Position numbers and translations under genes: made by a program. 64,000 nucleotides of DNA from Capsulimonas corticalis (lineage in GTDB: Bacteria; Armatimonadota; Armatimonadia; Armatimonadales; Capsulimonadaceae): positions 124,001-188,000 of the forward strand of contig NZ_AP025739.1 of NCBI RefSeq assembly GCF_003574315.2. The letters are read 5' to 3'. How positions within the stretch are numbered: position 1 is the first letter of the stretch; the number at the start of each line of letters is the position of its first letter. Under the pieces are notes generated by a model. That model saw only the letters and a list, made by a program, of their open reading frames with translations. It was not told where the DNA came from and made no database searches. Shown piece by piece: positions 1 to 64,000 of this stretch.

Positions 1-123
1 GGACTGTTCTCCAGCCGGCGCATCGTCCAGGACCACGGTGGCGTGATGAAGCTGCGCAGCTCGTCCTCCGGAACTCAATTTTCGATCTGGCTGCCGGCAG
101 AAGGAGCGAAACATGGCGGGTAA
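1..123 (+). CDS. Sensor histidine kinase, C-terminal end (cut by window edge)
   Basis: The first 40 codons are the tail of a protein entering from the left. The residues IVQDHGG, followed 12 residues later by GTQFSIWLP, match the G2 box and final strand of the HATPase_c domain of sensor kinases. The stop (121-123) overlaps the start of the next gene by 11 bases, so kinase and response regulator are translationally coupled and form a two-component system. Its signal cannot be read, because the sensor part lies outside the window. Confidence 0.8.
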   Translation, partial: GLFSSRRIVQDHGGVMKLRSSSSGTQFSIWLPAEGAKHGG

Positions 124-814
124 GATTATGATCGTGGAGGACGACCGCGCCATCGCGCAGTCTCTGTCGCGCCTGCTGGCGCGCGAGGAGTATTACATTG
201 TCGCCAAAAGCACGGCGGAAGAGGGCATCGCGCAGATTCGGGAGGACCCTTCCTTCGATCTGGCGCTTCTGGATGTGACGCTGCCTGGCCGCGACGGTTT
301 CTTCTGCTGCCGCGAAATCCGCCAGCTCGGGTGGCGCGGCCCGGTCATCATGCTCACGGGGCGCAGCCTCTCCATTGAAAAGGTCGCGGGCCTGGAAGCG
401 GGCGCCGACGACTATCTGACCAAGCCCTTCGACCCCGCCGAACTGCTGGCGCGCATCCGCGCCCATCTGCGCCGCACGCGCGACTACAACGCTCCAGACG
501 ATCAGCAGGACCAGATCGCCGTGGACGCAGATCTGATCGTGGACCTTCGCATACGCGACGCCGTTGTCCAAGGCGCCCCCGTCCACCTGACCGACCGGGA
601 ATTCGAGCTGCTCCTTCTCCTGGCCCGCAGCCTGGGTACGGCGCAGGACAAGATCTGGCTCTTCCAGCAGATCTGGGGATGCTCGCCCGAAATGGGCATC
701 AAAGCGCTGGCCGTTTACATTCGACGCCTGCGGCAAAAGATCGAGGTGAACGCCGACGAACCCAGATATATCCAAACCGTGCGCGGCTTCGGATATCGGC
801 TGGGCGGCGAGTAA
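113..814 (+). CDS. OmpR-family response regulator
   Basis: This 233-aa protein has a complete receiver domain (residues 1-118) and a winged-helix DNA-binding domain (about 135-230). Receiver residues are all present: acidic pair E9-D10-D11, phosphoacceptor D54 (in LLDVTLPG), T82, and K104 followed by P105. The output domain has the OmpR pattern LTDREFELL and ends in VRGFGYRLG. It overlaps the kinase tail upstream by 11 bases, which makes that kinase its partner. Its stop lies 6 bases from the stop of the convergent GlnR-like gene. Target genes are unknown. Confidence 0.93.
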   Translation: MAGKIMIVEDDRAIAQSLSRLLAREEYYIVAKSTAEEGIAQIREDPSFDLALLDVTLPGRDGFFCCREIRQLGWRGPVIMLTGRSLSIEKVAGLEAGADDYLTKPFDPAELLARIRAHLRRTRDYNAPDDQQDQIAVDADLIVDLRIRDAVVQGAPVHLTDREFELLLLLARSLGTAQDKIWLFQQIWGCSPEMGIKALAVYIRRLRQKIEVNADEPRYIQTVRGFGYRLGGE

Positions 815-820
815 CAGACC

Positions 821-1540
821 TCAGAGACCCGGCGGCAGCAGGCCGTAGCCGACGCCGCGTCGGGTTTCCAGCAGCGAGGCGGTAATCGGGGGGAGTTTGG
901 CGCGCAGGCGCCGGATATGGATATCCACGGTGCGCTCGCCGCCGTCGAAGTCCACGCCCCACACCATATCCAGCAGACGGTCGCGGGCGAAGAACTTGCC
1001 GCGATGGGTGCCTAAAAAACGCAGCAGGTCGTATTCGCGCGGAGTCAGGGGCAGGACACGGCCGTCGGGGTCCATCGCGCGGCCGCCGGCCAGGTCCAGC
1101 GTCAGATCGGCCAGCGACAGAGTATCTCCCGACAGGACATGGCGTTTGCGGAACAGCAGCAGATCGATGCGCGACAGCGCTTCGCGCGGGGTATAGGGCG
1201 GCAGGATAAAGTCGTCGACGGCGGCCAGCCAGTCCGGCTGCGCGAGATGCCGGGAGTCCAGCAGCGCGAGGCACGCCGGACGCGGCATGTCGTCGCCCCA
1301 CGCCTGCTGGAGCAGCCGCATGACGTGACGGATTGCGAGACAGTCGTACGTCGTGGAAAGATCGGCGAGGAGAACGTCGGGGGGGCGGCCTTCAAAGGCT
1401 CGGCACAGCGCATCCACGGCGTCGGTGCCACGGTCCATGGAAGAGCGAAAGACAATATGACCTGCTTCGGTGAGCACTTCCGCGATGGGCGTCGAGGGAC
1501 CGCCCAGCTCCATCGGCGCGTAAACCAGGATATTCTGCAT
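821..1540 (-). CDS. GlnR-like orphan regulator with degenerate receiver
   Basis: This 239-aa protein joins a receiver-like domain (1-125) to an OmpR-type winged helix (about 145-238, with LTPREYDLLRFL and RTVDIHIRRLRAKL). The acidic pair at the receiver N-terminus is missing (ILVYAPMEL instead of an EDD run), and the usual K-P is P-P (FILPPY). D60 remains at the phosphoacceptor position. The architecture and the DD-F/V-L-P/D stretch resemble actinobacterial GlnR, the nitrogen regulator that works without ordinary phosphorylation. The ATG at 1540 is chosen because AAGGGA lies about 12 bases upstream; an alternative start lies 17 codons further out. It is downstream of and on the same strand as nirBD. 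I infer, but cannot show, that it binds the GAAACA boxes near 5,010, 8,380 and 15,540. Confidence 0.8.
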   Translation of the reverse strand: MQNILVYAPMELGGPSTPIAEVLTEAGHIVFRSSMDRGTDAVDALCRAFEGRPPDVLLADLSTTYDCLAIRHVMRLLQQAWGDDMPRPACLALLDSRHLAQPDWLAAVDDFILPPYTPREALSRIDLLLFRKRHVLSGDTLSLADLTLDLAGGRAMDPDGRVLPLTPREYDLLRFLGTHRGKFFARDRLLDMVWGVDFDGGERTVDIHIRRLRAKLPPITASLLETRRGVGYGLLPPGL

Positions 1541-1677
1541 GATGCGTGTCGGTTTCCCTTGGAAATCCAACCGCGTCACTGCGGTTCTCACTGGATCGGA
1601 CGTCGGACTCCACGGGGTCGAGGAGATAAAGGATTATAGCATTGCGCGGGCGAGGGCGTCAATGAGAAAGCGAAGAT

Positions 1678-1947
1678 CCCTATTCCCCCGCGCTTTAGCG
1701 CGCTTCCCCCTTTTTCCCAGCAAGCCGCTTCGCGGGGGAAAAGGGGTGCTGATCACTAAGGTCCTTGCTCGTTCGACAAGTAGCAGAGAAGAATAAAAGA
1801 CAAGAGCGTCGGTATTTGTAACTGATGCCCTCTCTTCACATATTCTTGTCGAGAGTGAATGGCTATCAATGATTGGCTCCCCTTTTCCCCGGCGAAGCCG
1901 CATGTTGGGAAAAAGGGGGGAAGCGCTTTAGCGCTGGGGGAATAGGG
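1678..1947. repeat. Long imperfect inverted repeat (class D)
   Basis: Arms 1678-1746 and 1879-1947 are about 69 bases each and read as imperfect reverse complements around a loop of about 130 bases. Each arm also carries a small internal hairpin (GCGCTTTAGCGC). The element fills the gap between nirD and the GlnR-like gene and could end nirBD transcription. No gene is seen in the loop. A 15-base fragment, GGGGAATAGGGCCTA, recurs near 30,232. Confidence 0.8.
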
Positions 1948-1958
1948 CCTAACGCCGC

Positions 1959-2282
1959 CTACCCCACCTCCACCCAAAGATCCCCTTCTTCCGTCACGCG
2001 CACGGGGTACGTCTTCAGGCCGCATTCGCCCATCACCGGGGCGCCGGTGCTGAGGTCGAACTTCCAGGCGTGCAGGGGGCACGCGAGGATGTCGCCGCCG
2101 AGAAGACCGTCGACGAGCGGGCCGGCGCGGTGGGGGCAGAGCGGCTGGGTGGCGTACACGCCGCCGTTGCGGGAGCGGAAGACGGCGACTTTGGTTTCGC
2201 CGATTTGGAATTCACGGCCCTCGCCGATCGGAATCTGGCCCGCCGGGCCAAGACAATATTCGTTGGGAATCAAGGTGCTCAT
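1959..2282 (-). CDS. nirD: Nitrite reductase small subunit (Rieske type)
   Basis: This 107-aa protein is the small subunit of assimilatory NAD(P)H nitrite reductase. It keeps a complete Rieske motif: C49-P-H51 and C68-P-L-H71, which bind a [2Fe-2S] cluster; many NirD proteins have lost these ligands. It lies 15 bases downstream of nirB on the same strand. AGGAAATCTT just before the ATG serves as ribosome binding site. It works with NirB in the cytoplasm in the six-electron reduction of nitrite to ammonium. Confidence 0.93.
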   Translation of the reverse strand: MSTLIPNEYCLGPAGQIPIGEGREFQIGETKVAVFRSRNGGVYATQPLCPHRAGPLVDGLLGGDILACPLHAWKFDLSTGAPVMGECGLKTYPVRVTEEGDLWVEVG

Positions 2283-2297
2283 AAGATTTCCTAAGGA

Positions 2298-4745
2298 TTA
2301 CGCGGTCACCATCGGCAGGGTCGTGACGAATTGGTTGGGCGAAACGGGCTGATCGGCTTCCTTCCAGGGATCGACATAGTCGTCCACGGACTTCTGCATC
2401 GCGGCGTCCAGGCGCTCGGCGATTCCCTCGCTGTCGTTCACCACGATGTCGCGGATCTTATCGATGCCGACACGCGGGACAAAGCCGTAGGTGCGCTCCA
2501 GCCATTTGGCGTTCTCGCGGTAATACTGCATGAAGCGCCCCATGATCAATAAGACTTCCTCGTGACTCTCGCAGACGCAGAGAAGGTCGCCCTTGCGGAC
2601 ATGCGCGCCGGCGGCGCCGCCCACGTAGATCTCCCACTTGCCGCCCTCGACCGCCACCGCGCCCACATCCTTGACCATCGCCTCCGAACAGTTGCGCGGG
2701 CAGCCGGCCGTCGCCAGCTTCATCTTGCCCGGGCTTTCGATGCCGGCGAAGCGCGCCTCAATGGCGATGCCAAGCGCCGTGCTGTCGCCGACGCCGAAGC
2801 GGCACAGCTCCGTGCCGATACAGGTCTTGACCGTGCGGAATGATTTGCCGTAGGCGTGGCCGGAGGGCATCCCCAGATCCTTCCACATCTTCGGCAGGTC
2901 TTCCTTGCGCACACCGACGAGGTCGATGCGCTGGCCGCCGGTGATCTTGACCATCGGGACATTGTACTTGTCGGCGGCGTCGGCGATCTTGCGCAGCTGG
3001 TCGGAGTTCGTCACGCCGCCCCGGATCTGGGGAACGACGGAGAAGGTGCCGTCCTTCTGGATATTGGCGTGCACGCGGTCGTTGATGAACCGGGCGTCGC
3101 GCTGCTCCTCGTAGTCCGCGCCCCAGATCGTGCTCAGCAGCGAGGAGAGGCCCATCTTGCTGCCGACTTCCTCCGCGCCGCCCGCCAGCGCCTCAAAAAT
3201 GGCCGAGACGCTCTTAAGTTCCTGTTCTTTGATCGCCGCGACCAGTTCGGGCTTCGCCAGCGGAACGCCGGGAACATAGTAATGAACGGAGGGATCTTCC
3301 TCGATCTGCCCGTCGCAGACCCACTCGACGACATCCTTGACCAGCGCCTTGCAGGAGCCGCAGCCCATGCCGGCGCGGGTCGATTCCATCACCATTTTGA
3401 GCGAGCGCTTGCCGCTTTCGACGCATTTGCGGATCTGGCCCTTGCTGACGCCGTTGCAGTTACAGACCTGCGTCGCGTCCGGCATCTCCAGCAGAGAAGC
3501 CGTCGCCGGCGGTCCGCCCAGATCGAACAGCAGGGACGTGCGATCTTCAGGCAGGTTCGTCCCATGGTCGAAGTGCTGCATTAATGGCGCGGCCTTGGAG
3601 GCGTCGCCCAGCAGGATGGCGCCGATCAATTGGTCGTCACGCACGATCAGCTTCTTGTAGATCCCCTTCTTCGGCTCGGCGAAGTGCAGGACTTCATCCG
3701 TCGGCAGCGACGGCTCGGTGACGCCCATCGACGCCAGCTCGACGCCCATGACCTTGAGCTTCGTCGCAAGCTTGGATCCGTGGTACTCAGCCCTCGGATT
3801 GGCGCCGGTCAGCACATCGGCCAGCACGCGCCCCTGTTCCCAGAGCGGCGCGACCAGGCCGTACACGCGGCCCCGGTGCTGCGCGCACTCGCCGACCACG
3901 AAGATATCCGGATCGTCCACCGAGCGCATCTGATCGTCGGTCACGATCGCCCGCTCGACGGTCAGGCCGCACTCGCGGCCAATCTCGGAGTTCGGGCGGA
4001 TGCCGGCGGAGATGACGACCATATCGCAGGCCAGCTCCTCGCCGTCCGCGAACGCGAGGCCCGTCACGCTGTCCTCGCCCAAAATCGCCGTGGTGGATTT
4101 TTGCAGATGGACATGAACGCCCATCTTCTCCATCGTATTGCGCAGAATGGCTCCGGCGGGCGCATCCAGCTGATTCTCCATCAGGTGAGCGCCCAGATGG
4201 ACGACATGGACTTCGACGCCGTAGTTGATCAGGCCGCGCGCGGCCTCCAGACCCAGCAGACCGCCGCCGATGACCGCCGCCCGGGCGCACTTGGTGGCGT
4301 AGCCGGCGATCTTATGGCAGTCGTCGATCGTGCGGAAGACATAGACGCCATGCTTCTCGGAGCCATCCTCATTCCGGAGGCCCTTCACCGGAGGCACGAA
4401 GGCGCGGCTGCCGGTCGCGATGATCAGCTTGTCATAGGAAGTGGCGACGCCGTTGGTGTCGATCACGCACTTCGCCGCCCGGTCGATCTCGGCGATGCGA
4501 ACGCCGGCGTGCAGGGAGACATTGTTCTCGTAGTACCACTCCAGAGGATTGAGAAAGATCTCTTTGGCGTCCTGCGAGCCGTTCAAAACATTGGAAAGAA
4601 GAATGCGGTTGTAGTTGCCGTACGGCTCATCGCCGAACATCGCGATCTCGAACTGCTCCGCGCCCCCACGGGCCAGTATGTCCTCAACCGTGCGCGCCCC
4701 GGCCATGCCGTTCCCGATCACAACTAATTTCTGCTTGGTGTTCAT
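2298..4745 (-). CDS. nirB: Assimilatory nitrite reductase large subunit
   Basis: This 815-aa protein reduces nitrite to ammonium using NAD(P)H. Domains run in the usual order: an FAD/NAD-dependent oxidoreductase (about 1-310, starting VVIGNGMAG), a BFD-like [2Fe-2S] domain (CNCNG near 427 and CGSC near 462), a nitrite/sulfite reductase ferredoxin-like half domain, and the siroheme-[4Fe-4S] domain with CIGTELC near 638 and CPRNC near 681. Length is normal for NirB. nirD follows after 15 bases. A long leader of about 240 bases separates the start codon from a promoter with a double GAAACA box (4991-5022), shared with narK and the narB operon. Confidence 0.96.
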   Translation of the reverse strand: MNTKQKLVVIGNGMAGARTVEDILARGGAEQFEIAMFGDEPYGNYNRILLSNVLNGSQDAKEIFLNPLEWYYENNVSLHAGVRIAEIDRAAKCVIDTNGVATSYDKLIIATGSRAFVPPVKGLRNEDGSEKHGVYVFRTIDDCHKIAGYATKCARAAVIGGGLLGLEAARGLINYGVEVHVVHLGAHLMENQLDAPAGAILRNTMEKMGVHVHLQKSTTAILGEDSVTGLAFADGEELACDMVVISAGIRPNSEIGRECGLTVERAIVTDDQMRSVDDPDIFVVGECAQHRGRVYGLVAPLWEQGRVLADVLTGANPRAEYHGSKLATKLKVMGVELASMGVTEPSLPTDEVLHFAEPKKGIYKKLIVRDDQLIGAILLGDASKAAPLMQHFDHGTNLPEDRTSLLFDLGGPPATASLLEMPDATQVCNCNGVSKGQIRKCVESGKRSLKMVMESTRAGMGCGSCKALVKDVVEWVCDGQIEEDPSVHYYVPGVPLAKPELVAAIKEQELKSVSAIFEALAGGAEEVGSKMGLSSLLSTIWGADYEEQRDARFINDRVHANIQKDGTFSVVPQIRGGVTNSDQLRKIADAADKYNVPMVKITGGQRIDLVGVRKEDLPKMWKDLGMPSGHAYGKSFRTVKTCIGTELCRFGVGDSTALGIAIEARFAGIESPGKMKLATAGCPRNCSEAMVKDVGAVAVEGGKWEIYVGGAAGAHVRKGDLLCVCESHEEVLLIMGRFMQYYRENAKWLERTYGFVPRVGIDKIRDIVVNDSEGIAERLDAAMQKSVDDYVDPWKEADQPVSPNQFVTTLPMVTA

Positions 4746-4912
4746 CCTGCGTGCCTTTCGCCTGTCCGGCGCCCGGGCTCAACGCCCAATACCGGGCGGG
4801 AGCGGCTCGAAAATAGTGGCGGCTGTACGAAGGAATAAAGCTCCGGCGGGGAGCGCCTCGTCAGCCAGCGAGTCAGCCGTTCGAATCGATCGGACTGATT
4901 TGCATGAGTGAA

Positions 4913-4926
4913 GGCGACATTGCCGG
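4913..4926. promoter_or_regulatory. Shared leader motif, nirB copy
   Basis: GGCGACATTGCCGG lies about 60-70 bases after the predicted nirB transcription start. It sits inside a 21-base stretch (4910-4930) that matches the narB leader (15436-15456) at 19 positions. It could be an operator or an RNA element. Confidence 0.5.
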
Positions 4927-4990
4927 GAAGTGGGGCTTCAGTGCAGAGTGTTCAAGACCGTCGCAGCACTGCGAACGGCGTCACAGTCAT

Positions 4991-5022
4991 AGTATAGAGC
5001 GTGAATGTTTCGACCATGTTTC
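4991..5022 (-). promoter_or_regulatory. nirBD promoter with double GAAACA box
   Basis: On the minus strand GAAACA (5022-5017), five bases, GAAACA (5011-5006), nine bases, then TATACT (4996-4991). The boxes cover the -35 region, the placement expected for an activator that contacts RNA polymerase. narK and the narB operon have the same arrangement. The rest of the 449-base gap 4746-5194 is the nirB leader plus sequence in which I see no gene. Confidence 0.75.
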
Positions 5023-5194
5023 CATACTAAACGACGAACTTCACTTTGGCGGCATTGATTGCCGGGCGGGATCCCTGAGCTTATGCGCATACATCGGATG
5101 GAAATGTAAGTACAGGGAGCTCAGTATAGCCAGTGAAATCAAGGTCCACAGAAGTCCATGGACCATTCTTAAGATTATCGTGTTCCGATCCACT

Positions 5195-5542
5195 TTAAAT
5201 TTCCACAAGACCCAGATCGACGACAATCACGCCCGCCGTCTCCTCTGGCCCGGCGACAAACACCTCCAGCACGGTTCCTGCCGTCAGGTCCTCAATCACC
5301 GCGAGCGCCACATGCATGTCGCCCTTCGCGCCGATGGGGAACAGGCGCATCGGCTTGCCGTCACGCATGAGGGCCAGATAGACCATGGCGGATGTCGAGT
5401 TTCCGGCGCGCAGATACACCGGCTGGACACGCTTGCCTATCGGGACGGTATAAGTCAGCTCGCTGCTCAGCAGCGTCGGATTCTGATAGCCATGGCCCTG
5501 GAAAGTGTAAACGCCTTGCAGCAGGCGTGGCTGGGAATACAT
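5195..5542 (-). CDS. Small protein of nitrate cluster, paralog 1 (unknown function)
   Basis: This 115-aa protein is predicted to be mostly beta strand, with no membrane segment or signal peptide. It is a paralog of the 146-aa protein at 14927-15367: both share RLLQGVY/FLQGVYPF, YTVP-GK, RAGN-S, the FP-G-K segment followed by H-V-L-V/I-ED, and end in VDLGLVEI. Neither matches a family I can name. The ATG at 5542 is preferred over one 12 codons upstream because AAGGAG sits 8 bases before it. It lies between nirB and narK. Linkage of both paralogs to nitrate genes suggests a role in nitrate assimilation, perhaps as an assembly or sensory partner; this is inference. Confidence 0.75.
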   Translation of the reverse strand: MYSQPRLLQGVYTFQGHGYQNPTLLSSELTYTVPIGKRVQPVYLRAGNSTSAMVYLALMRDGKPMRLFPIGAKGDMHVALAVIEDLTAGTVLEVFVAGPEETAGVIVVDLGLVEI

Positions 5543-5712
5543 GTCGTTTCTCCTTGGTCGATAAAAGAAAGCCTCCATAGTGGAAGCAGGATGGAAGGGA
5601 TGGGCGGCGTCGCCGAGGAGAGAGCCGCGCCTCCGTGGAGAAGCGCATGACCGATCCTATTATGCCCGAGGTTCAGAAAAACCACACGAGTTTTGCATGA
5701 TGAAACTGCGGA

Positions 5713-6387
5713 TTATTGCGTCACGGATCCGCCCTGCGCGGCGGCCTTCCGAATCCACGCGCGTAATGCGGGCGAAGCATACACATATTCCTGAGTCGGC
5801 GCGTCCCCGATAATTCCCTCCCGCGAATAGTAATCGCAAGCGTACTCCGGATAGGTCGTCGGCGCATAAAAATGGGCTCGCGCATAATCAGGACTGGACT
5901 GCAAATTGAACGTCAGCTCCATGTCCGGCGCCTCTTTCGGCTCGTAGGCGTCTCTCAGCGGCGCGGGATTGCGTAATCCGCTCAGGTCGTCGCGATCGGC
6001 GACAGCATACACCATGACTGCGCCGCCATATCGAGAAATGCTCAGGCGGCGACACTCGCCAAGCGCCTTTCGTACTGGAAACGCGTGGCTGTGTGAGGTG
6101 AAAACCCAGATCAGCACGCACAGGGATAAGAGTTCGCACACAGCCGCCGCGCGCGCCGTCTTTCGCGGCCATGACCGAACGATCAGAGGGACGGCGATCA
6201 GAAACGCCGCCGGCAGCACCGGCCAAACGACCAATAACGGCAGAACGAAACCCAGAGATCCCCGCACGTACATCACGCAAAGCTGAAAACCTATCAGCAA
6301 AACGAACGTCGACGCGGCGAGCATGAGCGCATTTTGAGCGCACTCGCCGCGAAGCTCTTCCCGGGTCATAAAGTCTTTGAAATTCAA
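5713..6387 (-). CDS. Hypothetical membrane protein
   Basis: This 224-aa protein has three predicted membrane segments in its first half (about 20-42, 45-72 and 82-100), followed by a soluble part of about 120 residues, probably outside the cytoplasm. I do not recognise the family. The likely start is a TTG at 6387 with AGGA eight bases upstream; an ATG six codons inside is possible. It sits between the small nitrate-linked protein and narK on the same strand, but nothing in the sequence ties it to nitrate metabolism. Confidence 0.6.
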   Translation of the reverse strand: MNFKDFMTREELRGECAQNALMLAASTFVLLIGFQLCVMYVRGSLGFVLPLLVVWPVLPAAFLIAVPLIVRSWPRKTARAAAVCELLSLCVLIWVFTSHSHAFPVRKALGECRRLSISRYGGAVMVYAVADRDDLSGLRNPAPLRDAYEPKEAPDMELTFNLQSSPDYARAHFYAPTTYPEYACDYYSREGIIGDAPTQEYVYASPALRAWIRKAAAQGGSVTQ

Positions 6388-6480
6388 GAATGCGTCCTGG
6401 CTGATGTGATGCTGATGTCCGTCGTAACAATCAGGCGGACATCAACATAACGCGTACGCATCCATTTCGTTTCGCGCCGC

Positions 6481-8127
6481 TTATGCGACTTCGGCGCCCG
6501 CCAGGACGCGCTCTTGGGCCGGAGCGGAAGCCGCGGCGGGAGCGCCGTGAGCGACGCCGCCAGCGCCGAGCCAGCTTTTGGTCCAGCCGGGAGCGACGGA
6601 GCGCAGGACGACGAAGGCGACCACGGCGATGGCGGCGAAGGCGTAGAAGCCCGAGGCGTAGGTGCCGGTGATGTCATGCAGGTGGCCGAGGGCGAAGTTC
6701 AGGTAGTAGCCGCCGACGCCGCCCGCCGCGCCGACCAGGCCGGTCATGACGCCGATCTCTTTCTTGAAGCGCTGCGGGACGAGCTGGAAGACCGAGCCGT
6801 TGCCCATGCCGAGCGCCGCCATCATCACGAAGAGCAGAACCTCCGCCACCGGGAAGGTATTGATCGCCAGGCCCACGCCGATCGCCATCAAGATCACGGT
6901 CGCATAGAGGACCGTGAGCATCCGGACGCCGCCCAGGCGGTCCGCCAGCGCGCCGCCGATGGGGCGGACGAGGGAGCCGGCCATGATGAACGGAGCGGTC
7001 CAGAGACCGACCGTCGCCTTCGGCGCGTCGTACTGATCGACGAAGAACGTGTTGAAGAAGCTGGACATTCCGACAAAACCGCCGAACGTCACAAAGTACA
7101 GCATGCAGAAGTACCAGGCGTCGGGCTTCGCCAGAACCGCCGCGTAATCGGCGGCGCGGGCCGGGCGGACCTGGCTCGGGGGATCCTTGGCGAGCACGGC
7201 GAAGGTCACGAGCACGATGCCGACGGGGATCATCAGCAGACCGAAGACTTCATGCCAGCCATACGCTTTGGCGAGCATCGGCGCGAACAGCGTGGCGAGA
7301 ACCGTGCCGGAGTTTCCAGCGCCGGCGATGCCCATCGCAAGGCCCTGAAGGTGAGGCGGATACCAGCGCGAAGCCAGCGGCAGCGCGACGGCGAACGATG
7401 CGCCCGCCAGTCCCAGGAAGAACGCGACAAACACGAGTGAGTTGTACGAGGTCGCCATCTGAAAACCGACGATCAGCGGCAGCAGCGTGAAGAACATCGA
7501 CGCGACGCCGACGCGCTTGGAACCGAACCGGTCCGCGAGCACGCCGAGCAGAATACGCCAGAAGCCCGCCGCGAGCAGCGGGATGCCCACCAGCAGCAGC
7601 TTGGTGGAGGCCGGATAACCGTTCGCGATCGGCTGGAACGTCTTGCCGGCCTTCGCCAGCGCGGCGGCGGGCTTGAGCGCGATCACGTTCTCATTCGGAT
7701 TGCCGTGCGCGCCGGGAGCAAGATCGATGTGGATCAGCTTGGACTGCGCGTTCGCGGCGGCGATGGTCGCCGGATTGGCGTTGTCCAGCACGAACTTCTC
7801 GACGGGCTTGACGCTCGCCTTGGTGGCGATGCTCGGATCGCCGGGCTTGATCAGCAGGTTGTAAACGTTCTTGGGCTGGTCGGCTTTGAGCTTGGGGTTC
7901 TGCTTGACGGTCTGCGGTCCCTTGATCAGCATCGTATACTGCTCGCCGGTCTGGACCTGGGCGGTGGGCGTGATGCGCAGGTTCTGGCCGGTGAGGGACG
8001 GGTCGGTCATGATGAAGGGCATAAGCGCCCCCAGGATGACCCAGACCATAAAAGAAATGTCGAAGTGCAGGAAGGCGCTAAAGAGCGACGGGGCGTGCCC
8101 GCTTTGTTTCAGATCGCTTAATTTCAC
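6481..8127 (-). CDS. narK: NarK/NasA-type nitrate transporter with large periplasmic insertion
   Basis: This 548-aa major facilitator protein should move nitrate/nitrite across the inner membrane. The N-terminus (MKLSDLKQSGH, then FLHFDISFMVWV) and the loop GVLADRFGSKR are typical of the nitrate/nitrite porter family. Family members are usually about 400-470 residues. Here about 130 extra residues (43-173) lie between the first and second membrane segments, on the periplasmic side, rich in K, P and A. The start is GTG, with AGGAG eight bases upstream. It has its own promoter with a double GAAACA box and a leader of about 220 bases. Confidence 0.92.
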   Translation of the reverse strand: MKLSDLKQSGHAPSLFSAFLHFDISFMVWVILGALMPFIMTDPSLTGQNLRITPTAQVQTGEQYTMLIKGPQTVKQNPKLKADQPKNVYNLLIKPGDPSIATKASVKPVEKFVLDNANPATIAAANAQSKLIHIDLAPGAHGNPNENVIALKPAAALAKAGKTFQPIANGYPASTKLLLVGIPLLAAGFWRILLGVLADRFGSKRVGVASMFFTLLPLIVGFQMATSYNSLVFVAFFLGLAGASFAVALPLASRWYPPHLQGLAMGIAGAGNSGTVLATLFAPMLAKAYGWHEVFGLLMIPVGIVLVTFAVLAKDPPSQVRPARAADYAAVLAKPDAWYFCMLYFVTFGGFVGMSSFFNTFFVDQYDAPKATVGLWTAPFIMAGSLVRPIGGALADRLGGVRMLTVLYATVILMAIGVGLAINTFPVAEVLLFVMMAALGMGNGSVFQLVPQRFKKEIGVMTGLVGAAGGVGGYYLNFALGHLHDITGTYASGFYAFAAIAVVAFVVLRSVAPGWTKSWLGAGGVAHGAPAAASAPAQERVLAGAEVA

Positions 8128-8323
8128 GAAGTCTTCTCCTCTCGCGAATGGTCTTGAGGCTTATGGCCGAGAGCGCAATCGAGGGTTCGCGGGAAGAAGA
8201 ACTTCCGGCGCTCCGCCAGCAACTCAAAAATGGGAATCGAGGAGCCTGTGTCCTCAATTGGTATCTTAAGTGTTGGCAACGGCGCCGTAGGAGTGCGTCA
8301 AATCTGACGGGGAATTGGACAGC

Positions 8324-8337
8324 GGCGACAGTGTCGC
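8324..8337. promoter_or_regulatory. Shared leader motif, narK copy
   Basis: GGCGACAGTGTCGC contains a perfect 13-base palindrome (GCGACA-g-TGTCGC) and corresponds to the GGCGACAnTGCCGG motif in the nirB and narB leaders. It lies about 12-25 bases after the predicted narK transcription start. Confidence 0.45.
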
Positions 8338-8355
8338 TGTTTGTTTCGTGAGTGT

Positions 8356-8387
8356 AGTATAGAAGAGTGATGTTTCAGGAATGTTTC
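8356..8387 (-). promoter_or_regulatory. narK promoter with double GAAACA box
   Basis: On the minus strand GAAACA (8387-8382), five bases, GAAACA (8376-8371), nine bases, TATACT (8361-8356), the same layout as at nirBD. A third GAAACA (8347-8342) sits at the predicted transcription start. The remaining part of the 381-base gap 8128-8508 is the narK leader and the hairpins at 8430-8500. Confidence 0.75.
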
Positions 8388-8429
8388 GGGGGAGAAAGTA
8401 TTTTTGGGGAAAGGAAAAACAGATCAGAG

Positions 8430-8500
8430 GCCCTCCCCCCTGCCTCGCCTCCCAAAACTGGGAGGCGGGGTGGATGGGTAAAGACATCCCGGATGTCTTG
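8430..8500. repeat. Two hairpins after a secreted-protein gene
   Basis: CCTCGCCTCCCA and TGGGAGGCGGGG form a stem around AAAC near 8440-8470, and AAGACATCC/GGATGTCTT follows at 8480-8498. They lie just past the stop of the 714-aa gene and upstream of the narK promoter, and may end transcription from the former. Confidence 0.5.
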
Positions 8501-8508
8501 CGCAGCCT

Positions 8509-10653
8509 CTATTCTTGTGCGACCCAGGCGGTCAGCGCGCCATTAGCGTAGACGCCCGTGACCGTGACGCTCGTCAACCCGCTTTCGTCCAGGCCGCCGA
8601 TCCAGTTGCCAATATTCACGCCGTACGAGTTCAGAAACTCAGTGTTGGCGTCCGTGACGATGTGGACTGAGGCTCCGCTGGGCGTGAAGCCGACAAACGA
8701 TGTGATCGGCGTCATGTCGAACGTGGTTGTCCCGAGGGTGTCCGCATTGAAACCGCCAGTCGCCTGAGCGTAGGGCGCGACTACGAAGGGAAGGGAAGAC
8801 GTCGCCCCAACTCCCGGAGCCGAGTTGACGACTTCGATCTGGCTGCTCGCGGCGGTCCCAAGGTCGGCCGCCGGAATAACGGCGGTAATCGACGTGGGAC
8901 TCACATACGTCGTCGCCAGAGGAGCCCCATTGAACTGCACGACCGACGCGCTGCTGAAGCCGCCGCCGATGCAATCGACGGTCACATCGGAGGTCGAGAT
9001 AAACGAGCGAAACGGAGACAGCGCCGTTAAGGTGGGCGCGTATGCGCCCAGGGTCGTCGTGTGCGCCGCCTCGGTGTTACCCGCCAGATCGACGCTCCAA
9101 TAACTGAGTGTATGCACGACATTCGAGACAGCAAACGGCGTGGAATAGACGGCGGGAGCCCCGCCGTCGAGACTGTAGTAAATAGTGGGCAGATCGCCCT
9201 TATCGTCCGCCGCCTTCAGTGTCACGACGCCGGCTCCGAACGCCTCGGTCGTTTTAGGAGTCGTGGTGTCGATATTGATCGTGTTCTGAGAGACCTGTGT
9301 CAGCTGTCCGGACGCCCCGTCTCGAGCGCTATACTGCACGACATGCGACCCATCGCTGCTGATGGCGACCTGCGCGTAACCGCCGCTGACCGTGACGGAG
9401 GCGCTCGCGCCGATCTTGTATTGCAGCGTCGAGCCGGGCGACGTATACGGCGACATGAGGCTCAGCGTGACCTTCGAGGAGTTCCAGCCGCGCCCGTTCG
9501 GCGCCGGCGTTTCGCTCGCGCTGACGACCGTTTTTCCGGGAAGCGACCATTCGACCGGCGTAACGGATCCGGTAAACGAGGCTCCGGTGTAAGCGGCGCC
9601 GATGATATTCCCGTACTTATCAACCGTCACCGCCTTCGACGACAGGTATCCGGGCGGCAGGAACGGATGCAGATCGACAAAGGACGCGGCCGTTCCGGAC
9701 CAAACACCGGCGTGCTGAGCCCCCGCCGATACGGCGGCGTACCCGACCTGATACCCGCTCCCCGCGCCAATCGCCTCGGAAAAGGAGTAGCCGGACGGAC
9801 CTAAGTCGGTCAGGGTGTCCGCCGTTCCATGCCACAGCACGGCGTCCGTTGTGTAGCCGATAAATCCGACCTCCTGCACCGGCGTCTCCAGAAATCCGAC
9901 CTCGGTGTTATGAGCCTGGTCGACGCCAAGCGCGAGGGTGGACTGACCGGTGTTCATCGTCGGCGGCTGCAAATCGACAAAGCTCGCGGCCGTTCCTTTC
10001 CAGAGAGCGGCGTGGGTGACGAGGCCCGACGTTCCATAGCCGACCTCGATTCCATGATCCACCGCGGTCGCGACGCCGTCATACCAGACGGAGGGCAGCA
10101 GATCGACCGCGCTCGCCGCAGTCCCTTTCCACAAAATCGGATGGTCGTAACCGCTGGAATCGGTGGCGTAGCCAACTTCCTGCCCCTGTGAAATGGCGGT
10201 CCCCCAGCTCTGGGCCGCCGCGCTTGTTCCGTTGAGAAGATGCAGGGTGAGTGAGGTGGGATGCAGATCGACGAAGTTCTTATCCGAGCCGCTCCATAAG
10301 ATGGCGTGCACCGTGTAGAAAGTGCGCCAGCCGAACCTCTTGGAATAGTAGGTGTACTTGGCCTCGTTATACGAGCCCATTTGATTGGCGCCGTAGATTC
10401 CGGCGACTGTTGAGCCGAAGTACGCCGGCGGATCGAGGCTGATGATCGGGCCGCCGGGATTCCCCATGACAGCCGAAGTCGTTCCGCCGACCAGTTGTCC
10501 CTGATAACCCTGCGGGACTGTCAGCGGGGCGCCCGCGCCGTTGAGTAGCGACACAGTGTAAGCCTGCGCGTCGGCGCAATGGCTTGCAAATCCAACAAAA
10601 AGGACAGAGGCGGCGCTGACGGCCGCGGACGTTGCGAAATGCAGTCGGCTCAT
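8509..10653 (-). CDS. Secreted WxGTA-repeat protein with IPT/TIG domain
   Basis: This 714-aa protein starts with a signal peptide (about 1-30, ending ADAQA). The first half holds at least five copies of a motif reading LWxGTAxSxVDLxP, typical of secreted HAF-like repeat proteins. Residues of about 400-500 look like an OmpL47/chitobiase-type beta domain (INIDTTTPKT), and about 560-650 looks like an IPT/TIG immunoglobulin-like fold (LTALSPF start, GGGFSSASVVQFNG). AAGGA lies nine bases before the ATG. A surface or extracellular role is likely; substrate and partners are unknown. It interrupts the nitrate cluster. Confidence 0.8.
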   Translation of the reverse strand: MSRLHFATSAAVSAASVLFVGFASHCADAQAYTVSLLNGAGAPLTVPQGYQGQLVGGTTSAVMGNPGGPIISLDPPAYFGSTVAGIYGANQMGSYNEAKYTYYSKRFGWRTFYTVHAILWSGSDKNFVDLHPTSLTLHLLNGTSAAAQSWGTAISQGQEVGYATDSSGYDHPILWKGTAASAVDLLPSVWYDGVATAVDHGIEVGYGTSGLVTHAALWKGTAASFVDLQPPTMNTGQSTLALGVDQAHNTEVGFLETPVQEVGFIGYTTDAVLWHGTADTLTDLGPSGYSFSEAIGAGSGYQVGYAAVSAGAQHAGVWSGTAASFVDLHPFLPPGYLSSKAVTVDKYGNIIGAAYTGASFTGSVTPVEWSLPGKTVVSASETPAPNGRGWNSSKVTLSLMSPYTSPGSTLQYKIGASASVTVSGGYAQVAISSDGSHVVQYSARDGASGQLTQVSQNTINIDTTTPKTTEAFGAGVVTLKAADDKGDLPTIYYSLDGGAPAVYSTPFAVSNVVHTLSYWSVDLAGNTEAAHTTTLGAYAPTLTALSPFRSFISTSDVTVDCIGGGFSSASVVQFNGAPLATTYVSPTSITAVIPAADLGTAASSQIEVVNSAPGVGATSSLPFVVAPYAQATGGFNADTLGTTTFDMTPITSFVGFTPSGASVHIVTDANTEFLNSYGVNIGNWIGGLDESGLTSVTVTGVYANGALTAWVAQE

Positions 10654-10679
10654 GTGGGATGTCCTTTCGTGAGTCCAAT

Positions 10680-10860
10680 TCAGCAGTTGATCCTGCTGTC
10701 AGGCCGAAAGAAGTCGTCGCGGATCAGCGTCTCGTCCAGCGCGAGATGTCCATGATCCGCCGTCTCGTAACGATGCCGCTTGGCCGATTTCCCTTTGATC
10801 AGACCGTTCATCCGCTCGACCAAGCCATTCGTCGAACGCCTGCTCGTGTTAGCCCATGGT
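10680..10860 (-). pseudogene. Transposase C-terminal remnant (DDE integrase core)
   Basis: About 60 minus-strand codons ending at TGA 10682-10680 encode STNGLVERMNGLIKGK followed by AKRHRYETADH. This matches the last part of an rve-type integrase core, where the Glu of N-G-x-V-E-R is the third catalytic acid, as in IS481/IS3-like transposases. The frame is closed upstream and no terminal repeats are seen, so this is a decayed fragment. Confidence 0.6.
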
Positions 10861-10981
10861 TAACTTTCTGAGTATGGTTCCCCAGAAGACTACCTCATGG
10901 CGCCTCAAAACGCTAGTCCCACTTGTTGATAAATGACATGAGATTCGACGATTACTCCCAATTCTCGCTCCGAACGGCAGA

Positions 10982-11011
10982 GCAGGCGGAATGGACATCC
11001 ATTCCGCCTGC
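10982..11011 (-). terminator. Hairpin after the SLH porin gene
   Basis: GCAGGCGGAATG and CATTCCGCCTGC form a 12-base-pair stem around GACATC, 20 bases after the porin stop. No U tract follows, so termination is likely but not certain. Nothing else is seen between here and the transposase remnant. Confidence 0.55.
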
Positions 11012-11031
11012 CGGGCCGCGTGACATCCGCC

Positions 11032-12693
11032 CTAGAACTTGACCTGAAGTTCGCTCACGAACAGACCGACCTTTTCGGGGTTGACGGAGCTGGGGGCGTG
11101 GGCGACTTTGCTGGGCTTGGTGTACCACAAGCGCAGCCGTGTGGCTTTGTCGAGGCCGTACAGCGCGCCGAAGCCGAGGTTCTGGTCCGTGTACGAGCTG
11201 TCACTGCCCGCGCCGCTCTTTGCCCGGTTGAACTCATCGTAGTTGACCGCGAAGGTCAGCGGGTGCGCGCCGGCGGGGCTGAAGGTATAACCGCCGAGCG
11301 CGTAGTAACCTTCGACCTTGTTGCCCGGAGCGTAGACGTTGGACGACAGCGCCAGCGTGGATTGATTGAGCAGGCTGCCGGCCGGGTTGGCGAAGTAGGT
11401 CCGCTGCTCGAACTTTCCGGCCACATACTCGCCGTTCACGAAGATATTCGCGGTCGGGTTGTACTGGACGTCCGCGCCCGTCAGCTCTTTCTTGCGCGAT
11501 TGGTAGGCGGGGCCGACATCGCTGTAGTCCGGCACATGGCCGTTGTAGTAGGAAACGCCAATGCCCAGCTTTTTGTCGCCGGTCTGGTACGCCGCGCGAT
11601 AGACCTGATCGACCTGGCGGTCGGTGTCGTTGCTGACCTGCCCGGTTCCGTTGATCAGCGCCGCCGTCAGGCGCAGGCTGGCGGAGCCGCCGGTCACCTG
11701 AACGCCGCGATCGTAATCCTGTCCGGAGAAGAGGCCCTGGCCGCCTTCGTTGAAAGCGAGCGGGCGCTCGGCCTGGATGTGGTTCGCGGTGGAGAGCGGC
11801 AGGATGTAGCCGAAGGGAGTGGAGAACATACCGGCGGTGATTCCGATGTTCTTCAGCGGGTCGCCGTTGCCGAAGGTATAGTTGACATAACCTTCACGGA
11901 CGCTGACCGCGGAGTTGTTCGCCGAGTTGCTGTTGGATGGGGTAGCGGTCGGATTGGCGAATCCCGAAGCGTCGAGCTGAATGGCGTAGCGCGTGTTCTG
12001 CGTCAGCTGTCCGGTGAACTTGAGGCGCGAGCGGCGGATCACAAAGGATCCACCGTTAGATCCCGAGGCGTAATCGCCGTTGTAAGAGTTGCCGGGCGCT
12101 TTGCCATACGGGAACTTCAGATGATCGGCGCTCGTCTGGTTGTGCTCGTCGGCCGCGAAGTATCGCGCCTGGATGTAGCCGCTGATCTGGAACTTGCGCT
12201 TCGCGCCGACGCCGTACGAATTATTCGCGGTGTCCTGCGCTTTGTTTGCAAGGTCCTTGGTGTCCAGCACATCCTGACGCAAATCCTCAACCTGGCCGCG
12301 CAGCGTCGTGATATCGGCCTGCGCTTTGGTCACATCGGACTGGATCGCGGTCAGCTCGGTCTTGAAGCTGTCGACCAGAACTTGAATCTTGTTCAGATCG
12401 TCCTGCGTGACGGCGGGCGTTTGCGGCGCGCCGCTCTTGATGTCCGCAATTGTTTGAAGCAGACGGTCAACCACCGTGGCGAACTCGTAACGCGTCAGCG
12501 CCCGATTGCCCAAAAACTGGCCGTTGGGATATCCCTTCACGAGTCCTTTGTCGGCCAGGCTCTGAACCGCCGTATAGGCCCAGTGGTTTTCCGGAACGTC
12601 CGGAAACGCCGCAGCCTGGGCCTGCGCGGGCCGTACGCCCGCCGCCAATGTTCCGCCGAGCGCCAATGCGGAAATCCCGATCAGCGTATGCAT
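11032..12693 (-). CDS. SLH-domain outer-membrane porin
   Basis: This 553-aa protein has a signal peptide (ending AQAQA) and one S-layer homology domain (about 33-85: FPDVPENHWAY, then GLVKGYPNG and ALTRYEFA). A coiled coil (about 95-155) and a long beta-rich barrel ending in a C-terminal aromatic (VKF) follow. This is the SLH-coiled coil-porin design of cyanobacteria, Deinococcus and related phyla, where the SLH domain anchors the porin to cell-wall polymer. The start is the ATG at 12693, behind GAAGGACG. It lies between narK and narB, so nitrate entry across the outer membrane is a reasonable guess. No GAAACA box is present upstream. Confidence 0.88.
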   Translation of the reverse strand: MHTLIGISALALGGTLAAGVRPAQAQAAAFPDVPENHWAYTAVQSLADKGLVKGYPNGQFLGNRALTRYEFATVVDRLLQTIADIKSGAPQTPAVTQDDLNKIQVLVDSFKTELTAIQSDVTKAQADITTLRGQVEDLRQDVLDTKDLANKAQDTANNSYGVGAKRKFQISGYIQARYFAADEHNQTSADHLKFPYGKAPGNSYNGDYASGSNGGSFVIRRSRLKFTGQLTQNTRYAIQLDASGFANPTATPSNSNSANNSAVSVREGYVNYTFGNGDPLKNIGITAGMFSTPFGYILPLSTANHIQAERPLAFNEGGQGLFSGQDYDRGVQVTGGSASLRLTAALINGTGQVSNDTDRQVDQVYRAAYQTGDKKLGIGVSYYNGHVPDYSDVGPAYQSRKKELTGADVQYNPTANIFVNGEYVAGKFEQRTYFANPAGSLLNQSTLALSSNVYAPGNKVEGYYALGGYTFSPAGAHPLTFAVNYDEFNRAKSGAGSDSSYTDQNLGFGALYGLDKATRLRLWYTKPSKVAHAPSSVNPEKVGLFVSELQVKF

Positions 12694-12850
12694 CGTCCTT
12701 CTTTGCAAATTCTCATCCCCTTTTTTGAATATGCGACGTTCATATCGTCGTCTTGAGTATCGGTCCGCCGGCGACCAAATCCATGCTGGCTTCCCTTGCC
12801 AGACAATTTACCAGTTAGCCACTAGTATAACATGACTATTCCATAAAACC

Positions 12851-14923
12851 TCACAATTTTGCAATTTGCACGGCGCAAATCTTGAATTCCGGCATGCGCG
12901 ATGTTGGGTCGAGCGCCGGATTGGTGAGCAGGTTCGCGCGTCCCTTCCCCGCCCAGTGGAACGGGACGAAGATGGTGTCCTGCCGGATCGAAGTCGTCAG
13001 CCTGGCTTTGGCCTCCGCCGCGCCGCGCCGTGTGGCGAGACGCACCATATCCCCGTCGGCGATCCCGAAGCGGCGGGCCAGCGAGGGGTGGATCTCGACA
13101 AAGGCTTCCGGGGCGTTCGCGCGCAGCTTTTCCACCCGGCGCGTTTGCGTTCCCGATTGGTACTGCGCCATGACGCGTCCCGTCGTCAGGTAGAGTGGAT
13201 ACTCGTCATCGGGCGCTTCGGCGACCTCCCGATGCGCCACGGGGTGAAACTTCGCGCGGCCGTCCTCGGTGGCGAACTTGTCCAGAAACATTCGCGGCGT
13301 TCCGGGATGGTCTTCGGAGGGACAGGGCCAGAAGACACCGTTTTGGGCGGCGATTCGTTCGTACGTAACGCCGGCGTAGTCCGCAGCGCCGCCGGCGCTG
13401 GCCCGGCGCAGCTCCTCAAAGATCTCGCGCGGCCGCTCGGTGAAGTACTGCCCGGCGCCCAGCCGGTCGGCGAGCGCCTTCAAAATCTGAGCGTCGCTGC
13501 GCACCCCTTCCGGCGGCTCCGACGCGCGGCGGCGCAGCAGCACCCGCCCTTCAAGGTTGGTCATCGTCCCTTCTTCTTCGGCCCACTGCGTTACGGGCAG
13601 CACGACATCCGCGCGAGCCGCCGTTTCGGACAGAAAGATATCGGAGACAAGCAGGAAATCGAGCGCATCCAGCCGCTCTTCGATATGACTGGCGCGCGGC
13701 GCGGAGACCACGACATTGGAGGCGGCCACCATCAGCGCGCGGACACCGCCAGGCGTTCCGAGCGTATCGAGCAGTTCATACGCCGAGCGTCCCGGTCCGG
13801 GGATCGTGGCTTCGTCCACGCCCCAGACGCCGGCGATATACGCCCGGTGCGCGGGATTGTCGATCTTACGGTATCCCGGAAGCTGGTCGGCCTTTTGCCC
13901 ATGCTCGCGCCCGCCCTGCCCATTGCCCTGCCCCGTCAGACATCCATAGCCGCAGTGCGGTTTGCCGGCCTTGCCGAGCGCGAGGGCGAGGTTGATAAAC
14001 GCCTGGACATTCTCGACGCCCTTGCTTTGCTGCTCGGCGCCGCGCGCCGTCAGCACCATCGCCGTCGCCGCCTCGCCCATCAGGTGCGCCGCCTTCGTCA
14101 GATCCTTCACCGGGACGCCGGTGATGCGCTCGACCCGGTCCGGCCAGTAGGAGGCAACCGTGCGCCGTACGGCGTCAAATCCGGTCGTGCGCGCTTCGAT
14201 GAAATCGTGATCGAGCAGGCCGTCCGCCATCGCAATATGCAGCAGGCCGTTGGCGAGCGCGCCGTCCGTTCCCGGCGTCAATTGCAGAAACACGGCGGCG
14301 TTCTGCGCGGTCGGCGTGCGGCGCGGGTCGGCGACAATCAAATTCCCGCCCCGGCTCCGATGCTCCTCGAAGTACTGCATGATCGGCGGCATCGTCTCGG
14401 CGGGATTGCTTCCGATGAGAAGGATCGTCTCCGCGCCGGGGATGTCTTCGAGCGGGAACGGCAGGCCGCGGTCGATCCCAAACGCCTTGATGCCCGCCGC
14501 CGCCGCCGAGGACATACAGAAGCGCCCATTGTAATCGATGTTGGGCGTCCGCAGGGCGACGCGGGCGAACTTGCCCAGCATATACGCCTTTTCGTTGGTG
14601 AGGCCGCCGCCGCCGAAGATGCCGATGGAGTCGAGACCATACTTCTGCTGCGCCAGCCGAATCTCCGTCACGATCCGGTCCAGCGCCTCGTCCCACTCGC
14701 ACGGCCGCAGCTCCCCGCCCTTACGATCGCGGATCCAGGGCGATGTCAGCCGGTCCGGATGCGCGATCAGGTCCGCGCTGGTCCAGCCCTTCTGGCAAAG
14801 CCCGCCCTTGTTCGTCGGAAAGTCCGGCCGGGCGGCGACGGTGATCAAATCGCCTTCCGAAACCAGGTTCATTCCGCATTGCAGAGCGCAGTAAGGACAG
14901 TGCGTGGCGGTGGCGGACGACAT
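12851..14923 (-). CDS. narB: Assimilatory nitrate reductase, molybdopterin catalytic subunit
   Basis: This 690-aa cytoplasmic enzyme should reduce nitrate to nitrite. The N-terminus has the [4Fe-4S] ligands C9, C12, C16 and C43 (HCPYCALQC, GGLCQKG) of the bis-MGD oxidoreductase family. The molybdopterin oxidoreductase core follows (SAAAAGIKAFG, LLIGSNPAET), then the dinucleotide-binding domain (YPLYLTTGRV to the end). It lacks the extra C-terminal Fe-S domain and signal peptide of other types, which fits the NarB/NasA assimilatory class. It starts four bases after the stop of the small protein upstream (14927), so the two form one operon. Confidence 0.93.
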   Translation of the reverse strand: MSSATATHCPYCALQCGMNLVSEGDLITVAARPDFPTNKGGLCQKGWTSADLIAHPDRLTSPWIRDRKGGELRPCEWDEALDRIVTEIRLAQQKYGLDSIGIFGGGGLTNEKAYMLGKFARVALRTPNIDYNGRFCMSSAAAAGIKAFGIDRGLPFPLEDIPGAETILLIGSNPAETMPPIMQYFEEHRSRGGNLIVADPRRTPTAQNAAVFLQLTPGTDGALANGLLHIAMADGLLDHDFIEARTTGFDAVRRTVASYWPDRVERITGVPVKDLTKAAHLMGEAATAMVLTARGAEQQSKGVENVQAFINLALALGKAGKPHCGYGCLTGQGNGQGGREHGQKADQLPGYRKIDNPAHRAYIAGVWGVDEATIPGPGRSAYELLDTLGTPGGVRALMVAASNVVVSAPRASHIEERLDALDFLLVSDIFLSETAARADVVLPVTQWAEEEGTMTNLEGRVLLRRRASEPPEGVRSDAQILKALADRLGAGQYFTERPREIFEELRRASAGGAADYAGVTYERIAAQNGVFWPCPSEDHPGTPRMFLDKFATEDGRAKFHPVAHREVAEAPDDEYPLYLTTGRVMAQYQSGTQTRRVEKLRANAPEAFVEIHPSLARRFGIADGDMVRLATRRGAAEAKARLTTSIRQDTIFVPFHWAGKGRANLLTNPALDPTSRMPEFKICAVQIAKL

Positions 14924-14926
14924 AAT

Positions 14927-15367
14927 TTAAGCTTGCTCCTCGGCGTCGATCTCGACCAGGCCGACGTCCAGCACCACCGTGCCGGTCAGTCCGCGCGGGG
15001 CGGCGAGGCACACTTCGATGCGTGTTCCGGCCGGATGATCCTCGACAATAGCGAGCGGCACATGGTTATCGGATTTGGGGCCGACCGGAAAGTAGCGAAC
15101 GGGCGACCCATTCGTCGAAATGGCGAGATAAAGAATATCATCCGACAGATTGCCCGCCCGGAAGTACTGAACCTGCGCGACCTTGCCTTTGGGCACGGTA
15201 TAACTGAGCGCTTCGTTCAGCGGCGCGAGATCAAAGACCCCGCGTCCGGCGAAAGGGTACACGCCCTGCAAAAAACGCGGCGTAGCGCGCTTAGTGCGCA
15301 GCAGCTGCTGAAGCCGGGTTTCGCTGATCACGACCGGCGTTTCGTATTGCGACAGGATGGAGCTCAT
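14927..15367 (-). CDS. Small protein of nitrate cluster, paralog 2 (unknown function)
   Basis: This 146-aa protein is the first gene of the narB operon, directly upstream of the nitrate reductase. It is a paralog of the 115-aa protein at 5195-5542, with about 30 extra N-terminal residues and a few more at the C-terminus (EIDAEEQA). The shared core contains FLQGVYPF, SYTVPKGK, FRAGN, FPVGPKSDNHVPLAIVED and VVLDVGLVEI. It has no membrane segment, cofactor motif or metal cluster. Position suggests a chaperone, assembly factor or regulatory partner for nitrate reductase, but no family function is known to me. Confidence 0.8.
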   Translation of the reverse strand: MSSILSQYETPVVISETRLQQLLRTKRATPRFLQGVYPFAGRGVFDLAPLNEALSYTVPKGKVAQVQYFRAGNLSDDILYLAISTNGSPVRYFPVGPKSDNHVPLAIVEDHPAGTRIEVCLAAPRGLTGTVVLDVGLVEIDAEEQA

Positions 15368-15438
15368 GAGTAGACAGACACCTTTCCATTGGTACCGAAT
15401 GATACCGCCTCTGGGCGGATTTCACAAGCGATTGGGAA

Positions 15439-15452
15439 GGCGACACTGCCGG
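15439..15452. promoter_or_regulatory. Shared leader motif, narB operon copy
   Basis: GGCGACACTGCCGG lies 81 bases from the proximal GAAACA box. The corresponding distance at nirB is 80 bases. It is part of the 21-base match 15436-15456. Confidence 0.5.
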
Positions 15453-15517
15453 GGAAACGTGGGAGAGTAACGAACGGAGCATTCACGGCGTCCTCGCCGC
15501 TTGCTCCTTCCGCTATA

Positions 15518-15549
15518 ACGATACCGCCCGCGTGTTTCAGAACTGTTTC
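15518..15549 (-). promoter_or_regulatory. narB-operon promoter with double GAAACA box
   Basis: On the minus strand GAAACA (15549-15544), five bases, GAAACA (15538-15533), nine bases, then TATCGT (15523-15518) as -10. This is the third copy of the arrangement. The predicted leader is about 145 bases long. Confidence 0.72.
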
Positions 15550-15580
15550 GGAGGAAAAAGTTTTTCAACGGACAGACGGG

Positions 15581-15840
15581 GGCAAACCCACCCCCCGGCC
15601 TTCGGGCGCTCTCTCCGGGGCAAACCCACCCCGGCCCTTCGGGCCACCCCTCCCGCCGACGGGAAGGGTTATTTCAGAGTGTGTTATCGCAGGCAGCTTC
15701 TATAAGAGGCAATCTTACCAACCCTTCCCGTCGGCGGGAGGGGTGGCCCGAAGGGCCGGGGTGGGTTTGCAAGGGAGGGGGCGGCCGAAGGCCGGGGTGG
15801 GTTTGCAAGGTGTCGACCGAAGCCCCGGGGTGGGTTTGCC
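15581..15840. repeat. Long perfect inverted repeat (class A, copy 1) with flanking half repeats
   Basis: Arms 15620-15670 and 15720-15770 are exact reverse complements over 51 bases around a 49-base loop. Partial copies of the outer arm (GCAAACCCACCCC and its complement) extend it to 15581 and 15840. The loop (15671-15719) recurs in opposite orientation in copy 2 near 45,286. It fills most of the gap between the narB promoter and mobA; no gene is seen in it. Confidence 0.9.
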
Positions 15841-15895
15841 GGGAGTAGGTCGCCCGTAGGCGCAGGAGAAACGCTTTGCAGATCGTACACATTTC

Positions 15896-15916
15896 GAAAC
15901 ATTCCCCGGGTACCCT
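15896..15916 (+). promoter_or_regulatory. Possible mobA promoter with a single GAAACA
   Basis: GAAACA (15896-15901), nine bases, then TACCCT (15911-15916) repeats the box-to--10 spacing of the nitrate promoters, but with one half site only. The ATG of mobA is seven bases after the -10 and has no Shine-Dalgarno sequence, so the transcript may be leaderless. Confidence 0.35.
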
Positions 15917-15923
15917 ATCCTCC

Positions 15924-16511
15924 ATGGAAAACATCGCCATCGCAATCCTCGCCGGCGGCCGGAGCCGCCGGATGGGGCGGGATAAGGCGGCGCTGCCGTG
16001 GGACGGCGCGACGCTGCTGGAGCGACTCGCCGGGGCGGCGGTCTGCGTGGGAGTTCCCGTACTGGTTGTCGGCCGGCAGCAGCCGGAAGACTGGGGCGGC
16101 CCCGCGGTGACGTTTTTGCCGGATCGGTATCCCGATTTGGGGCCGATGGGCGGCGTGCTGACCGCGCTGGAGTCGGGGAGCAACTCGATCCTCGCCGTCG
16201 CGTGCGACATGCCGTATTTGGATGCGCGCGCCTTGGAGTGGCTGCTCGGCGCCGCGCGCGACCTGCCCACAGGGGCGCCGGGACTTGCGGGACGCAATGG
16301 GGATCAGATCGAGCCGCTGTTCGCGGTCTATCGGCAAGACCTCAAAGAAGCGATGGCCGCGCGCATCGCCGCCGGACGCCTTTCGATGAATGGGCTGATC
16401 GCGGACAGTTCGTTCGTGGTCGCCGACGTACCGGCGGAGATCCGGGCGGCGCTGGTCAATATCAACACTCCCGAGGAGTGGCGTGATTTGGATAGGAAAG
16501 ACAAATTATGA
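15924..16511 (+). CDS. mobA: Molybdenum cofactor guanylyltransferase
   Basis: This 195-aa protein joins GMP to molybdopterin to make the MGD cofactor required by NarB. The nucleotide-binding signature LAGGRSRRMGRDKA sits at the N-terminus, and DMPYLD, which holds the metal-binding Asp, follows in the middle. The ATG at 15924 gives the expected N-terminus; an upstream TTG would add 16 residues. It is divergent from the narB operon, and its stop overlaps the next gene by four bases (ATGA). Confidence 0.92.
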   Translation: MENIAIAILAGGRSRRMGRDKAALPWDGATLLERLAGAAVCVGVPVLVVGRQQPEDWGGPAVTFLPDRYPDLGPMGGVLTALESGSNSILAVACDMPYLDARALEWLLGAARDLPTGAPGLAGRNGDQIEPLFAVYRQDLKEAMAARIAAGRLSMNGLIADSSFVVADVPAEIRAALVNINTPEEWRDLDRKDKL

Positions 16512-16891
16512 AACTACGCATACGCGGCAATTCCGTTCGCCTGCGGCTGGACCGGCGGGAGATCGCCGCGCTGGGGCTGGGCGATACGGTCGAGGAGCGC
16601 ACGGAGTTCGGCCCCAGCCCGGAACACACGCTTCGCTGCACGGTCGTCGCGCGGGAACAGGACACGCCGCTGGCGGCGGCGTTCACGCAAAATCAGATTG
16701 CAATCTTTATTCGGCAGGAAGACGCCGCGACGCTCGTGAATACTGAGACGGTCGGCGTGGAAGCCGCGCAGGAAATCGGGGATGGACGCTCGCTGCGCCT
16801 GCTGCTGGAGAAGGATTTCGCCTGTCTTCAGGATCGGGTCGGCGAGGACGACACCCACAGCTTCGACAACCCGTCGGCTTGCTCACCCTAA
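16508..16891 (+). CDS. Small conserved protein coupled to mobA
   Basis: This 127-aa protein starts MKLRIRGNSVRLRL, which resembles a small conserved family of unknown function (I believe DUF7009) found in several bacterial phyla. It has no membrane segment. Its ATG overlaps the mobA stop (ATGA), so it is co-translated with the cofactor enzyme. The C-terminus is acidic and has a cysteine at residue 105 and near the end. A role in molybdenum cofactor use is suggested only by this coupling. Confidence 0.75.
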   Translation: MKLRIRGNSVRLRLDRREIAALGLGDTVEERTEFGPSPEHTLRCTVVAREQDTPLAAAFTQNQIAIFIRQEDAATLVNTETVGVEAAQEIGDGRSLRLLLEKDFACLQDRVGEDDTHSFDNPSACSP

Positions 16892-16933
16892 ATCGACTCC
16901 CATCTCAGCAAGCCCATGGAAGGACAAAGACGG

Positions 16934-17719
16934 ATGAAATTGAAAGTCTACAAAGCCCTGTGGGGCATGGAGGGTTCGCTCGACGAACAGCTAGACCGCA
17001 TCGCCGAGGCCGGCTACGACGGCGTCGAGACGCCCCTTCCCGAACACAATCTCCCGGAGTTCCAGCGTCAGCTGGAAACGCGCGGCCTGGGATACATCGG
17101 AATGATCTTCGCGGGCGACGTCGCCGCGCTGGACCGGGGCGTCGCGGCCGCCGGCGAGATCGACGTCAAGTTCCTGAATATCCACTCCGGCGCGGATCAC
17201 CTGCCGTTCGATCTGGGGTGCGACTACTTCGAAGGCGCGCTGCTCGCCGAGGGCCGCAGCGGGATCAAAATCCTTCATGAGACGCATCGCGGACGCACTC
17301 TCTTTAATCCCTGGATCACCGCCGCGTACCTGCGCAAATTCCCGGAGCTAAAGATCGTCGCCGACTTCAGCCACTGGACCTGCGTCAGCGAACGCCTCCT
17401 CGACGAGCACGATCCGAACATGGAGATCGCCTACAAGCGCGCGCACCACATCCACGGCCGCGTCGGTCACGAACAAGGCCCCCAGGTCTCCGACCCGCGC
17501 GCCCCCGAATTCGCCTACGCCGTCGATCGGTTCGACGCCTACTGGAGTCAGATCCGCGCCGCCCACGAAGCGCGCGGCGAAGACACCCTCTATTTCACCC
17601 CCGAATACGGCCCGCCCGGATACATGCCCACGCTTCCGTACACACAGCAGCCGATCGGCGATCTGTGGGACATCTGCCTCTACTCGGCGAAACGGATTCG
17701 GGCGCGGTGGGGAGCATAG
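16934..17719 (+). CDS. Sugar phosphate isomerase/epimerase family protein
   Basis: This 261-aa protein belongs to the xylose isomerase-like TIM barrel family (AP endonuclease 2 fold). The start MKLKVYKALWGMEGS, GYDGVETPLPE, ILHETHRGR and the late HIHGRVGHEQ segment carry the acidic and histidine residues that usually hold the metal. The ATG at 16934 follows AAGGACAAAGACGG. It lies 42 bases after the previous gene and may be the last gene of that operon. The substrate cannot be told from sequence. Confidence 0.82.
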   Translation: MKLKVYKALWGMEGSLDEQLDRIAEAGYDGVETPLPEHNLPEFQRQLETRGLGYIGMIFAGDVAALDRGVAAAGEIDVKFLNIHSGADHLPFDLGCDYFEGALLAEGRSGIKILHETHRGRTLFNPWITAAYLRKFPELKIVADFSHWTCVSERLLDEHDPNMEIAYKRAHHIHGRVGHEQGPQVSDPRAPEFAYAVDRFDAYWSQIRAAHEARGEDTLYFTPEYGPPGYMPTLPYTQQPIGDLWDICLYSAKRIRARWGA

Positions 17720-17730
17720 GGAACGTTCGG

Positions 17731-19101
17731 TTAATAGCCCCGGATATCGAGGGGGTCGGTGAGCGTAAAATCGTTCTCGACCTCCTGAACATCCCGAGCA
17801 ATCGCCTTCGGTTTCAGTGGCTCCGGGGCGTATAGAAACCGATCTAATAGCATCATCTGACTATATGACATCGGTGTGCTGTTCGGCCAGAATTGCGGCA
17901 AATCGTCTTTAGGAGTGCGATGCAGATATGCCTGATAAGCAGTGACCGCTCTATCAAAGCGTTCGCTATTCACGCCTTCCGCGTTCGGGCCGAAAAAAAA
18001 TGACAGCCGGTCATACTCCTCTAAAGGGAGCCAAGCGCAATAAGCCTGCATCACGAAGTTTCCGACACTGGGCCACGCAAACAGCTTATCCCACAGCTCA
18101 TATTTATTTGCCGGCAGCACATAAGCAAGACGCTTCAGGGCCGGATATCGCAATCCGTTTTCCGATATGACATCCAAATGGTCGTAAAACATCTCCCAGT
18201 TGTTCTGGGTTCGAGAGAGCACCCACATTTCCCTGGCGCAGTTCTGGAATCGATGCTTAATATCGTCTCGCAATAGGAGTCGGATTTGGCCGCTGTCAAG
18301 GACTTCCTCCACGGCATTCAAACACCAATTCCAAAGAGCGTCCTCCGAAGCGGGAAAATCACTCTCATCGGAGGGAATGAGCATCGCCAAATCCTTAGTG
18401 AGCTGATTCTTCAGATAATAGGATAGGGGGCGATAGGGATTGTCGCTGGAATCAATATCTGCCGATGAGACAACGCCGAGTTTGGATAAAATAGACTTCA
18501 CGCGAACGCGCGGATCGGAGACCTTAGACTGATATTCACGGAACAGCGCAGCATAATGAAAGCCAGTGTTCGTCGGGATTTTGTTTACCGCGCAAATATC
18601 CACCCAGTCGATGAGTTTTTCCGCTTCATCAACGGGGCAAATCTCCGCCCAGGCTACCATCCCTGAATCGCAGACGTTTGCAAAATCGTCGCACTCCCTC
18701 TGTGCATCTTGCTGCAGAAACTCCAATATTCGATGGCGTTCCGATGATTCCAGCCTTCTTCCCCACCCATAAACGATTTGGGCCATGCTCCAAGGACTTC
18801 TGGCCTCATACTGCTCCAAATCATAGGGGACATTACGGCCATTCGTAGGCATAAGCTCCATTAAACGGCCATAAAACGGCTGGCTTTGTTTCCCAGCCAA
18901 TCGATCGATCAGTTCAAAAAGGCGAACGTTTAGGCGTCTGGCCTGCGTGGGATTCCCCAGCGAACGACTGAGGATTGGAAAATTTAGCGCGGATTCCTGG
19001 AGTGCTTCGCTAAGTTCGAGGATGTCCCCATTCCACTCATGCCAAACAGGAGTCTTATTATGAAGGATGAAGTCGATCAAAGAGCGAGTTTGGACGGGCA
19101 T
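17731..19101 (-). CDS. Hypothetical protein (orphan)
   Basis: This 456-aa protein has no signal peptide, membrane segment or motif I recognise. It is rich in Trp and aromatic residues and looks mostly helical. Base composition is visibly lower in GC than its neighbours, and it is flanked by genes on both sides with no operon partner, so recent acquisition is possible. The stop is 9 bases from the convergent isomerase stop. Confidence 0.65.
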   Translation of the reverse strand: MPVQTRSLIDFILHNKTPVWHEWNGDILELSEALQESALNFPILSRSLGNPTQARRLNVRLFELIDRLAGKQSQPFYGRLMELMPTNGRNVPYDLEQYEARSPWSMAQIVYGWGRRLESSERHRILEFLQQDAQRECDDFANVCDSGMVAWAEICPVDEAEKLIDWVDICAVNKIPTNTGFHYAALFREYQSKVSDPRVRVKSILSKLGVVSSADIDSSDNPYRPLSYYLKNQLTKDLAMLIPSDESDFPASEDALWNWCLNAVEEVLDSGQIRLLLRDDIKHRFQNCAREMWVLSRTQNNWEMFYDHLDVISENGLRYPALKRLAYVLPANKYELWDKLFAWPSVGNFVMQAYCAWLPLEEYDRLSFFFGPNAEGVNSERFDRAVTAYQAYLHRTPKDDLPQFWPNSTPMSYSQMMLLDRFLYAPEPLKPKAIARDVQEVENDFTLTDPLDIRGY

Positions 19102-19131
19102 AATAGAGTTCTCTTAAAAGCGCTAGATTGC

Positions 19132-19962
19132 TTACGCCAGCAGCCGGTTCATCTTGTCCACTGAATTGTCTTCGCATAGCGGCGTGAAGACGACGAGTTT
19201 CATGTCGGGGTTATCCCCGACGGTGAACGCGGAGTATTCCAGCGCCATTCTTCCCGCCGTTGGATGCTGGAGGATCTTGCAGCCTTCCGTCCGGCCGCGC
19301 ACTTCGTGACGCGGCCACCACTCTCGAAACTCGGGGCTGATTTCGCTGAGCTCGGCGATGAGCGCCGCGAATTGGGGATCACCGGCGTAGCGGCCGCTGT
19401 CAACGCGGAACTGTGAGAGGACGGCGCGGGCGTGCTTTTCCCACTCGGCGAGCAGCGTGCGGAACGGCGGATAGGCGAACACCAGCCAAAGGTTATTGCG
19501 GTGTTCGATGGGGATTTGCGAGTAATCCGTGAACGTGAGGGCGGCGGCGCGGTTCCAGGCGAGGATGTCCCAGCGGCGGCCGGCGAGATACGCGGGGCTG
19601 TCCTTGAGGTTGTCCAGCATCCGCTGGAGGGACGGCGTGACCGTCTCGTCCCTGGGGGGAACGATGACGCGCAGGGTTTCCGGATGGGCGAGCGTGAACA
19701 GATGCGTCCGCTCGTCGGGGCCGAGGCGCAGCGCGCACGCCAGGCTGTCCAGGGTTTCCGTGGACACGCGGATGTCGCGGCCCTGCTCCAGCCACGTGTA
19801 CCAGGCGGTTCCGACGCCCGCGAGGTCCGCCACTTCCTCACGGCGCAGCCCAGGCGTGCGACGGCGCGGCCCCGCCTTCAATCCCACTTCGGAGGGCGCG
19901 ATCCGCTCGCGGCGCGTCCTCAAAAAATTCGCCAGCTCCCGCCGATGCTCTCCGTCCGGCAT
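19132..19962 (-). CDS. XRE-family regulator with MmyB-like ligand domain
   Basis: This 276-aa protein has an N-terminal helix-turn-helix (about 8-80; RTPGLRREEVADLAG and WYTWLEQGRD are hallmarks of this group). A C-terminal MmyB-type domain (about 105-265) follows, thought to bind small or fatty ligands. It is divergent from the oxidoreductase at 20071, separated by about 108 bases, an arrangement common for these regulators and a controlled dehydrogenase. Regulation of that gene is inferred. Confidence 0.9.
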   Translation of the reverse strand: MPDGEHRRELANFLRTRRERIAPSEVGLKAGPRRRTPGLRREEVADLAGVGTAWYTWLEQGRDIRVSTETLDSLACALRLGPDERTHLFTLAHPETLRVIVPPRDETVTPSLQRMLDNLKDSPAYLAGRRWDILAWNRAAALTFTDYSQIPIEHRNNLWLVFAYPPFRTLLAEWEKHARAVLSQFRVDSGRYAGDPQFAALIAELSEISPEFREWWPRHEVRGRTEGCKILQHPTAGRMALEYSAFTVGDNPDMKLVVFTPLCEDNSVDKMNRLLA

Positions 19963-20070
19963 CCCTCACTCCTTATCCTGATACTTCTCATCCTATGATC
20001 GCCGCGTGTCTTGTTAGGGTTGCGCGGATCGAGGTAAATTCCTTACGACACTATTTTCAGGAGGATACCC

Positions 20071-21132
20071 ATGAAAGCCGCACGATTGGAACATCTTGGA
20101 GCCGCGCTGAAGGTTGAAAACATCGGCGAGCCTCAATTGCGCGCCGGCGGCGCGATCGTCCGCATCCTCGCCGCCCGCGTGGCGTCCTATACCGACCAGG
20201 TAATTTCGGGGGAGCTGGGCTTCACGACGCCGACGCCCTGCACCCTCGGCCCCACAGCGATCGGCGTGATCGAAGCGATCGCCGACGATGTGTTCGGACT
20301 GAGCGCCGGACAAACGGTCTTCTGCGACGCCTATATCGGCTCGCGCACGATTGGCGTCACTTCCGACCGAATATTGATCGGCTGGACCGGACTTGGTCCC
20401 GACGCAGGGCGCACGCAGTCGATCTGGCGTGACGGCAGCTTCGCGGAAAAGGCGCTGTGGCCGGCGGAATGCCTGACGCCGATTCCGGACGACCTTGGGC
20501 TGACGCCGGAGGCGCTCACGTATCTGGGCTATTCCGCCATCGCCTACGGCGGCCTGATCCGGGGAGGATTGCATTCGGGACAAGCGGTGATCGTGAATGG
20601 GGCGACCGGAAGCATCGGCGCGTCGGCGGTTCTGCTGGCGCTCGCCATGGGCGCCGCAAAGATCGTCGCGGTCGGACGCGATGGGGAGATGCTGGATCAG
20701 TTGCGGAAGCTCGCGCCGAAGCGCATCGCGCCGGTGAGTCTCGACGCCGCTCCCGAAGTCTATACCGAGGAGCTTCGCCGGGTCGCCGGCGGCGCCGATC
20801 TGCTGCTCGACGTGCTTGGCAAAGTGACGACCGCCGCGCCCACGCTCGCCGGCATCCATGCGCTGCGGCGCGGAGGGACGGCGGTGTTTGTCGGAGGGGT
20901 GCACGCCGACATTCCCCTGCCCTACTCGAAGATCATGCTGGAGGAGCTCACGATCCGCGGATCCTTTATGTATCCGAAGCATGCGCCGAGCGAGATTATC
21001 AACATGGCGCAGGCCGGGATCCTCGATCTCAGCCCGATCCGCCCACGCACGTTCGCGCTGGACGACATCGACAACGCCATCGCCCAGGCAAAGGATCTGC
21101 GCGGCTTCGAATACGCCGTGCTTGTCCCCTAG
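20071..21132 (+). CDS. Zinc-type alcohol dehydrogenase/quinone oxidoreductase
   Basis: This 353-aa medium-chain dehydrogenase/reductase has a GroES-like N-terminal domain (about 1-140) and a Rossmann domain with GATGSIGASAV near 175, which binds NAD(P)H. The usual catalytic zinc cysteine near residue 40 is replaced (VASYTDQV), so it is probably a zinc-free reductase. AGGAGG lies upstream of the ATG. Its TAG shares the palindrome CTAG (21129-21132) with the stop of the convergent permease. The substrate is unknown; the divergent MmyB regulator probably controls it. Confidence 0.85.
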   Translation: MKAARLEHLGAALKVENIGEPQLRAGGAIVRILAARVASYTDQVISGELGFTTPTPCTLGPTAIGVIEAIADDVFGLSAGQTVFCDAYIGSRTIGVTSDRILIGWTGLGPDAGRTQSIWRDGSFAEKALWPAECLTPIPDDLGLTPEALTYLGYSAIAYGGLIRGGLHSGQAVIVNGATGSIGASAVLLALAMGAAKIVAVGRDGEMLDQLRKLAPKRIAPVSLDAAPEVYTEELRRVAGGADLLLDVLGKVTTAAPTLAGIHALRRGGTAVFVGGVHADIPLPYSKIMLEELTIRGSFMYPKHAPSEIINMAQAGILDLSPIRPRTFALDDIDNAIAQAKDLRGFEYAVLVP

Positions 21133-22871
21133 TGCTCCCACTCGTATCGCCCAAGCCGCTTCGCGGCGAGGGCGATCGGGGTGTAGCCGGTCGTGATGGA
21201 GAGCGCGATGAAGAGCAGCGCGGCGAGGGCGAACAGGGCGGGCGGCCCGAGCAAATGCTGCGCGAAGGCGACATAGACGCCTGCGGCGAGCAGGGCGCAG
21301 AAGACGACATAGCAGGTCGCCAGGACAAACCCCAGGACCATCGCCCAAACGCTCGCGCGGTGGGCGGGGTTGTCGTACAGAAAACGCGGGAAGATGCCGG
21401 CGAGGCCGACGCCCAGGCCCGAAAGCCCAAAACAGGCGAAGGTGAAGATCCCGAAGGCGATCAGGGACAGGCTGAGGGACCATCGAAACGCGAGGGCGGC
21501 GATCACGACCATGCCCGTCACCAGCGCGATGGACATCACAAACGACACGATCCACTTGGCGACCAGAAAATCCCGGCGCGTCAGCGGTCCGGCGAGCACC
21601 ATCCACGCGCCCTTGCCTTCCAGTCCCACCGTGGAAAGCCCGATGATGCTCGTGACCATGTAGACTACAAGCGCGATCATCAGCATCGCCAGATTGCCGT
21701 ACATATCCTCGCCGGACGACGCGCCGGGCTGAGTCCATTTGAGGACGAAGGGCACGAAGAAGAGGATCAGCGTCGTGCCGATCTGGCCGATCAAGATCGT
21801 GTCGCGCCCGATATAGAGGAAGTCCTTGACGATCAGGCCCGCCATCGCCGGCGACATTCCCAGCGGCGGCGCGCCCTGACGGCGGCGGATGCCTCGCCCA
21901 ACCTGATTGAGGTCCTGCTGCTCTAAAATATCCTCGGAAGACACGACTCGTCCGCCCACCACAATACAGAACGCAATCATCACCACCGTCGCGGCCACCA
22001 ATGCGATCAGGCCGTGCGCTCCGGCCGGCCCGATCGGGCGGCCGCCGGCGGTGTCCATCGCCACGGAGCAGGCCCAGGAGGACGGCAGCCAGCTCAGCCC
22101 CGCTTCCGATTGGCCTTTGGAGAGCGCCTGGACCTGTGTCTGCGCGGCGCTCCATTGCGCGGCGGGGGTCCCGGTGGCCGTGGCCGCTCCGGAGAGGGCG
22201 GCGCGCATCCGGCCGACATCCAGCGCGCCGCTTTGCGTCGCGCGGCTCGTCCCCGCCACCGCGAGAAGCGTGATGCCGAGCGCCAGCACGACGCTCACTC
22301 CCATCACCACGAACCGCACCTTCTTTACCCCCAGGATCCGCGCCAGCACCAGCAGCAGGGACCCGGTGAACGCCGGCGTGAAGATCAGCAGCAGGGCGAG
22401 CGAGGCGATAAACCACGCCCATCCAGACGCGGACAGGCCGATCCCCCATCCGATCCCGATCAAGACGGGAACGCCGAGCACGGTGAACTGCGCGGAGTTG
22501 GCGATTACGGAATCCACAAGCTTGGCGGCGACTACGGCGGAGGGCGTGACGGGAGTCGTGAGAAGAAGCGGCAGATCGTTGTCCTGGAACAGCGACGAGG
22601 CGACGAACGGCACAGAGCCGGCGAGCAGAAAGAAAAAGAGGTACTGATAGACGTGCGCCGTCAGCTGCGCGGCGGCGGGGTTCAGCGCGCCATGGCGGGC
22701 GGCGGCGCCCTGCATCAGCAGCACAAGCGCCGCGCAGGCCAGGCCGATGGTCGCGAAGATCATGACGCCAAAGAGGGTCAGCCACACGACCATGAGCTTA
22801 TGCCAGCGCGGCGCCGAGCGGGCGGTGTTCGCCAGCATCCGCAGGCGGGCGCGTATCAAAATCCGGAACAT
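21129..22871 (-). CDS. ABC-2 type exporter permease
   Basis: This 580-aa inner membrane protein has about 12 predicted membrane segments and resembles the large putative ABC exporter permeases. The start at MFRILIRARLRML (22871) follows the previous stop by five bases. No ATPase subunit is adjacent: the gene upstream encodes only a NIL domain. The ATPase must be encoded elsewhere. The substrate is unknown. Confidence 0.8.
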   Translation of the reverse strand: MFRILIRARLRMLANTARSAPRWHKLMVVWLTLFGVMIFATIGLACAALVLLMQGAAARHGALNPAAAQLTAHVYQYLFFFLLAGSVPFVASSLFQDNDLPLLLTTPVTPSAVVAAKLVDSVIANSAQFTVLGVPVLIGIGWGIGLSASGWAWFIASLALLLIFTPAFTGSLLLVLARILGVKKVRFVVMGVSVVLALGITLLAVAGTSRATQSGALDVGRMRAALSGAATATGTPAAQWSAAQTQVQALSKGQSEAGLSWLPSSWACSVAMDTAGGRPIGPAGAHGLIALVAATVVMIAFCIVVGGRVVSSEDILEQQDLNQVGRGIRRRQGAPPLGMSPAMAGLIVKDFLYIGRDTILIGQIGTTLILFFVPFVLKWTQPGASSGEDMYGNLAMLMIALVVYMVTSIIGLSTVGLEGKGAWMVLAGPLTRRDFLVAKWIVSFVMSIALVTGMVVIAALAFRWSLSLSLIAFGIFTFACFGLSGLGVGLAGIFPRFLYDNPAHRASVWAMVLGFVLATCYVVFCALLAAGVYVAFAQHLLGPPALFALAALLFIALSITTGYTPIALAAKRLGRYEWEH

Positions 22872-22876
22872 AGGGC

Positions 22877-23107
22877 TTACGGAGCTTCCGTCACCCCGAC
22901 GCCCTGGCCGCGAATCCACTCCACGGCGCGGTCAATGGTCATGGTTTCGCCGGTCAGCTCCGTGACGATCCAGCCGCCCTTGCCGGCTTCGACATCGGCG
23001 CGGATCAAGTTGGGAGACAGATCGTAATCCGTCACGAGCCGCGTGATCACCGGCTCGGAAAGCCGATCCAGCGGGTAATTCAACTGCACTTTACGGGTTT
23101 CACTCAT
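22877..23107 (-). CDS. Stand-alone NIL-domain protein
   Basis: This 76-aa protein corresponds to the NIL domain (ferredoxin-like fold) that forms the methionine-sensing tail of MetN ATPases and is also found as a free protein in several phyla. Features are VQLNYP at the start, SPNLIRADVE, GGWIVTELTG and the last helix IDRAVEWIRGQGV. It lies five bases upstream of the permease gene and is probably co-transcribed. A sensory or sulfur-amino-acid role is known for the family but not shown here. Confidence 0.82.
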   Translation of the reverse strand: MSETRKVQLNYPLDRLSEPVITRLVTDYDLSPNLIRADVEAGKGGWIVTELTGETMTIDRAVEWIRGQGVGVTEAP

Positions 23108-23231
23108 AATGGACCACGGTTCAACGAAGCCCGCCCGGATTCCTGCCTATATTTTCCGGGAAGACCGACCGAAGATAAAAGCAAGCACGTAAAATTACCA
23201 GGCAGGAGAATCGCGCGTCGAAGGAATATTC

Positions 23232-23261
23232 TTGACAAACGCGGCGGGTCCCGGTTATAAT
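23232..23261 (+). promoter_or_regulatory. tRNA-Gln promoter
   Basis: TTGACA (23232-23237), 18 bases, TATAAT (23256-23261): both sigma-70 elements are perfect. The tRNA begins 12 bases after the -10. Confidence 0.85.
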
Positions 23262-23272
23262 GTCAATCGTAT

Positions 23273-23346
23273 TCCGAGGTCGTTCAATGGCAGGACAAGA
23301 GTTTTTGGTGCTCTTTATTGGGGTTCGAATCCCTGCCTCGGAACCA
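23273..23346 (+). tRNA. trnQ: tRNA-Gln (UUG)
   Basis: The cloverleaf is complete: acceptor TCCGAGG/CCTCGGA with discriminator A and an encoded CCA; D stem GTTC/GGAC; anticodon stem AGAGT/GCTCT around TTTTGGT, anticodon TTG, which reads CAA; T loop TTCGAAT. It has its own near-consensus promoter. No other RNA gene is seen in the window. Confidence 0.95.
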
Positions 23347-23434
23347 TTTTTGCTTCTGCGTAAGCAACTGTAGACAATAGACCGCTTCTTGTTGCGCCGA
23401 CCATTCCGTTGTCTTCCTGCTTGTCGCCGACGTT

Positions 23435-24172
23435 GTGGTTTTCTTTATTGCCTTGGGAACTGTGCGGAAACAAATTCCGTCTACTAGAGGCAATACAACA
23501 CCGGCGGTTGGAAGAAACGAGGAAAATAGGCTGAATACAATTATCACACAGGAAATCCTGGCGTTCTTTGCTTGGATCTTGTACGCAAGCTTTTTCGAGT
23601 GGTGGTTCCACAAATATCTGTTCCACACTCCCAAGCTTATTCGCCGTACCTTCAATTCCCACACGCTGACCCACCATCAGATTTACAAGGGCGATCACAC
23701 CTACTACCTGGCCGAGGGCAAAGAGCCCGAGCATGTCGCCATGGACTGGTGGGCGCTGATCCTCTTCCTCGGTGTTCACTTCCCGATCATCTGGACCGTT
23801 GAGAAGCTTACCCACACGCATTCGCTCTGGGGCGGCCTGGCCGCGATCGCCGTGTACTACGGCGTGTATGAGTACTTCCACTGGTGCATGCACGTTCCGA
23901 ACCAGCGCCCGTTCGAAAAGTGGGGCGTTTACCGCTTCATTCGCGAGCATCACCGCATTCACCACGTTCACATGCAGAAGAACCTCAACGTGATCCTGCC
24001 GCTGGCCGACCTCGTTCTGGGAACCTACAAGCGCGACACCAAGCGCGAGGCCCCAACAGTCCCGACCACGCGCCGCACGCCGACCCGCACCTCCCGCAGC
24101 CAGGCCCACCGACGTGGACCGGCCGCCGCGCCTGGTAAGAATAAGCCCGGCAAGAACACAGGCGACAAGTAG
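23435..24172 (+). CDS. Sterol desaturase/fatty acid hydroxylase-like membrane protein
   Basis: This protein of up to 245 aa has the histidine clusters of di-iron membrane hydroxylases: HKYLFH, HTLTHH, HWCMH and HHRIHH, the last near residue 165. Four membrane segments lie in between. The basic, proline-rich tail (about 40 residues) has no obvious function. The start is uncertain: the first 30 residues look unlike the family and the true start may lie near NTIITQEIL. Likely reaction is oxygen-dependent hydroxylation of a lipid such as a carotenoid or fatty acid. A strong terminator follows. Confidence 0.85.
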   Translation: MVFFIALGTVRKQIPSTRGNTTPAVGRNEENRLNTIITQEILAFFAWILYASFFEWWFHKYLFHTPKLIRRTFNSHTLTHHQIYKGDHTYYLAEGKEPEHVAMDWWALILFLGVHFPIIWTVEKLTHTHSLWGGLAAIAVYYGVYEYFHWCMHVPNQRPFEKWGVYRFIREHHRIHHVHMQKNLNVILPLADLVLGTYKRDTKREAPTVPTTRRTPTRTSRSQAHRRGPAAAPGKNKPGKNTGDK

Positions 24173-24183
24173 TCCAAACAAAA

Positions 24184-24218
24184 AAATCCCGCTGCAAATC
24201 CGCAGCGGGATTTTTTGT
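24184..24218. terminator. Bidirectional rho-independent terminator
   Basis: AATCCCGCTGC and GCAGCGGGATT pair around AAATCC, with an A run before and a T run after. It lies between the convergent hydroxylase and YCII genes and should serve both. Confidence 0.9.
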
Positions 24219-24256
24219 GAGTCCATGCCGCTCCGTTACTTCCCTCGGATCCTCCA

Positions 24257-24598
24257 TCAGAAAAACGGGCGCACCTCAACCGGCGCCCGGCAAGCGATGG
24301 CGGCCTTGCGTCCCCACGCCAGCGCCTCGTCCAAATTCGCGGCTTCCAGCACCCAGAAACCGCCCATGTGCTCCTTGGTCTCCAGGTACGGCCCGTCGGT
24401 GATGAGCACTTCACCAGTGGGCTGCGCCCGCAGAGACATCGCGCGGCCCGCCGGCTGCAGGCCGCCAACGAAGATCCGGACACCGGCAGCCTTCATCTCG
24501 TCGTTGAGCGCGTCGATATCGTGGGACATCGCCTCGTCCTCCGCGAGGAATGGGTCGTAGTCGTCTGGGTGGTGAATAGCAACCAAAAACTGCGCCAT
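24257..24598 (-). CDS. YCII-related domain protein
   Basis: This 113-aa protein belongs to the YCII/DGPF family (dimeric alpha-beta barrel). It starts MAQFLVAIHHPDD and has the DGPYLETKEHMGGFWVLEA segment characteristic of the PhnB/DGPF subgroup. TAGGAG lies just before the ATG at 24598; the longer open frame upstream is not coding. These proteins are often paired with ECF sigma factors, but none is adjacent here. The function is unknown. Confidence 0.9.
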   Translation of the reverse strand: MAQFLVAIHHPDDYDPFLAEDEAMSHDIDALNDEMKAAGVRIFVGGLQPAGRAMSLRAQPTGEVLITDGPYLETKEHMGGFWVLEAANLDEALAWGRKAAIACRAPVEVRPFF

Positions 24599-24762
24599 AA
24601 CTTCTCCTATCGAGGTCTTCGGGTGGACCTGTTTTCCTGCCTTCACAATATCATCGAATAGCCGGGCCGGAATTCGACAAATTCTCCAAGAATTTTTTCG
24701 GGCGTGGCGATGTGAAAGAAGTGCGACCTGATTGGCGGCAATCCCGAGATTCGTTCTTATGC

Positions 24763-25332
24763 TTACGGCAAATACACGTCCGCAGTATCCCCTGGCCGTA
24801 TTACTCCCGCTCGCTCTACCCACCCTACCAGGCCGCGTTTTTTCGCGGCGGCTTTGCCAAATGTCTGCGGCAATCGAATGTCTAAAGGCGTCGCCAGCTT
24901 CCGAATGACGTTTGCCGGTCCGATGCATGGCAGGTTTTCACCGTAGACGAGAAGAATGGCGCCGCTGGAGAAGACGAGGCGGGTCATGGGCGGCAGGCTG
25001 GTCAAACTCCCGACGCCACGAAAAAGCAAGTTGGCGCCGAGCCATTCGGCTTTGATTTCGGCGACGCCCATCGACGCGGCGATTTCGGCCAGCTCCTCCA
25101 CGGAGACCGCTGACCACGTTCGGGGGTTCCAGATGGACGCGCCCTTGGGGTGAAACTTCTTTTCACGCACGCCGGCGGATTTGGTGAAACCATAGTGACG
25201 GTCTCCCTGAATGCCGCCGAGGTCGCAAATGATCTCGGATTGGGGTTCGGAGACGACAGCGCCGCCTCCGCCGATATAGACGCCTGCGACTTGGAGGCGA
25301 ATATGTCCGTCCATCCTGGCGATTTCCTTCAT
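24763..25332 (-). CDS. MOSC-domain protein
   Basis: This 189-aa protein has the MOSC fold, a molybdenum cofactor sulfurase C-terminal-type domain. GIQGDRHYG near 40-50, WNPRTWSAVS and a GAILLVYGENLPCIGPA segment with the conserved cysteine fit the family. Its ATG overlaps the stop of the MprF-like gene upstream by four bases. It is the last gene of a four-gene operon starting at 29118. Members handle sulfur or hydroxylamine-type substrates with bound cofactor; the link to membrane lipid genes is unexplained. Confidence 0.85.
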   Translation of the reverse strand: MKEIARMDGHIRLQVAGVYIGGGGAVVSEPQSEIICDLGGIQGDRHYGFTKSAGVREKKFHPKGASIWNPRTWSAVSVEELAEIAASMGVAEIKAEWLGANLLFRGVGSLTSLPPMTRLVFSSGAILLVYGENLPCIGPANVIRKLATPLDIRLPQTFGKAAAKKRGLVGWVERAGVIRPGDTADVYLP

Positions 25333-27161
25333 GACTGAAGCTTGCGGATCCACTGCTCGACAACGCTGAAGCGGCCGGAGAGATTGTGCGCGCGCCCGGC
25401 GGCGTAGATGGTGGCGCCGATCGAGTGCGTGGCCGGATACACAAGGTAGCGCGACTGCCACTGCGGCGCGAACTTGGCTTTAAAGGCGTTGAGGCCCTTG
25501 AAGTTGTAGAACTGGTTGAACTTGTCGAAGATCAGGGCGCGCAGACGGGCGAGCCACTCGCTTTCGCCGCACTCTTCCTCGTCTTCCATCTCGGAATCCG
25601 CGAGCGGCGAGAGTCCCAGGCTCATCGACAGCGCGCCTTCCTGCTGGAACGCCGCCGCCGCCGAAGCGATCAGGAACTCCATCACCCCGTTCGGCGACTC
25701 GCCCCGGCGGCGCATCAGGTCCAGACCCCAGCCCGCCACACCGTGTTTCGCGGCGACATCCGAACCGCCGTAGATCGGGACGAACGTCACGAAGGCCAGC
25801 ACACGACGCGTGGCGGCGTCGCGCGCCAGGAATAAGCGGCTGTCGTGGAACAGATCGCTTTCCGGCGCGAACTGCCCCATCGCATAGCCCTTTTCCTGAC
25901 CTTTGTGCGCCGCCAGCCACTCTTCGGTAATGTCGGCAAGCTGAGTCAGCGTCTCCGGATCCAGCACGCCGCCGGTGTCGTACTCTTCCAGAGCGACGCC
26001 GCCTTTGCTCATCTTATTGAGCGCGGTGCGCAGATCCTGAAACGCCTTGCCCTTGAGGGAGAAGGACGGCAGATCGATCACGGCGTCCTCGCCGATCTTA
26101 AACGGCTTCAGGCCGACGGCCCGGTATTCATCGAGATAGCGCCCCGTCACCTGGTAGAACGACGGCGACCAGTCGTAGTGGGCGCAGAGCGTAACAAACT
26201 CCTGAATGGCGCGGCCGCCCAGTGCGGGATCGCCCAGCGGATCGCCCAGCGCCAGCGCATGCCGGCCGACCAGGCAATAAGCGACTCCCCATTGCGGCTC
26301 GATATGCTCCGTGTCCAACAAGTAACGCTTGTCCGGCAGGAGCGCGTAATACGAGAGCGGCGCCCCCCCCCAGCGCGTCAGCAGATGGCGCACATGCGCG
26401 CGGTCGCGCGCGCCGATGGCGTCCCGAGGCAGCACCGGACGCAGCACCATGAAGACGGCGTAGCCGAGCGCGAAGGCCGAGATGTAACCGAGGGAGTCTT
26501 CAAACCAGTTGGCGCGGCGCGTCAGCGGAGAGAGGGTCGCGCGCACCGGCACATAGAACAGAAGATGGGAGGACTGGGCGATCGCGCTCGAGAGATTGGG
26601 CTCCGGACGGAATTGGTGGTGGAGCGCCAGCACGCCGAGCGGTCCATAGACCAGCGCGAACCCGAGCATGCCCAGCGCACCCAGAACCCCTTGACGCGCC
26701 GATGGCCGGTCATTCTCCGCGTAAAACGATGTCCGGTGCGTGAGCAGGCCGATCAGGATCACCAGGCAGATCGCGGCTTCTTCCCAGTCCAGGCCCTTAG
26801 CGAGATGCAGGAACGGGGTGACGATCACCAGCAGCACCGTGATGCTCCAGGCCTGGCGCTTGCGGCGCAGCAGCGAGCGCGCCAGCATCAGCAGACCGAG
26901 TCCGAAGAGAGTCGTGAGCGTGCGCGTACCGTGCTCGATAACCATCGGCATGTGGACGACATCGCGCAGGAACGCGCCGCGGCCCGGCCCACGCGCGAGC
27001 AGCGCGGACCAAAGGTTCAGAAGCCCCAGCGCCGCCACGGCGTACGCGAGCAGCGGCGCGGCAATGCCGCGCGCCCTGCTCAGGATCGCCGTCCAAAAAC
27101 TCGGAGGAGCTGCCGGCGGCTCTTCTTCGACTGAAGCGCCCTTGCTTCCTACGACCATCAT
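25329..27161 (-). CDS. MprF-type aminoacyl-phosphatidylglycerol synthase (DUF2156)
   Basis: This 610-aa inner membrane protein has about six membrane segments in the first 280 residues and a C-terminal DUF2156/GNAT-like domain (about 290-600). That domain transfers an amino acid from tRNA to phosphatidylglycerol. SPSFYQVTGRYLDEYRAVGL, FKIGEDAVIDL and the late YNFKGLNAFKAKFAPQW segment are typical. The start is the ATG pair at 27161/27158; the longer open frame extends into the neighbouring gene and is not used. The flippase half common in MprF is encoded separately at 29177 on the other strand. It is likely to change surface charge and resistance to cationic peptides. Confidence 0.85.
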   Translation of the reverse strand: MMVVGSKGASVEEEPPAAPPSFWTAILSRARGIAAPLLAYAVAALGLLNLWSALLARGPGRGAFLRDVVHMPMVIEHGTRTLTTLFGLGLLMLARSLLRRKRQAWSITVLLVIVTPFLHLAKGLDWEEAAICLVILIGLLTHRTSFYAENDRPSARQGVLGALGMLGFALVYGPLGVLALHHQFRPEPNLSSAIAQSSHLLFYVPVRATLSPLTRRANWFEDSLGYISAFALGYAVFMVLRPVLPRDAIGARDRAHVRHLLTRWGGAPLSYYALLPDKRYLLDTEHIEPQWGVAYCLVGRHALALGDPLGDPALGGRAIQEFVTLCAHYDWSPSFYQVTGRYLDEYRAVGLKPFKIGEDAVIDLPSFSLKGKAFQDLRTALNKMSKGGVALEEYDTGGVLDPETLTQLADITEEWLAAHKGQEKGYAMGQFAPESDLFHDSRLFLARDAATRRVLAFVTFVPIYGGSDVAAKHGVAGWGLDLMRRRGESPNGVMEFLIASAAAAFQQEGALSMSLGLSPLADSEMEDEEECGESEWLARLRALIFDKFNQFYNFKGLNAFKAKFAPQWQSRYLVYPATHSIGATIYAAGRAHNLSGRFSVVEQWIRKLQS

Positions 27162-27166
27162 ATCCC

Positions 27167-28165
27167 TCAATGGCGGGAGTCCGCTCCCAGCCCAGCCAAT
27201 CGTCCATTCACTCGTATCAGCGCGTCGCGCAGCTGCGGCCGCCACAGATCCCAGGAGTGACGCCCCGGCATCTCCACATGATCGCACGCAATGCCGGCGG
27301 AGTGCAGTTTTTTCGCGAACGCGTCCCCTTCGGCGGCATAAGGGCCACGCTCGTTCCGCCCATCGCCCAAATACATCCAGATCCCCGCCCATTCGGGGCG
27401 CGGGCCGGTCACATAATCCTGCGGACTTTGCGCGTTTAAGCTCTCCGCCGTGGGATGATATCCCCAAACGGGACGCGCCCAGCCGCTCTGGGCTGCGTCA
27501 TAGTACCCCGAGAACGAGAAGACCGTCTCGAAAACGCCCGGATGGGTCAGCGCGAGGTTGACCGCGCCGTAGCCTCCGGTAGACACGCCGCCCAGGATTC
27601 GGGCGCTGGGGCTGACAATCGTACGGTAGTGCGCATCGATCCACGCGGGGAGATCGCGCGCGACAAATGTCCCGACTTGCTTCCCCGGCCCCTTACCCGA
27701 AGGCGAAACCGGCGCGTCGATATATTCCGAGTCTCCCATATATCCATCACCGTCCCCATCCGGGCAAACGATGATCATCGGCGACAATCGATGCTGCTCC
27801 ACGAGACGCTCCGCCACTTCTGGAGCGCGTCCATAGCGAAACCAATCGTTTGGCGAGCCGGGCGCTCCGTGCAGCAAGTACAGCACGGGATAGCGGCGCG
27901 CCTTATCCACGTCGGAGTGATATCCCGGCGGCGTGTAGACGATCGCCCGGCGTGACGCTCCAAGCGCCGGGCTCCAGACCGAAACGGTCCGCACTTCCCC
28001 CCGCACGCGCCAGGCCTGCCCGGTGATCGCCAGCCACTTTAGCTGAACATTTTGTCTTACCCAATCGAACTGCCAAAGCCCCGCGCAGAGGGCCGCGAGC
28101 GCGAATAAAATCGCGCCGGCTTTGACGATCCGGCGACGCGGCGCCGGCCAAGCGCTCCACTTCAT
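27167..28165 (-). CDS. Membrane-anchored esterase (PF00756 type), copy 2
   Basis: This 332-aa alpha/beta hydrolase has one N-terminal membrane segment (about 14-30), then a putative esterase/feruloyl esterase domain. The nucleophile sits in GGVSTGGYGA, and GRHSW near the C-terminus carries the catalytic histidine. Its ATG overlaps the stop of the related esterase upstream (28162-28165). The MprF-like gene follows after six bases. Its place next to an aminoacyl-phospholipid synthase suggests it could hydrolyse such lipids. Confidence 0.85.
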   Translation of the reverse strand: MKWSAWPAPRRRIVKAGAILFALAALCAGLWQFDWVRQNVQLKWLAITGQAWRVRGEVRTVSVWSPALGASRRAIVYTPPGYHSDVDKARRYPVLYLLHGAPGSPNDWFRYGRAPEVAERLVEQHRLSPMIIVCPDGDGDGYMGDSEYIDAPVSPSGKGPGKQVGTFVARDLPAWIDAHYRTIVSPSARILGGVSTGGYGAVNLALTHPGVFETVFSFSGYYDAAQSGWARPVWGYHPTAESLNAQSPQDYVTGPRPEWAGIWMYLGDGRNERGPYAAEGDAFAKKLHSAGIACDHVEMPGRHSWDLWRPQLRDALIRVNGRLAGLGADSRH

Positions 28166-29118
28166 CCGGCGGCGCTCGATCCGCCGGCGGGGGCGCTGTC
28201 AGGAGGGAGCACGGTTTTGAGCGCGCCGACAAAGAGGGCGTTCCAGAGGCCCCAGCCATGATGCCCGCTGAGCACGCTGAGCGTCTGGGGGATGCCGAGC
28301 TCGTCAAAGCGCGACGCAAGCGCCCTTGTTTCCGTCACATATAAGCCTTCGTCCTCCCCGGCTCCAAGATAGAACAGGCTCTTTTTCCAGGCCGACACGG
28401 ATTTGGACGACGCGTCCAGCCCGGAAAGATAATCCAGCGGCGAATTCGCGCGCAGGTATTGGGGATCATGCCCCATCACCTGGCGCGCCCAGCCGCTGCC
28501 GTCGTTATGGTAGTAACCCGAAAGGGCGACGACTTTGCCGAACACCTCGGGATGGTGCAGGCCGATATTGACCGCACCGTAGCCCCCCTCCGAGACGCCG
28601 CACAGGATCCGGCTTTGCGCGGCGGACTGGGTGCGCAGGTTGGCGTCCGCCCACGCCACCGTCTCCTTCGCGACATAATCCTCATAGCGATCGCGTCCGT
28701 CCGCCGAGTTCACCCATTCCGAATCTCCATACTTGGAGCCGGCGTAGTTGCCGTCGGGCATTACCAGGATCGCCGGAACGCACGCGCCCTGTTGAACTTC
28801 CCGGTCCATCATCTCCGGCCAATGACCGAAATTGAGAAAGTTCGAGGGATTGCCTGGCGATCCGTGCAGCAGGTACAGCACCGGGTAACGCCGATTTGCG
28901 TTTTCCGGGTCGTCGTAGCCCGGCGGCTCGTAAACGAGAATGTCACGGCTGGAAAGGTTTTTCTTGTTGCGAACGAGTGTGGCCGTTTGAGCGATCCGAA
29001 TGACTTTGCCTTCAGGAACGTGCGGATCGAGAGGCTTAGTATCGGCTCCGAAGACGGGGGCGACGCCGGCGACAGCGCACAGCAGCGCGAGAATGGGAGC
29101 GATCTTCATGAGTCTCAT
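28162..29118 (-). CDS. Secreted esterase (PF00756 type), copy 1
   Basis: This 318-aa protein has a signal peptide (about 1-25, cleaved near VFGAD) and an esterase domain with nucleophile CGVSEGGYGA and a histidine in SGHHGWGLW. It is a paralog of the next gene, sharing the VLYLLHGSPG oxyanion-hole segment and the same order of motifs. It is the first gene of the operon; an internal ATG at 29109 is an alternative start. It is divergent from the flippase-like gene at 29177. Confidence 0.87.
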   Translation of the reverse strand: MRLMKIAPILALLCAVAGVAPVFGADTKPLDPHVPEGKVIRIAQTATLVRNKKNLSSRDILVYEPPGYDDPENANRRYPVLYLLHGSPGNPSNFLNFGHWPEMMDREVQQGACVPAILVMPDGNYAGSKYGDSEWVNSADGRDRYEDYVAKETVAWADANLRTQSAAQSRILCGVSEGGYGAVNIGLHHPEVFGKVVALSGYYHNDGSGWARQVMGHDPQYLRANSPLDYLSGLDASSKSVSAWKKSLFYLGAGEDEGLYVTETRALASRFDELGIPQTLSVLSGHHGWGLWNALFVGALKTVLPPDSAPAGGSSAAG

Positions 29119-29176
29119 AGCGTATTATGCCCTACGGTCCGTTCCCAAAGCGATGAAAAATGTCATAATTACCGCC

Positions 29177-30229
29177 ATGAACCATGCCGACAGCGACGCG
29201 CCCGTCCCTTTTTTGCAGCGTATCCCCTGGGCGCGTATCTTCGTGGGATGCCTCGTCCTCGGCGTCATCGGCGCCGCGCTCGCCCCCACATTCCATGAAG
29301 CCGGAGCCCTGCGCGGCGCGGTCAGCCGTCTTGATTGGCGATGGGTGCTGGGCGCGGTCCTTTGCCAGATCGGCGTCTACGGCGGCGTCGCCGCGATCAT
29401 CGCCGTCGCCGTCCGCGCCTGCGGCGAGCGCGCGGCCTTCGGATACCTGGTCTTCGTCGCCTTCGCCTTTCTCTTCGCCAACCGGGCGCTGCCGGGGCCG
29501 GCGGTGGCGGGCCTCGCCACGCTGGTCTTCCTGCTGCGCCGCCGCTCGGTCTCCGCGAGTGCGGCCCAGGCGGCGGCGGCCACATTCTACATCGCGGACT
29601 ACGCCGGCTTCTTCGCGCTCGCCCTTCTGGCGCTGATGGCGCTGCTACATTCGGGCGGCGCCGCGGCGCTCCACCCACGCGTATTAATACCCGCGATCCT
29701 GACCGTCGCAATCGGCGCCGTCTGCGCTCTGGCGGCGCTGCGCTCCCGAGATCGCCTGACGCGGCTTGCCGAGCGCGTCACTCTGCGCGCGATGACTCTT
29801 CTGCGCCGCTCCAGCGCCCAGGAAACATCCCAGCGCGCCGGCGCCGCCGCGTCCAGCTTCCATGCGCGCTGGACCGAGATGACCCAGGCGCCCGGCCCGC
29901 TCGCCGCCGCCTGCGGCGCGGCCCTGCTGATGCACGCCGCCGAAGTCGGCACGCTCCTCTGCGCGGCCCGCGCCTTCCGCGCCCCGCTGGCCCCGGCGGC
30001 GGCCGCCGCCGGCTATGTTGGGGGCAATCTGGCCGCAATCGTATCGCTGCTGCCCGGAGGTCTGGGATTTTTCGAAGGGGCGATGACGGTCACCTTCCAC
30101 CGCCTCGGAGGAATGCCGCCGGCCGACGCGCTGGGGGTGACGCTGCTTTACCGCCTGCTCTCCGTCTGGCTGCCCCTGCCGGTGCTGCTGGGAGTGGTTC
30201 GAGAGGCGATTGGAAAGAAAGAGGCGTGA
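29177..30229 (+). CDS. MprF-type lipid flippase-like membrane protein
   Basis: This 350-aa protein matches the lysylphosphatidylglycerol synthase transmembrane region family (UPF0104 type), with seven to eight membrane segments and the family signature LLPGGLGFFEGAMT near the C-terminus. An ATG at 29153 would add eight residues; neither start has a good ribosome binding site. It is divergent from, and close to, the operon with the soluble synthase domain, so the two MprF functions appear split over two genes. Confidence 0.85.
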   Translation: MNHADSDAPVPFLQRIPWARIFVGCLVLGVIGAALAPTFHEAGALRGAVSRLDWRWVLGAVLCQIGVYGGVAAIIAVAVRACGERAAFGYLVFVAFAFLFANRALPGPAVAGLATLVFLLRRRSVSASAAQAAAATFYIADYAGFFALALLALMALLHSGGAAALHPRVLIPAILTVAIGAVCALAALRSRDRLTRLAERVTLRAMTLLRRSSAQETSQRAGAAASSFHARWTEMTQAPGPLAAACGAALLMHAAEVGTLLCAARAFRAPLAPAAAAAGYVGGNLAAIVSLLPGGLGFFEGAMTVTFHRLGGMPPADALGVTLLYRLLSVWLPLPVLLGVVREAIGKKEA

Positions 30230-30268
30230 GCGGGGAATAGGGCCTACTCGGGAAAGAGAATTGGAGAT

Positions 30269-31099
30269 CTAATCGCCCAAATAGATTGCGGCCATCGCGA
30301 GGTCGTCGCTGTGGCGCCATCGGCGCAGGGCGCAGGTGCGGAGAAATGCTTGCAGGCGGCGCTGGACGAATTCGCCGCTGGCGTTTTTGAAGTCGAGCAA
30401 GGGAGTCAGGACGTCCTCCAGCGGCAGGGTGCGGCCGGGCTGGGGGGAACCGGGCTGAGGGGCTTCGGTGAAGGAAAAGATACCGTCGGAGATCGCGACG
30501 GCGAAGAGATAATCGGCGGCGGAGCCGTAGTAAAATTCGACTGCGGCGTCCGACACGCGCGTATTGGGCTCGCTCCCGTCGCGGGGCAGGAGCTGGCGGG
30601 TGACATGCTTGATGTTGGACGTCCAGGCTTCAAACTCGTCGTGGCGCTCCGGGTGGAGCAGATAGCTCAGATAGTGCGGGTAGCCGTCGGCGAAGTCGAT
30701 GGAGTAGATCTCCGCAACGCCGTCGCGGCGCAGCAGCGCGAAGACGCCGTCGCCGTAGCAGCTCACGACGAAGCCTTCGGCGTTCGCCTTGATCGTCATC
30801 AAGGTGGCGTCCAAACAGGCGGGATCGAGGCGGATCACGTTGCAGCCGAGCGCGGCGAGGCGCAGGGTTTGCTGGTGATACCGGTCCAGACTTTCAAACG
30901 GATCCGGGATCACATCGATCAAGGACATGCTGCCGGCGGCCGCCTTGACCAGAAGCCGCGCCCCGATGTCGGTGTCCGGCGACGACGAACAGCCGTCCGA
31001 CAGCACCACGGCGCAGGAGTCGTCACCGCCGCTGCACAGCGCATAATCCTGACAGATTTTGTGGTCCGCGCCAATAAAAAACGCGCAGTCGCAATTCAT
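30269..31099 (-). CDS. PP2C-like serine/threonine phosphatase
   Basis: This 276-aa cytoplasmic protein shows the metal-binding motifs of the PPM family: CQDYALC near 19, VVLSDGCSSS near 34, SCYGDGVFAL near 140, AISDGIFSF near 212 and HSDDLAMAAIY at the C-terminus. It probably removes phosphate from serine or threonine residues. No kinase is adjacent. The ATG at 31099 is preferred; a longer frame would add 21 residues of low-complexity Arg. Nothing indicates its targets. Confidence 0.8.
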   Translation of the reverse strand: MNCDCAFFIGADHKICQDYALCSGGDDSCAVVLSDGCSSSPDTDIGARLLVKAAAGSMSLIDVIPDPFESLDRYHQQTLRLAALGCNVIRLDPACLDATLMTIKANAEGFVVSCYGDGVFALLRRDGVAEIYSIDFADGYPHYLSYLLHPERHDEFEAWTSNIKHVTRQLLPRDGSEPNTRVSDAAVEFYYGSAADYLFAVAISDGIFSFTEAPQPGSPQPGRTLPLEDVLTPLLDFKNASGEFVQRRLQAFLRTCALRRWRHSDDLAMAAIYLGD

Positions 31100-31196
31100 T
31101 ACTACTTGCTCATTCCCAGCCTGAAATCGACGCCGCCGCGCGAATGCAGCCGGCATTTTCATATATTATATAGCAAATGGGGCGCCAAAGTCAAAA

Positions 31197-31613
31197 CTAT
31201 TGCGCGACCCGCGATCTCAGGCGATGGAAAACGACAATGGGAGGCCACGGCGCGAGGAGAACCGCCCCCAGAATGTCGACCGGGAAGTGATATCCGGCGG
31301 CCACCAGCGCCCAGCCCATCGTCAGGCAAAGCGGGACGACAGCCCATAGCCAGCGCCGATCCGCCGCCGCAAGACAGGCGGATGCGGAGATGGCGAACGA
31401 TTCATGACCGCTGGGGAAGGAGGGATGTGACGTCCAAACCACGAAATACTTCCCAGCTTCCGCAACGATCACCGCCACGCCGATCCCTACGGCGCAGGCG
31501 ACCCAGTATTTCCAGACGGAAAACCGCGCTCGGCGCGCGATTCCCGTACAAAAGAGGAAAATGATGAGCAGGGGATTGAGACTGTCGGCAATATAATGTG
31601 CGGCGTCCGTCAT
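31197..31613 (-). CDS. PAP2-family membrane phosphatase
   Basis: This 138-aa protein has four predicted membrane segments. Two of the three PAP2 motifs are present: FPSGHESF (motif 2, catalytic His) and AAGYHFPVDILGA (motif 3). Motif 1 (K-x6-R-P) is not recognisable, though a GK lies at about the right place. It may act on undecaprenyl or phosphatidyl phosphates. The start at MTDAAHYIA is chosen because the 15 residues upstream look non-coding. It is divergent from ppk1. Confidence 0.75.
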   Translation of the reverse strand: MTDAAHYIADSLNPLLIIFLFCTGIARRARFSVWKYWVACAVGIGVAVIVAEAGKYFVVWTSHPSFPSGHESFAISASACLAAADRRWLWAVVPLCLTMGWALVAAGYHFPVDILGAVLLAPWPPIVVFHRLRSRVAQ

Positions 31614-31717
31614 AACACGAAGTTCCACAAAGCACACCGAATTTCCTGACGGTTTCATAACACGGCAGGATTTTCCAATTCTTCAAGAGAACAGAAATTG
31701 CAGAGGAACCGATTTCC

Positions 31718-34021
31718 ATGAATAATCCCACCGCCGCGCTCCAAGAAGAAAACAGCCGCCACGACAATCACGCCAGCGCCGCTCAGGATGAGGTCATGAC
31801 ACAGACGTCATACGAAGAAGATTTCGATCCGATCGATCTGGCGGAGGCGGGTCTCGAAGAGATCGACTCCGACGAGATGGCGCCGGTCCCGGACGGCGAC
31901 GCCACCGCGACGGACGCCGCCACGAAGCCCTCGCCGATCGAATCGTCGCTCAGTCTGAGCGATCCCGCGCTTTATCTCAATCGGGAGCTTTCCTGGCTCG
32001 CCTTCAACGACCGCGTCTTTGGCGAGGCCGCCGATCCAGAGCATCCTCTCCTGGAGCGGGTCAAATTTATCGCGATCGGTCACTCCAATCTCGACGAATA
32101 CTATATGATCCGCGTGTCGGGCCTGCTCCAGCAGGTCGCCGCCGGCCTCGCGGACCTGACGCCCGACGGCATGACGCCCCGAGAACAGCTCGCCGCCCTG
32201 CGCTCGGAAGTCGGGCCGATGCTGCAAGACGCCGCCAACTACTTCCACAAAACCCTGGAGCCGGAACTGGAAAGCCATGGCGTCCGCCTCCTGGACTATA
32301 GCCAGCTGACGCGCGGCCAGGTGAAGTCACTGCGGGATTACTTCCGCGAGGAAGTCTTCCCGGTCTTGACGCCTCTTGCGCTTGGACCCGGACACCCGTT
32401 CCCGCATATCTCCAACCTGAGTCTCAATCTCGCCGTCGTCGTCCGCGACCCGGAGGTCGGGGAGAAGTTCGCGCGCATGAAGGTTCCCGGCGTCCTGCCG
32501 CGCCTTGTCCCCTGCCCGCCCCCGAACGAGCACAGCGAGGAGCAGCACTTCGTCTGGCTCGAACAGGTCATCGCCGCCAACGCCCAGATGCTCTTCCCCG
32601 GCCTTCAGGTCATTGAAAGCCATCCGTTCCGCGTCACGCGCGACGCGGACATCGAGATCCAGGAAGATGAAGCGTCGGATCTGCTGCAAACAGTCGAGCG
32701 CGGCCTGCACGCCCGCCAGTTCGGCGACGTCTGCCGCCTGGAGGTCAACACCTCCATGCCGCCTCGCCTGCGCACGCTGCTGATCGAGAATCTGCTGGTC
32801 GATAAAGAAGATGTCTATACGATCGACGGCACGCTTGGACTTTCGGACCTGATGCAGATCTGGAAGCTCCCCAAGCCGGAGCTGAAGGACCCGCCGCTGA
32901 TCCCGGTCCTGCCCAAAGAGCTTCAGGACCGTCCGAAGGAGATCCTGGACGTGATCGGCGCGCAGGACCTGCTGCTGCACCACCCATACGATTCGTTCAA
33001 CCCGATCATCGATTTTGTCGAGACCGGCGCCAAGGATCCGGGAGTGCTCGCGATCAAGCAAACACTGTACCGGGTCGGCGGAAACTCCCCAATCGTCAAA
33101 CTTCTCGCCGAATCGCGCGACGACGATACCCAGGTCGCGGTGCTCGTCGAACTCAAAGCCCGCTTTGACGAAGAGAACAACATTGAATGGGCGCGCGCGT
33201 TGGAAGACTCCGGCGTCCACGTTGTCTACGGCCTGATCGGCCTCAAGACGCACTGCAAGCTGGCCCTGGTCGTCCGCAAGGAAAAGGACGGCAAGCTGCG
33301 GCGTTACGTCCACCTCGGAACGGGCAATTACAATCCGATCACCGCGCGTATCTACACGGACATGTCGTACTTCACGGCGCGCCCCGATATCTGCGCCGAC
33401 ATCTCCGAGCTGTTCAACGTGCTGACGGGCTATTCGCGCCAGACAAAGTATCGCAAGCTGCTCGTCGCGCCGGTCAACATGCGCGAGCGGTTCATCCAGA
33501 TGATCGAGCGCGAAGCCGCCCACGCGCGGCGCGGCCGCCCGGCCCGCCTGATCTTCAAGACCAATACGCTCACCGACGAGCCGATCATCCGCGCCATCTA
33601 CGCGGCGGCGCAGGCGGGAGTCAAGATCGACTTGATCGTGCGCGGCGTCTGCTGCCTGCGCCCCGGCGTGATCGGCGTGTCGGAAAATATCCGCGTCGTC
33701 TCCATCGTCGGCCGGTTCCTGGAGCACTCGCGAATCTATTACTTCTACAACGGCGGCAATACGCAGATCTACATGGGCAGCGCCGACCTGATGCGCCGCA
33801 ACCTGGAGCGCCGCGTCGAGGTGCTCTTCCCGGTGGAGGACGCCGGCCTGAAAAAGCACGTGCGCGAGCAGGTTCTGGAGCGATATCTTGAGGACACGCG
33901 CAACGCCCACCAGCTGCTGCCGGACGGTAAGTACGTCCACCTTCAGCCCCCGGACGGCGACGCGCCGTTCAGCGCTCAGAAGACATTCCTTCAGGAGCGC
34001 CAGGAGACGGTGGAGGCGTAA
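31718..34021 (+). CDS. ppk1: Polyphosphate kinase 1
   Basis: This 767-aa enzyme polymerises the terminal phosphate of ATP into polyphosphate. After an acidic N-terminal extension of about 85 residues come the PPK1 N-terminal domain (LSWLAFNDRVF), the middle domain and two PLD-like catalytic domains. HHPYDSF and THCKLALV hold histidines of the active site, and GTGNYNP follows. The extension is not usual for the family, whose members are about 690 residues. It is divergent from the PAP2 gene. Confidence 0.95.
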   Translation: MNNPTAALQEENSRHDNHASAAQDEVMTQTSYEEDFDPIDLAEAGLEEIDSDEMAPVPDGDATATDAATKPSPIESSLSLSDPALYLNRELSWLAFNDRVFGEAADPEHPLLERVKFIAIGHSNLDEYYMIRVSGLLQQVAAGLADLTPDGMTPREQLAALRSEVGPMLQDAANYFHKTLEPELESHGVRLLDYSQLTRGQVKSLRDYFREEVFPVLTPLALGPGHPFPHISNLSLNLAVVVRDPEVGEKFARMKVPGVLPRLVPCPPPNEHSEEQHFVWLEQVIAANAQMLFPGLQVIESHPFRVTRDADIEIQEDEASDLLQTVERGLHARQFGDVCRLEVNTSMPPRLRTLLIENLLVDKEDVYTIDGTLGLSDLMQIWKLPKPELKDPPLIPVLPKELQDRPKEILDVIGAQDLLLHHPYDSFNPIIDFVETGAKDPGVLAIKQTLYRVGGNSPIVKLLAESRDDDTQVAVLVELKARFDEENNIEWARALEDSGVHVVYGLIGLKTHCKLALVVRKEKDGKLRRYVHLGTGNYNPITARIYTDMSYFTARPDICADISELFNVLTGYSRQTKYRKLLVAPVNMRERFIQMIEREAAHARRGRPARLIFKTNTLTDEPIIRAIYAAAQAGVKIDLIVRGVCCLRPGVIGVSENIRVVSIVGRFLEHSRIYYFYNGGNTQIYMGSADLMRRNLERRVEVLFPVEDAGLKKHVREQVLERYLEDTRNAHQLLPDGKYVHLQPPDGDAPFSAQKTFLQERQETVEA

Positions 34022-34250
34022 TCCGATTCCCATGCCGGAAATTGCATTTCCGGCATGGGACGGGATTTTTGGACGGAATGCGGCAATCTGTGGTACAGTA
34101 AGCATGCGAGATCGCCATAATTACGGTAATCATCCCCGCCGATTTGGAGTTTATGCTCATTTCTTAAGATCGAGCGGGCATTCGCGGAACATATCTGGGT
34201 ATATCTACGTTATAAAAGAGTACGCTGGGGATTGGGCGAAGGAGACCTTG

Positions 34251-34616
34251 ATGAACTTAGTCACACAACTCTGGAAGATGTTTACCGTGACGCGCCGGGC
34301 CGGAGGCTTGCGCGCAGCGAGCCGCATGATGGCCGACGCGCCGCGATATATAAAATTGATGAAAGGGTTGTTGTCCGACCGTCGCATATCGCCGGTCGCG
34401 AAGACCGCGCTTTTGGGAGCTGTTGTCTACGCCGCCAGCCCGCTGGATTTGATCCCGGATTGGATTCCCGTCGTGGGCATGATGGATGATTTGGGAATTG
34501 TCCTGATGGCGATCAACTACTTCTTCGGCGCCGTGCCGCCGGATGTGCTTGACGAGCACCGCACCCGCGCCGGCCTACAGCCGGAACGCGTGCGCGTTCG
34601 AGAGCGACGCAACTAA
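34251..34616 (+). CDS. DUF1232 (YkvA-type) small membrane protein
   Basis: This 121-aa protein has the DUF1232 signature SPLDLIPDWIPVVGMMDDLG within a hydrophobic segment (about 60-95). The ATG at 34251 has GAAGGAG seven bases before it. The 229 bases between ppk1 and this gene hold no further gene that I can see. A terminator follows directly. The function of the family is unknown. Confidence 0.9.
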   Translation: MNLVTQLWKMFTVTRRAGGLRAASRMMADAPRYIKLMKGLLSDRRISPVAKTALLGAVVYAASPLDLIPDWIPVVGMMDDLGIVLMAINYFFGAVPPDVLDEHRTRAGLQPERVRVRERRN

Positions 34617-34623
34617 ATCGGAA

Positions 34624-34663
34624 CTAAAAAAGGCGCGGACCATACGGTCCGCGCCTTTTTTGA
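34624..34663. terminator. Bidirectional rho-independent terminator
   Basis: AAAAAGGCGCGGACC and GGTCCGCGCCTTTTT pair around ATAC between the DUF1232 gene and the convergent cytochrome/monooxygenase gene. Confidence 0.92.
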
Positions 34664-34670
34664 CTTATTC

Positions 34671-36134
34671 TTACTCTTTCCCCGCCTTCTTCGCCATCAT
34701 GTCCTGCAGGAACTGCATCATGGCGGCCCGCTCGGAGTCGTCGAGTTTGCCGTCGCCGTTCTTGTCGAACAGCATCATCATCTTCTCCATTCGGGAGCCT
34801 TTTCCGCCGCCAATGCCAAGATCCGGGACATCCGTCGCGGCGATCCCCTTCGTCAGGTGCTCGGAGTCCACGGTGTAGAAGACGAAGGCGATGCACATCT
34901 CGTCGGTGGTCTTCTCGCCCCAGGTCACGAGCTTGGGCGGATCGCTGGGATTGCGCGGGTTGTTCGTGGAGTTGTCGTAATGCGCGGTCAGATGGATCCG
35001 TGATCCCTGCGGCAGCTCCAGCGGCTTTTGATACATGTAGGTCGACTGCCAGTTGAAGTCCCAGTCGGGCACGGACACCAGCGGTTGCTGCGTCCCATCG
35101 GGCAGCGTGGCGGCGACGGTCATGTCATGCCCGAGCAGGTGCATGTGCGGCATCACGCCGAGCACGGTGACATTGGCCGGGACGGCCTGCGAACCGCCGG
35201 TTTCGTAGTGGGCGTCGCCGGGCGGCACGCGCAGAGCGGGGGCGATGATGGCCTGGATCCGCACGCGCTTGTCCACCGGACCGTTGGCGAAGTAAACGCC
35301 CAGTTTCGTCGAATCCTTTTCCACTTTCCCGGTCGGGTGGTAATGGACTTGCAGGACAATGTCCGCCCCTTTGGGCAGAAGGACTCCGACGCCGTTGTCC
35401 AGCCGCCGGGGATCGTTGCCCGGCGCCCAGCCGCCCAGACCACCGGACGGGGTCACGCCGATGCCGCCATAGGATGTGTAACCGGGCGCGGGATCGGCGG
35501 CGTCCAGCTTGCGCGCGCCGCCGGTGGTGTCCAAGTAGGCGATGACGTGGTGGACCACCGCCCGCTGGCCCGGCCGCACTTCGATGGCCGAGACGTATCG
35601 GTCCTCTTTGTAATCCGTCGGGATCACGAAGCACTGATAGATATCGGCCCCTTCGGCGGGGACGGTATAGACCGGCGACTGGAAGACGGCGTCCGGAGCG
35701 CCCAAACGCCAGCCCACGGTGAACTTGGGCGCCGGCGGCAAGTCGGCGGGATCGCCCTCGGGAGCGCCCGCGTCCACCCACTGCTTGAGCGTCGCGATCT
35801 GGGCGTCCGTCAAACGCCGCTCGTCGTGGAACTCGCCATGCGAAGCCGCTTTCCACGGCGGCATGTACTTGCTCTGCGTCACGGCGGCGATCTGCGCCGC
35901 GCGCTTCTTGGCGTCGTCGTAACTGAGCAGGGCGAACGGCGCCACTTCGCCGGGCCGATGGCAGCTGGAGCATTGCGAATAGAGAATCGGCGCGACATCC
36001 TTGGTGTATGTCACCGATTTGTCCGCCTTCGGCTCCTCGGCGCGCGCGACGGGCGGCGTTGTCCGCAGGACCGTCGCCAGCGCCGCCGTCAAGGCGACCG
36101 TTCCGATCAGGGCAAATGTCTTGTTGGAGATCAT
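34671..36134 (-). CDS. Cytochrome c with copper type II monooxygenase-like domains and EF-hand
   Basis: This 487-aa exported protein has a signal peptide (about 1-32) and a heme c site C55-S-S-C58-H59. A region resembling the peptidylglycine/dopamine-type copper monooxygenase domains follows, with HHVIAYL, HYHP and MPHMHLLGHDM as likely copper ligands. It ends with an EF-hand-like loop DKNGDGKLDDSE. This design occurs in Planctomycetes and Acidobacteria, often beside a redoxin like the gene just upstream at 36756. Substrate and redox partner are not known. Confidence 0.85.
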   Translation of the reverse strand: MISNKTFALIGTVALTAALATVLRTTPPVARAEEPKADKSVTYTKDVAPILYSQCSSCHRPGEVAPFALLSYDDAKKRAAQIAAVTQSKYMPPWKAASHGEFHDERRLTDAQIATLKQWVDAGAPEGDPADLPPAPKFTVGWRLGAPDAVFQSPVYTVPAEGADIYQCFVIPTDYKEDRYVSAIEVRPGQRAVVHHVIAYLDTTGGARKLDAADPAPGYTSYGGIGVTPSGGLGGWAPGNDPRRLDNGVGVLLPKGADIVLQVHYHPTGKVEKDSTKLGVYFANGPVDKRVRIQAIIAPALRVPPGDAHYETGGSQAVPANVTVLGVMPHMHLLGHDMTVAATLPDGTQQPLVSVPDWDFNWQSTYMYQKPLELPQGSRIHLTAHYDNSTNNPRNPSDPPKLVTWGEKTTDEMCIAFVFYTVDSEHLTKGIAATDVPDLGIGGGKGSRMEKMMMLFDKNGDGKLDDSERAAMMQFLQDMMAKKAGKE

Positions 36135-36186
36135 CAGTCGCTCACTCTTTTCCTGTATTCGTCGGCGTGAATATCTACGATGAACT

Positions 36187-36756
36187 TCAATGCAGCGGCG
36201 GAATGGCGCACCCCAACACGGGAGTGCGCGCGATAGAAACCGGACGGCCCTGCGCGATCGAATCCAGCGCGTTCCTCAAATCCCGATGCTTCGGCGCATT
36301 GCGCCTAAGCCCAAACCCAGCGTATTGATCGTCAATACGCCCCCGATACAAAACTTTCCCGGACGCCGACAGAACCACCGCCTCCGGCGTCGTCGCCGCC
36401 CCCGTCAGGGTCACCAGCCGGTGTCCCGAATCATGAACCTCCGGGCATCGAAATCCATAATCCTTCGCATGCTTCTTCAGCACGCCGTCGCCGGCGTCCG
36501 TCTCCACATACACCACCCGAAACGCCATCTGCTTCGGCGAATACCCCCCAACGATCCGATTGATCTCCGGAGCATACGCATTGGCGATCGGACAATCGTG
36601 CGCCACAAAAAACAGCACCGTCGCCTTCGCCCGCGGGCTGGGAATAGGACACCGCGCTCCCGCAAGATCAACGGGGACAGGCGCACTCGGCGCGGTCGCC
36701 GCCATGGCGGCCAGGCCGATCATCGTCAGAATGGAAGAAAAACAGGGCGCATTCAT
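36187..36756 (-). CDS. Exported redoxin partner of the copper/cytochrome protein
   Basis: This 189-aa thioredoxin-fold protein has a signal peptide (about 1-25) and a single active-site cysteine in HDCPIANAYAPEI. A second cysteine motif, VLGCAI, lies at the C-terminus; the homologous redoxin at 45444 ends in LGCNIKWK. The Met at 36756 gives a good signal peptide. It precedes the copper monooxygenase-like gene by 52 bases on the same strand, a pairing seen in other phyla, so joint function in periplasmic redox chemistry is likely. Confidence 0.82.
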   Translation of the reverse strand: MNAPCFSSILTMIGLAAMAATAPSAPVPVDLAGARCPIPSPRAKATVLFFVAHDCPIANAYAPEINRIVGGYSPKQMAFRVVYVETDAGDGVLKKHAKDYGFRCPEVHDSGHRLVTLTGAATTPEAVVLSASGKVLYRGRIDDQYAGFGLRRNAPKHRDLRNALDSIAQGRPVSIARTPVLGCAIPPLH

Positions 36757-36833
36757 AAATTTCACAGTGCTATTGACGTAAATCTCTGACAGCGGTTCGA
36801 TGGACAACGCTCCAAGAACACCGCGTGACGAAG

Positions 36834-37145
36834 TTAAGATACCGCGAAATCATGAAGCAACTCTGAAATACGAAGTCTATTTTGTGTTCTTGGGTGAAGC
36901 GGATGCGGCCTGACCCGGCAACGCATGCGGCGCGAGAAGCTGCTTCCGCAGCGTTGGTAGAACCGAACACAAAGTTTCCCTTCGCGTTCGGCAACCAGCG
37001 CCTGCGCTTCGTCGGCCGTCATCGCCGAAAGGTTGTATACGTTGGAGCGGCAGCGATTGCAGAATCGCACGGATTCATCGCCGGCCATCTCGGACCAGGA
37101 TTCGCGACATGGACTGGAGACCTGGATCTGGTTGAGCGGAATCAT
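36834..37145 (-). pseudogene. Broken copy of cysteine-motif membrane protein
   Basis: The first 55 residues match the intact neighbour (37228-37800) closely: MIPLNQIQ, SPC-ESWSEM, VRFC-C, VYNLS-MT, CVRFYQR. Directly after FYQR the similarity stops. The frame continues as Arg-rich sequence, while another frame (ending PGQAASASPKNTK and a stop) resembles the Ala/Ser/Pro tail of the intact copy. This indicates an internal deletion with loss of the membrane segment and a frameshift. A short product could still be made. Confidence 0.6.
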
Positions 37146-37227
37146 ACACGTCTCTTTCCCGTTGCCATTCACAAATTCTCAAGCCAGCATTTTGACGGAA
37201 CGCCGCCGCTGATTGCCTGCGCCATGA

Positions 37228-37800
37228 CTATTGACCGCTCTTCGTGGACGGCGGAGGCGGCATCGCCGCTCCCATTAAGGCGGTTGGCGCGGGTTTGCGC
37301 GGAGGGGGCATAGCGATCTTGCCCATCATCGGCTTCAGCGGGATCTTTGGCGCCTTTGGCTTCACGGCAGGCTTGGGCTTTGGCGTCGGCGAATGGGGCT
37401 TCACGGGCGCGGCGATGTCTCCCATGCTTGCGACTACAGCGGGCGGCGGCGACGCTTTCGACGCATTGGCCGCGCCGGCGGGGCGCAGCGCTCCGGTGAT
37501 CGACGCGACGGCCAGGGACGCCGCCCAGGACAGCGCCGCGACAAAACGCCGCCGCGCGATGCGAACGCCGACGGGACAGTCGCGCGTGATCATCGTTCCG
37601 TCTTTACGCTGATAGAACCGAACGCAAAGCCGCCCTTCTTTCTCAGCCACAAGAGCTTGGGCCTGCTCGGCTGTCATCTCCGACAGATTGTAAACATTGC
37701 GACTGCACTTACTGCAAAAGCGCACTGAGCCATCGCCATCCATCTCGGACCAGGATTCATGACACGGGCTCGCGACTTGGATTTGATTGAGCGGAATCAT
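37228..37800 (-). CDS. Cysteine-motif protein with membrane segment and proline-rich tail
   Basis: This 190-aa protein has a zinc-ribbon-like N-terminal region (SPCHESW, VRFCSKC, VYNLS, LCVRFYQRKDG, RDCPVG), a membrane segment (about 88-107) and a Pro/Lys/Ala tail of about 70 residues. The Cys pattern with VYNLS-MT is found at the start of varied proteins in several phyla, but its function is unknown to me. The tail resembles a periplasm-spanning or TonB-like linker. A damaged paralog lies just downstream. Confidence 0.75.
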   Translation of the reverse strand: MIPLNQIQVASPCHESWSEMDGDGSVRFCSKCSRNVYNLSEMTAEQAQALVAEKEGRLCVRFYQRKDGTMITRDCPVGVRIARRRFVAALSWAASLAVASITGALRPAGAANASKASPPPAVVASMGDIAAPVKPHSPTPKPKPAVKPKAPKIPLKPMMGKIAMPPPRKPAPTALMGAAMPPPPSTKSGQ

Positions 37801-37872
37801 AGATATCGTTCCCTATTCTTTCCAGCATCTGCTGCGGTCTCAAGTATTAGTTCTCCGCAGCGGGAAAAGTGT

Positions 37873-38289
37873 TCACGCCGGCGAAGAAATATTTTCGAGT
37901 CCCTGCATGATTTGCGCGATAACCGCATCACGCTCAATCGAATGACTGGCGACGGCGAGCGTGAGTTCCGCGGCTCCATTCGGGGTCAGCCCCAAATGAT
38001 AGCCGTTCAGGCGCAGAAACACGGCGCAGGCTGCGAAGCCCGCCCGCTTGTTGCCATTTTCAAAAGCGTGGTTCTGATTGAGACTGATCAGATATTGCGC
38101 CGCCATCTCCGCAACCGTGGGATAGAGATATTCACCGCCCCAGGTGTGCTGCGGCGCCATCACGGCGGATTCGAGAAGCCCCGCGTCGCGGATCGCCAGC
38201 GACTCGCCGGGCGAGTGCGTGCGGATCGCTCTTTCGTGCAAATCGATGACCTGCTCAACGGTTAGAAATATGACATCTGATATGTTCAA
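37873..38289 (-). CDS. doc: Doc-family toxin (death-on-curing Fic protein)
   Basis: This 138-aa protein has the Fic/Doc core motif HAFENGNKRAG and the Doc N-terminus FLTVEQVIDLHERAI. Doc toxins phosphorylate EF-Tu and stop translation. No ATG is available; the TTG at 38289 with AGGTCAGG upstream fits best, and a TTG at 38307 would add six residues. It follows the antitoxin by 18 bases. The antitoxin is an AbrB/MazE type, not Phd. Confidence 0.88.
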   Translation of the reverse strand: MNISDVIFLTVEQVIDLHERAIRTHSPGESLAIRDAGLLESAVMAPQHTWGGEYLYPTVAEMAAQYLISLNQNHAFENGNKRAGFAACAVFLRLNGYHLGLTPNGAAELTLAVASHSIERDAVIAQIMQGLENISSPA

Positions 38290-38307
38290 AAGACCTGACC
38301 TTGACAA

Positions 38308-38541
38308 TTAGCTGGCATCCGCTAAACGCCGTAGTGCTTCATCGTACTGAATAAATGTCGCATCGGCGGCTTCTTCAAAACTTTGCCGTCGCCGTGGAGC
38401 CTCCACTATAGGCGCTGAAATGACAATACGGCCCGCCTCAAAGGCTACTTCCACTTCATCCGACACACCCAAATGCTGGAGCATATCACGGGTGATAATT
38501 AGCCCCTTGCTATTCCCAATTTTTTGCAGTGTTCTCGTCAT
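38308..38541 (-). CDS. AbrB/MazE-type antitoxin
   Basis: This 77-aa protein has an N-terminal SpoVT-AbrB swapped-hairpin DNA-binding domain (TRTLQKIGNSKGLII, LGVSDEVEV) and a C-terminal part of about 35 residues (RRRQSFEEAADATF) that probably binds and blocks the toxin. GGAGGGAAATT precedes the ATG at 38541. It is the first gene of the pair and should repress its own promoter. TATAAT lies about 40 bases upstream on the same strand. Confidence 0.88.
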   Translation of the reverse strand: MTRTLQKIGNSKGLIITRDMLQHLGVSDEVEVAFEAGRIVISAPIVEAPRRRQSFEEAADATFIQYDEALRRLADAS

Positions 38542-38671
38542 AATTTCCCTCCATCGTGAGTACATTAATCATATTATATCGTAAGAACATTGTAAGTACA
38601 CACAAGCGGTTTATTTTGTCCTAAAGATCATTGGAAGCCATCCTTGTTTGCATGTAAGGAGCGTCCTAATC

Positions 38672-38700
38672 TTGACATTAACTGCCAAATAGGGTAAAAT
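38672..38700 (+). promoter_or_regulatory. gyrA promoter
   Basis: TTGACA (38672-38677), 17 bases, TAAAAT (38695-38700), 44 bases before the gyrA start codon. This is a strong sigma-70 promoter. Confidence 0.85.
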
Positions 38701-38743
38701 ACTACCACTCTTTTGACTGGATTTTGTGTGAGAGGATTGAGAT

Positions 38744-41335
<2,592 letters not shown>

Positions 41336-41358
41336 CCGCCGGCGATCGTCTCAAAAAC

Positions 41359-41400
41359 CAAAACGCCTCCCGCATCAGTCGATGTGGGAGGCGTTTTTTG
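41359..41400 (+). terminator. gyrA terminator
   Basis: AAAACGCCTCCC and GGGAGGCGTTTT pair around a 14-base loop and are followed by T residues, 25 bases after the gyrA stop. Confidence 0.92.
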
Positions 41401-41498
41401 TTTGCCGCCGCGCTGTCCGATTTCCCCTAAAAAATCCCCGCTCAAAACCCAATAATATTACCAGGTTCGCGCACCCGCGAACCAAGGAAGCAGGGATT

Positions 41499-42695
41499 AT
41501 GAAATTGACCGCTTTGGTATTCGATCGACAGCGCGTCGCCATGACGGCGGCGATTTTAGCGGCAATCGCGCTTTCCGGATGCGGAGGCGGAGGCGGCGGC
41601 GGGGGCTCGTCGACTCCGCCCTCCACCGCCACGGGCGGCGGCGGATCGACCGGAAGCACCACGGGCTCCTCCACCACGGGCAGCGCCGGCGGCGCGGGAT
41701 CGACCACGGGCGGAACATCCACCGTAACGGCGTCTTATTCGATCATTGATCTGGGAGCGCTGGGCGGGGGGCAAAGCAGCGCCCGCGGCGTCAATGTCCT
41801 CGGCCAGGTCGTCGGCTCCTCGGACGCAGGCGGAGGCGCCGCGCACGCCTTCTTCTACAACGGCGTCGGCATGCGCGATCTGGGGACGCTCCCCAGCTAT
41901 CCGCAATCCAGCGCCAACGGCGTCAACGACTCCGGCCAGGCGGTCGGAAACGCGACCGCCGATCCCGCGATCCCCGCCCACGCCTTTCTTTATAATGCGG
42001 GCCTCCAGGATTTGGGATCGCTGCCCGGAGGAACGGGAGCCTCGGCGAACGATATCAACCTCAGCGGCCAGATCGTCGGCTACGCGATCGGCGGCGACGG
42101 CGCATTCCACGCCTTCCTCTCCACCGGCGGCGCGATGCAGGATCTTGGAACGCTGCCCGGCGGAACGTTTAGCGAAGCTTTGGGGATTAACGCCAGCGGC
42201 GCGGTGGTCGGCTATTCGGGGACGGCGACCAACGGCAACGAAGTCCAGCACGCCTTCCTCTATAACGGCGCCATGCGCGATCTGGGCACACTGCCCGGCG
42301 GCGTCACCAGCGACGCCCAGCGTATCAACGTCTCCGGCTCGATCGTCGGCAGTTCCGATATCGGAGGCGACGCCAGCCACGCCTATGTCTACAGCGGCGG
42401 CGCCATGCACGACCTGGGAACCCTGGGCGGCCCGAGCAGCTTTGGTTACGGGATCAACGGCAGCGGCTGGGTCGTCGGCTCCGCCGACACGGCTTCCGGC
42501 GCCGAGCACGCATTTCTCTATAAAAACGGCCAGATGATCGACCTGAACTCGCTCATCCCCAGCAGCGGCTGGGTGCTGACGGAAGCACGCGGCGTCAACG
42601 ACCGGGGACAGATCGCCGGCACGGGAACGCTCGGCGGCAAAACACGAGCGTTTTTGATGACGCCGGCGAGCGCGGCGCAGATTGTGCGGCGGTAA
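41499..42695 (+). CDS. HAF-repeat lipoprotein
   Basis: This 398-aa protein has a lipoprotein signal peptide ending in ALSGC, followed by a Gly run and a Gly/Ser/Thr linker to about residue 75. The rest consists of six or seven HAF repeats of about 45 residues, each with HAFLYNG, M-DLGTLPGG, S-A-GIN-SG and VVG. These repeats probably form a beta-propeller-like extracellular domain. AGGAAGCAGGG precedes the ATG. The function is unknown. Confidence 0.85.
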   Translation: MKLTALVFDRQRVAMTAAILAAIALSGCGGGGGGGGSSTPPSTATGGGGSTGSTTGSSTTGSAGGAGSTTGGTSTVTASYSIIDLGALGGGQSSARGVNVLGQVVGSSDAGGGAAHAFFYNGVGMRDLGTLPSYPQSSANGVNDSGQAVGNATADPAIPAHAFLYNAGLQDLGSLPGGTGASANDINLSGQIVGYAIGGDGAFHAFLSTGGAMQDLGTLPGGTFSEALGINASGAVVGYSGTATNGNEVQHAFLYNGAMRDLGTLPGGVTSDAQRINVSGSIVGSSDIGGDASHAYVYSGGAMHDLGTLGGPSSFGYGINGSGWVVGSADTASGAEHAFLYKNGQMIDLNSLIPSSGWVLTEARGVNDRGQIAGTGTLGGKTRAFLMTPASAAQIVRR

Positions 42696-42719
42696 AGGAA
42701 GGCCCGCACCCGGCCCTTC

Positions 42720-42741
42720 GGGTCACCCCTCCGGGTGACCC
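42720..42741. terminator. Hairpin between convergent genes
   Basis: GGGTCACC and GGTGACCC pair around a six-base loop between the HAF lipoprotein and the RemA-like gene. The sequence around it (CACCCGGCCCTTCGGG) is a shortened relative of the class B repeats. Confidence 0.5.
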
Positions 42742-42772
42742 AAAGCGCCAGGATAGGCGCTCGGGCCGCAGG

Positions 42773-43129
42773 TCAATCCTCCACCACCTCACGGATTCGC
42801 CGCTCCAGGCGCTCGAGATCCAGACCGCCTTCGTCGCGCGCGATACGCCGCACGGTGGCGTTGACGTTGCCGAGGTCCATGAGGAGATCGCGCAAGATCT
42901 CTTGCTGCTGGCGGGACTGTGTCACTTCCTTGGGCTCCTGCACGAGGTCGCGCACAATGGAGTCTTCGGCGCGGGAACCGACCATGGGCTCGCTTTGGCC
43001 CTGCATGTGGACGAGAGTGCGGCGGCCAGGGCCACGCTCCTGCTCGATCGGCATGACGGCCGTGACCTGGTCCGAACGAACATACTTTCCATACCCAAGA
43101 TGGACTAACACCGATGGCTGTACCTTCAT
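42773..43129 (-). CDS. RemA-like (DUF370) regulatory protein
   Basis: This 118-aa protein has an N-terminal half that resembles the RemA/DUF370 family: LVHLGYGKYVRSDQVTAVMP, then GRRTLVHM and a GSRAEDSIVRDL end. The C-terminal 55 residues form a charged helical region with a coiled-coil look, absent from short RemA proteins. The ATG at 43129 lies six bases after GGAG; an ATG one codon upstream is also possible. RemA proteins bind DNA and control biofilm genes in Bacillus; the role here is inferred only. Confidence 0.6.
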   Translation of the reverse strand: MKVQPSVLVHLGYGKYVRSDQVTAVMPIEQERGPGRRTLVHMQGQSEPMVGSRAEDSIVRDLVQEPKEVTQSRQQQEILRDLLMDLGNVNATVRRIARDEGGLDLERLERRIREVVED

Positions 43130-43292
43130 CATTATCTCCAATTCTCTTAGTCTCTATTACTAATTATAACAAAATATTCACAGGAATCGTTCCAATAAAG
43201 CACGTCTCAAAAGATATTTTACAAACATTTGTTCTTAGCCCTAAAATGGTAAGAAAACCAACTGTCACGCATGGTTTCCGGCGGGATTGCTC

Positions 43293-43323
43293 CTTGACAT
43301 CGTTTCCGCGCCCATGCTACACT
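43293..43323 (+). promoter_or_regulatory. Promoter of the Lrp-family gene (leaderless)
   Basis: TTGACA (43293-43298), 18 bases, TACACT (43318-43323); the ATG begins at 43332, eight bases after the -10, and has no Shine-Dalgarno sequence. The rest of the AT-rich gap 43130-43292 shows nothing else. Confidence 0.7.
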
Positions 43324-43331
43324 AACGCACC

Positions 43332-43826
43332 ATGAGCCAAGCAGAACCCGATGAAATCCTGACGATTCTCGCACGCGACGCACGCACGCCGCACGAGACG
43401 ATCGCGACGCTGACCGGACGCAGCCTCGACTCCATCAAGGCCGCAATCGCGGACTATGAGAAGCGCGGCGTGATCAAGAGCTACAAGACGATTATCGACT
43501 GGGAGAAGGCAGGCGTCGAGAAGGTATTCGCCTTTATCGATGTCAAGGCGCTGCCCGCACGCGATGTCGGCTTCGACGCCGTCGCCGAGCAGCTCTACCG
43601 CTACCCGGAAGTGCACAGCGTCTGGCTGATCTCCGGAGGCAGCGACCTGCGCATCGTCGTGGAGGCATCCGATCTGCGGGAAGTCGGTCGATTCGTGGCG
43701 GAAAAACTGTCCACCATCGAAGGCGTCACCGGCACCGACACCCATTTCCTGCTGCGCAAATACAAAGAAGACCAGATCCTGTTCGTCGACGCCGCTGAGG
43801 ATCCGCGTCTGGTAGTCGCGCCGTAA
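43332..43826 (+). CDS. Lrp/AsnC-family transcription regulator
   Basis: This 164-aa protein has an N-terminal winged helix (about 5-55, with an HTH around TPHETIATLTGRSLDSIKAA) and a C-terminal RAM ligand-binding domain (about 65-150: VFAFIDVKA, VHSVWLISGGSDLRIVVE). It lies upstream of an aminotransferase on the same strand, with a class B inverted repeat between, a common pairing for control of amino acid metabolism. The transcript is probably leaderless. Confidence 0.9.
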   Translation: MSQAEPDEILTILARDARTPHETIATLTGRSLDSIKAAIADYEKRGVIKSYKTIIDWEKAGVEKVFAFIDVKALPARDVGFDAVAEQLYRYPEVHSVWLISGGSDLRIVVEASDLREVGRFVAEKLSTIEGVTGTDTHFLLRKYKEDQILFVDAAEDPRLVVAP

Positions 43827-43831
43827 AACTC

Positions 43832-43972
43832 AGAGGCCCTCACCCGGCCCTTCGGGCCACCCTCTCCCAATTCTAGGAGAGGGTTAAGATTTTGGATCAA
43901 AGATCCAAATAAAAATCCCTCTGACTCCCCCTCTCCTAGAATTGGGAGAGGGGGCCGGGGGGTGAGGGCTCT
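43832..43972. repeat. Inverted repeat (class B, copy 1)
   Basis: Outer arms 43832-43883 and 43929-43972 pair over CCCTCACCC and CTCTCCCAATTCTAGGAGAGGG; the left arm has an extra GGCCCTTCGGGCC hairpin. The centre carries TTTGGATC-AAA-GATCCAAA. A second copy lies at 46011-46166 in the same orientation. Confidence 0.88.
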
Positions 43973-44002
43973 CGCATCAGCATTTGTAAACAGAGCATAC
44001 CA

Positions 44003-45193
<1,191 letters not shown>

Positions 45194-45200
45194 ATTCACC

Positions 45201-45371
45201 GCTTCGCGTGGCAAACCCACCCCCGGCCTTCGGTCGACCCCTCCCGCCGACGGGAAGGGTTGGTAGAATTGCCTCTTACGAAAGCCGCCTGCGATAACAC
45301 ACTCTGAAATCACCCTTCCCGTCGGCGGGAGGGGTCGACCGAAGGCCGGGGGTGGGTTTGCCACGCGAAGC
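45201..45371. repeat. Long perfect inverted repeat (class A, copy 2)
   Basis: Arms 45201-45260 and 45312-45371 are exact reverse complements over 60 bases around a 51-base loop. The loop is the reverse complement of the loop of copy 1 (15671-15719) at about 44 of 50 positions. The arms differ in sequence from copy 1, for example GGCCTTCGGTCGACC against GGCCCTTCGGGCCACC, yet remain self-complementary. Confidence 0.92.
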
Positions 45372-45443
45372 GCCGAGGATAGATTTGCGCGGGGCGGCCG
45401 GCCCGACCAGTATTCCCCTCATTTCAGGAGCAATCAAAATTCC

Positions 45444-46010
45444 ATGGCCCGAACAAATTCGACAATGCAGCCGCTCGGTACGGCCACGCCCTCATTTTCG
45501 CTGCCGGACGTCGTCACCGGCAAAACGATCACCCCCGCCTGGTTCATTGAAAAGGACGCCCTGCTGGTCATCTTCCTCTGCGTGCACTGCCCATTCGTCA
45601 AGCACATACAGGACGAACTGGCGAAGATCGGCCGCGATTACGCCGAAACCGGGCTTGGTATCCTCGCCATCAGCTCCAACGACGCCGTTCAATATCCCGA
45701 CGACGGCCCCGAGGGCCTCAAAGCCATGGCGGAAACGCTCGGCTTCGTCTTCCCCGTCTGCTACGACGAATCCCAGGACGTCGCGCGCGCCTTCGCCGCC
45801 GCCTGCACGCCGGACTTCTTTCTCTATGACGCCGAACGCAAATTGGTGTACCGTGGGCAATTGGACGAAAGCCGTCCGAAGATGGACCCGCCGATCCCGG
45901 TCACGGGAGCGAGCCTGCGCGCCGCCATCGATGCGGTGCTGAAGGGCGAGGAAGTGAACCCGGAACAGCGGGCGAGTTTGGGATGTAATATCAAGTGGAA
46001 GGCCGAGTAA
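45444..46010 (+). CDS. Thioredoxin-like redoxin
   Basis: This 188-aa protein has the AhpC/TSA-redoxin fold. CVHCPFVKH near residue 50 holds the active cysteines, ACTPDFFLYD carries a further cysteine, and the protein ends LGCNIKWKAE, typical of this family of single-domain thioredoxin-like proteins. There is no clear signal peptide, so it acts in the cytoplasm, unlike its distant relative at 36187. It is flanked by class A and class B inverted repeats. A peroxidase or disulfide reductase role is likely. Confidence 0.85.
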   Translation: MARTNSTMQPLGTATPSFSLPDVVTGKTITPAWFIEKDALLVIFLCVHCPFVKHIQDELAKIGRDYAETGLGILAISSNDAVQYPDDGPEGLKAMAETLGFVFPVCYDESQDVARAFAAACTPDFFLYDAERKLVYRGQLDESRPKMDPPIPVTGASLRAAIDAVLKGEEVNPEQRASLGCNIKWKAE

Positions 46011-46166
46011 GAGGCCCTCACCCGGCCCTTCGGGCCACCCTCTCCCAATTCTAGGAGAGGGTTAAGAGTAAGAGATTAAGATTTTGGATCTTTGATCCAA
46101 ATAAGAATCCCTCTGACTCCCCCTCTCCCAAAATTGGGAGAGGGGGCCGGGGGGTGAGGGCCTCTC
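46011..46166. repeat. Inverted repeat (class B, copy 2)
   Basis: The element has the same design as copy 1 and starts directly after the redoxin stop. The central hairpin is TTTGGATC-TTT-GATCCAAA: its loop is inverted relative to copy 1. The inner arms have diverged (TTCTAGG against AAAATTGG). It separates convergent genes. Confidence 0.88.
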
Positions 46167-46169
46167 CTC

Positions 46170-46982
46170 TCACCCAAGCAGCGTATTCGTCACTCCGCCG
46201 TCCACGCAGATCGTCTGCCCCGTAATATACGTCGCTTTATCCGACACCAAGAACGCCACTAAGTTCGCCAGCTCTTTCGGATCGCCGAATCGGCCTAGAG
46301 GGATGCGTTCGGCGGCCTGCTGAGCGACTTGCTCGGGGGTCAAGGGCGTTCCCTCGGCGTGTGTGGCGTGTATGTCGCGCAGGCGCTGGGTGTCGAAGGA
46401 GCCGGGGCAGACATTGTTGATGAGGATGCCGTCAGTCGCGAACTCCTTGGAGAGCGACTTCGCGAGGCCGATCGCGGCGGGGCGGAGGGTGTTGGAGAGC
46501 AGCAATCCGTCGATCGGCTGCTTGACGCTCGTGGACATGATCTGCACGATGCGGCCGCCGCCGCGCTCCTTGGCCTGCTGCAAGTGCGGCAGCGCCTGGC
46601 GGATCAGACGCACCGACGGCCAGAAGGTCGAATCCAGCGCCTGACGCCAATCTTCTTCCGTGAGGTCCGTGAATTTCCCCGGCGGCGGGCCGCCGCCGTT
46701 GATCACGAGGATATCCAGCTGACCAAAGCGAGCGATCGTCGCCTTGAGCAGCCGCGCGATATCCTCGGGATGCGTGATATCGCCCGCCAGCGTATGCACG
46801 TCCGCGCCGCGCACCGCCATCACCTGCCGAATCTCCTGCGCCGCCCGAGCGACATATTCCGGCCGCCGGCCATTGATCACGACCTTCGCGCCCTCGCGCG
46901 CCAGCACCTCCGCGCACGCCCGCCCCAGCCCCTGCGACGACGCAGTCACAAGAGCGACTTTCCCGCTAATCCCTAAATCCAT
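46170..46982 (-). CDS. Short-chain dehydrogenase/reductase
   Basis: This 270-aa NAD(P)-dependent oxidoreductase has the cofactor motif TASSQGLG (residues 13-20) and a DILVINGGGPPPG segment. The usual Y-x-x-x-K is replaced by a LSNTLRPAAIGLAKSL segment: the Tyr position is Asn and the Lys position is Arg. This variant is found in a subgroup of SDRs related to 3-oxoacyl-ACP reductases. The transcript is probably leaderless (promoter 46988-47017). The substrate is unknown. Confidence 0.9.
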   Translation of the reverse strand: MDLGISGKVALVTASSQGLGRACAEVLAREGAKVVINGRRPEYVARAAQEIRQVMAVRGADVHTLAGDITHPEDIARLLKATIARFGQLDILVINGGGPPPGKFTDLTEEDWRQALDSTFWPSVRLIRQALPHLQQAKERGGGRIVQIMSTSVKQPIDGLLLSNTLRPAAIGLAKSLSKEFATDGILINNVCPGSFDTQRLRDIHATHAEGTPLTPEQVAQQAAERIPLGRFGDPKELANLVAFLVSDKATYITGQTICVDGGVTNTLLG

Positions 46983-46987
46983 GGGGC

Positions 46988-47017
46988 ATTGTAGCCGTGG
47001 CGCTGCTGGAAAGTCAA
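46988..47017 (-). promoter_or_regulatory. Promoter of the SDR gene (leaderless)
   Basis: On the minus strand TTGACT (47017-47012), 18 bases, TACAAT (46993-46988), then five bases to the ATG at 46982. No ribosome binding site is possible in that space. Confidence 0.65.
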
Positions 47018-47032
47018 GGAAAACCCGCGCGG

Positions 47033-47821
47033 CTATTTGGCGCTGAAATTGAATGTCTGCGGCACGGGGCCGGACGAATACTTGTCCCCTGCGGCGCTAT
47101 AGGGGGAGTTCCTGCTATCGAAAGTCACCAGAGGCGGAATGGGAGGAGTGTGTTCGCTTTCCAGCAGGTTGACGACAGCGGAGGCGCCCGCGCCATTGGG
47201 TTCGTAGAGGAACGTGACGGTATTGAAGCCCTTACGGCAGTACTGCGAAATGTCGTCATCCACCGGCCCGCGCAGATCTTCGACCTGGACGTTATTGACA
47301 CGGATGCGCAGATGGGCGTTGGTGACGGATCCACGCAGCCAGTGCGAATGGTCGGTCGTCACATGCCCCTTCAGCCAGTAGGGATTATTTTCGTTGACGC
47401 TGCTCAGCCCTTTGCCGGCAGCCGGGGAGTTGTCCTCCAGAGGCTTAACATTCTCCAGAGGCTTCGCCCCATCCATCAGCTTTGTTCCGTCCTCATTGCC
47501 GGGCGGCAGGAGCGGATCCGGGGGCATAACGGTAGAGGACTTATCCGGCGTCGCCATGTCCAGTCCGCTGGCGGCCACCAGCGGATCTTTTTCATCGGCG
47601 AGCGGCGTCGAGGATTTGGTATCGGGCGATGTGTCCATGTCCTGCGCGACCGTCGGGGGCGTCGTGACATCCGTCGGATAGCCGTTTTCCGTGCGCGCCT
47701 GCTGGTAATCAATCGGCTGATCGTCGTTGCAGCCCGCGACAGCCGGCAGCAGGAAAGCTATGACGGCGGCGCCGGCGAAGAACGCGCGGCGAGGGGCGGC
47801 GATCAGTTTGACGAGTTTCAC
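47033..47821 (-). CDS. Lipoprotein with low-complexity linker
   Basis: This 262-aa protein has a signal peptide with lipobox VAGC near residue 31. A Pro/Thr/Asp-rich linker (about 35-140) follows, then a compact C-terminal domain (about 145-262) with HSHWLRGSVTNAHLRIRVNNV and GFNTVTFLYEPNGAG, suggesting a beta-sandwich. Its ATG overlaps the stop of the uracil-DNA glycosylase gene upstream by four bases. I do not recognise the family. Confidence 0.7.
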   Translation of the reverse strand: MKLVKLIAAPRRAFFAGAAVIAFLLPAVAGCNDDQPIDYQQARTENGYPTDVTTPPTVAQDMDTSPDTKSSTPLADEKDPLVAASGLDMATPDKSSTVMPPDPLLPPGNEDGTKLMDGAKPLENVKPLEDNSPAAGKGLSSVNENNPYWLKGHVTTDHSHWLRGSVTNAHLRIRVNNVQVEDLRGPVDDDISQYCRKGFNTVTFLYEPNGAGASAVVNLLESEHTPPIPPLVTFDSRNSPYSAAGDKYSSGPVPQTFNFSAK

Positions 47822-48453
47822 GAAGGTCTCTCTTTCGGATGATCGCCGATGGGGGCGATCTCCAATACGCGCAGACGTTCCTCACGGATGCGCTCGATGG
47901 CTTCCGCCAGCAGCGCGCGGTTTCCGGCGTCATTGAGCCAGGTGCTGGCGCCCGACGAATGCGGCAGCGGAACATAGGTCACGCCAGGCGCCGGAAACGC
48001 ATGCCCGATGGCTTCGGTCAGCAGCATCCTGGGCAAAAACTTATCGATGGCCATCTTGCCGAACAAGATAATCAGCTTCGGCTGAACCAGCGCCATCTGC
48101 GCGTCCAGCCACGGCCGGCAATTGCGAAGCTCGCGCGGCGACGGCGCGCGATCCGTACTCTTCCCCGGCAGACGGCCCGGAAAGCACTTGGTCAGCGCCG
48201 TCATATAAACGACCTTCCCAATATCCTCCGGCGCGAACCCCGCCTCCGTGAGCCAGCCAAACAGCTTGCGCGCCGCCGGCCCCAAATACATCCGCGCCCC
48301 GCGCAGATCCGACAGCCCCGGGGCCTGCCCGATCACCATCACCGGCGCGGGCGCAATCCCCCACACCATTGGCCCCGGCGTAATCGGAAACCCGTCGTCA
48401 AAACACCGCCGGCACGTCCGGATTTCCTCATGCAGCACTTCAATTTCCAGCAC
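47818..48453 (-). CDS. Uracil-DNA glycosylase, family 4-like
   Basis: This 211-aa DNA repair enzyme should remove uracil from DNA. The [4Fe-4S] ligands of family 4 are visible: C14-R-R-C17, the cysteine in LTKCFPG and the one in NCRPWL. Motif A is GQAPGLSD, while the second catalytic motif reads LPHSSGAS instead of the usual H-P-S. It is divergent from murB with 56 bases between starts, and coupled to the lipoprotein gene downstream. Confidence 0.88.
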   Translation of the reverse strand: MLEIEVLHEEIRTCRRCFDDGFPITPGPMVWGIAPAPVMVIGQAPGLSDLRGARMYLGPAARKLFGWLTEAGFAPEDIGKVVYMTALTKCFPGRLPGKSTDRAPSPRELRNCRPWLDAQMALVQPKLIILFGKMAIDKFLPRMLLTEAIGHAFPAPGVTYVPLPHSSGASTWLNDAGNRALLAEAIERIREERLRVLEIAPIGDHPKERPS

Positions 48454-48509
48454 CCCACGATTATACCACGATTGGAAAACTCGCCGCGATATGTTAAACT
48501 AAAGGGGTT

Positions 48510-49481
48510 ATGACCACCGATCTTCTCCTGCGCGCCGCTGTCGGCGACGATCTCCTTTCCAATGAACCCATGTCGCGGCACACCACGCTGAAAGTCGGCG
48601 GCCCGGCGCGGTGGTTCTGGGCCGCGCGCGACGTGGACGATCTCAGCCGCGTATTGACAGCCTGTACCGAACACGAAATCCCTTATCTCTTTATTGGCCA
48701 TGGTTCGAATCTCCTGATGAGCGATGCGGGGTATGACGGGCTGGTGATCCAGAACCGGTGCAAGGGATCGAGGATCGGCGCGGAGACGTATTCGGAGAGC
48801 GGCGTTTCGTTTGGATCGCTGTTTTATCAGACGGCGCGCGAGGGGTTTTCGGGCCTGGAGTGGGCGATTGGAATCCCGGGCACGGTCGGCGGGGCGCTGG
48901 TGAGCAACGCGGGGGCGTACCGGGGGAATATCGGGCCGTTGGTGAGGTCCGTGCGTGTGTTCGCCGATGGACGGGATCAGGAAGTCGGGCCGGAGTGGAT
49001 GGAGTTCTCCTACCGGGACAGCCGCTTGCGCCGGTCGGGGATCGGCCGAACGGTCATTCTCTCGTGCATGCTCCACTTTGAGGATCGCGGCGATCCGGAG
49101 ACGATCATCGCGCGCGCCAAGGACTATCAGGCGCAGCGGCGGGCAAAGCAGCCCTATGCGCCCAGCGCCGGGTCGTTTTTCAAGAATGTGACCGACAAAG
49201 CGTTCGCGCAAACCCTCCCCGATCTGCCCGACGCGCTGAAGGCGGCGGGCGTGGTCCCCTCAGGTTTCCTGATCGAAGCCTGCGGACTGAAGGGCCTGCA
49301 AGTCGGCGGCGCGCAGGCGTCGGAAAAGCACGCGAACTTCCTCATCAACGCCGGCGGCGCCACGGCGTCGGATTTACGGCGTCTCGCATACAAGGTCAAG
49401 GGATTGGTCCATGAGAAGTTCGGCGTGACGCTGGAAGAAGAAGTGCTGTATGTAGGGGATTGGTCGGAGTGGACGGAATAA
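48510..49481 (+). CDS. murB: UDP-N-acetylenolpyruvoylglucosamine reductase
   Basis: This 323-aa flavoenzyme makes UDP-N-acetylmuramate for peptidoglycan. The FAD-binding domain has [18 protein letters not shown] and [24 protein letters not shown] and SAGSFFKN (catalytic Ser) follow, and the C-terminus has [16 protein letters not shown] with the catalytic Glu near [16 protein letters not shown] sits before the ATG. It is a single gene here, away from other mur genes. Confidence 0.95.
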
Positions 49482-49502
49482 ACCGGACTCTTTCGCAGAA
49501 TA

Positions 49503-49665
49503 TCCCGGTTATGAAAACCGGGCCTGGGAGCCTTCGGCTCCCCCATAAGGGCGCCCGCGCATCAGACGCAAACGCCAGTATTCGAAAACAGATTCCTCCG
49601 TTCGGCACGGACGGTTAGTCGCGAAGCGACTCCCAGCCGTGGGTTTTATACCCACGGTTCCGGAC
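49503..49665. repeat. Symmetric multi-hairpin element (class C)
   Basis: The order is hairpin CCCGGTT/AACCGGG, CTGGGAG, hairpin GGGAGCC/GGCTCCC, a spacer of about 75 bases, hairpin GTCGC/GCGAC, CTCCCAG, then hairpin CCGTGGGT/ACCCACGG. The two halves mirror each other in design. It lies between murB and the surface-protein gene. The remaining part of the gap to 49828 holds a terminator and the next gene's leader. Confidence 0.75.
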
Positions 49666-49673
49666 TGAATACG

Positions 49674-49708
49674 TACGCCTCCGCAAGTCGTCGCGGAGGC
49701 GTATTTTG
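49674..49708 (+). terminator. Rho-independent terminator after murB
   Basis: TACGCCTCCGC and GCGGAGGCGTA pair around AAGTCGTC and are followed by TTTTGTG. Confidence 0.85.
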
Positions 49709-49828
49709 TGTTTCAGGAACAATTTCGCGCGTCACGACGCCTGTATGGTAAGGTTTGGAATTTTGGATCCCCGGATATCTATAAAGGGAATAAACAATTT
49801 TCAAACCCATTCAGGAGTTAAGACGACC

Positions 49829-52045
49829 ATGCAAAACTACAACACTCAACGCACCGCCCTGCTGGCGGCGGTCGCCGTCATGATGGGCGCGATGGCCGCG
49901 TCGGCGGATCCCATCCGCGTCAATGTCAATGGGACCCCCGTCAACTTCGCGGGAACAGCGCCGACCGAAGTGAATGGATCGGTGCTGGTGCCGCTGCGCG
50001 GGGTCTTTGAGGCGATGGGCGCAAGCGTCAGTTATAACGCGGACAGCAAGACGATCAACGCCACGAAGGGCAGCTCGTATGTGGTGCTGCCGCTGGGATC
50101 GACATCCGCCACGGTAAACGGGCAGACCCAAACCCTGAGCCAGCCGGCCCGCGCGGTCAATGGAACGACGCTGGTGCCGCTGCGCTTCGTGGCGCAGGCG
50201 CTCGGCGGTTATGTGGACTGGCAGGCCGCCAGCAGCACCGTGCAGATCCAGACCCAGGATCCCCATCTGGCGGCTCTGCCTGCGCCGCCTGGGCATGGCG
50301 CGGTGACCGGACAGGTCACGGGAGTCGTCACCAACGCCGATCCGCCGCTGATTACGCTGCGCGTCAACGGCGATAATACGGCGGTCCCCCTGAACAGCTC
50401 GACCTTAATCCTGCGCTCGGAGCCGGGCCAGCCCGGCGTGCAGTCGCCGCTCAGCGAGATCCGCGCGGGCGATCAGGTCACGGTGCAGCGCGCGAGCGAC
50501 GGCTCCGCGCAAAGCATCATCGCCACTTATGGGCAGGTCCATGGGACCGTCAAGAGCATTGGGCGGCTCGCCGACGGCAGCCGTGTCATCACACTGAACG
50601 ACGGAACGACCGTGCAGCTGGAGCAAAACGCTCCCGTGACGATGAACGGCCGGACGATCACGCTCAAAGAGGTCATGCCGGATGAGCATGTGCTGGTGCG
50701 CACGAACCCGAGCAACAGCCTGGGCTACGCCGTGGTCGTCAACCCCGAGCACGGTCAGAATCAGCCGGTCGGAGACAACAACTTTCCGCCCGGAGCAGGT
50801 TACCCCGTCGGATCAGGCCCGCAGATCACCTCATTCACCCACAATGGAGGCCGTGAAATGCGGATGGGCGGCGTGCTTCACGCCGAGATGCGCGGAACGC
50901 CGGGCGGGACTGCGACCTTCGATATTCCCGGTGTCGCCTCGGGCATTCCCCTGGCGGAGACTTCGCCGGGACACTATACCGGCGACTATAAGATCCCATC
51001 CGATATCGCCGTCTCCGGCGCCGCCGTCATCGGCAAGCTGACCCAGGGCGACAAAACGGCGCCCCTGCTGCAAGCGAGCCAAACGCTCAGCGTCGACAGC
51101 ACGCCGCCGAAGATCGGCGCCTACAGCCCATCGCGCAGCGCGACCGTGGAAAATGACCGGCCGCTGATCTATGCGACGCTCTCCGACGCCAGCGGAACCG
51201 GCGTCGATCCCAACTCGGTCCGTATTACGCTGGACGGGAAAGACGTCACCAGTGACGCCACGATCACCCCGTCGTTCTTCAACTTCAAGCCGCAGCAGGC
51301 GCTGGCCCCGGGGCAGCATGAAGTCCGCGTGCGGGTCGCCGATCAAGCGGGCAATATCCAGAACGCGGAATGGCCCTTTGTCGTCAGCGACGAGCGGCTG
51401 ATCTCGGCGTTCGACAGCTCGGTCCCCGGCGGCCAGGCGATCGACGCCGGCTCCAAGCTCCAGTTCAAACTGGCGGCCAAGCCCGGGGGGCGCGCCTCGT
51501 TCAGCATCGGCTCGCTGGCCAAGGATCTCCCGATGACCGAATCGTCGCCTGGCGTCTATGTGGGCTCCTATACCGTGGCGCGCGGCGACAACCTCAAGGA
51601 CGCCCCCGTCACCGCGAAGTTCGTGGACGGCGCCGGGCGCACCGTGACCAAGGCGCTCGCGACGGGGATCGATATTGCGGCGGGCGCCCCCGTCACGCCG
51701 ACGATCCTTACGCCCGCCGACGGCGGCGATGTCCCGAAGAACATGACGGTATCAGGCAAGGCGTCTCCGAACGCCACCGTTCGCGTCAAAGTGGATTACA
51801 CGAGCAAGGCGCTCGGCGGCCTGTTCGGCGTAAACGGCTCGGCGGGAACCAAGGACGTCACTGCGGACGCGCACGGCAACTGGACGGCGTCGGATCTGAC
51901 GCTTCAGACCAACAGCCTGTTCACCAGCGACCGCGACACGACGTTCACGGTGTCCGCGACGTCGGTCAGTCCGAACGGCGACGAATCCCAGCCCGCGACC
52001 ATTACGGTCCAGGGCGGCAAGGCGTACGCGCACCGCGCGAATTAA
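49829..52045 (+). CDS. Secreted copper amine oxidase N-like/Ig surface protein
   Basis: This 738-aa exported protein has a signal peptide ending near ASADP. It carries a copper amine oxidase N-terminal-type domain (about 25-135: GSVLVPLRGVFEAMGA and TTLVPLRFVAQALGG, two matching halves). A DUF5666-like beta domain (about 145-245) and several immunoglobulin-like repeats follow, with DSTPPKIGAYSPS and a C-terminal TILTPADGGDVPKN stretch. No enzyme active site is seen. It is probably a cell-wall-associated scaffold. AGGAG lies 13 bases before the ATG. Confidence 0.85.
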   Translation: MQNYNTQRTALLAAVAVMMGAMAASADPIRVNVNGTPVNFAGTAPTEVNGSVLVPLRGVFEAMGASVSYNADSKTINATKGSSYVVLPLGSTSATVNGQTQTLSQPARAVNGTTLVPLRFVAQALGGYVDWQAASSTVQIQTQDPHLAALPAPPGHGAVTGQVTGVVTNADPPLITLRVNGDNTAVPLNSSTLILRSEPGQPGVQSPLSEIRAGDQVTVQRASDGSAQSIIATYGQVHGTVKSIGRLADGSRVITLNDGTTVQLEQNAPVTMNGRTITLKEVMPDEHVLVRTNPSNSLGYAVVVNPEHGQNQPVGDNNFPPGAGYPVGSGPQITSFTHNGGREMRMGGVLHAEMRGTPGGTATFDIPGVASGIPLAETSPGHYTGDYKIPSDIAVSGAAVIGKLTQGDKTAPLLQASQTLSVDSTPPKIGAYSPSRSATVENDRPLIYATLSDASGTGVDPNSVRITLDGKDVTSDATITPSFFNFKPQQALAPGQHEVRVRVADQAGNIQNAEWPFVVSDERLISAFDSSVPGGQAIDAGSKLQFKLAAKPGGRASFSIGSLAKDLPMTESSPGVYVGSYTVARGDNLKDAPVTAKFVDGAGRTVTKALATGIDIAAGAPVTPTILTPADGGDVPKNMTVSGKASPNATVRVKVDYTSKALGGLFGVNGSAGTKDVTADAHGNWTASDLTLQTNSLFTSDRDTTFTVSATSVSPNGDESQPATITVQGGKAYAHRAN

Positions 52046-52092
52046 TCGCGCGGGACGTTTACAAGCCTTACGGTTGGGTCATAATGCGATAG

Positions 52093-52126
52093 GGGCGAGC
52101 GCGGCAAGCCGCGCTCGCCCGTTTCT
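52093..52126 (+). terminator. Rho-independent terminator
   Basis: GGGCGAGCGCGG and CCGCGCTCGCCC pair around CAAG and are followed by a T-rich stretch, 48 bases after the surface-protein stop. Confidence 0.88.
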
Positions 52127-52166
52127 TTGTCTATGCACACGCCCCAAAAGAAGGCTTGAGATAAAA

Positions 52167-53285
52167 ATGAAGGCGCTCATAAAGTCCGTGAACAAGATCG
52201 TGATGCGCTTGAAGCGCATCTTCCTCGTTCGGTTCACTTTGGACGTGTTTACGAACTTTGGGAAAAACAATGGGGGGTTGATGGCCGCCGGGCTTGCCTT
52301 CTTCCTGGTGCTGGCGTTTGTCCCGCTGCTGCTGGTCGGAGTCGCGGCGATCGGTTACTGGCTGCATCTGACCCACAGCACTCAGGACGCCGTGCAGACG
52401 GTGAGAAACTTGCTGACCCAGCAGATCCTGCCCGGAGCGGCGGGGAACGAAGTGCAGCATCTGATCGAGCGGGCGAACGTGGCGGAGAAGGTGCAGACCA
52501 TCACCGCCACGCGCAGCGTCAGCGGCCTCGTCGGCGTGCTGGGCCTCGTCTGGGCGTCGATGCAGATCTTCCTCAGCGGCGCGCTGGCGATGAACGCAAC
52601 GTGGCAAGTCCCGGAGACACGCAACTGGTTTAAGCAACGCGCTGTCGCGCTGGGGCTGCTGCTCGCGACGGGCGTTCTGCTGGTGATCTCGATCGTCGCG
52701 ACCGCCTACGGCTCCTGGCTGACCCACCACGTTCCGGGCTTCGGCGTTGGCACCACGATTTTGACGGAGGTCGGCGCCATTATCGTGGCGACCGGCATGT
52801 ACTCCATGACGTACAAGTTCCTGCCTTCCACCAACGTCACCTGGCGCGCGGCGCTGGTGGGCGGATTGGCGGCGGCGTTGGCGTGGGAAGTGGCGAAAAA
52901 GGGCCTGGCGGTATACTTGCTGCACCCGAATACGTCGATGTACGGCAACCTCGCCAACCTGATGATCTTCGTGCTGTGGGTCTACTACTCGATGATGATT
53001 TTATTGATCGGATGCGAAGTCTCGGCGCAGTACGCCAAGGAAGTGGAGAGCAAGCGGGGAACGGCGATGCGCAGGGCGGCGCACCGCACGCCCTCCCTCG
53101 ACACCGCTTCCGCCTCCGGAACGCCGATGGCGCGGGCCAAAGAGCGGCGCATCTCCCAGCGGGAGCGCGCCGGCGCGAAGACGGCGCCGTCCGAGCGAAA
53201 GGCCGCCGGCAGCCCAGCGGCCTCGCCGGAGCGCAATGGGTCGAACGGCGCGCACGCGCAAAGAACGCCGAAGACGCGAGATTAA
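52167..53285 (+). CDS. YihY/BrkB-family membrane protein
   Basis: This 372-aa inner membrane protein has six predicted membrane segments (about 35-300). The YihY signature is seen in NNGGLMAAGLAFFLVLAFVPLLL, interrupted by no insert, and LIGCEVSAQYAKE at the end of the core. The C-terminal 75 residues are basic and of low complexity, rich in Arg, Ala and Ser. Once called ribonuclease BN, the family's true function is unknown. The stop is 3-4 bases from the convergent DUF2283 stop. Confidence 0.9.
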   Translation: MKALIKSVNKIVMRLKRIFLVRFTLDVFTNFGKNNGGLMAAGLAFFLVLAFVPLLLVGVAAIGYWLHLTHSTQDAVQTVRNLLTQQILPGAAGNEVQHLIERANVAEKVQTITATRSVSGLVGVLGLVWASMQIFLSGALAMNATWQVPETRNWFKQRAVALGLLLATGVLLVISIVATAYGSWLTHHVPGFGVGTTILTEVGAIIVATGMYSMTYKFLPSTNVTWRAALVGGLAAALAWEVAKKGLAVYLLHPNTSMYGNLANLMIFVLWVYYSMMILLIGCEVSAQYAKEVESKRGTAMRRAAHRTPSLDTASASGTPMARAKERRISQRERAGAKTAPSERKAAGSPAASPERNGSNGAHAQRTPKTRD

Positions 53286-53509
53286 ATGATCGCCGCGTCC
53301 GAGCCGTCGCAAGCGCCATCCGTCACGATATCGATGTCGTAGGGGTTGGCGACGTGCTTTGAGGCCGCCGACACCTCGATTCCCACCAGACGGCTGTGCT
53401 GATCGTAATCCAGCGTCACATCACCGTTGGGAGATCCGGTTTTGAAGATCGGAGCATTGTTGAAGAGAATGCGCAGCGTGTCGTCGTGTGGGTTGTAAGT
53501 GATTTTCAT
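53282..53509 (-). CDS. DUF2283 protein
   Basis: This 75-aa protein matches DUF2283: MKITYNPHDDTLRILF, then VTLDYDQHSRLVGIEVSAASK. The ATG overlaps the stop of the TlpA-like gene upstream (53506-53509), so it is co-translated. Members are small and of unknown function; some lie beside toxin-antitoxin genes, but that is not the case here. Confidence 0.88.
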   Translation of the reverse strand: MKITYNPHDDTLRILFNNAPIFKTGSPNGDVTLDYDQHSRLVGIEVSAASKHVANPYDIDIVTDGACDGSDAAII

Positions 53510-54744
53510 TGCAATGGCTGATGTTTCAGGCGATACGCCGCCGCTTTGGCTCCGGCCGGCAGCTTGACGCCCTGCGCCGCCAGCGCGTCCTCCAAATGGT
53601 GGTCATCCGCGCCGTCGTAGCCGATCATGACCGCCGCGACTTTCCCCTGCTTATCGATCACGTACTGCGTGGGAATACCGTTCACTTTGTACAGGGTTCC
53701 CGCGATCTCGTTATCGCCGCGTCCCGCCGGATCGAAGGCGGTGGGGAAGGAATAGATCTCCTTCTTATCGGCCACCCACTTGTCATAAGATTCTTTTTTA
53801 TCCCAGACGCAAACTCCCAGCACGGCGACATCCTGACCCTGTATCTGCTTGTAGACGCTCTCCAGATGCGGCAGAGCCTCCTGGCAGGGGTGGCACCAGG
53901 TCGCCCAGAAATCCAGCACCACGATTTTCCCCTGGAAGTCCGAGAGACGCACGGTTTTGCCGTCAGGCGTGACGGCCGCAAAATCCGGCGCGATCGCGCC
54001 GACCGGGAGCGAAGTCATCGTCGGCATCGCCATCTCGACATAAGGCTTGGCGTCCGCCGGCGCGGCGAACGCCATTTGCGTCGGCGTCAGCAGCTGATTG
54101 AACCGCCAGCCTGTGAACGTCTCTTCGGTAAGCGGCGACGTTTTCCCCTGCGTCGTCTCGCTCATCACATAGCGATAGGGAAGCCCGGTCGCCGTAACCA
54201 CCCAGAACTTCTGAGTATCGATGACCTCCTCGCCGTTGTGATCCTTAAACGCCGGCAAAATATCCGTCGTGACCGTCATCGGAATATTGTCGAGCGTCTC
54301 CGCCGCGACCGATCGCTGGACGCCCGGCTCCGGGGCGGGGAGCTTGCCGTCGTTCAAAATCAGATCGACCTTCGCCATTCGGCGAAACGCCGAGTTCGAG
54401 AGGCCGTTCTTCGGCGGATCCAAGGTCCGAATGGTGTTGTATTTCGCGCGGTACTCCCGCTCAGTTTTGCCGTCCGCCGTGTATTGATTGGGGGTTTTCA
54501 GCACGGAAGACGAGAACAACGCGTTGACTCGATCCGGCCGCGCGATGCGCAGGTCGATCTCATAGGAACTGAACAGCCCGCCGTCTCGATCTTTGCTGAG
54601 CATCGTTTCATGGACTTGAATCGTCTTGGCGTCGGCCAGCGAAACGGGGGAAGCGGCCAGCGCCGGCGCGGCCAGCACAAACACGATCCCCGAGGCGGCG
54701 AGGCAAAGTTCGAGCGGTCTTTCTTTTTGGTGGAGCTTGGACAT
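53506..54744 (-). CDS. TlpA-type thioredoxin with N-terminal lipoprotein-like domain, copy 1
   Basis: This 412-aa exported protein has a signal peptide (about 10-32), a DUF2092-like beta domain (about 40-260) and a C-terminal TlpA/ResA thioredoxin domain (about 270-405). The active site is WATWCHPCQ, the His-Pro form typical of DsbA, where TlpA proteins normally have Pro with another residue. GIPTQYVIDKQG contains the cis-Pro. A paralog with WCGPC lies at 62730. It should reduce or exchange disulfides in the periplasm while binding an unknown partner with its N-terminal domain. Confidence 0.87.
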   Translation of the reverse strand: MSKLHQKERPLELCLAASGIVFVLAAPALAASPVSLADAKTIQVHETMLSKDRDGGLFSSYEIDLRIARPDRVNALFSSSVLKTPNQYTADGKTEREYRAKYNTIRTLDPPKNGLSNSAFRRMAKVDLILNDGKLPAPEPGVQRSVAAETLDNIPMTVTTDILPAFKDHNGEEVIDTQKFWVVTATGLPYRYVMSETTQGKTSPLTEETFTGWRFNQLLTPTQMAFAAPADAKPYVEMAMPTMTSLPVGAIAPDFAAVTPDGKTVRLSDFQGKIVVLDFWATWCHPCQEALPHLESVYKQIQGQDVAVLGVCVWDKKESYDKWVADKKEIYSFPTAFDPAGRGDNEIAGTLYKVNGIPTQYVIDKQGKVAAVMIGYDGADDHHLEDALAAQGVKLPAGAKAAAYRLKHQPLQ

Positions 54745-54804
54745 GGTCGTGTTTCTTTCAGCGAGAACTGACGAAAATGGATGCGCGGGCAAAGCTCCGC
54801 GAGA

Positions 54805-55050
54805 TCACGGAGCGAGCAGAGAAGCGTCCCCGGGATGCGCGTTAAAGTAGGCGGCGCGCTGCTTGGGAGTCATCCCCTGGATGGCCTGCGCGACACGCGC
54901 CCGCCCCTGCGCGCGCTCCTCGGCGGACGGCTGAGAAAGAGGAGCGGATTGAGACGCCGCATTGGGTTTGGCGCCGCACCCCGTAAGCAGGGCGAAGCAC
55001 AAAGCGGCGGCGACAAACGAGGTCACCCGGCGATGAGATCGGACGTTCAA
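54805..55050 (-). CDS. Small lipoprotein
   Basis: This 81-aa protein has a lipobox LLTGC at residue 25, followed by about 55 mostly helical, charged residues (SAEERAQGRARVAQAIQGMT). It lies between the TlpA-like gene and the prepilin, on the same strand, about 60 bases from the former. The function is unknown. Confidence 0.7.
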   Translation of the reverse strand: MNVRSHRRVTSFVAAALCFALLTGCGAKPNAASQSAPLSQPSAEERAQGRARVAQAIQGMTPKQRAAYFNAHPGDASLLAP

Positions 55051-55134
55051 AGTGACAGCTTTCAGAGTTTCAAGCGGATCCCATGGAGCGGCGGCGAAGG
55101 GATCGCCACCGCTCCATCGATGCGCAGAATCGCG

Positions 55135-55962
55135 TTACAGCCCCGAACCGGTTTTGTCCAGTTCGTAGTAGTAATCATCAACTTTCGCATTGCCCGTGTA
55201 GGGCTTCGTCATGATATTGCCCAGGTTCTTGGCGTTCAAGCTGGCGACGGAATCGCCGAAGACGGACGCCTGATCGGGCGGGGTCGGAATCACTCCCTTG
55301 ACATGACCATCGCACCATAAGACATTCGCCCGTGTCTGATGCCGCCCATGAACATCGGGGTAGGAGCCGCCGTACGCCGCCTCGATGGACGGCGCGTTCA
55401 GAATATCGTTCCGCTGGTAGGAGCCGCCAAAGTACAGGACTGAGTCCGCCATCAAAATCGTCGAGGCCGGGCTCTGGATCTGGCTGTCGGTCGCATAACC
55501 GCTGATATCGCTGGCGAAGAGATCGCCCGCGTACTTCGCATTGGACAGGTACATATTGACCGCAAACCCGGTGACGAAACCGCCATACGGCGCCGACGCG
55601 ATCGGGGGCAGATCCGGGCACGTTTGAATAGCCGCCGACTTCATATAGGGCTGGATCAGGCCGCGCGTTGGATCCTGGATATGCTTGACCGGATCGATGG
55701 CGAAGTCCCAGGCGAAGTTGTTGCCGGGGGTGGTATAGTCCGGCAGCCCCATAATGCCGTCGTAGTCCTGCGAGTACATTAGCCACGCGGTTCCGATCTG
55801 GCGCAGATTGGAGGCGCAGGAGATGGCGCGCGCCTTTTCTCGGGCCTGAGCGAACACGGGGAAAAGGATCGCCGCGAGAATCGCGATGATGGCTATGACG
55901 ACGAGGAGCTCAATCAAAGTAAAGCCTTGATGGGAATGAATCCGAGATCGGCGCAGTGTCAT
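55135..55962 (-). CDS. DUF1559-type prepilin
   Basis: This 275-aa type IV-like prepilin has a type III signal sequence [20 protein letters not shown], cleaved before the F and N-methylated, and a long pilin helix. The C-terminal H-X9-DG feature is seen as [13 protein letters not shown]. The ATG at 55962 follows AAGGAAGG. Such proteins are greatly expanded in Planctomycetes and Armatimonadota. It is preceded by a duplicated 51-base element. No secretion-system gene is adjacent. Confidence 0.92.
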
Positions 55963-56001
55963 GACGTTCCTTCCTTTATACAAAAACAGAATCAAGGAGT
56001 C

Positions 56002-56126
56002 GACGACGCAGGCGACTGGTATTATCTCGTCTGATCATTGATGAGAATCGTGAGAAGCAAATCCATCCATGATGAGACGACGCAGTTGACTGGTGTTTTC
56101 TCGTCTCGTCATTGATGGGAGCTGTG
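56002..56126. repeat. Duplicated 51-base element upstream of the prepilin
   Basis: Copies at 56002-56052 and 56076-56126 are in direct orientation, 74 bases apart, and agree at about 41 of 51 positions; both begin GACGACGCAG and contain CATTGATG. They lie between the prepilin start (55962) and the stop of the BTAD regulator (56180). Confidence 0.8.
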
Positions 56127-56179
56127 CTGAGTATAGACCCTCACTCTCTCAAGAGTCTCTCAGGCCAATTTTATTTGGA

Positions 56180-59100
56180 TTATTTTATTTGTTCGCCGGA
56201 ATGGATGCAGGCGGCAAGCTCAATTTGCGCCTCGGCGAGCAGTGTTTCGGCGGCGGCGGCGGCGCCCACGGTCCAGTTCGCCGCCGCATCGGTCGCGCCG
56301 AGAACCCGTTCCGCCGCCGCGCGGTCGCGTTCGATATCCTGCGGCCCCATCGGCTTGAACGACATGCCGATGGCGATACGCATCGCTTCCGCGCACGACA
56401 GCAAACGCAGGCCCAGCGCGTACTGTTTCAGGGCGACGGCCAGGTGCCCCATCTCCTTGGCGCTCCAGGCCAGGAGGCGGCGTTCTCCGTGGGAGAGCGT
56501 ACTGCGAATGGCGGCGTTCATCAGACGGAGCGACTCACCATAATTTCCGCCAAGCCGCTCCACGATGGCGAGGTTGCCGTCGATTACGCTGAACCAGACA
56601 AAGCGATGCAGCGTCTGGAGCGCGCTCGCTTCCCGCAGAAACACACGCGCGGCGTCGTAATTCGCCTGGTGAATACTCAGCAGGCCAAGGTTGCTCAAGC
56701 TGGAGCAAACGCCGCGCGGCTCGCCGATCTGGCGACGAACTTCCAGGGCTTCCTTCAGAAGATCGGACGCCGCCGGCCAATCCTGAAGCGCCATGGCGAC
56801 GCCTCCAAGATCGTTGAGCGTCTGCGCGATGATTTTCGGATCGCCCAGCGTACGGGCCAGCGGCAGCGCTTGGGCGAGCAGAGTCTGGGCGCGGTCGAAG
56901 TCGTCATTGAGCATCGCGGTGATGCCCATCATTCCGACACACTCGGTCATGCCGCCGGTATCGCCCAGCGCACGCCAGATCGCAAGCGCCTGCTCGGCGG
57001 CGGCGATGGACTCGGTGTAGTCGCTCAAAATATGAAGCGCGCCCGCCTGCGTCGTCAGCAGCCGCGCGCGCAGGCGCTGGAGACGCGCGCCGCGCTGGGG
57101 ATCCTCCGCGCCGTCGCCTTCAGACGGTTCGGGCATCGCCAGAGCGCGCGCGATCCACTGGTGCGCTTCTCTCGCGTGGCCGTGCGCGTTCCACGCCCGG
57201 GAGACTTCCGCCGTCACTGTCCAAGCCGCTTCGATCTCACGACTGGAGATCAGATACTCCAGAGCGGCGCGGATATTTTCCAGCTCGTCGTCAAGCCGGG
57301 CCGCCCAGAGGGCCGATTCTGGACCGAGCATGCGGGCGACGGTCTCGTGCGCGAAGCGCGCGAAATAAGCGGCGTGCGCCGCGCCGTGCTGCTTGATCTG
57401 CCCCATCGTGCGCTGATCGCTCGCGAAGTCGCGCAGGCTTTCCAGCATCTTGTAACGCATGCCGTCGCCGACGCGCGCCTCGTCGGCGACGATCAGCGAA
57501 TGCTCGCGCATCTGCGCCAGCATCGCCAGCGCGGCCGGCGTCGAACCGCCCATGCAGACATCGGCCGCCGCCGCCAGCGTCCAGCCCCCACGGAACACGG
57601 CAAGCGTCGCCAGGTGCTCCTGCATCGGCGCGGAAAGCTGGATGTAACTGTATTCGATGGCCGCGCGGAGCGTACGGTGACGCGCCGGAATATCGGTGCG
57701 CCGGCTCACCAGCAGCTCAAAGCGCCGCTCCAGCATGTCCAGCATCTGCCGCGTCCCTAGCGTCTGCGCCCAGCCCGCGCAAAGCTCAATGGCGAGCGGC
57801 AAGCCCTCCAGACGCTCGCAGATCCGCGCGACTTCCGCAAGGCGAACGGCGTCCGTGGGAAACCCCGGGCGCACGGACTTCGCGCGATCGAGGAACAACT
57901 GCACGCTCGGCGCATTCTGCGGATCGTCCTCGGGCGGCGCGGCGACCGAAGACGGCGCTCGTCTTGCGCCCGGCAGCTCGAGCGGCGCGAGTGTCACTTC
58001 ATGCTCGCCGCTGACGCCCAAATTGCGCTGCGAGGTCACCAGGATCTTCAGACGAGGGACGAGCGCCAGCATCTCGGCCACGATCGCCCCCATCGGCGCG
58101 GCCAGATGCTCGGCGTTATCGAGCACCAGCAGGAACGGCGGGGCGTCCGGCGCGGCCGTCAGCGCGTTCGCGATGCGCTGCATCGGCGATCCTTTACGCA
58201 AAGGCGTCAGCGCATTGGCGATCGCCTCCGCGACCTCCAGCGGCTGAGCGATGTCCGCCAGAGAGACCATCGCGACCGCCGGCTCCGAGCTTCGCGCCGC
58301 CACGCCGCGCGCCAGCTCCAGCGCCAGGCGCGTTTTGCCGACGCCGCCCGTGCCAAGCAGGGTGATCAGACGAATCGCCGGAGCGTCCAGCAGCGCGCCG
58401 ATCTCCCGAAGGATCGTTTCGCGGCCGTAAAAATTTGTCAGCGGCGCGATCAGGGGAGCGACTTGCAGCGGGGAGGACGGCGCCGCCGGAACAGGCGAAA
58501 CGAGGGAGGCGTGGGCCGAAGGTCGCTCCGTCTCCGCCTGGCGGATTTCGGCGATCAGCGCGCGCGTCGCCTCGGACGGCTCCGTGTTCAGCTCGCGCGC
58601 GAGGATTCGGGCGAGGTTTTGGTATTGCCGCAGCGCGGCCGCCGGCTGGCCGCTGGCCGCCAGCAGACGGATCCAGTGTCGGTGCGAATCCTCCAGCAGC
58701 GGATCGGCGGCCGCCGCGCGCTCGGCCGCCTCCAGCGCCCGCTTCCACTCGCCCGTCGATTCGAAGCGGCTCGCCATCTCTTCCAGCGCGGCGATATACT
58801 GCGTCAGCAGCCGTTCACGCTCCTGGAGCACCCAGTCGTCGTAAAATCCAACCAGAAAACCGCCGGAATCGCCGTAGATCGCCGCCGCCTGCCCCAGCGC
58901 GTCCATACGCGGCGCGCCGTCCAGGTTCGCGGCGCGCTGGAGGAGCAGCTGAAAACGCGCGACGTCGGAGGTGATCAGCGCGGGATCGATGGCGACGGTG
59001 TTTCGATCGGAAACTACAACCTCCGCATCGGAATCGGGACGAAGCTCGCGGAAGATCTGCCGGATGCGCCAGATCGCCTGGGAGAGCCGGGGGCGGCCCG

Positions 59101-59278
59101 AATCCGGGTCGGCGTCGGGCCAAAGAAGATCCACCAGCTCATCGCGCTGGTGACGCCGGGGAAAGTGGACAAGATAGGCGAGCAGGAGCGCCGCCTGCCG
59201 TGTTTGAAAGTGGTCGACGCTGTGGTCTCCCCAGCGCACGCGGGGGAGACCGAAAAGATTAGCTTCCCATAAGTCCAA
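56180..59278 (-). CDS. AfsR/SARP-like giant regulator (BTAD-NTPase-TPR)
   Basis: This 1,032-aa protein has a winged-helix domain (about 1-95), a bacterial transcriptional activation domain (about 100-245), an NB-ARC-like STAND ATPase (Walker A GTGGVGKTR near 310, Walker B LLVLDNAEHL), and TPR repeats from about 700 to the end. STAND proteins switch on when a ligand binds the TPR part. The start is taken as the TTG at 59278 because GGAG lies seven bases upstream and it clears the pyrophosphatase gene; a longer frame overlaps that gene. Targets are unknown, with the prepilin a nearby candidate. Confidence 0.9.
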   Translation of the reverse strand: MDLWEANLFGLPRVRWGDHSVDHFQTRQAALLLAYLVHFPRRHQRDELVDLLWPDADPDSGRPRLSQAIWRIRQIFRELRPDSDAEVVVSDRNTVAIDPALITSDVARFQLLLQRAANLDGAPRMDALGQAAAIYGDSGGFLVGFYDDWVLQERERLLTQYIAALEEMASRFESTGEWKRALEAAERAAAADPLLEDSHRHWIRLLAASGQPAAALRQYQNLARILARELNTEPSEATRALIAEIRQAETERPSAHASLVSPVPAAPSSPLQVAPLIAPLTNFYGRETILREIGALLDAPAIRLITLLGTGGVGKTRLALELARGVAARSSEPAVAMVSLADIAQPLEVAEAIANALTPLRKGSPMQRIANALTAAPDAPPFLLVLDNAEHLAAPMGAIVAEMLALVPRLKILVTSQRNLGVSGEHEVTLAPLELPGARRAPSSVAAPPEDDPQNAPSVQLFLDRAKSVRPGFPTDAVRLAEVARICERLEGLPLAIELCAGWAQTLGTRQMLDMLERRFELLVSRRTDIPARHRTLRAAIEYSYIQLSAPMQEHLATLAVFRGGWTLAAAADVCMGGSTPAALAMLAQMREHSLIVADEARVGDGMRYKMLESLRDFASDQRTMGQIKQHGAAHAAYFARFAHETVARMLGPESALWAARLDDELENIRAALEYLISSREIEAAWTVTAEVSRAWNAHGHAREAHQWIARALAMPEPSEGDGAEDPQRGARLQRLRARLLTTQAGALHILSDYTESIAAAEQALAIWRALGDTGGMTECVGMMGITAMLNDDFDRAQTLLAQALPLARTLGDPKIIAQTLNDLGGVAMALQDWPAASDLLKEALEVRRQIGEPRGVCSSLSNLGLLSIHQANYDAARVFLREASALQTLHRFVWFSVIDGNLAIVERLGGNYGESLRLMNAAIRSTLSHGERRLLAWSAKEMGHLAVALKQYALGLRLLSCAEAMRIAIGMSFKPMGPQDIERDRAAAERVLGATDAAANWTVGAAAAAETLLAEAQIELAACIHSGEQIK

Positions 59279-59321
59279 AAAGCGTCTCCGCAATCTTAAC
59301 GCCGCGCCGGCAGGTTCATCC

Positions 59322-59843
59322 TCAGGCGGGAGCGCCCGTATCCATGATCGCGCGCAGACGGTCCTGTGTCTGCGCGACATCTTCCCATCCGCCGATGCTC
59401 ACCTCGCGGTGCTCCAGCACTTGATAGATCTCAAAGAAGTGCTGAATCTCCAGAAGCGTGTGATCGGAAACATCCTTGATGGATTTGACGTCGTTAAATC
59501 GTGGGTCGGCGACGGCGACGGAAAGGATCTTGTGGTCTTCCCCGTTGTGGTCGTGCATCAGCAGGGCGCCGATCGGGCGCGCGACCACCATGCATCCCAC
59601 AAAGGTCGGGTTCGACGACATCACGAGGACGTTCACCGGCTTTTTGCGCAGATCGCCCTTGGTCCCGCAGATCCAGCCGTAGTCGCACGGATAGTAAAGC
59701 GGCGAGAAGAGGGTCCGGTCGTACCGGTAGATATCCCCATCCGGCGCGTACTTGTACTTATTGGACGACCCCTTGGGCACTTCGATGATCGTGTTGACTT
59801 CGACGGGAGCCTTCGCTCCGATCGGGATCAGTTCATAGGGCAT
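59322..59843 (-). CDS. ppa: Inorganic pyrophosphatase family protein lacking core metal ligands
   Basis: This 173-aa protein aligns over its length with soluble family I pyrophosphatase. E21, K29, R43, Y51, Y55, D98, D103 and K105 match the E. coli active site. However, the D-G-D-P-x-D motif (E. coli D65, D67, D70) reads RKKPVN here, i.e. R66, K68 and N71, and E31 and K142 are K31 and Gln. The loss of three metal-binding aspartates predicts no ordinary hydrolysis. It may be a divergent enzyme or a binding protein. TATAAT lies about 35 bases upstream. Confidence 0.85.
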   Translation of the reverse strand: MPYELIPIGAKAPVEVNTIIEVPKGSSNKYKYAPDGDIYRYDRTLFSPLYYPCDYGWICGTKGDLRKKPVNVLVMSSNPTFVGCMVVARPIGALLMHDHNGEDHKILSVAVADPRFNDVKSIKDVSDHTLLEIQHFFEIYQVLEHREVSIGGWEDVAQTQDRLRAIMDTGAPA

Positions 59844-59959
59844 TCCAGATCAGTCTCCCTCGCATGTTCTGCTCTATTATAGCATAGGGCGCTTCGGAGG
59901 CGTTATCAGGACTTTGTGCAAAATAAGGTAAAATAGAGAGCGGATTTTTGCGAGGACAA

Positions 59960-61687
59960 ATGAGCACAGAACCCGATAACATCAGTTCGAAACCAAAAAT
60001 TAGTTCCAGAAAAGCGGCGTTGGAGCCGCAGACCCAGGCCACCCCGCCGACCGCGAACGAACTTGTCGCGATCAACGAAACGGCTACGGAGGTTGCAAAG
60101 CGCGCGGCGCAGATCGACGCCGCTCCGACATTAGCGGAAAAGGCGGACGCACTCTGGGCGATGACGCAGGATATGCGCCACGCGACCCTGGGACAGCTTC
60201 CGCCGACGACTGTCGCGGCCCTGATCGAAACGGATCCGGACCGCAATTTGCGATTGCTGGGCAATCTTCCCGCGATGAAGTTCCAGCAGATCCTGAATTT
60301 GGGCACGTTCGCGCAGGGGCGTACGTGGCTGGAGCGCGCCGTCACATCCGGCTCACTCGCCGCCGCGATCCTGCCGTCGCTCATGACTTCCCGGGACCTC
60401 AGCGAAATGCTGCTGACGGATCCCGACTTCCGGCGGGCGCTACCCCGTCTTCTCAACTATGAGCGCGCCCAGCGCTGGCGTCAGCTCCTGACGACCAACG
60501 AATGGCACGCCAATATCGATGAGCTGCTCATGTCGGACACCGATGAGCTGCTCCGCAAAGCGAATATCAAGAACAAAAACGTCCACGCGATCCTGCAGTC
60601 GTTGATCGACTTTGTTCCAGAGCTTTATCTGGAAACGGTCAATTACGCCGCCGGACGCCTGAAGAACGCGCAGGATCGGCCGGACGAGTTCGAGGACATC
60701 ACCAGCACGCCGTTCGGCATGCCGGAGATCCTTCAGACGCAGCCCGACGCCGCATCCGGTCTGGAAGTCCAGCCGCAATCCGGCGCCGAAACGGTGGATT
60801 CGCCGCTGGCGGATCTCATCCCGGAGAGCGGCGACCCCGTGTTCGCCCTCGCCACCGCCGGCCTCACCAGCGCCCGCAAGGCCGTGCTGGAAGACCAGCT
60901 CAAGCATCTGCTGCGCCAGGAGATCGTCGCCACCGCCTCCTTCGCGCAGGGCGCGATGGCGCGCGCCGCCGGCCGCGTCCTGTTCTACCTGCGCGCCGGT
61001 CTGGAATCCTTCGGCCCGAGCGTCGAGGACGCCACCCGCGCCCTGGAGACACGTAACCTCAACGAGATCAGCGCGATCGGCGCGCGTCTCGCGGAGAGCT
61101 ACCGCCAGAAATCGCTGGCCCTCGCCGGCCATCGCGAATGGCTGGACGGTCGCCAGCGCCAGTTCCTGGACGCCATGAAGCAGCCGGAAGCGGGCATGCA
61201 TCCGGAAACGAAAGAGCCGGTGCTGTGGCTTGCCGGCAAGCCCAAGCAGGATCGGGCGGAGTGGCACCCCACCCCGCTGTCCGAGATCGCGACTCATCTG
61301 TCCGAGATCGGCGCGTGGGCGTCGCTCGCCCGCGCCGCGTTCGGCACGCCCGAGCGCACGCACGCGATCTTCACGCAGGCCAAAGCCCGCACCGCCGGCG
61401 AGGCCCTGCGCCGCACCGTCATCGCGCTGGCGCTTTACCGACGCTGGGAGCCCGAACTCGTGCGTCCGAACGAAGACGTGGCCGCCTTCTACCGTCAATT
61501 CGGCAAAGGCCGCCGCAACAACTTCGACGCCGTGCGCCAGACCGTTCTGGACGCGCTGGACCAAACCCCCAGCGACGCCTGGAAACCCTCCGACGCCAAA
61601 GCCCGCGCCCGAGAACTCCTCCTGCGCGCCGTGACCGAACTCGAAAACGCCCCGCCTCCCGCGCCGCCGAAAAAACCGGCGCATTAA
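59960..61687 (+). CDS. Large conserved hypothetical protein
   Basis: This 575-aa helical protein has no signal peptide or membrane segment and possibly belongs to the DUF6178 group. Residues of about 85-200 include ALIETDPDRNLRLLGNLP and MKFQQILNLGTFAQGRTWLER, segments that recall repeated helical domains; about 280 residues of helical C-terminal part follow. The ATG is preceded by GAGG. It is divergent from the pyrophosphatase-like gene with about 115 bases between. The role is unknown. Confidence 0.7.
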   Translation: MSTEPDNISSKPKISSRKAALEPQTQATPPTANELVAINETATEVAKRAAQIDAAPTLAEKADALWAMTQDMRHATLGQLPPTTVAALIETDPDRNLRLLGNLPAMKFQQILNLGTFAQGRTWLERAVTSGSLAAAILPSLMTSRDLSEMLLTDPDFRRALPRLLNYERAQRWRQLLTTNEWHANIDELLMSDTDELLRKANIKNKNVHAILQSLIDFVPELYLETVNYAAGRLKNAQDRPDEFEDITSTPFGMPEILQTQPDAASGLEVQPQSGAETVDSPLADLIPESGDPVFALATAGLTSARKAVLEDQLKHLLRQEIVATASFAQGAMARAAGRVLFYLRAGLESFGPSVEDATRALETRNLNEISAIGARLAESYRQKSLALAGHREWLDGRQRQFLDAMKQPEAGMHPETKEPVLWLAGKPKQDRAEWHPTPLSEIATHLSEIGAWASLARAAFGTPERTHAIFTQAKARTAGEALRRTVIALALYRRWEPELVRPNEDVAAFYRQFGKGRRNNFDAVRQTVLDALDQTPSDAWKPSDAKARARELLLRAVTELENAPPPAPPKKPAH

Positions 61688-61807
61688 ACACAAGCCGCGC
61701 GGCGTTCAGCGAATATGCTGATCGCTGCGCGGCTTCATCTTTTTCCGCACGCGGAACGATGTTACGGCGAATTCAATCCAATGCCGCTCAAATACGAGGC
61801 GTTGGCG

Positions 61808-62566
61808 TTATGTCGGAGCATCTTTCAAGTACACCCCGAAGCTGCTGGCTGCATTTGCTTCTGGTGGACCAAACGATTGTCCACACGCAATGCAGTGGAA
61901 TTCGGATTTCCGTTCCGGCCCTCGATCTTCGAACCGTGGATTATCTGCGCCGCAATACGGACAAAAACCGCCGCGATTGATCCAAAGTTGGCACGCCTTA
62001 TTGTAGGTTCGCACCGTCCTTAGTCTTTCTTCTTCCTGTATTCGGCAGAGTTCTACACGCGCCCATAACAGCTTATTTTTGGCCTCCCAATCCACCCTAC
62101 GCACCATCACGGTAGCGCTGGGTAAAACGTCTCTTAAGATCGGCCAAACCTCACGAAATGCATCCTGCTGAACGGGATGCAATCCCTCGACCGCCTGATC
62201 AAAATCCGCCAGCCACTCTTCCCATTGATTCAGCCCGACGCGCGCAGTATCTCCAGTCTCAGCCGTCATCACGATCACTTGACCGATATCGATGCTCACA
62301 GTGACGGCGACTTCATCCCTGCTCAGCGCTATCCCCCAGTAGTAATTTCGCTTCTCGCCCTCGATTTGCGTCTCAAAGTATCTTCGCGCAAATTCGCTGC
62401 GACTTGGCCATGCGGCGTAGCAGTCCCAATGCATGGCGGCGTCGCAATACTTGAACAGCGGGTGTTCGCTGGGAAAGAACGGCTCACTGGTCGCAAAATA
62501 GGGCGCATCCAGATCGATTTCTTGTTTGCAAATTGGGCAGCAGACGCCCTCGTATACCATCGCCAT
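61808..62566 (-). CDS. Zinc-ribbon protein (unknown function)
   Basis: This 252-aa protein has two cysteine clusters: an N-terminal one (CCPIC, then YCDAAMHWDCY about 30 residues later), similar to a RING/treble-clef site, and a C-terminal zinc ribbon (CPYCG, HCIACG). The middle (about 75-200) is alpha-beta with a long charged helix. ATGs at 62566 and 62560 are both possible; TATAAT lies five bases before the first. GC content is a little lower than its neighbours. I do not recognise the family. Confidence 0.65.
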   Translation of the reverse strand: MAMVYEGVCCPICKQEIDLDAPYFATSEPFFPSEHPLFKYCDAAMHWDCYAAWPSRSEFARRYFETQIEGEKRNYYWGIALSRDEVAVTVSIDIGQVIVMTAETGDTARVGLNQWEEWLADFDQAVEGLHPVQQDAFREVWPILRDVLPSATVMVRRVDWEAKNKLLWARVELCRIQEEERLRTVRTYNKACQLWINRGGFCPYCGADNPRFEDRGPERKSEFHCIACGQSFGPPEANAASSFGVYLKDAPT

Positions 62567-62729
62567 GACCAATTATACCGTAGGTCATACCGCAGGCCTT
62601 GGCGACTCTCAGCTTCCTATGATCCGCATCCATCGTATGACACAGGGGAGGTTCGCTGCGTTGCGAAACCTCGTCGGCCGTTCTCCGTTATGATTGTGAG
62701 ATCTATTTTTTGATCAGGAGTTTCTCATC

Positions 62730-64000
62730 ATGAATATTCGCTCGACCATACTCGCCTGCGCCGTCGCCAGCTTTCCCGGCGCGCATATGGCGCCGTGCTT
62801 CGCCGGCGCTGCCGCCGTCGATCCCAAAGCGCTTGCGCTCATCAGCGCCGTGGCGGCGGCGACCCAAAAGGCGCACAGCTTATCGGCAGACTTGACGTCG
62901 ATCAATCGCTACCCTCATCCCGATCGCGAATTCCGCGAGGTGGGGATGCTTCGATACATGAAGCCGAATTATTCATATTCGGCGCTGTGGATCGCGGTGA
63001 AGGACAAGACGACGGGAAGGTGGGGCAAGCGCGGGGACGCGATGATCGGTGCATCGGACGGCAAGAATACCTGGCGCATATCCCGGGATGGCGAATACGA
63101 CAAAAATAATACGGACGCCCATGGAAAACGCTTGGGGACAGGCTTCGAACCGACCTTTGACTTCTTCGACAGCAGCCAATCGATCAAAGCGCAGATCGCG
63201 GAGCAGAGGAAAAAGCAGCAGTTGATCACGCTTGCGGACGTCGGAACGCAGACTTGGGAGGGAGCCGTCTACCAGGTCGTCGAATGGGAATACAAGGTGG
63301 ATTATGACTTTGGCGCAGACACGACGAAACATGCGCCGGGCGGCGTCGTCACGGAAAAAGATCGACTTTATATTGGCTCCGATCTCCTCATACACCGAGT
63401 GACCTACGAATACAATTTAGGCTGGACCGGCGAACGAGCGCTGCGCAATGTTCGGGTCAACGCCCCTATGACAGCCGCCAGTTTCCATTACAAACTGCCC
63501 GCGAACGCGCATTTGCCCGTCCCGCCTCCGCCACTCATCGCCAACGGGGCTCTCGCGCCGGACTTCACCGCCACGACGCCCGACGGCGCCTCCATCAAGC
63601 TCTCCGATCTCAAAGGCAAGGTCGTCGTGCTCGACTTCTGGTCCACCTGGTGCGGCCCCTGCCAGGCGTCCATGCCCCATCTTCAGCATGTGTATGAACA
63701 GGTCAAGGACAAGGACGTCGCTATACTGGCGGTCTGCGTGTGGGATGAAAAAGCCGCATACGACAAATGGGTCACGGCGAAAAAGGATCTCTACGGCTTC
63801 CCGACGGCGTTTGATCCCGCTGGAAACAAAGGCAAGGACATCGCCAAGGAAAAATACAGCGTCAGCGGCATTCCCACTCAGTTTGTGATCGATCGGGACG
63901 GCAAGATCGCGGCGAGCAATGTTGGCTACGATGGCGACGGGGACCATCGCCTGGAAGCCTCGCTTGCAAAACTGGGAGTAAAAGTCACGGAGCCGGAAAA
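62730..64000 (+). CDS. TlpA-type thioredoxin with N-terminal domain, copy 2 (cut by window edge)
   Basis: At least 423 residues are present before the right edge and no stop is reached. It has a signal peptide (about 1-30), a DUF2092-like domain (about 35-260) and a TlpA thioredoxin domain (about 270-420) with WSTWCGPCQ and cis-Pro GIPTQFVIDRDG. It is a paralog of the gene at 53506, sharing the same order and long stretches around VVLDFW and VAILAVCVWDEK. AGGAG lies 10 bases before the ATG at 62730. Periplasmic disulfide reduction is likely. Confidence 0.87.
   Translation, partial: MNIRSTILACAVASFPGAHMAPCFAGAAAVDPKALALISAVAAATQKAHSLSADLTSINRYPHPDREFREVGMLRYMKPNYSYSALWIAVKDKTTGRWGKRGDAMIGASDGKNTWRISRDGEYDKNNTDAHGKRLGTGFEPTFDFFDSSQSIKAQIAEQRKKQQLITLADVGTQTWEGAVYQVVEWEYKVDYDFGADTTKHAPGGVVTEKDRLYIGSDLLIHRVTYEYNLGWTGERALRNVRVNAPMTAASFHYKLPANAHLPVPPPPLIANGALAPDFTATTPDGASIKLSDLKGKVVVLDFWSTWCGPCQASMPHLQHVYEQVKDKDVAILAVCVWDEKAAYDKWVTAKKDLYGFPTAFDPAGNKGKDIAKEKYSVSGIPTQFVIDRDGKIAASNVGYDGDGDHRLEASLAKLGVKVTEPE

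Follow-up and report, generated by a model that had tools for sequence, protein, structure and literature searches.

GlnR is the nitrogen master switch of actinobacteria such as Streptomyces and Mycobacterium, and is usually described from actinomycetes. Proteins of the OmpR/PhoB type activate transcription in the class-II manner, with boxes that lie one helical turn apart and replace the -35 element. The boxes of actinobacterial GlnR read gTnAc-n6-GaAAc, with the variants GAAAC-n6-GTATC and t/gTAAC-n6-Gc/aAAC (PMC10704036), and several of them are found at actinobacterial amtB (PMC5826061). NnaR, a co-activator of nitrate assimilation in actinobacteria, combines a HemD domain with an OmpR-type DNA-binding domain (PMC11162112). 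When the literature was searched for this regulator in Armatimonadota or Chloroflexi, nothing relevant stood among the results listed.

We analysed 64,000 nucleotides of the genome of Capsulimonas corticalis, a soil bacterium of the Armatimonadota (the whole stretch is called the window below). The following genes of the window are considered here:
1959..2282, minus strand: nirD, Rieske-type small subunit of nitrite reductase (PF00355)
2298..4745, minus strand: nirB, large subunit of nitrite reductase (TIGR02374, over the cut-off)
5195..5578, minus strand: small jelly-roll-like protein A, homologous to 14927-15367
6481..8127, minus strand: narK, nitrate/nitrite MFS transporter (TIGR00886, E 9e-74, below the curated cut-off)
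11032..12708, minus strand: SLH-domain porin downstream of narB (PF00395, PF07396), which also follows narB in G001
12851..14923, minus strand: narB-type assimilatory nitrate reductase (NF047855, the NasC model, E 4e-259, below the curated cut-off)
14927..15367, minus strand: small jelly-roll-like protein B (smallB), first gene of the narB operon

Protein A is probably the end of the narK transcription unit, and the porin possibly belongs to the same operon as narB. NarK has a long insertion before residue 173, at which its MFS match starts; the NarK of another Armatimonadota genome, G025, is about 120 amino acids shorter. Proteins A and B, for which no Pfam or NCBIfam match was found, are related to each other and are kept with narK and narB across the group (46-71% identity, same promoter), and AlphaFold models the small protein as a beta jelly roll (pLDDT 88.7), for which the fold matches, TNF/C1q-like, are weak. 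They are possibly a new accessory protein of nitrate assimilation.

A common promoter arrangement precedes three transcription units of the window:
4991..5022, minus strand: promoter of nirBD(-regulator), GAAACA-N5-GAAACA-N9-TATACT, predicted transcription start at about 4984
8356..8387, minus strand: promoter of narK, GAAACA-N5-GAAACA-N9-TATACT, predicted transcription start at about 8349
15518..15549, minus strand: promoter of small protein-narB(-porin), GAAACA-N5-GAAACA-N9-TATCGT, predicted transcription start at about 15511

Read along the minus strand, the sites are GAAACA TGGTC GAAACA TTCACGCTC TATACT (nirBD, 5022-4991), GAAACA TTCCT GAAACA TCACTCTTC TATACT (narK, 8387-8356) and GAAACA GTTCT GAAACA CGCGGGCGG TATCGT (narB unit, 15549-15518). 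All three had been pointed out in an earlier reading of the sequence alone (the sequence-only reading), and all three proved exact. A search of the window for GAAACAN5GAAAC with at most one mismatch returned only these nitrate-gene sites, 0.53 being expected. No -35 element fits at any of them, the best candidate sharing 2 of 6 bases with TTGACA. The proposal that the three units share a regulon promoter whose activator overlaps the -35 region is supported. The long leaders contained no RNA family in an Rfam scan of window positions 1-20000. The same reading had noted a weaker site at mobA:
15896..15916, plus strand: candidate single-box site upstream of mobA, GAAACA-N9-TACCCT, weak and not conserved

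This site is present, one of 4 single-box matches in the window versus 0.06 expected, but a second box is absent and conservation does not support the site: it was not found upstream of mobA in G002 and G006, the two relatives whose sequence covers the whole region.

We then searched the Capsulimonas genome (G000), one contig of 7,645,051 bp. In these 7.65 Mb, GAAAC-N6-GAAAC-N10-TANNNT has 3 perfect matches, which are the three nitrate-gene sites of the window; the reversed control pattern, at zero mismatches, has 0 in the whole genome. The genome scan proposed in the sequence-only reading thus gave exactly three perfect matches, all at nitrate genes, rather than many sites at unrelated genes. 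A one-mismatch copy at 4963324-4963293 (GAAACATGTCCGCAACATTTCTCCGCTATACT) lies upstream of a further gene:
G000:C1 4961535-4963148 (L086:3534-5147), minus strand: second nirB-like gene (nirB2), 537 aa

NirB2 matches NirB residues 1-506 only and is without the siroheme reductase part. None of the other one-mismatch matches, where inspected, was at a nitrogen gene. Perfect box pairs regardless of the -10 number six in the genome: the three window sites, one upstream of amtB, and one each in loci L016 and L018. We rejected the last two as likely chance, the L016 pair overlapping a gene start and the L018 pair being directed away from the start of the neighbouring gene. The amtB pair (L017/L087), where a P-II gene follows amtB, has its -10 elsewhere than at N10, and a TTGACG/TACACT promoter stands just downstream. 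No good site was found upstream of the three glnA-type genes of Capsulimonas, or at 3 of its 4 P-II genes.

To see how far the arrangement extends, the same pattern was searched in 251 Armatimonadota genomes, where it occurs 88 times in 60 genomes (87 distinct sites). The reversed control gave 20 matches in 17 genomes, and shifting the -10 by one base gave 15 (N9) and 22 (N11). Sites were assigned by tblastn of the downstream DNA to a gene beginning within 500 bp, against a reference set of our own choosing (nitrate genes, amtB and glnA). By this measure 52 of the 87 distinct sites, in 18 families, precede nitrogen genes (glnA 18, amtB 17, smallB-narB 8, nirB 6, narK 3); the remaining 35 may hold other targets. 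Nitrogen genes lay downstream of 0/20 reversed, 0/15 N9 and 1/22 N11 control matches. The sixth base of the boxes, which was left free in the search, is A in 43 of the 52 nitrogen-gene sites for one box and in 47 of 52 for the other, so GAAACA was recovered independently. The regulon extends beyond nitrate, as glnA and amtB are the genes most often found downstream in the phylum as a whole.

The sites of the window are themselves kept in relatives. The nirB site recurs, its spacings exactly kept, upstream of nirB in G001, G002 and G006, the narK site upstream of narK in G001 (L126), and the narB-unit site upstream of smallB-narB in G001, G002, G004, G006, G017, G128 and G227; in the first five of these, boxes and both spacings are kept and the spacer letters have changed. 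At amtB the pair is often part of a longer array. Of 17 promoters, 8, 7, 7 and 4 have an extra half-site [GT][ATC]nAC at exactly 11, 22, 33 and 44 bp, respectively, ahead of the pair, versus at most 2 of 17 at any other offset, and the arrays mix gTnAC, TTAAC and GAAAC half-sites, up to six of them at 11-bp steps (as in L143 and L138). The pattern also stands upstream of an ATP-grasp-like gene, a probable PEP carboxylase and a probable inorganic pyrophosphatase (L093 and L125 in G007 and G010; L122-L124), the names being given by reading the sequences; these sites are conserved between two sister species and could be further targets or chance.

A candidate for the protein that acts at these sites adjoins nirBD:
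821..1540, minus strand: orphan regulator of OmpR/PhoB type (239 aa, encoded at 824-1540), assigned to the GlnR family and proposed as the activator

It is the sole member of its family, at the profile cut-off, in the Capsulimonas genome, and is 97% identical in G001, the nearest genome, of the same genus. Pfam matched Trans_reg_C only, and no canonical receiver (Response_reg) was found by Pfam in the protein. Its top three PDB sequence matches are GlnR structures (8hig, 8hih and 8hml, 2.9e-26 to 3.4e-22), from Saccharopolyspora erythraea and M. tuberculosis, followed by PrrA at 4e-20. The recognition helix of GlnR (RTVDVHVRRLRAKL) and that of the window protein (GGERTVDIHIRRLRAKL) differ by two V-to-I changes, and across the family this helix reads RTVDVH(I/V)(R/T)R(I/L)R(A/S)K. 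In the receiver alignment neither the acidic pair nor the KPF lysine is present, and D60 is at least 90% kept; R52 of GlnR, the Arg two residues past the receiver Asp in A. mediterranei, is not kept, the window protein having D60-L61-S62. Taken on its sequence, the protein is marked as a divergent member of the GlnR family and is not filed here as a strict GlnR orthologue. Its AlphaFold model (mean pLDDT 89.9) has a receiver and a winged helix; PhoP-DNA and GlnR 8hih are among its full-length matches, and its DNA-binding domain can be superposed on that of the GlnR-DNA and PhoB-DNA (1gxp) structures. In a tree whose deep order is unsettled and whose bootstrap had not converged, the ordinary regulators RR1 (a response regulator of the window, described below), L046, PrrA and MtrA form a separate group (100/99) together with one Anaerolineales protein, and GlnR and the Armatimonadota regulators lie outside this group.

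The regulator follows the sites through the phylum. At a cut-off of E at most 1e-50 the family is present in 73 of the 251 genomes: in 37 of the 40 with nitrogen-gene sites versus 36 of the 211 others (Fisher p 1.8e-20, from a hand-tallied 2x2 table that counts genomes, related ones included). Relatedness is addressed only by the spread over 18 families and by the contrast within family f14 (about 59 genomes by hand count), where G128 and G227 are the sole genomes with the regulator and likewise the sole ones with nitrogen-gene sites. At the cut-off no regulator was found in the site-bearing genomes G111, G214 and G216, all 74-88% complete, and the strict site is absent in G025 although the regulator stands inside its nitrate operon (narK-nirB-nirD-regulator-smallB-narB). 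Elsewhere the order is nirBD-regulator (Capsulimonas, G002 and G006), or glnA lies beside the regulator (L057, L058, L059, L068, L070 and L072), with the order regulator-site-glnA in G094 and G089. We find this regulator, by sequence kinship and distribution, the most likely activator of the sites.

Another OmpR-type protein, in the first place the two-component response regulator RR1 (113-814, plus strand), might act instead, and this is improbable. RR1 adjoins the nir genes in Capsulimonas and G001, and OmpR/PhoB proteins generally bind 11-bp direct repeats. However, in G002 and G006, where the sites persist, it is the 824-1540 family and not RR1 that stands beside nirB; the recognition helix of RR1 differs from that of GlnR; and the phylum-wide co-occurrence is with the 824-1540 family, the one that the survey covered.

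Less probable still is a nitrate-specific activator of the NnaR kind in place of GlnR. The order nirBD-regulator does resemble mycobacterial narK3-nirBD-nnaR (PMC11162112), and in Capsulimonas and its relatives the regulator gene is part of the nir/nar cluster. Yet the window regulator has no HemD match, its model being a receiver with a winged helix, as in full-length response regulators including GlnR, and elsewhere the family adjoins glnA and the sites precede amtB and glnA, which is the territory of GlnR. We rejected the identity with NnaR on the absence of the HemD-fused domain by both Pfam and the model.

The -35 elements of ECF sigma factors may read GGAAC or GAAAC, and GAAAC could accordingly be the -35 of such an alternative sigma factor; we give this very little credence. 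The boxes are paired at 11 bp and form arrays that reach six half-sites with an 11-bp step, and the -10 is of the housekeeping TANNNT kind, 10 bp and 21 bp from the two GAAACs, as against the roughly 16-17 bp that are usual for ECF promoters. That the sites arose by chance or are inherited and functionless is a negligible prospect, as the sequence-only reading had also held for chance agreement: some near-relative sites are shared by descent and the 35 of 87 phylum sites without a listed nitrogen gene are near the 15-22 per control pattern, but the 52 nitrogen-gene sites in 18 families keep boxes and spacing exact with differing spacer letters, and the near absence of nitrogen genes downstream of the controls excludes chance in practice.

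From sequence comparison, the sites appear to define a nitrogen regulon of GlnR type that lies outside Actinobacteria and has a fixed, class-II-like promoter geometry. It is very probable that they are GlnR-type operator-promoters, at which the orphan regulator on GAAACA pairs recruits polymerase to a nitrogen-limitation regulon; binding, activation and signal we infer. Two monomers of the 824-1540 (minus strand) protein would bind head-to-tail and replace the missing -35. Their two half-sites, anchored on the -10, fall at about -38 to -33 and -27 to -22, a separation of 11 bp or one helical turn. Once bound, the regulator would bring the housekeeping RNA polymerase to the -10, TANNNT, nine bases further on, in the manner of PhoB and GlnR, and nitrogen limitation would turn on nirBD, narK and the small protein-narB unit. 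Further targets are probably amtB-glnK and the shortened second nirB in Capsulimonas, and glnA in relatives. Since its gene sits within the unit that it would control in several relatives, the regulator may there amplify its own expression.

Of the best 80 loci in GTDB genomes outside Armatimonadota, the majority are actinobacterial. Identity to solved GlnR is 57-88% among those sampled, with one MAG at 48-51%. Loose patterns showed regulator-GTAACn6GTAAC-N10-TAGCCT-amtB in a HRbin24 genome, filed among Chloroflexota, and TTAACn6GCAAC-N10-TATGGT at glnA beside a GlnR-like gene in an actinobacterial MAG; as sequence matches these are suggestive only of the same promoter geometry outside the phylum. 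GlnR-like regulators were also seen in Candidatus Omnitrophota (L219, L256), Latescibacterota (L198) and Myxococcota (L214, L264), with glnA adjoining the regulator in L256 and amtB in the same locus in L219; the strict box was not found within these five loci. We lean towards GlnR-type control being older than, and extending beyond, Actinobacteria, with a family bearing the GlnR helix and the arrangement half-site-n6-half-site-N10-TANNNT across Armatimonadota, reaching at least one HRbin24/Chloroflexota-like genome, and with the regulator tied to nitrate genes in the Capsulimonas lineage.

A sequence-defined nitrogen regulon offers a handle on the nitrogen physiology of a phylum with almost no known regulation. 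It also supplies a promoter code that can be searched for in genomes and a test of the age of GlnR control. Since the -10 stands at one fixed distance, the geometry of activation can be tested as well.

Among the known systems, NnaR shares with the Capsulimonas regulator the OmpR-type DNA-binding domain and a gene adjoining nirBD, but has HemD in place of the receiver, and no HemD was found in the Capsulimonas protein. PhoB and the pho box share the winged helix on 11-bp direct repeats that replace the -35, together with the fold match to 1gxp; the half-site sequence, the receiver without phosphorylation residues and the nitrogen rather than phosphate genes set the present system apart. It differs from GlnR in its phylum, in boxes that are mostly GAAACA-GAAACA, in a -10 at one fixed distance, in a Capsulimonas glnA without a good site, in the R52 that the window protein has not kept, and in an Armatimonadota regulator gene placed beside or inside nir/nar units or beside glnA. 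The GlnR-type features suggested in the sequence-only reading, an 11-bp repeat and a GAAAC half-site, are borne out by boxes, targets and regulator kinship. As with GlnR of Streptomyces, Mycobacterium and Amycolatopsis, the regulator is an orphan of OmpR type with an atypical receiver and a near-identical recognition helix, the half-sites are 11-bp direct repeats of the gTnAc/GaAAc type with multiple boxes at amtB, and the targets, here by site position across the phylum, are nirB, narK, nitrate reductase, amtB-glnK and glnA.
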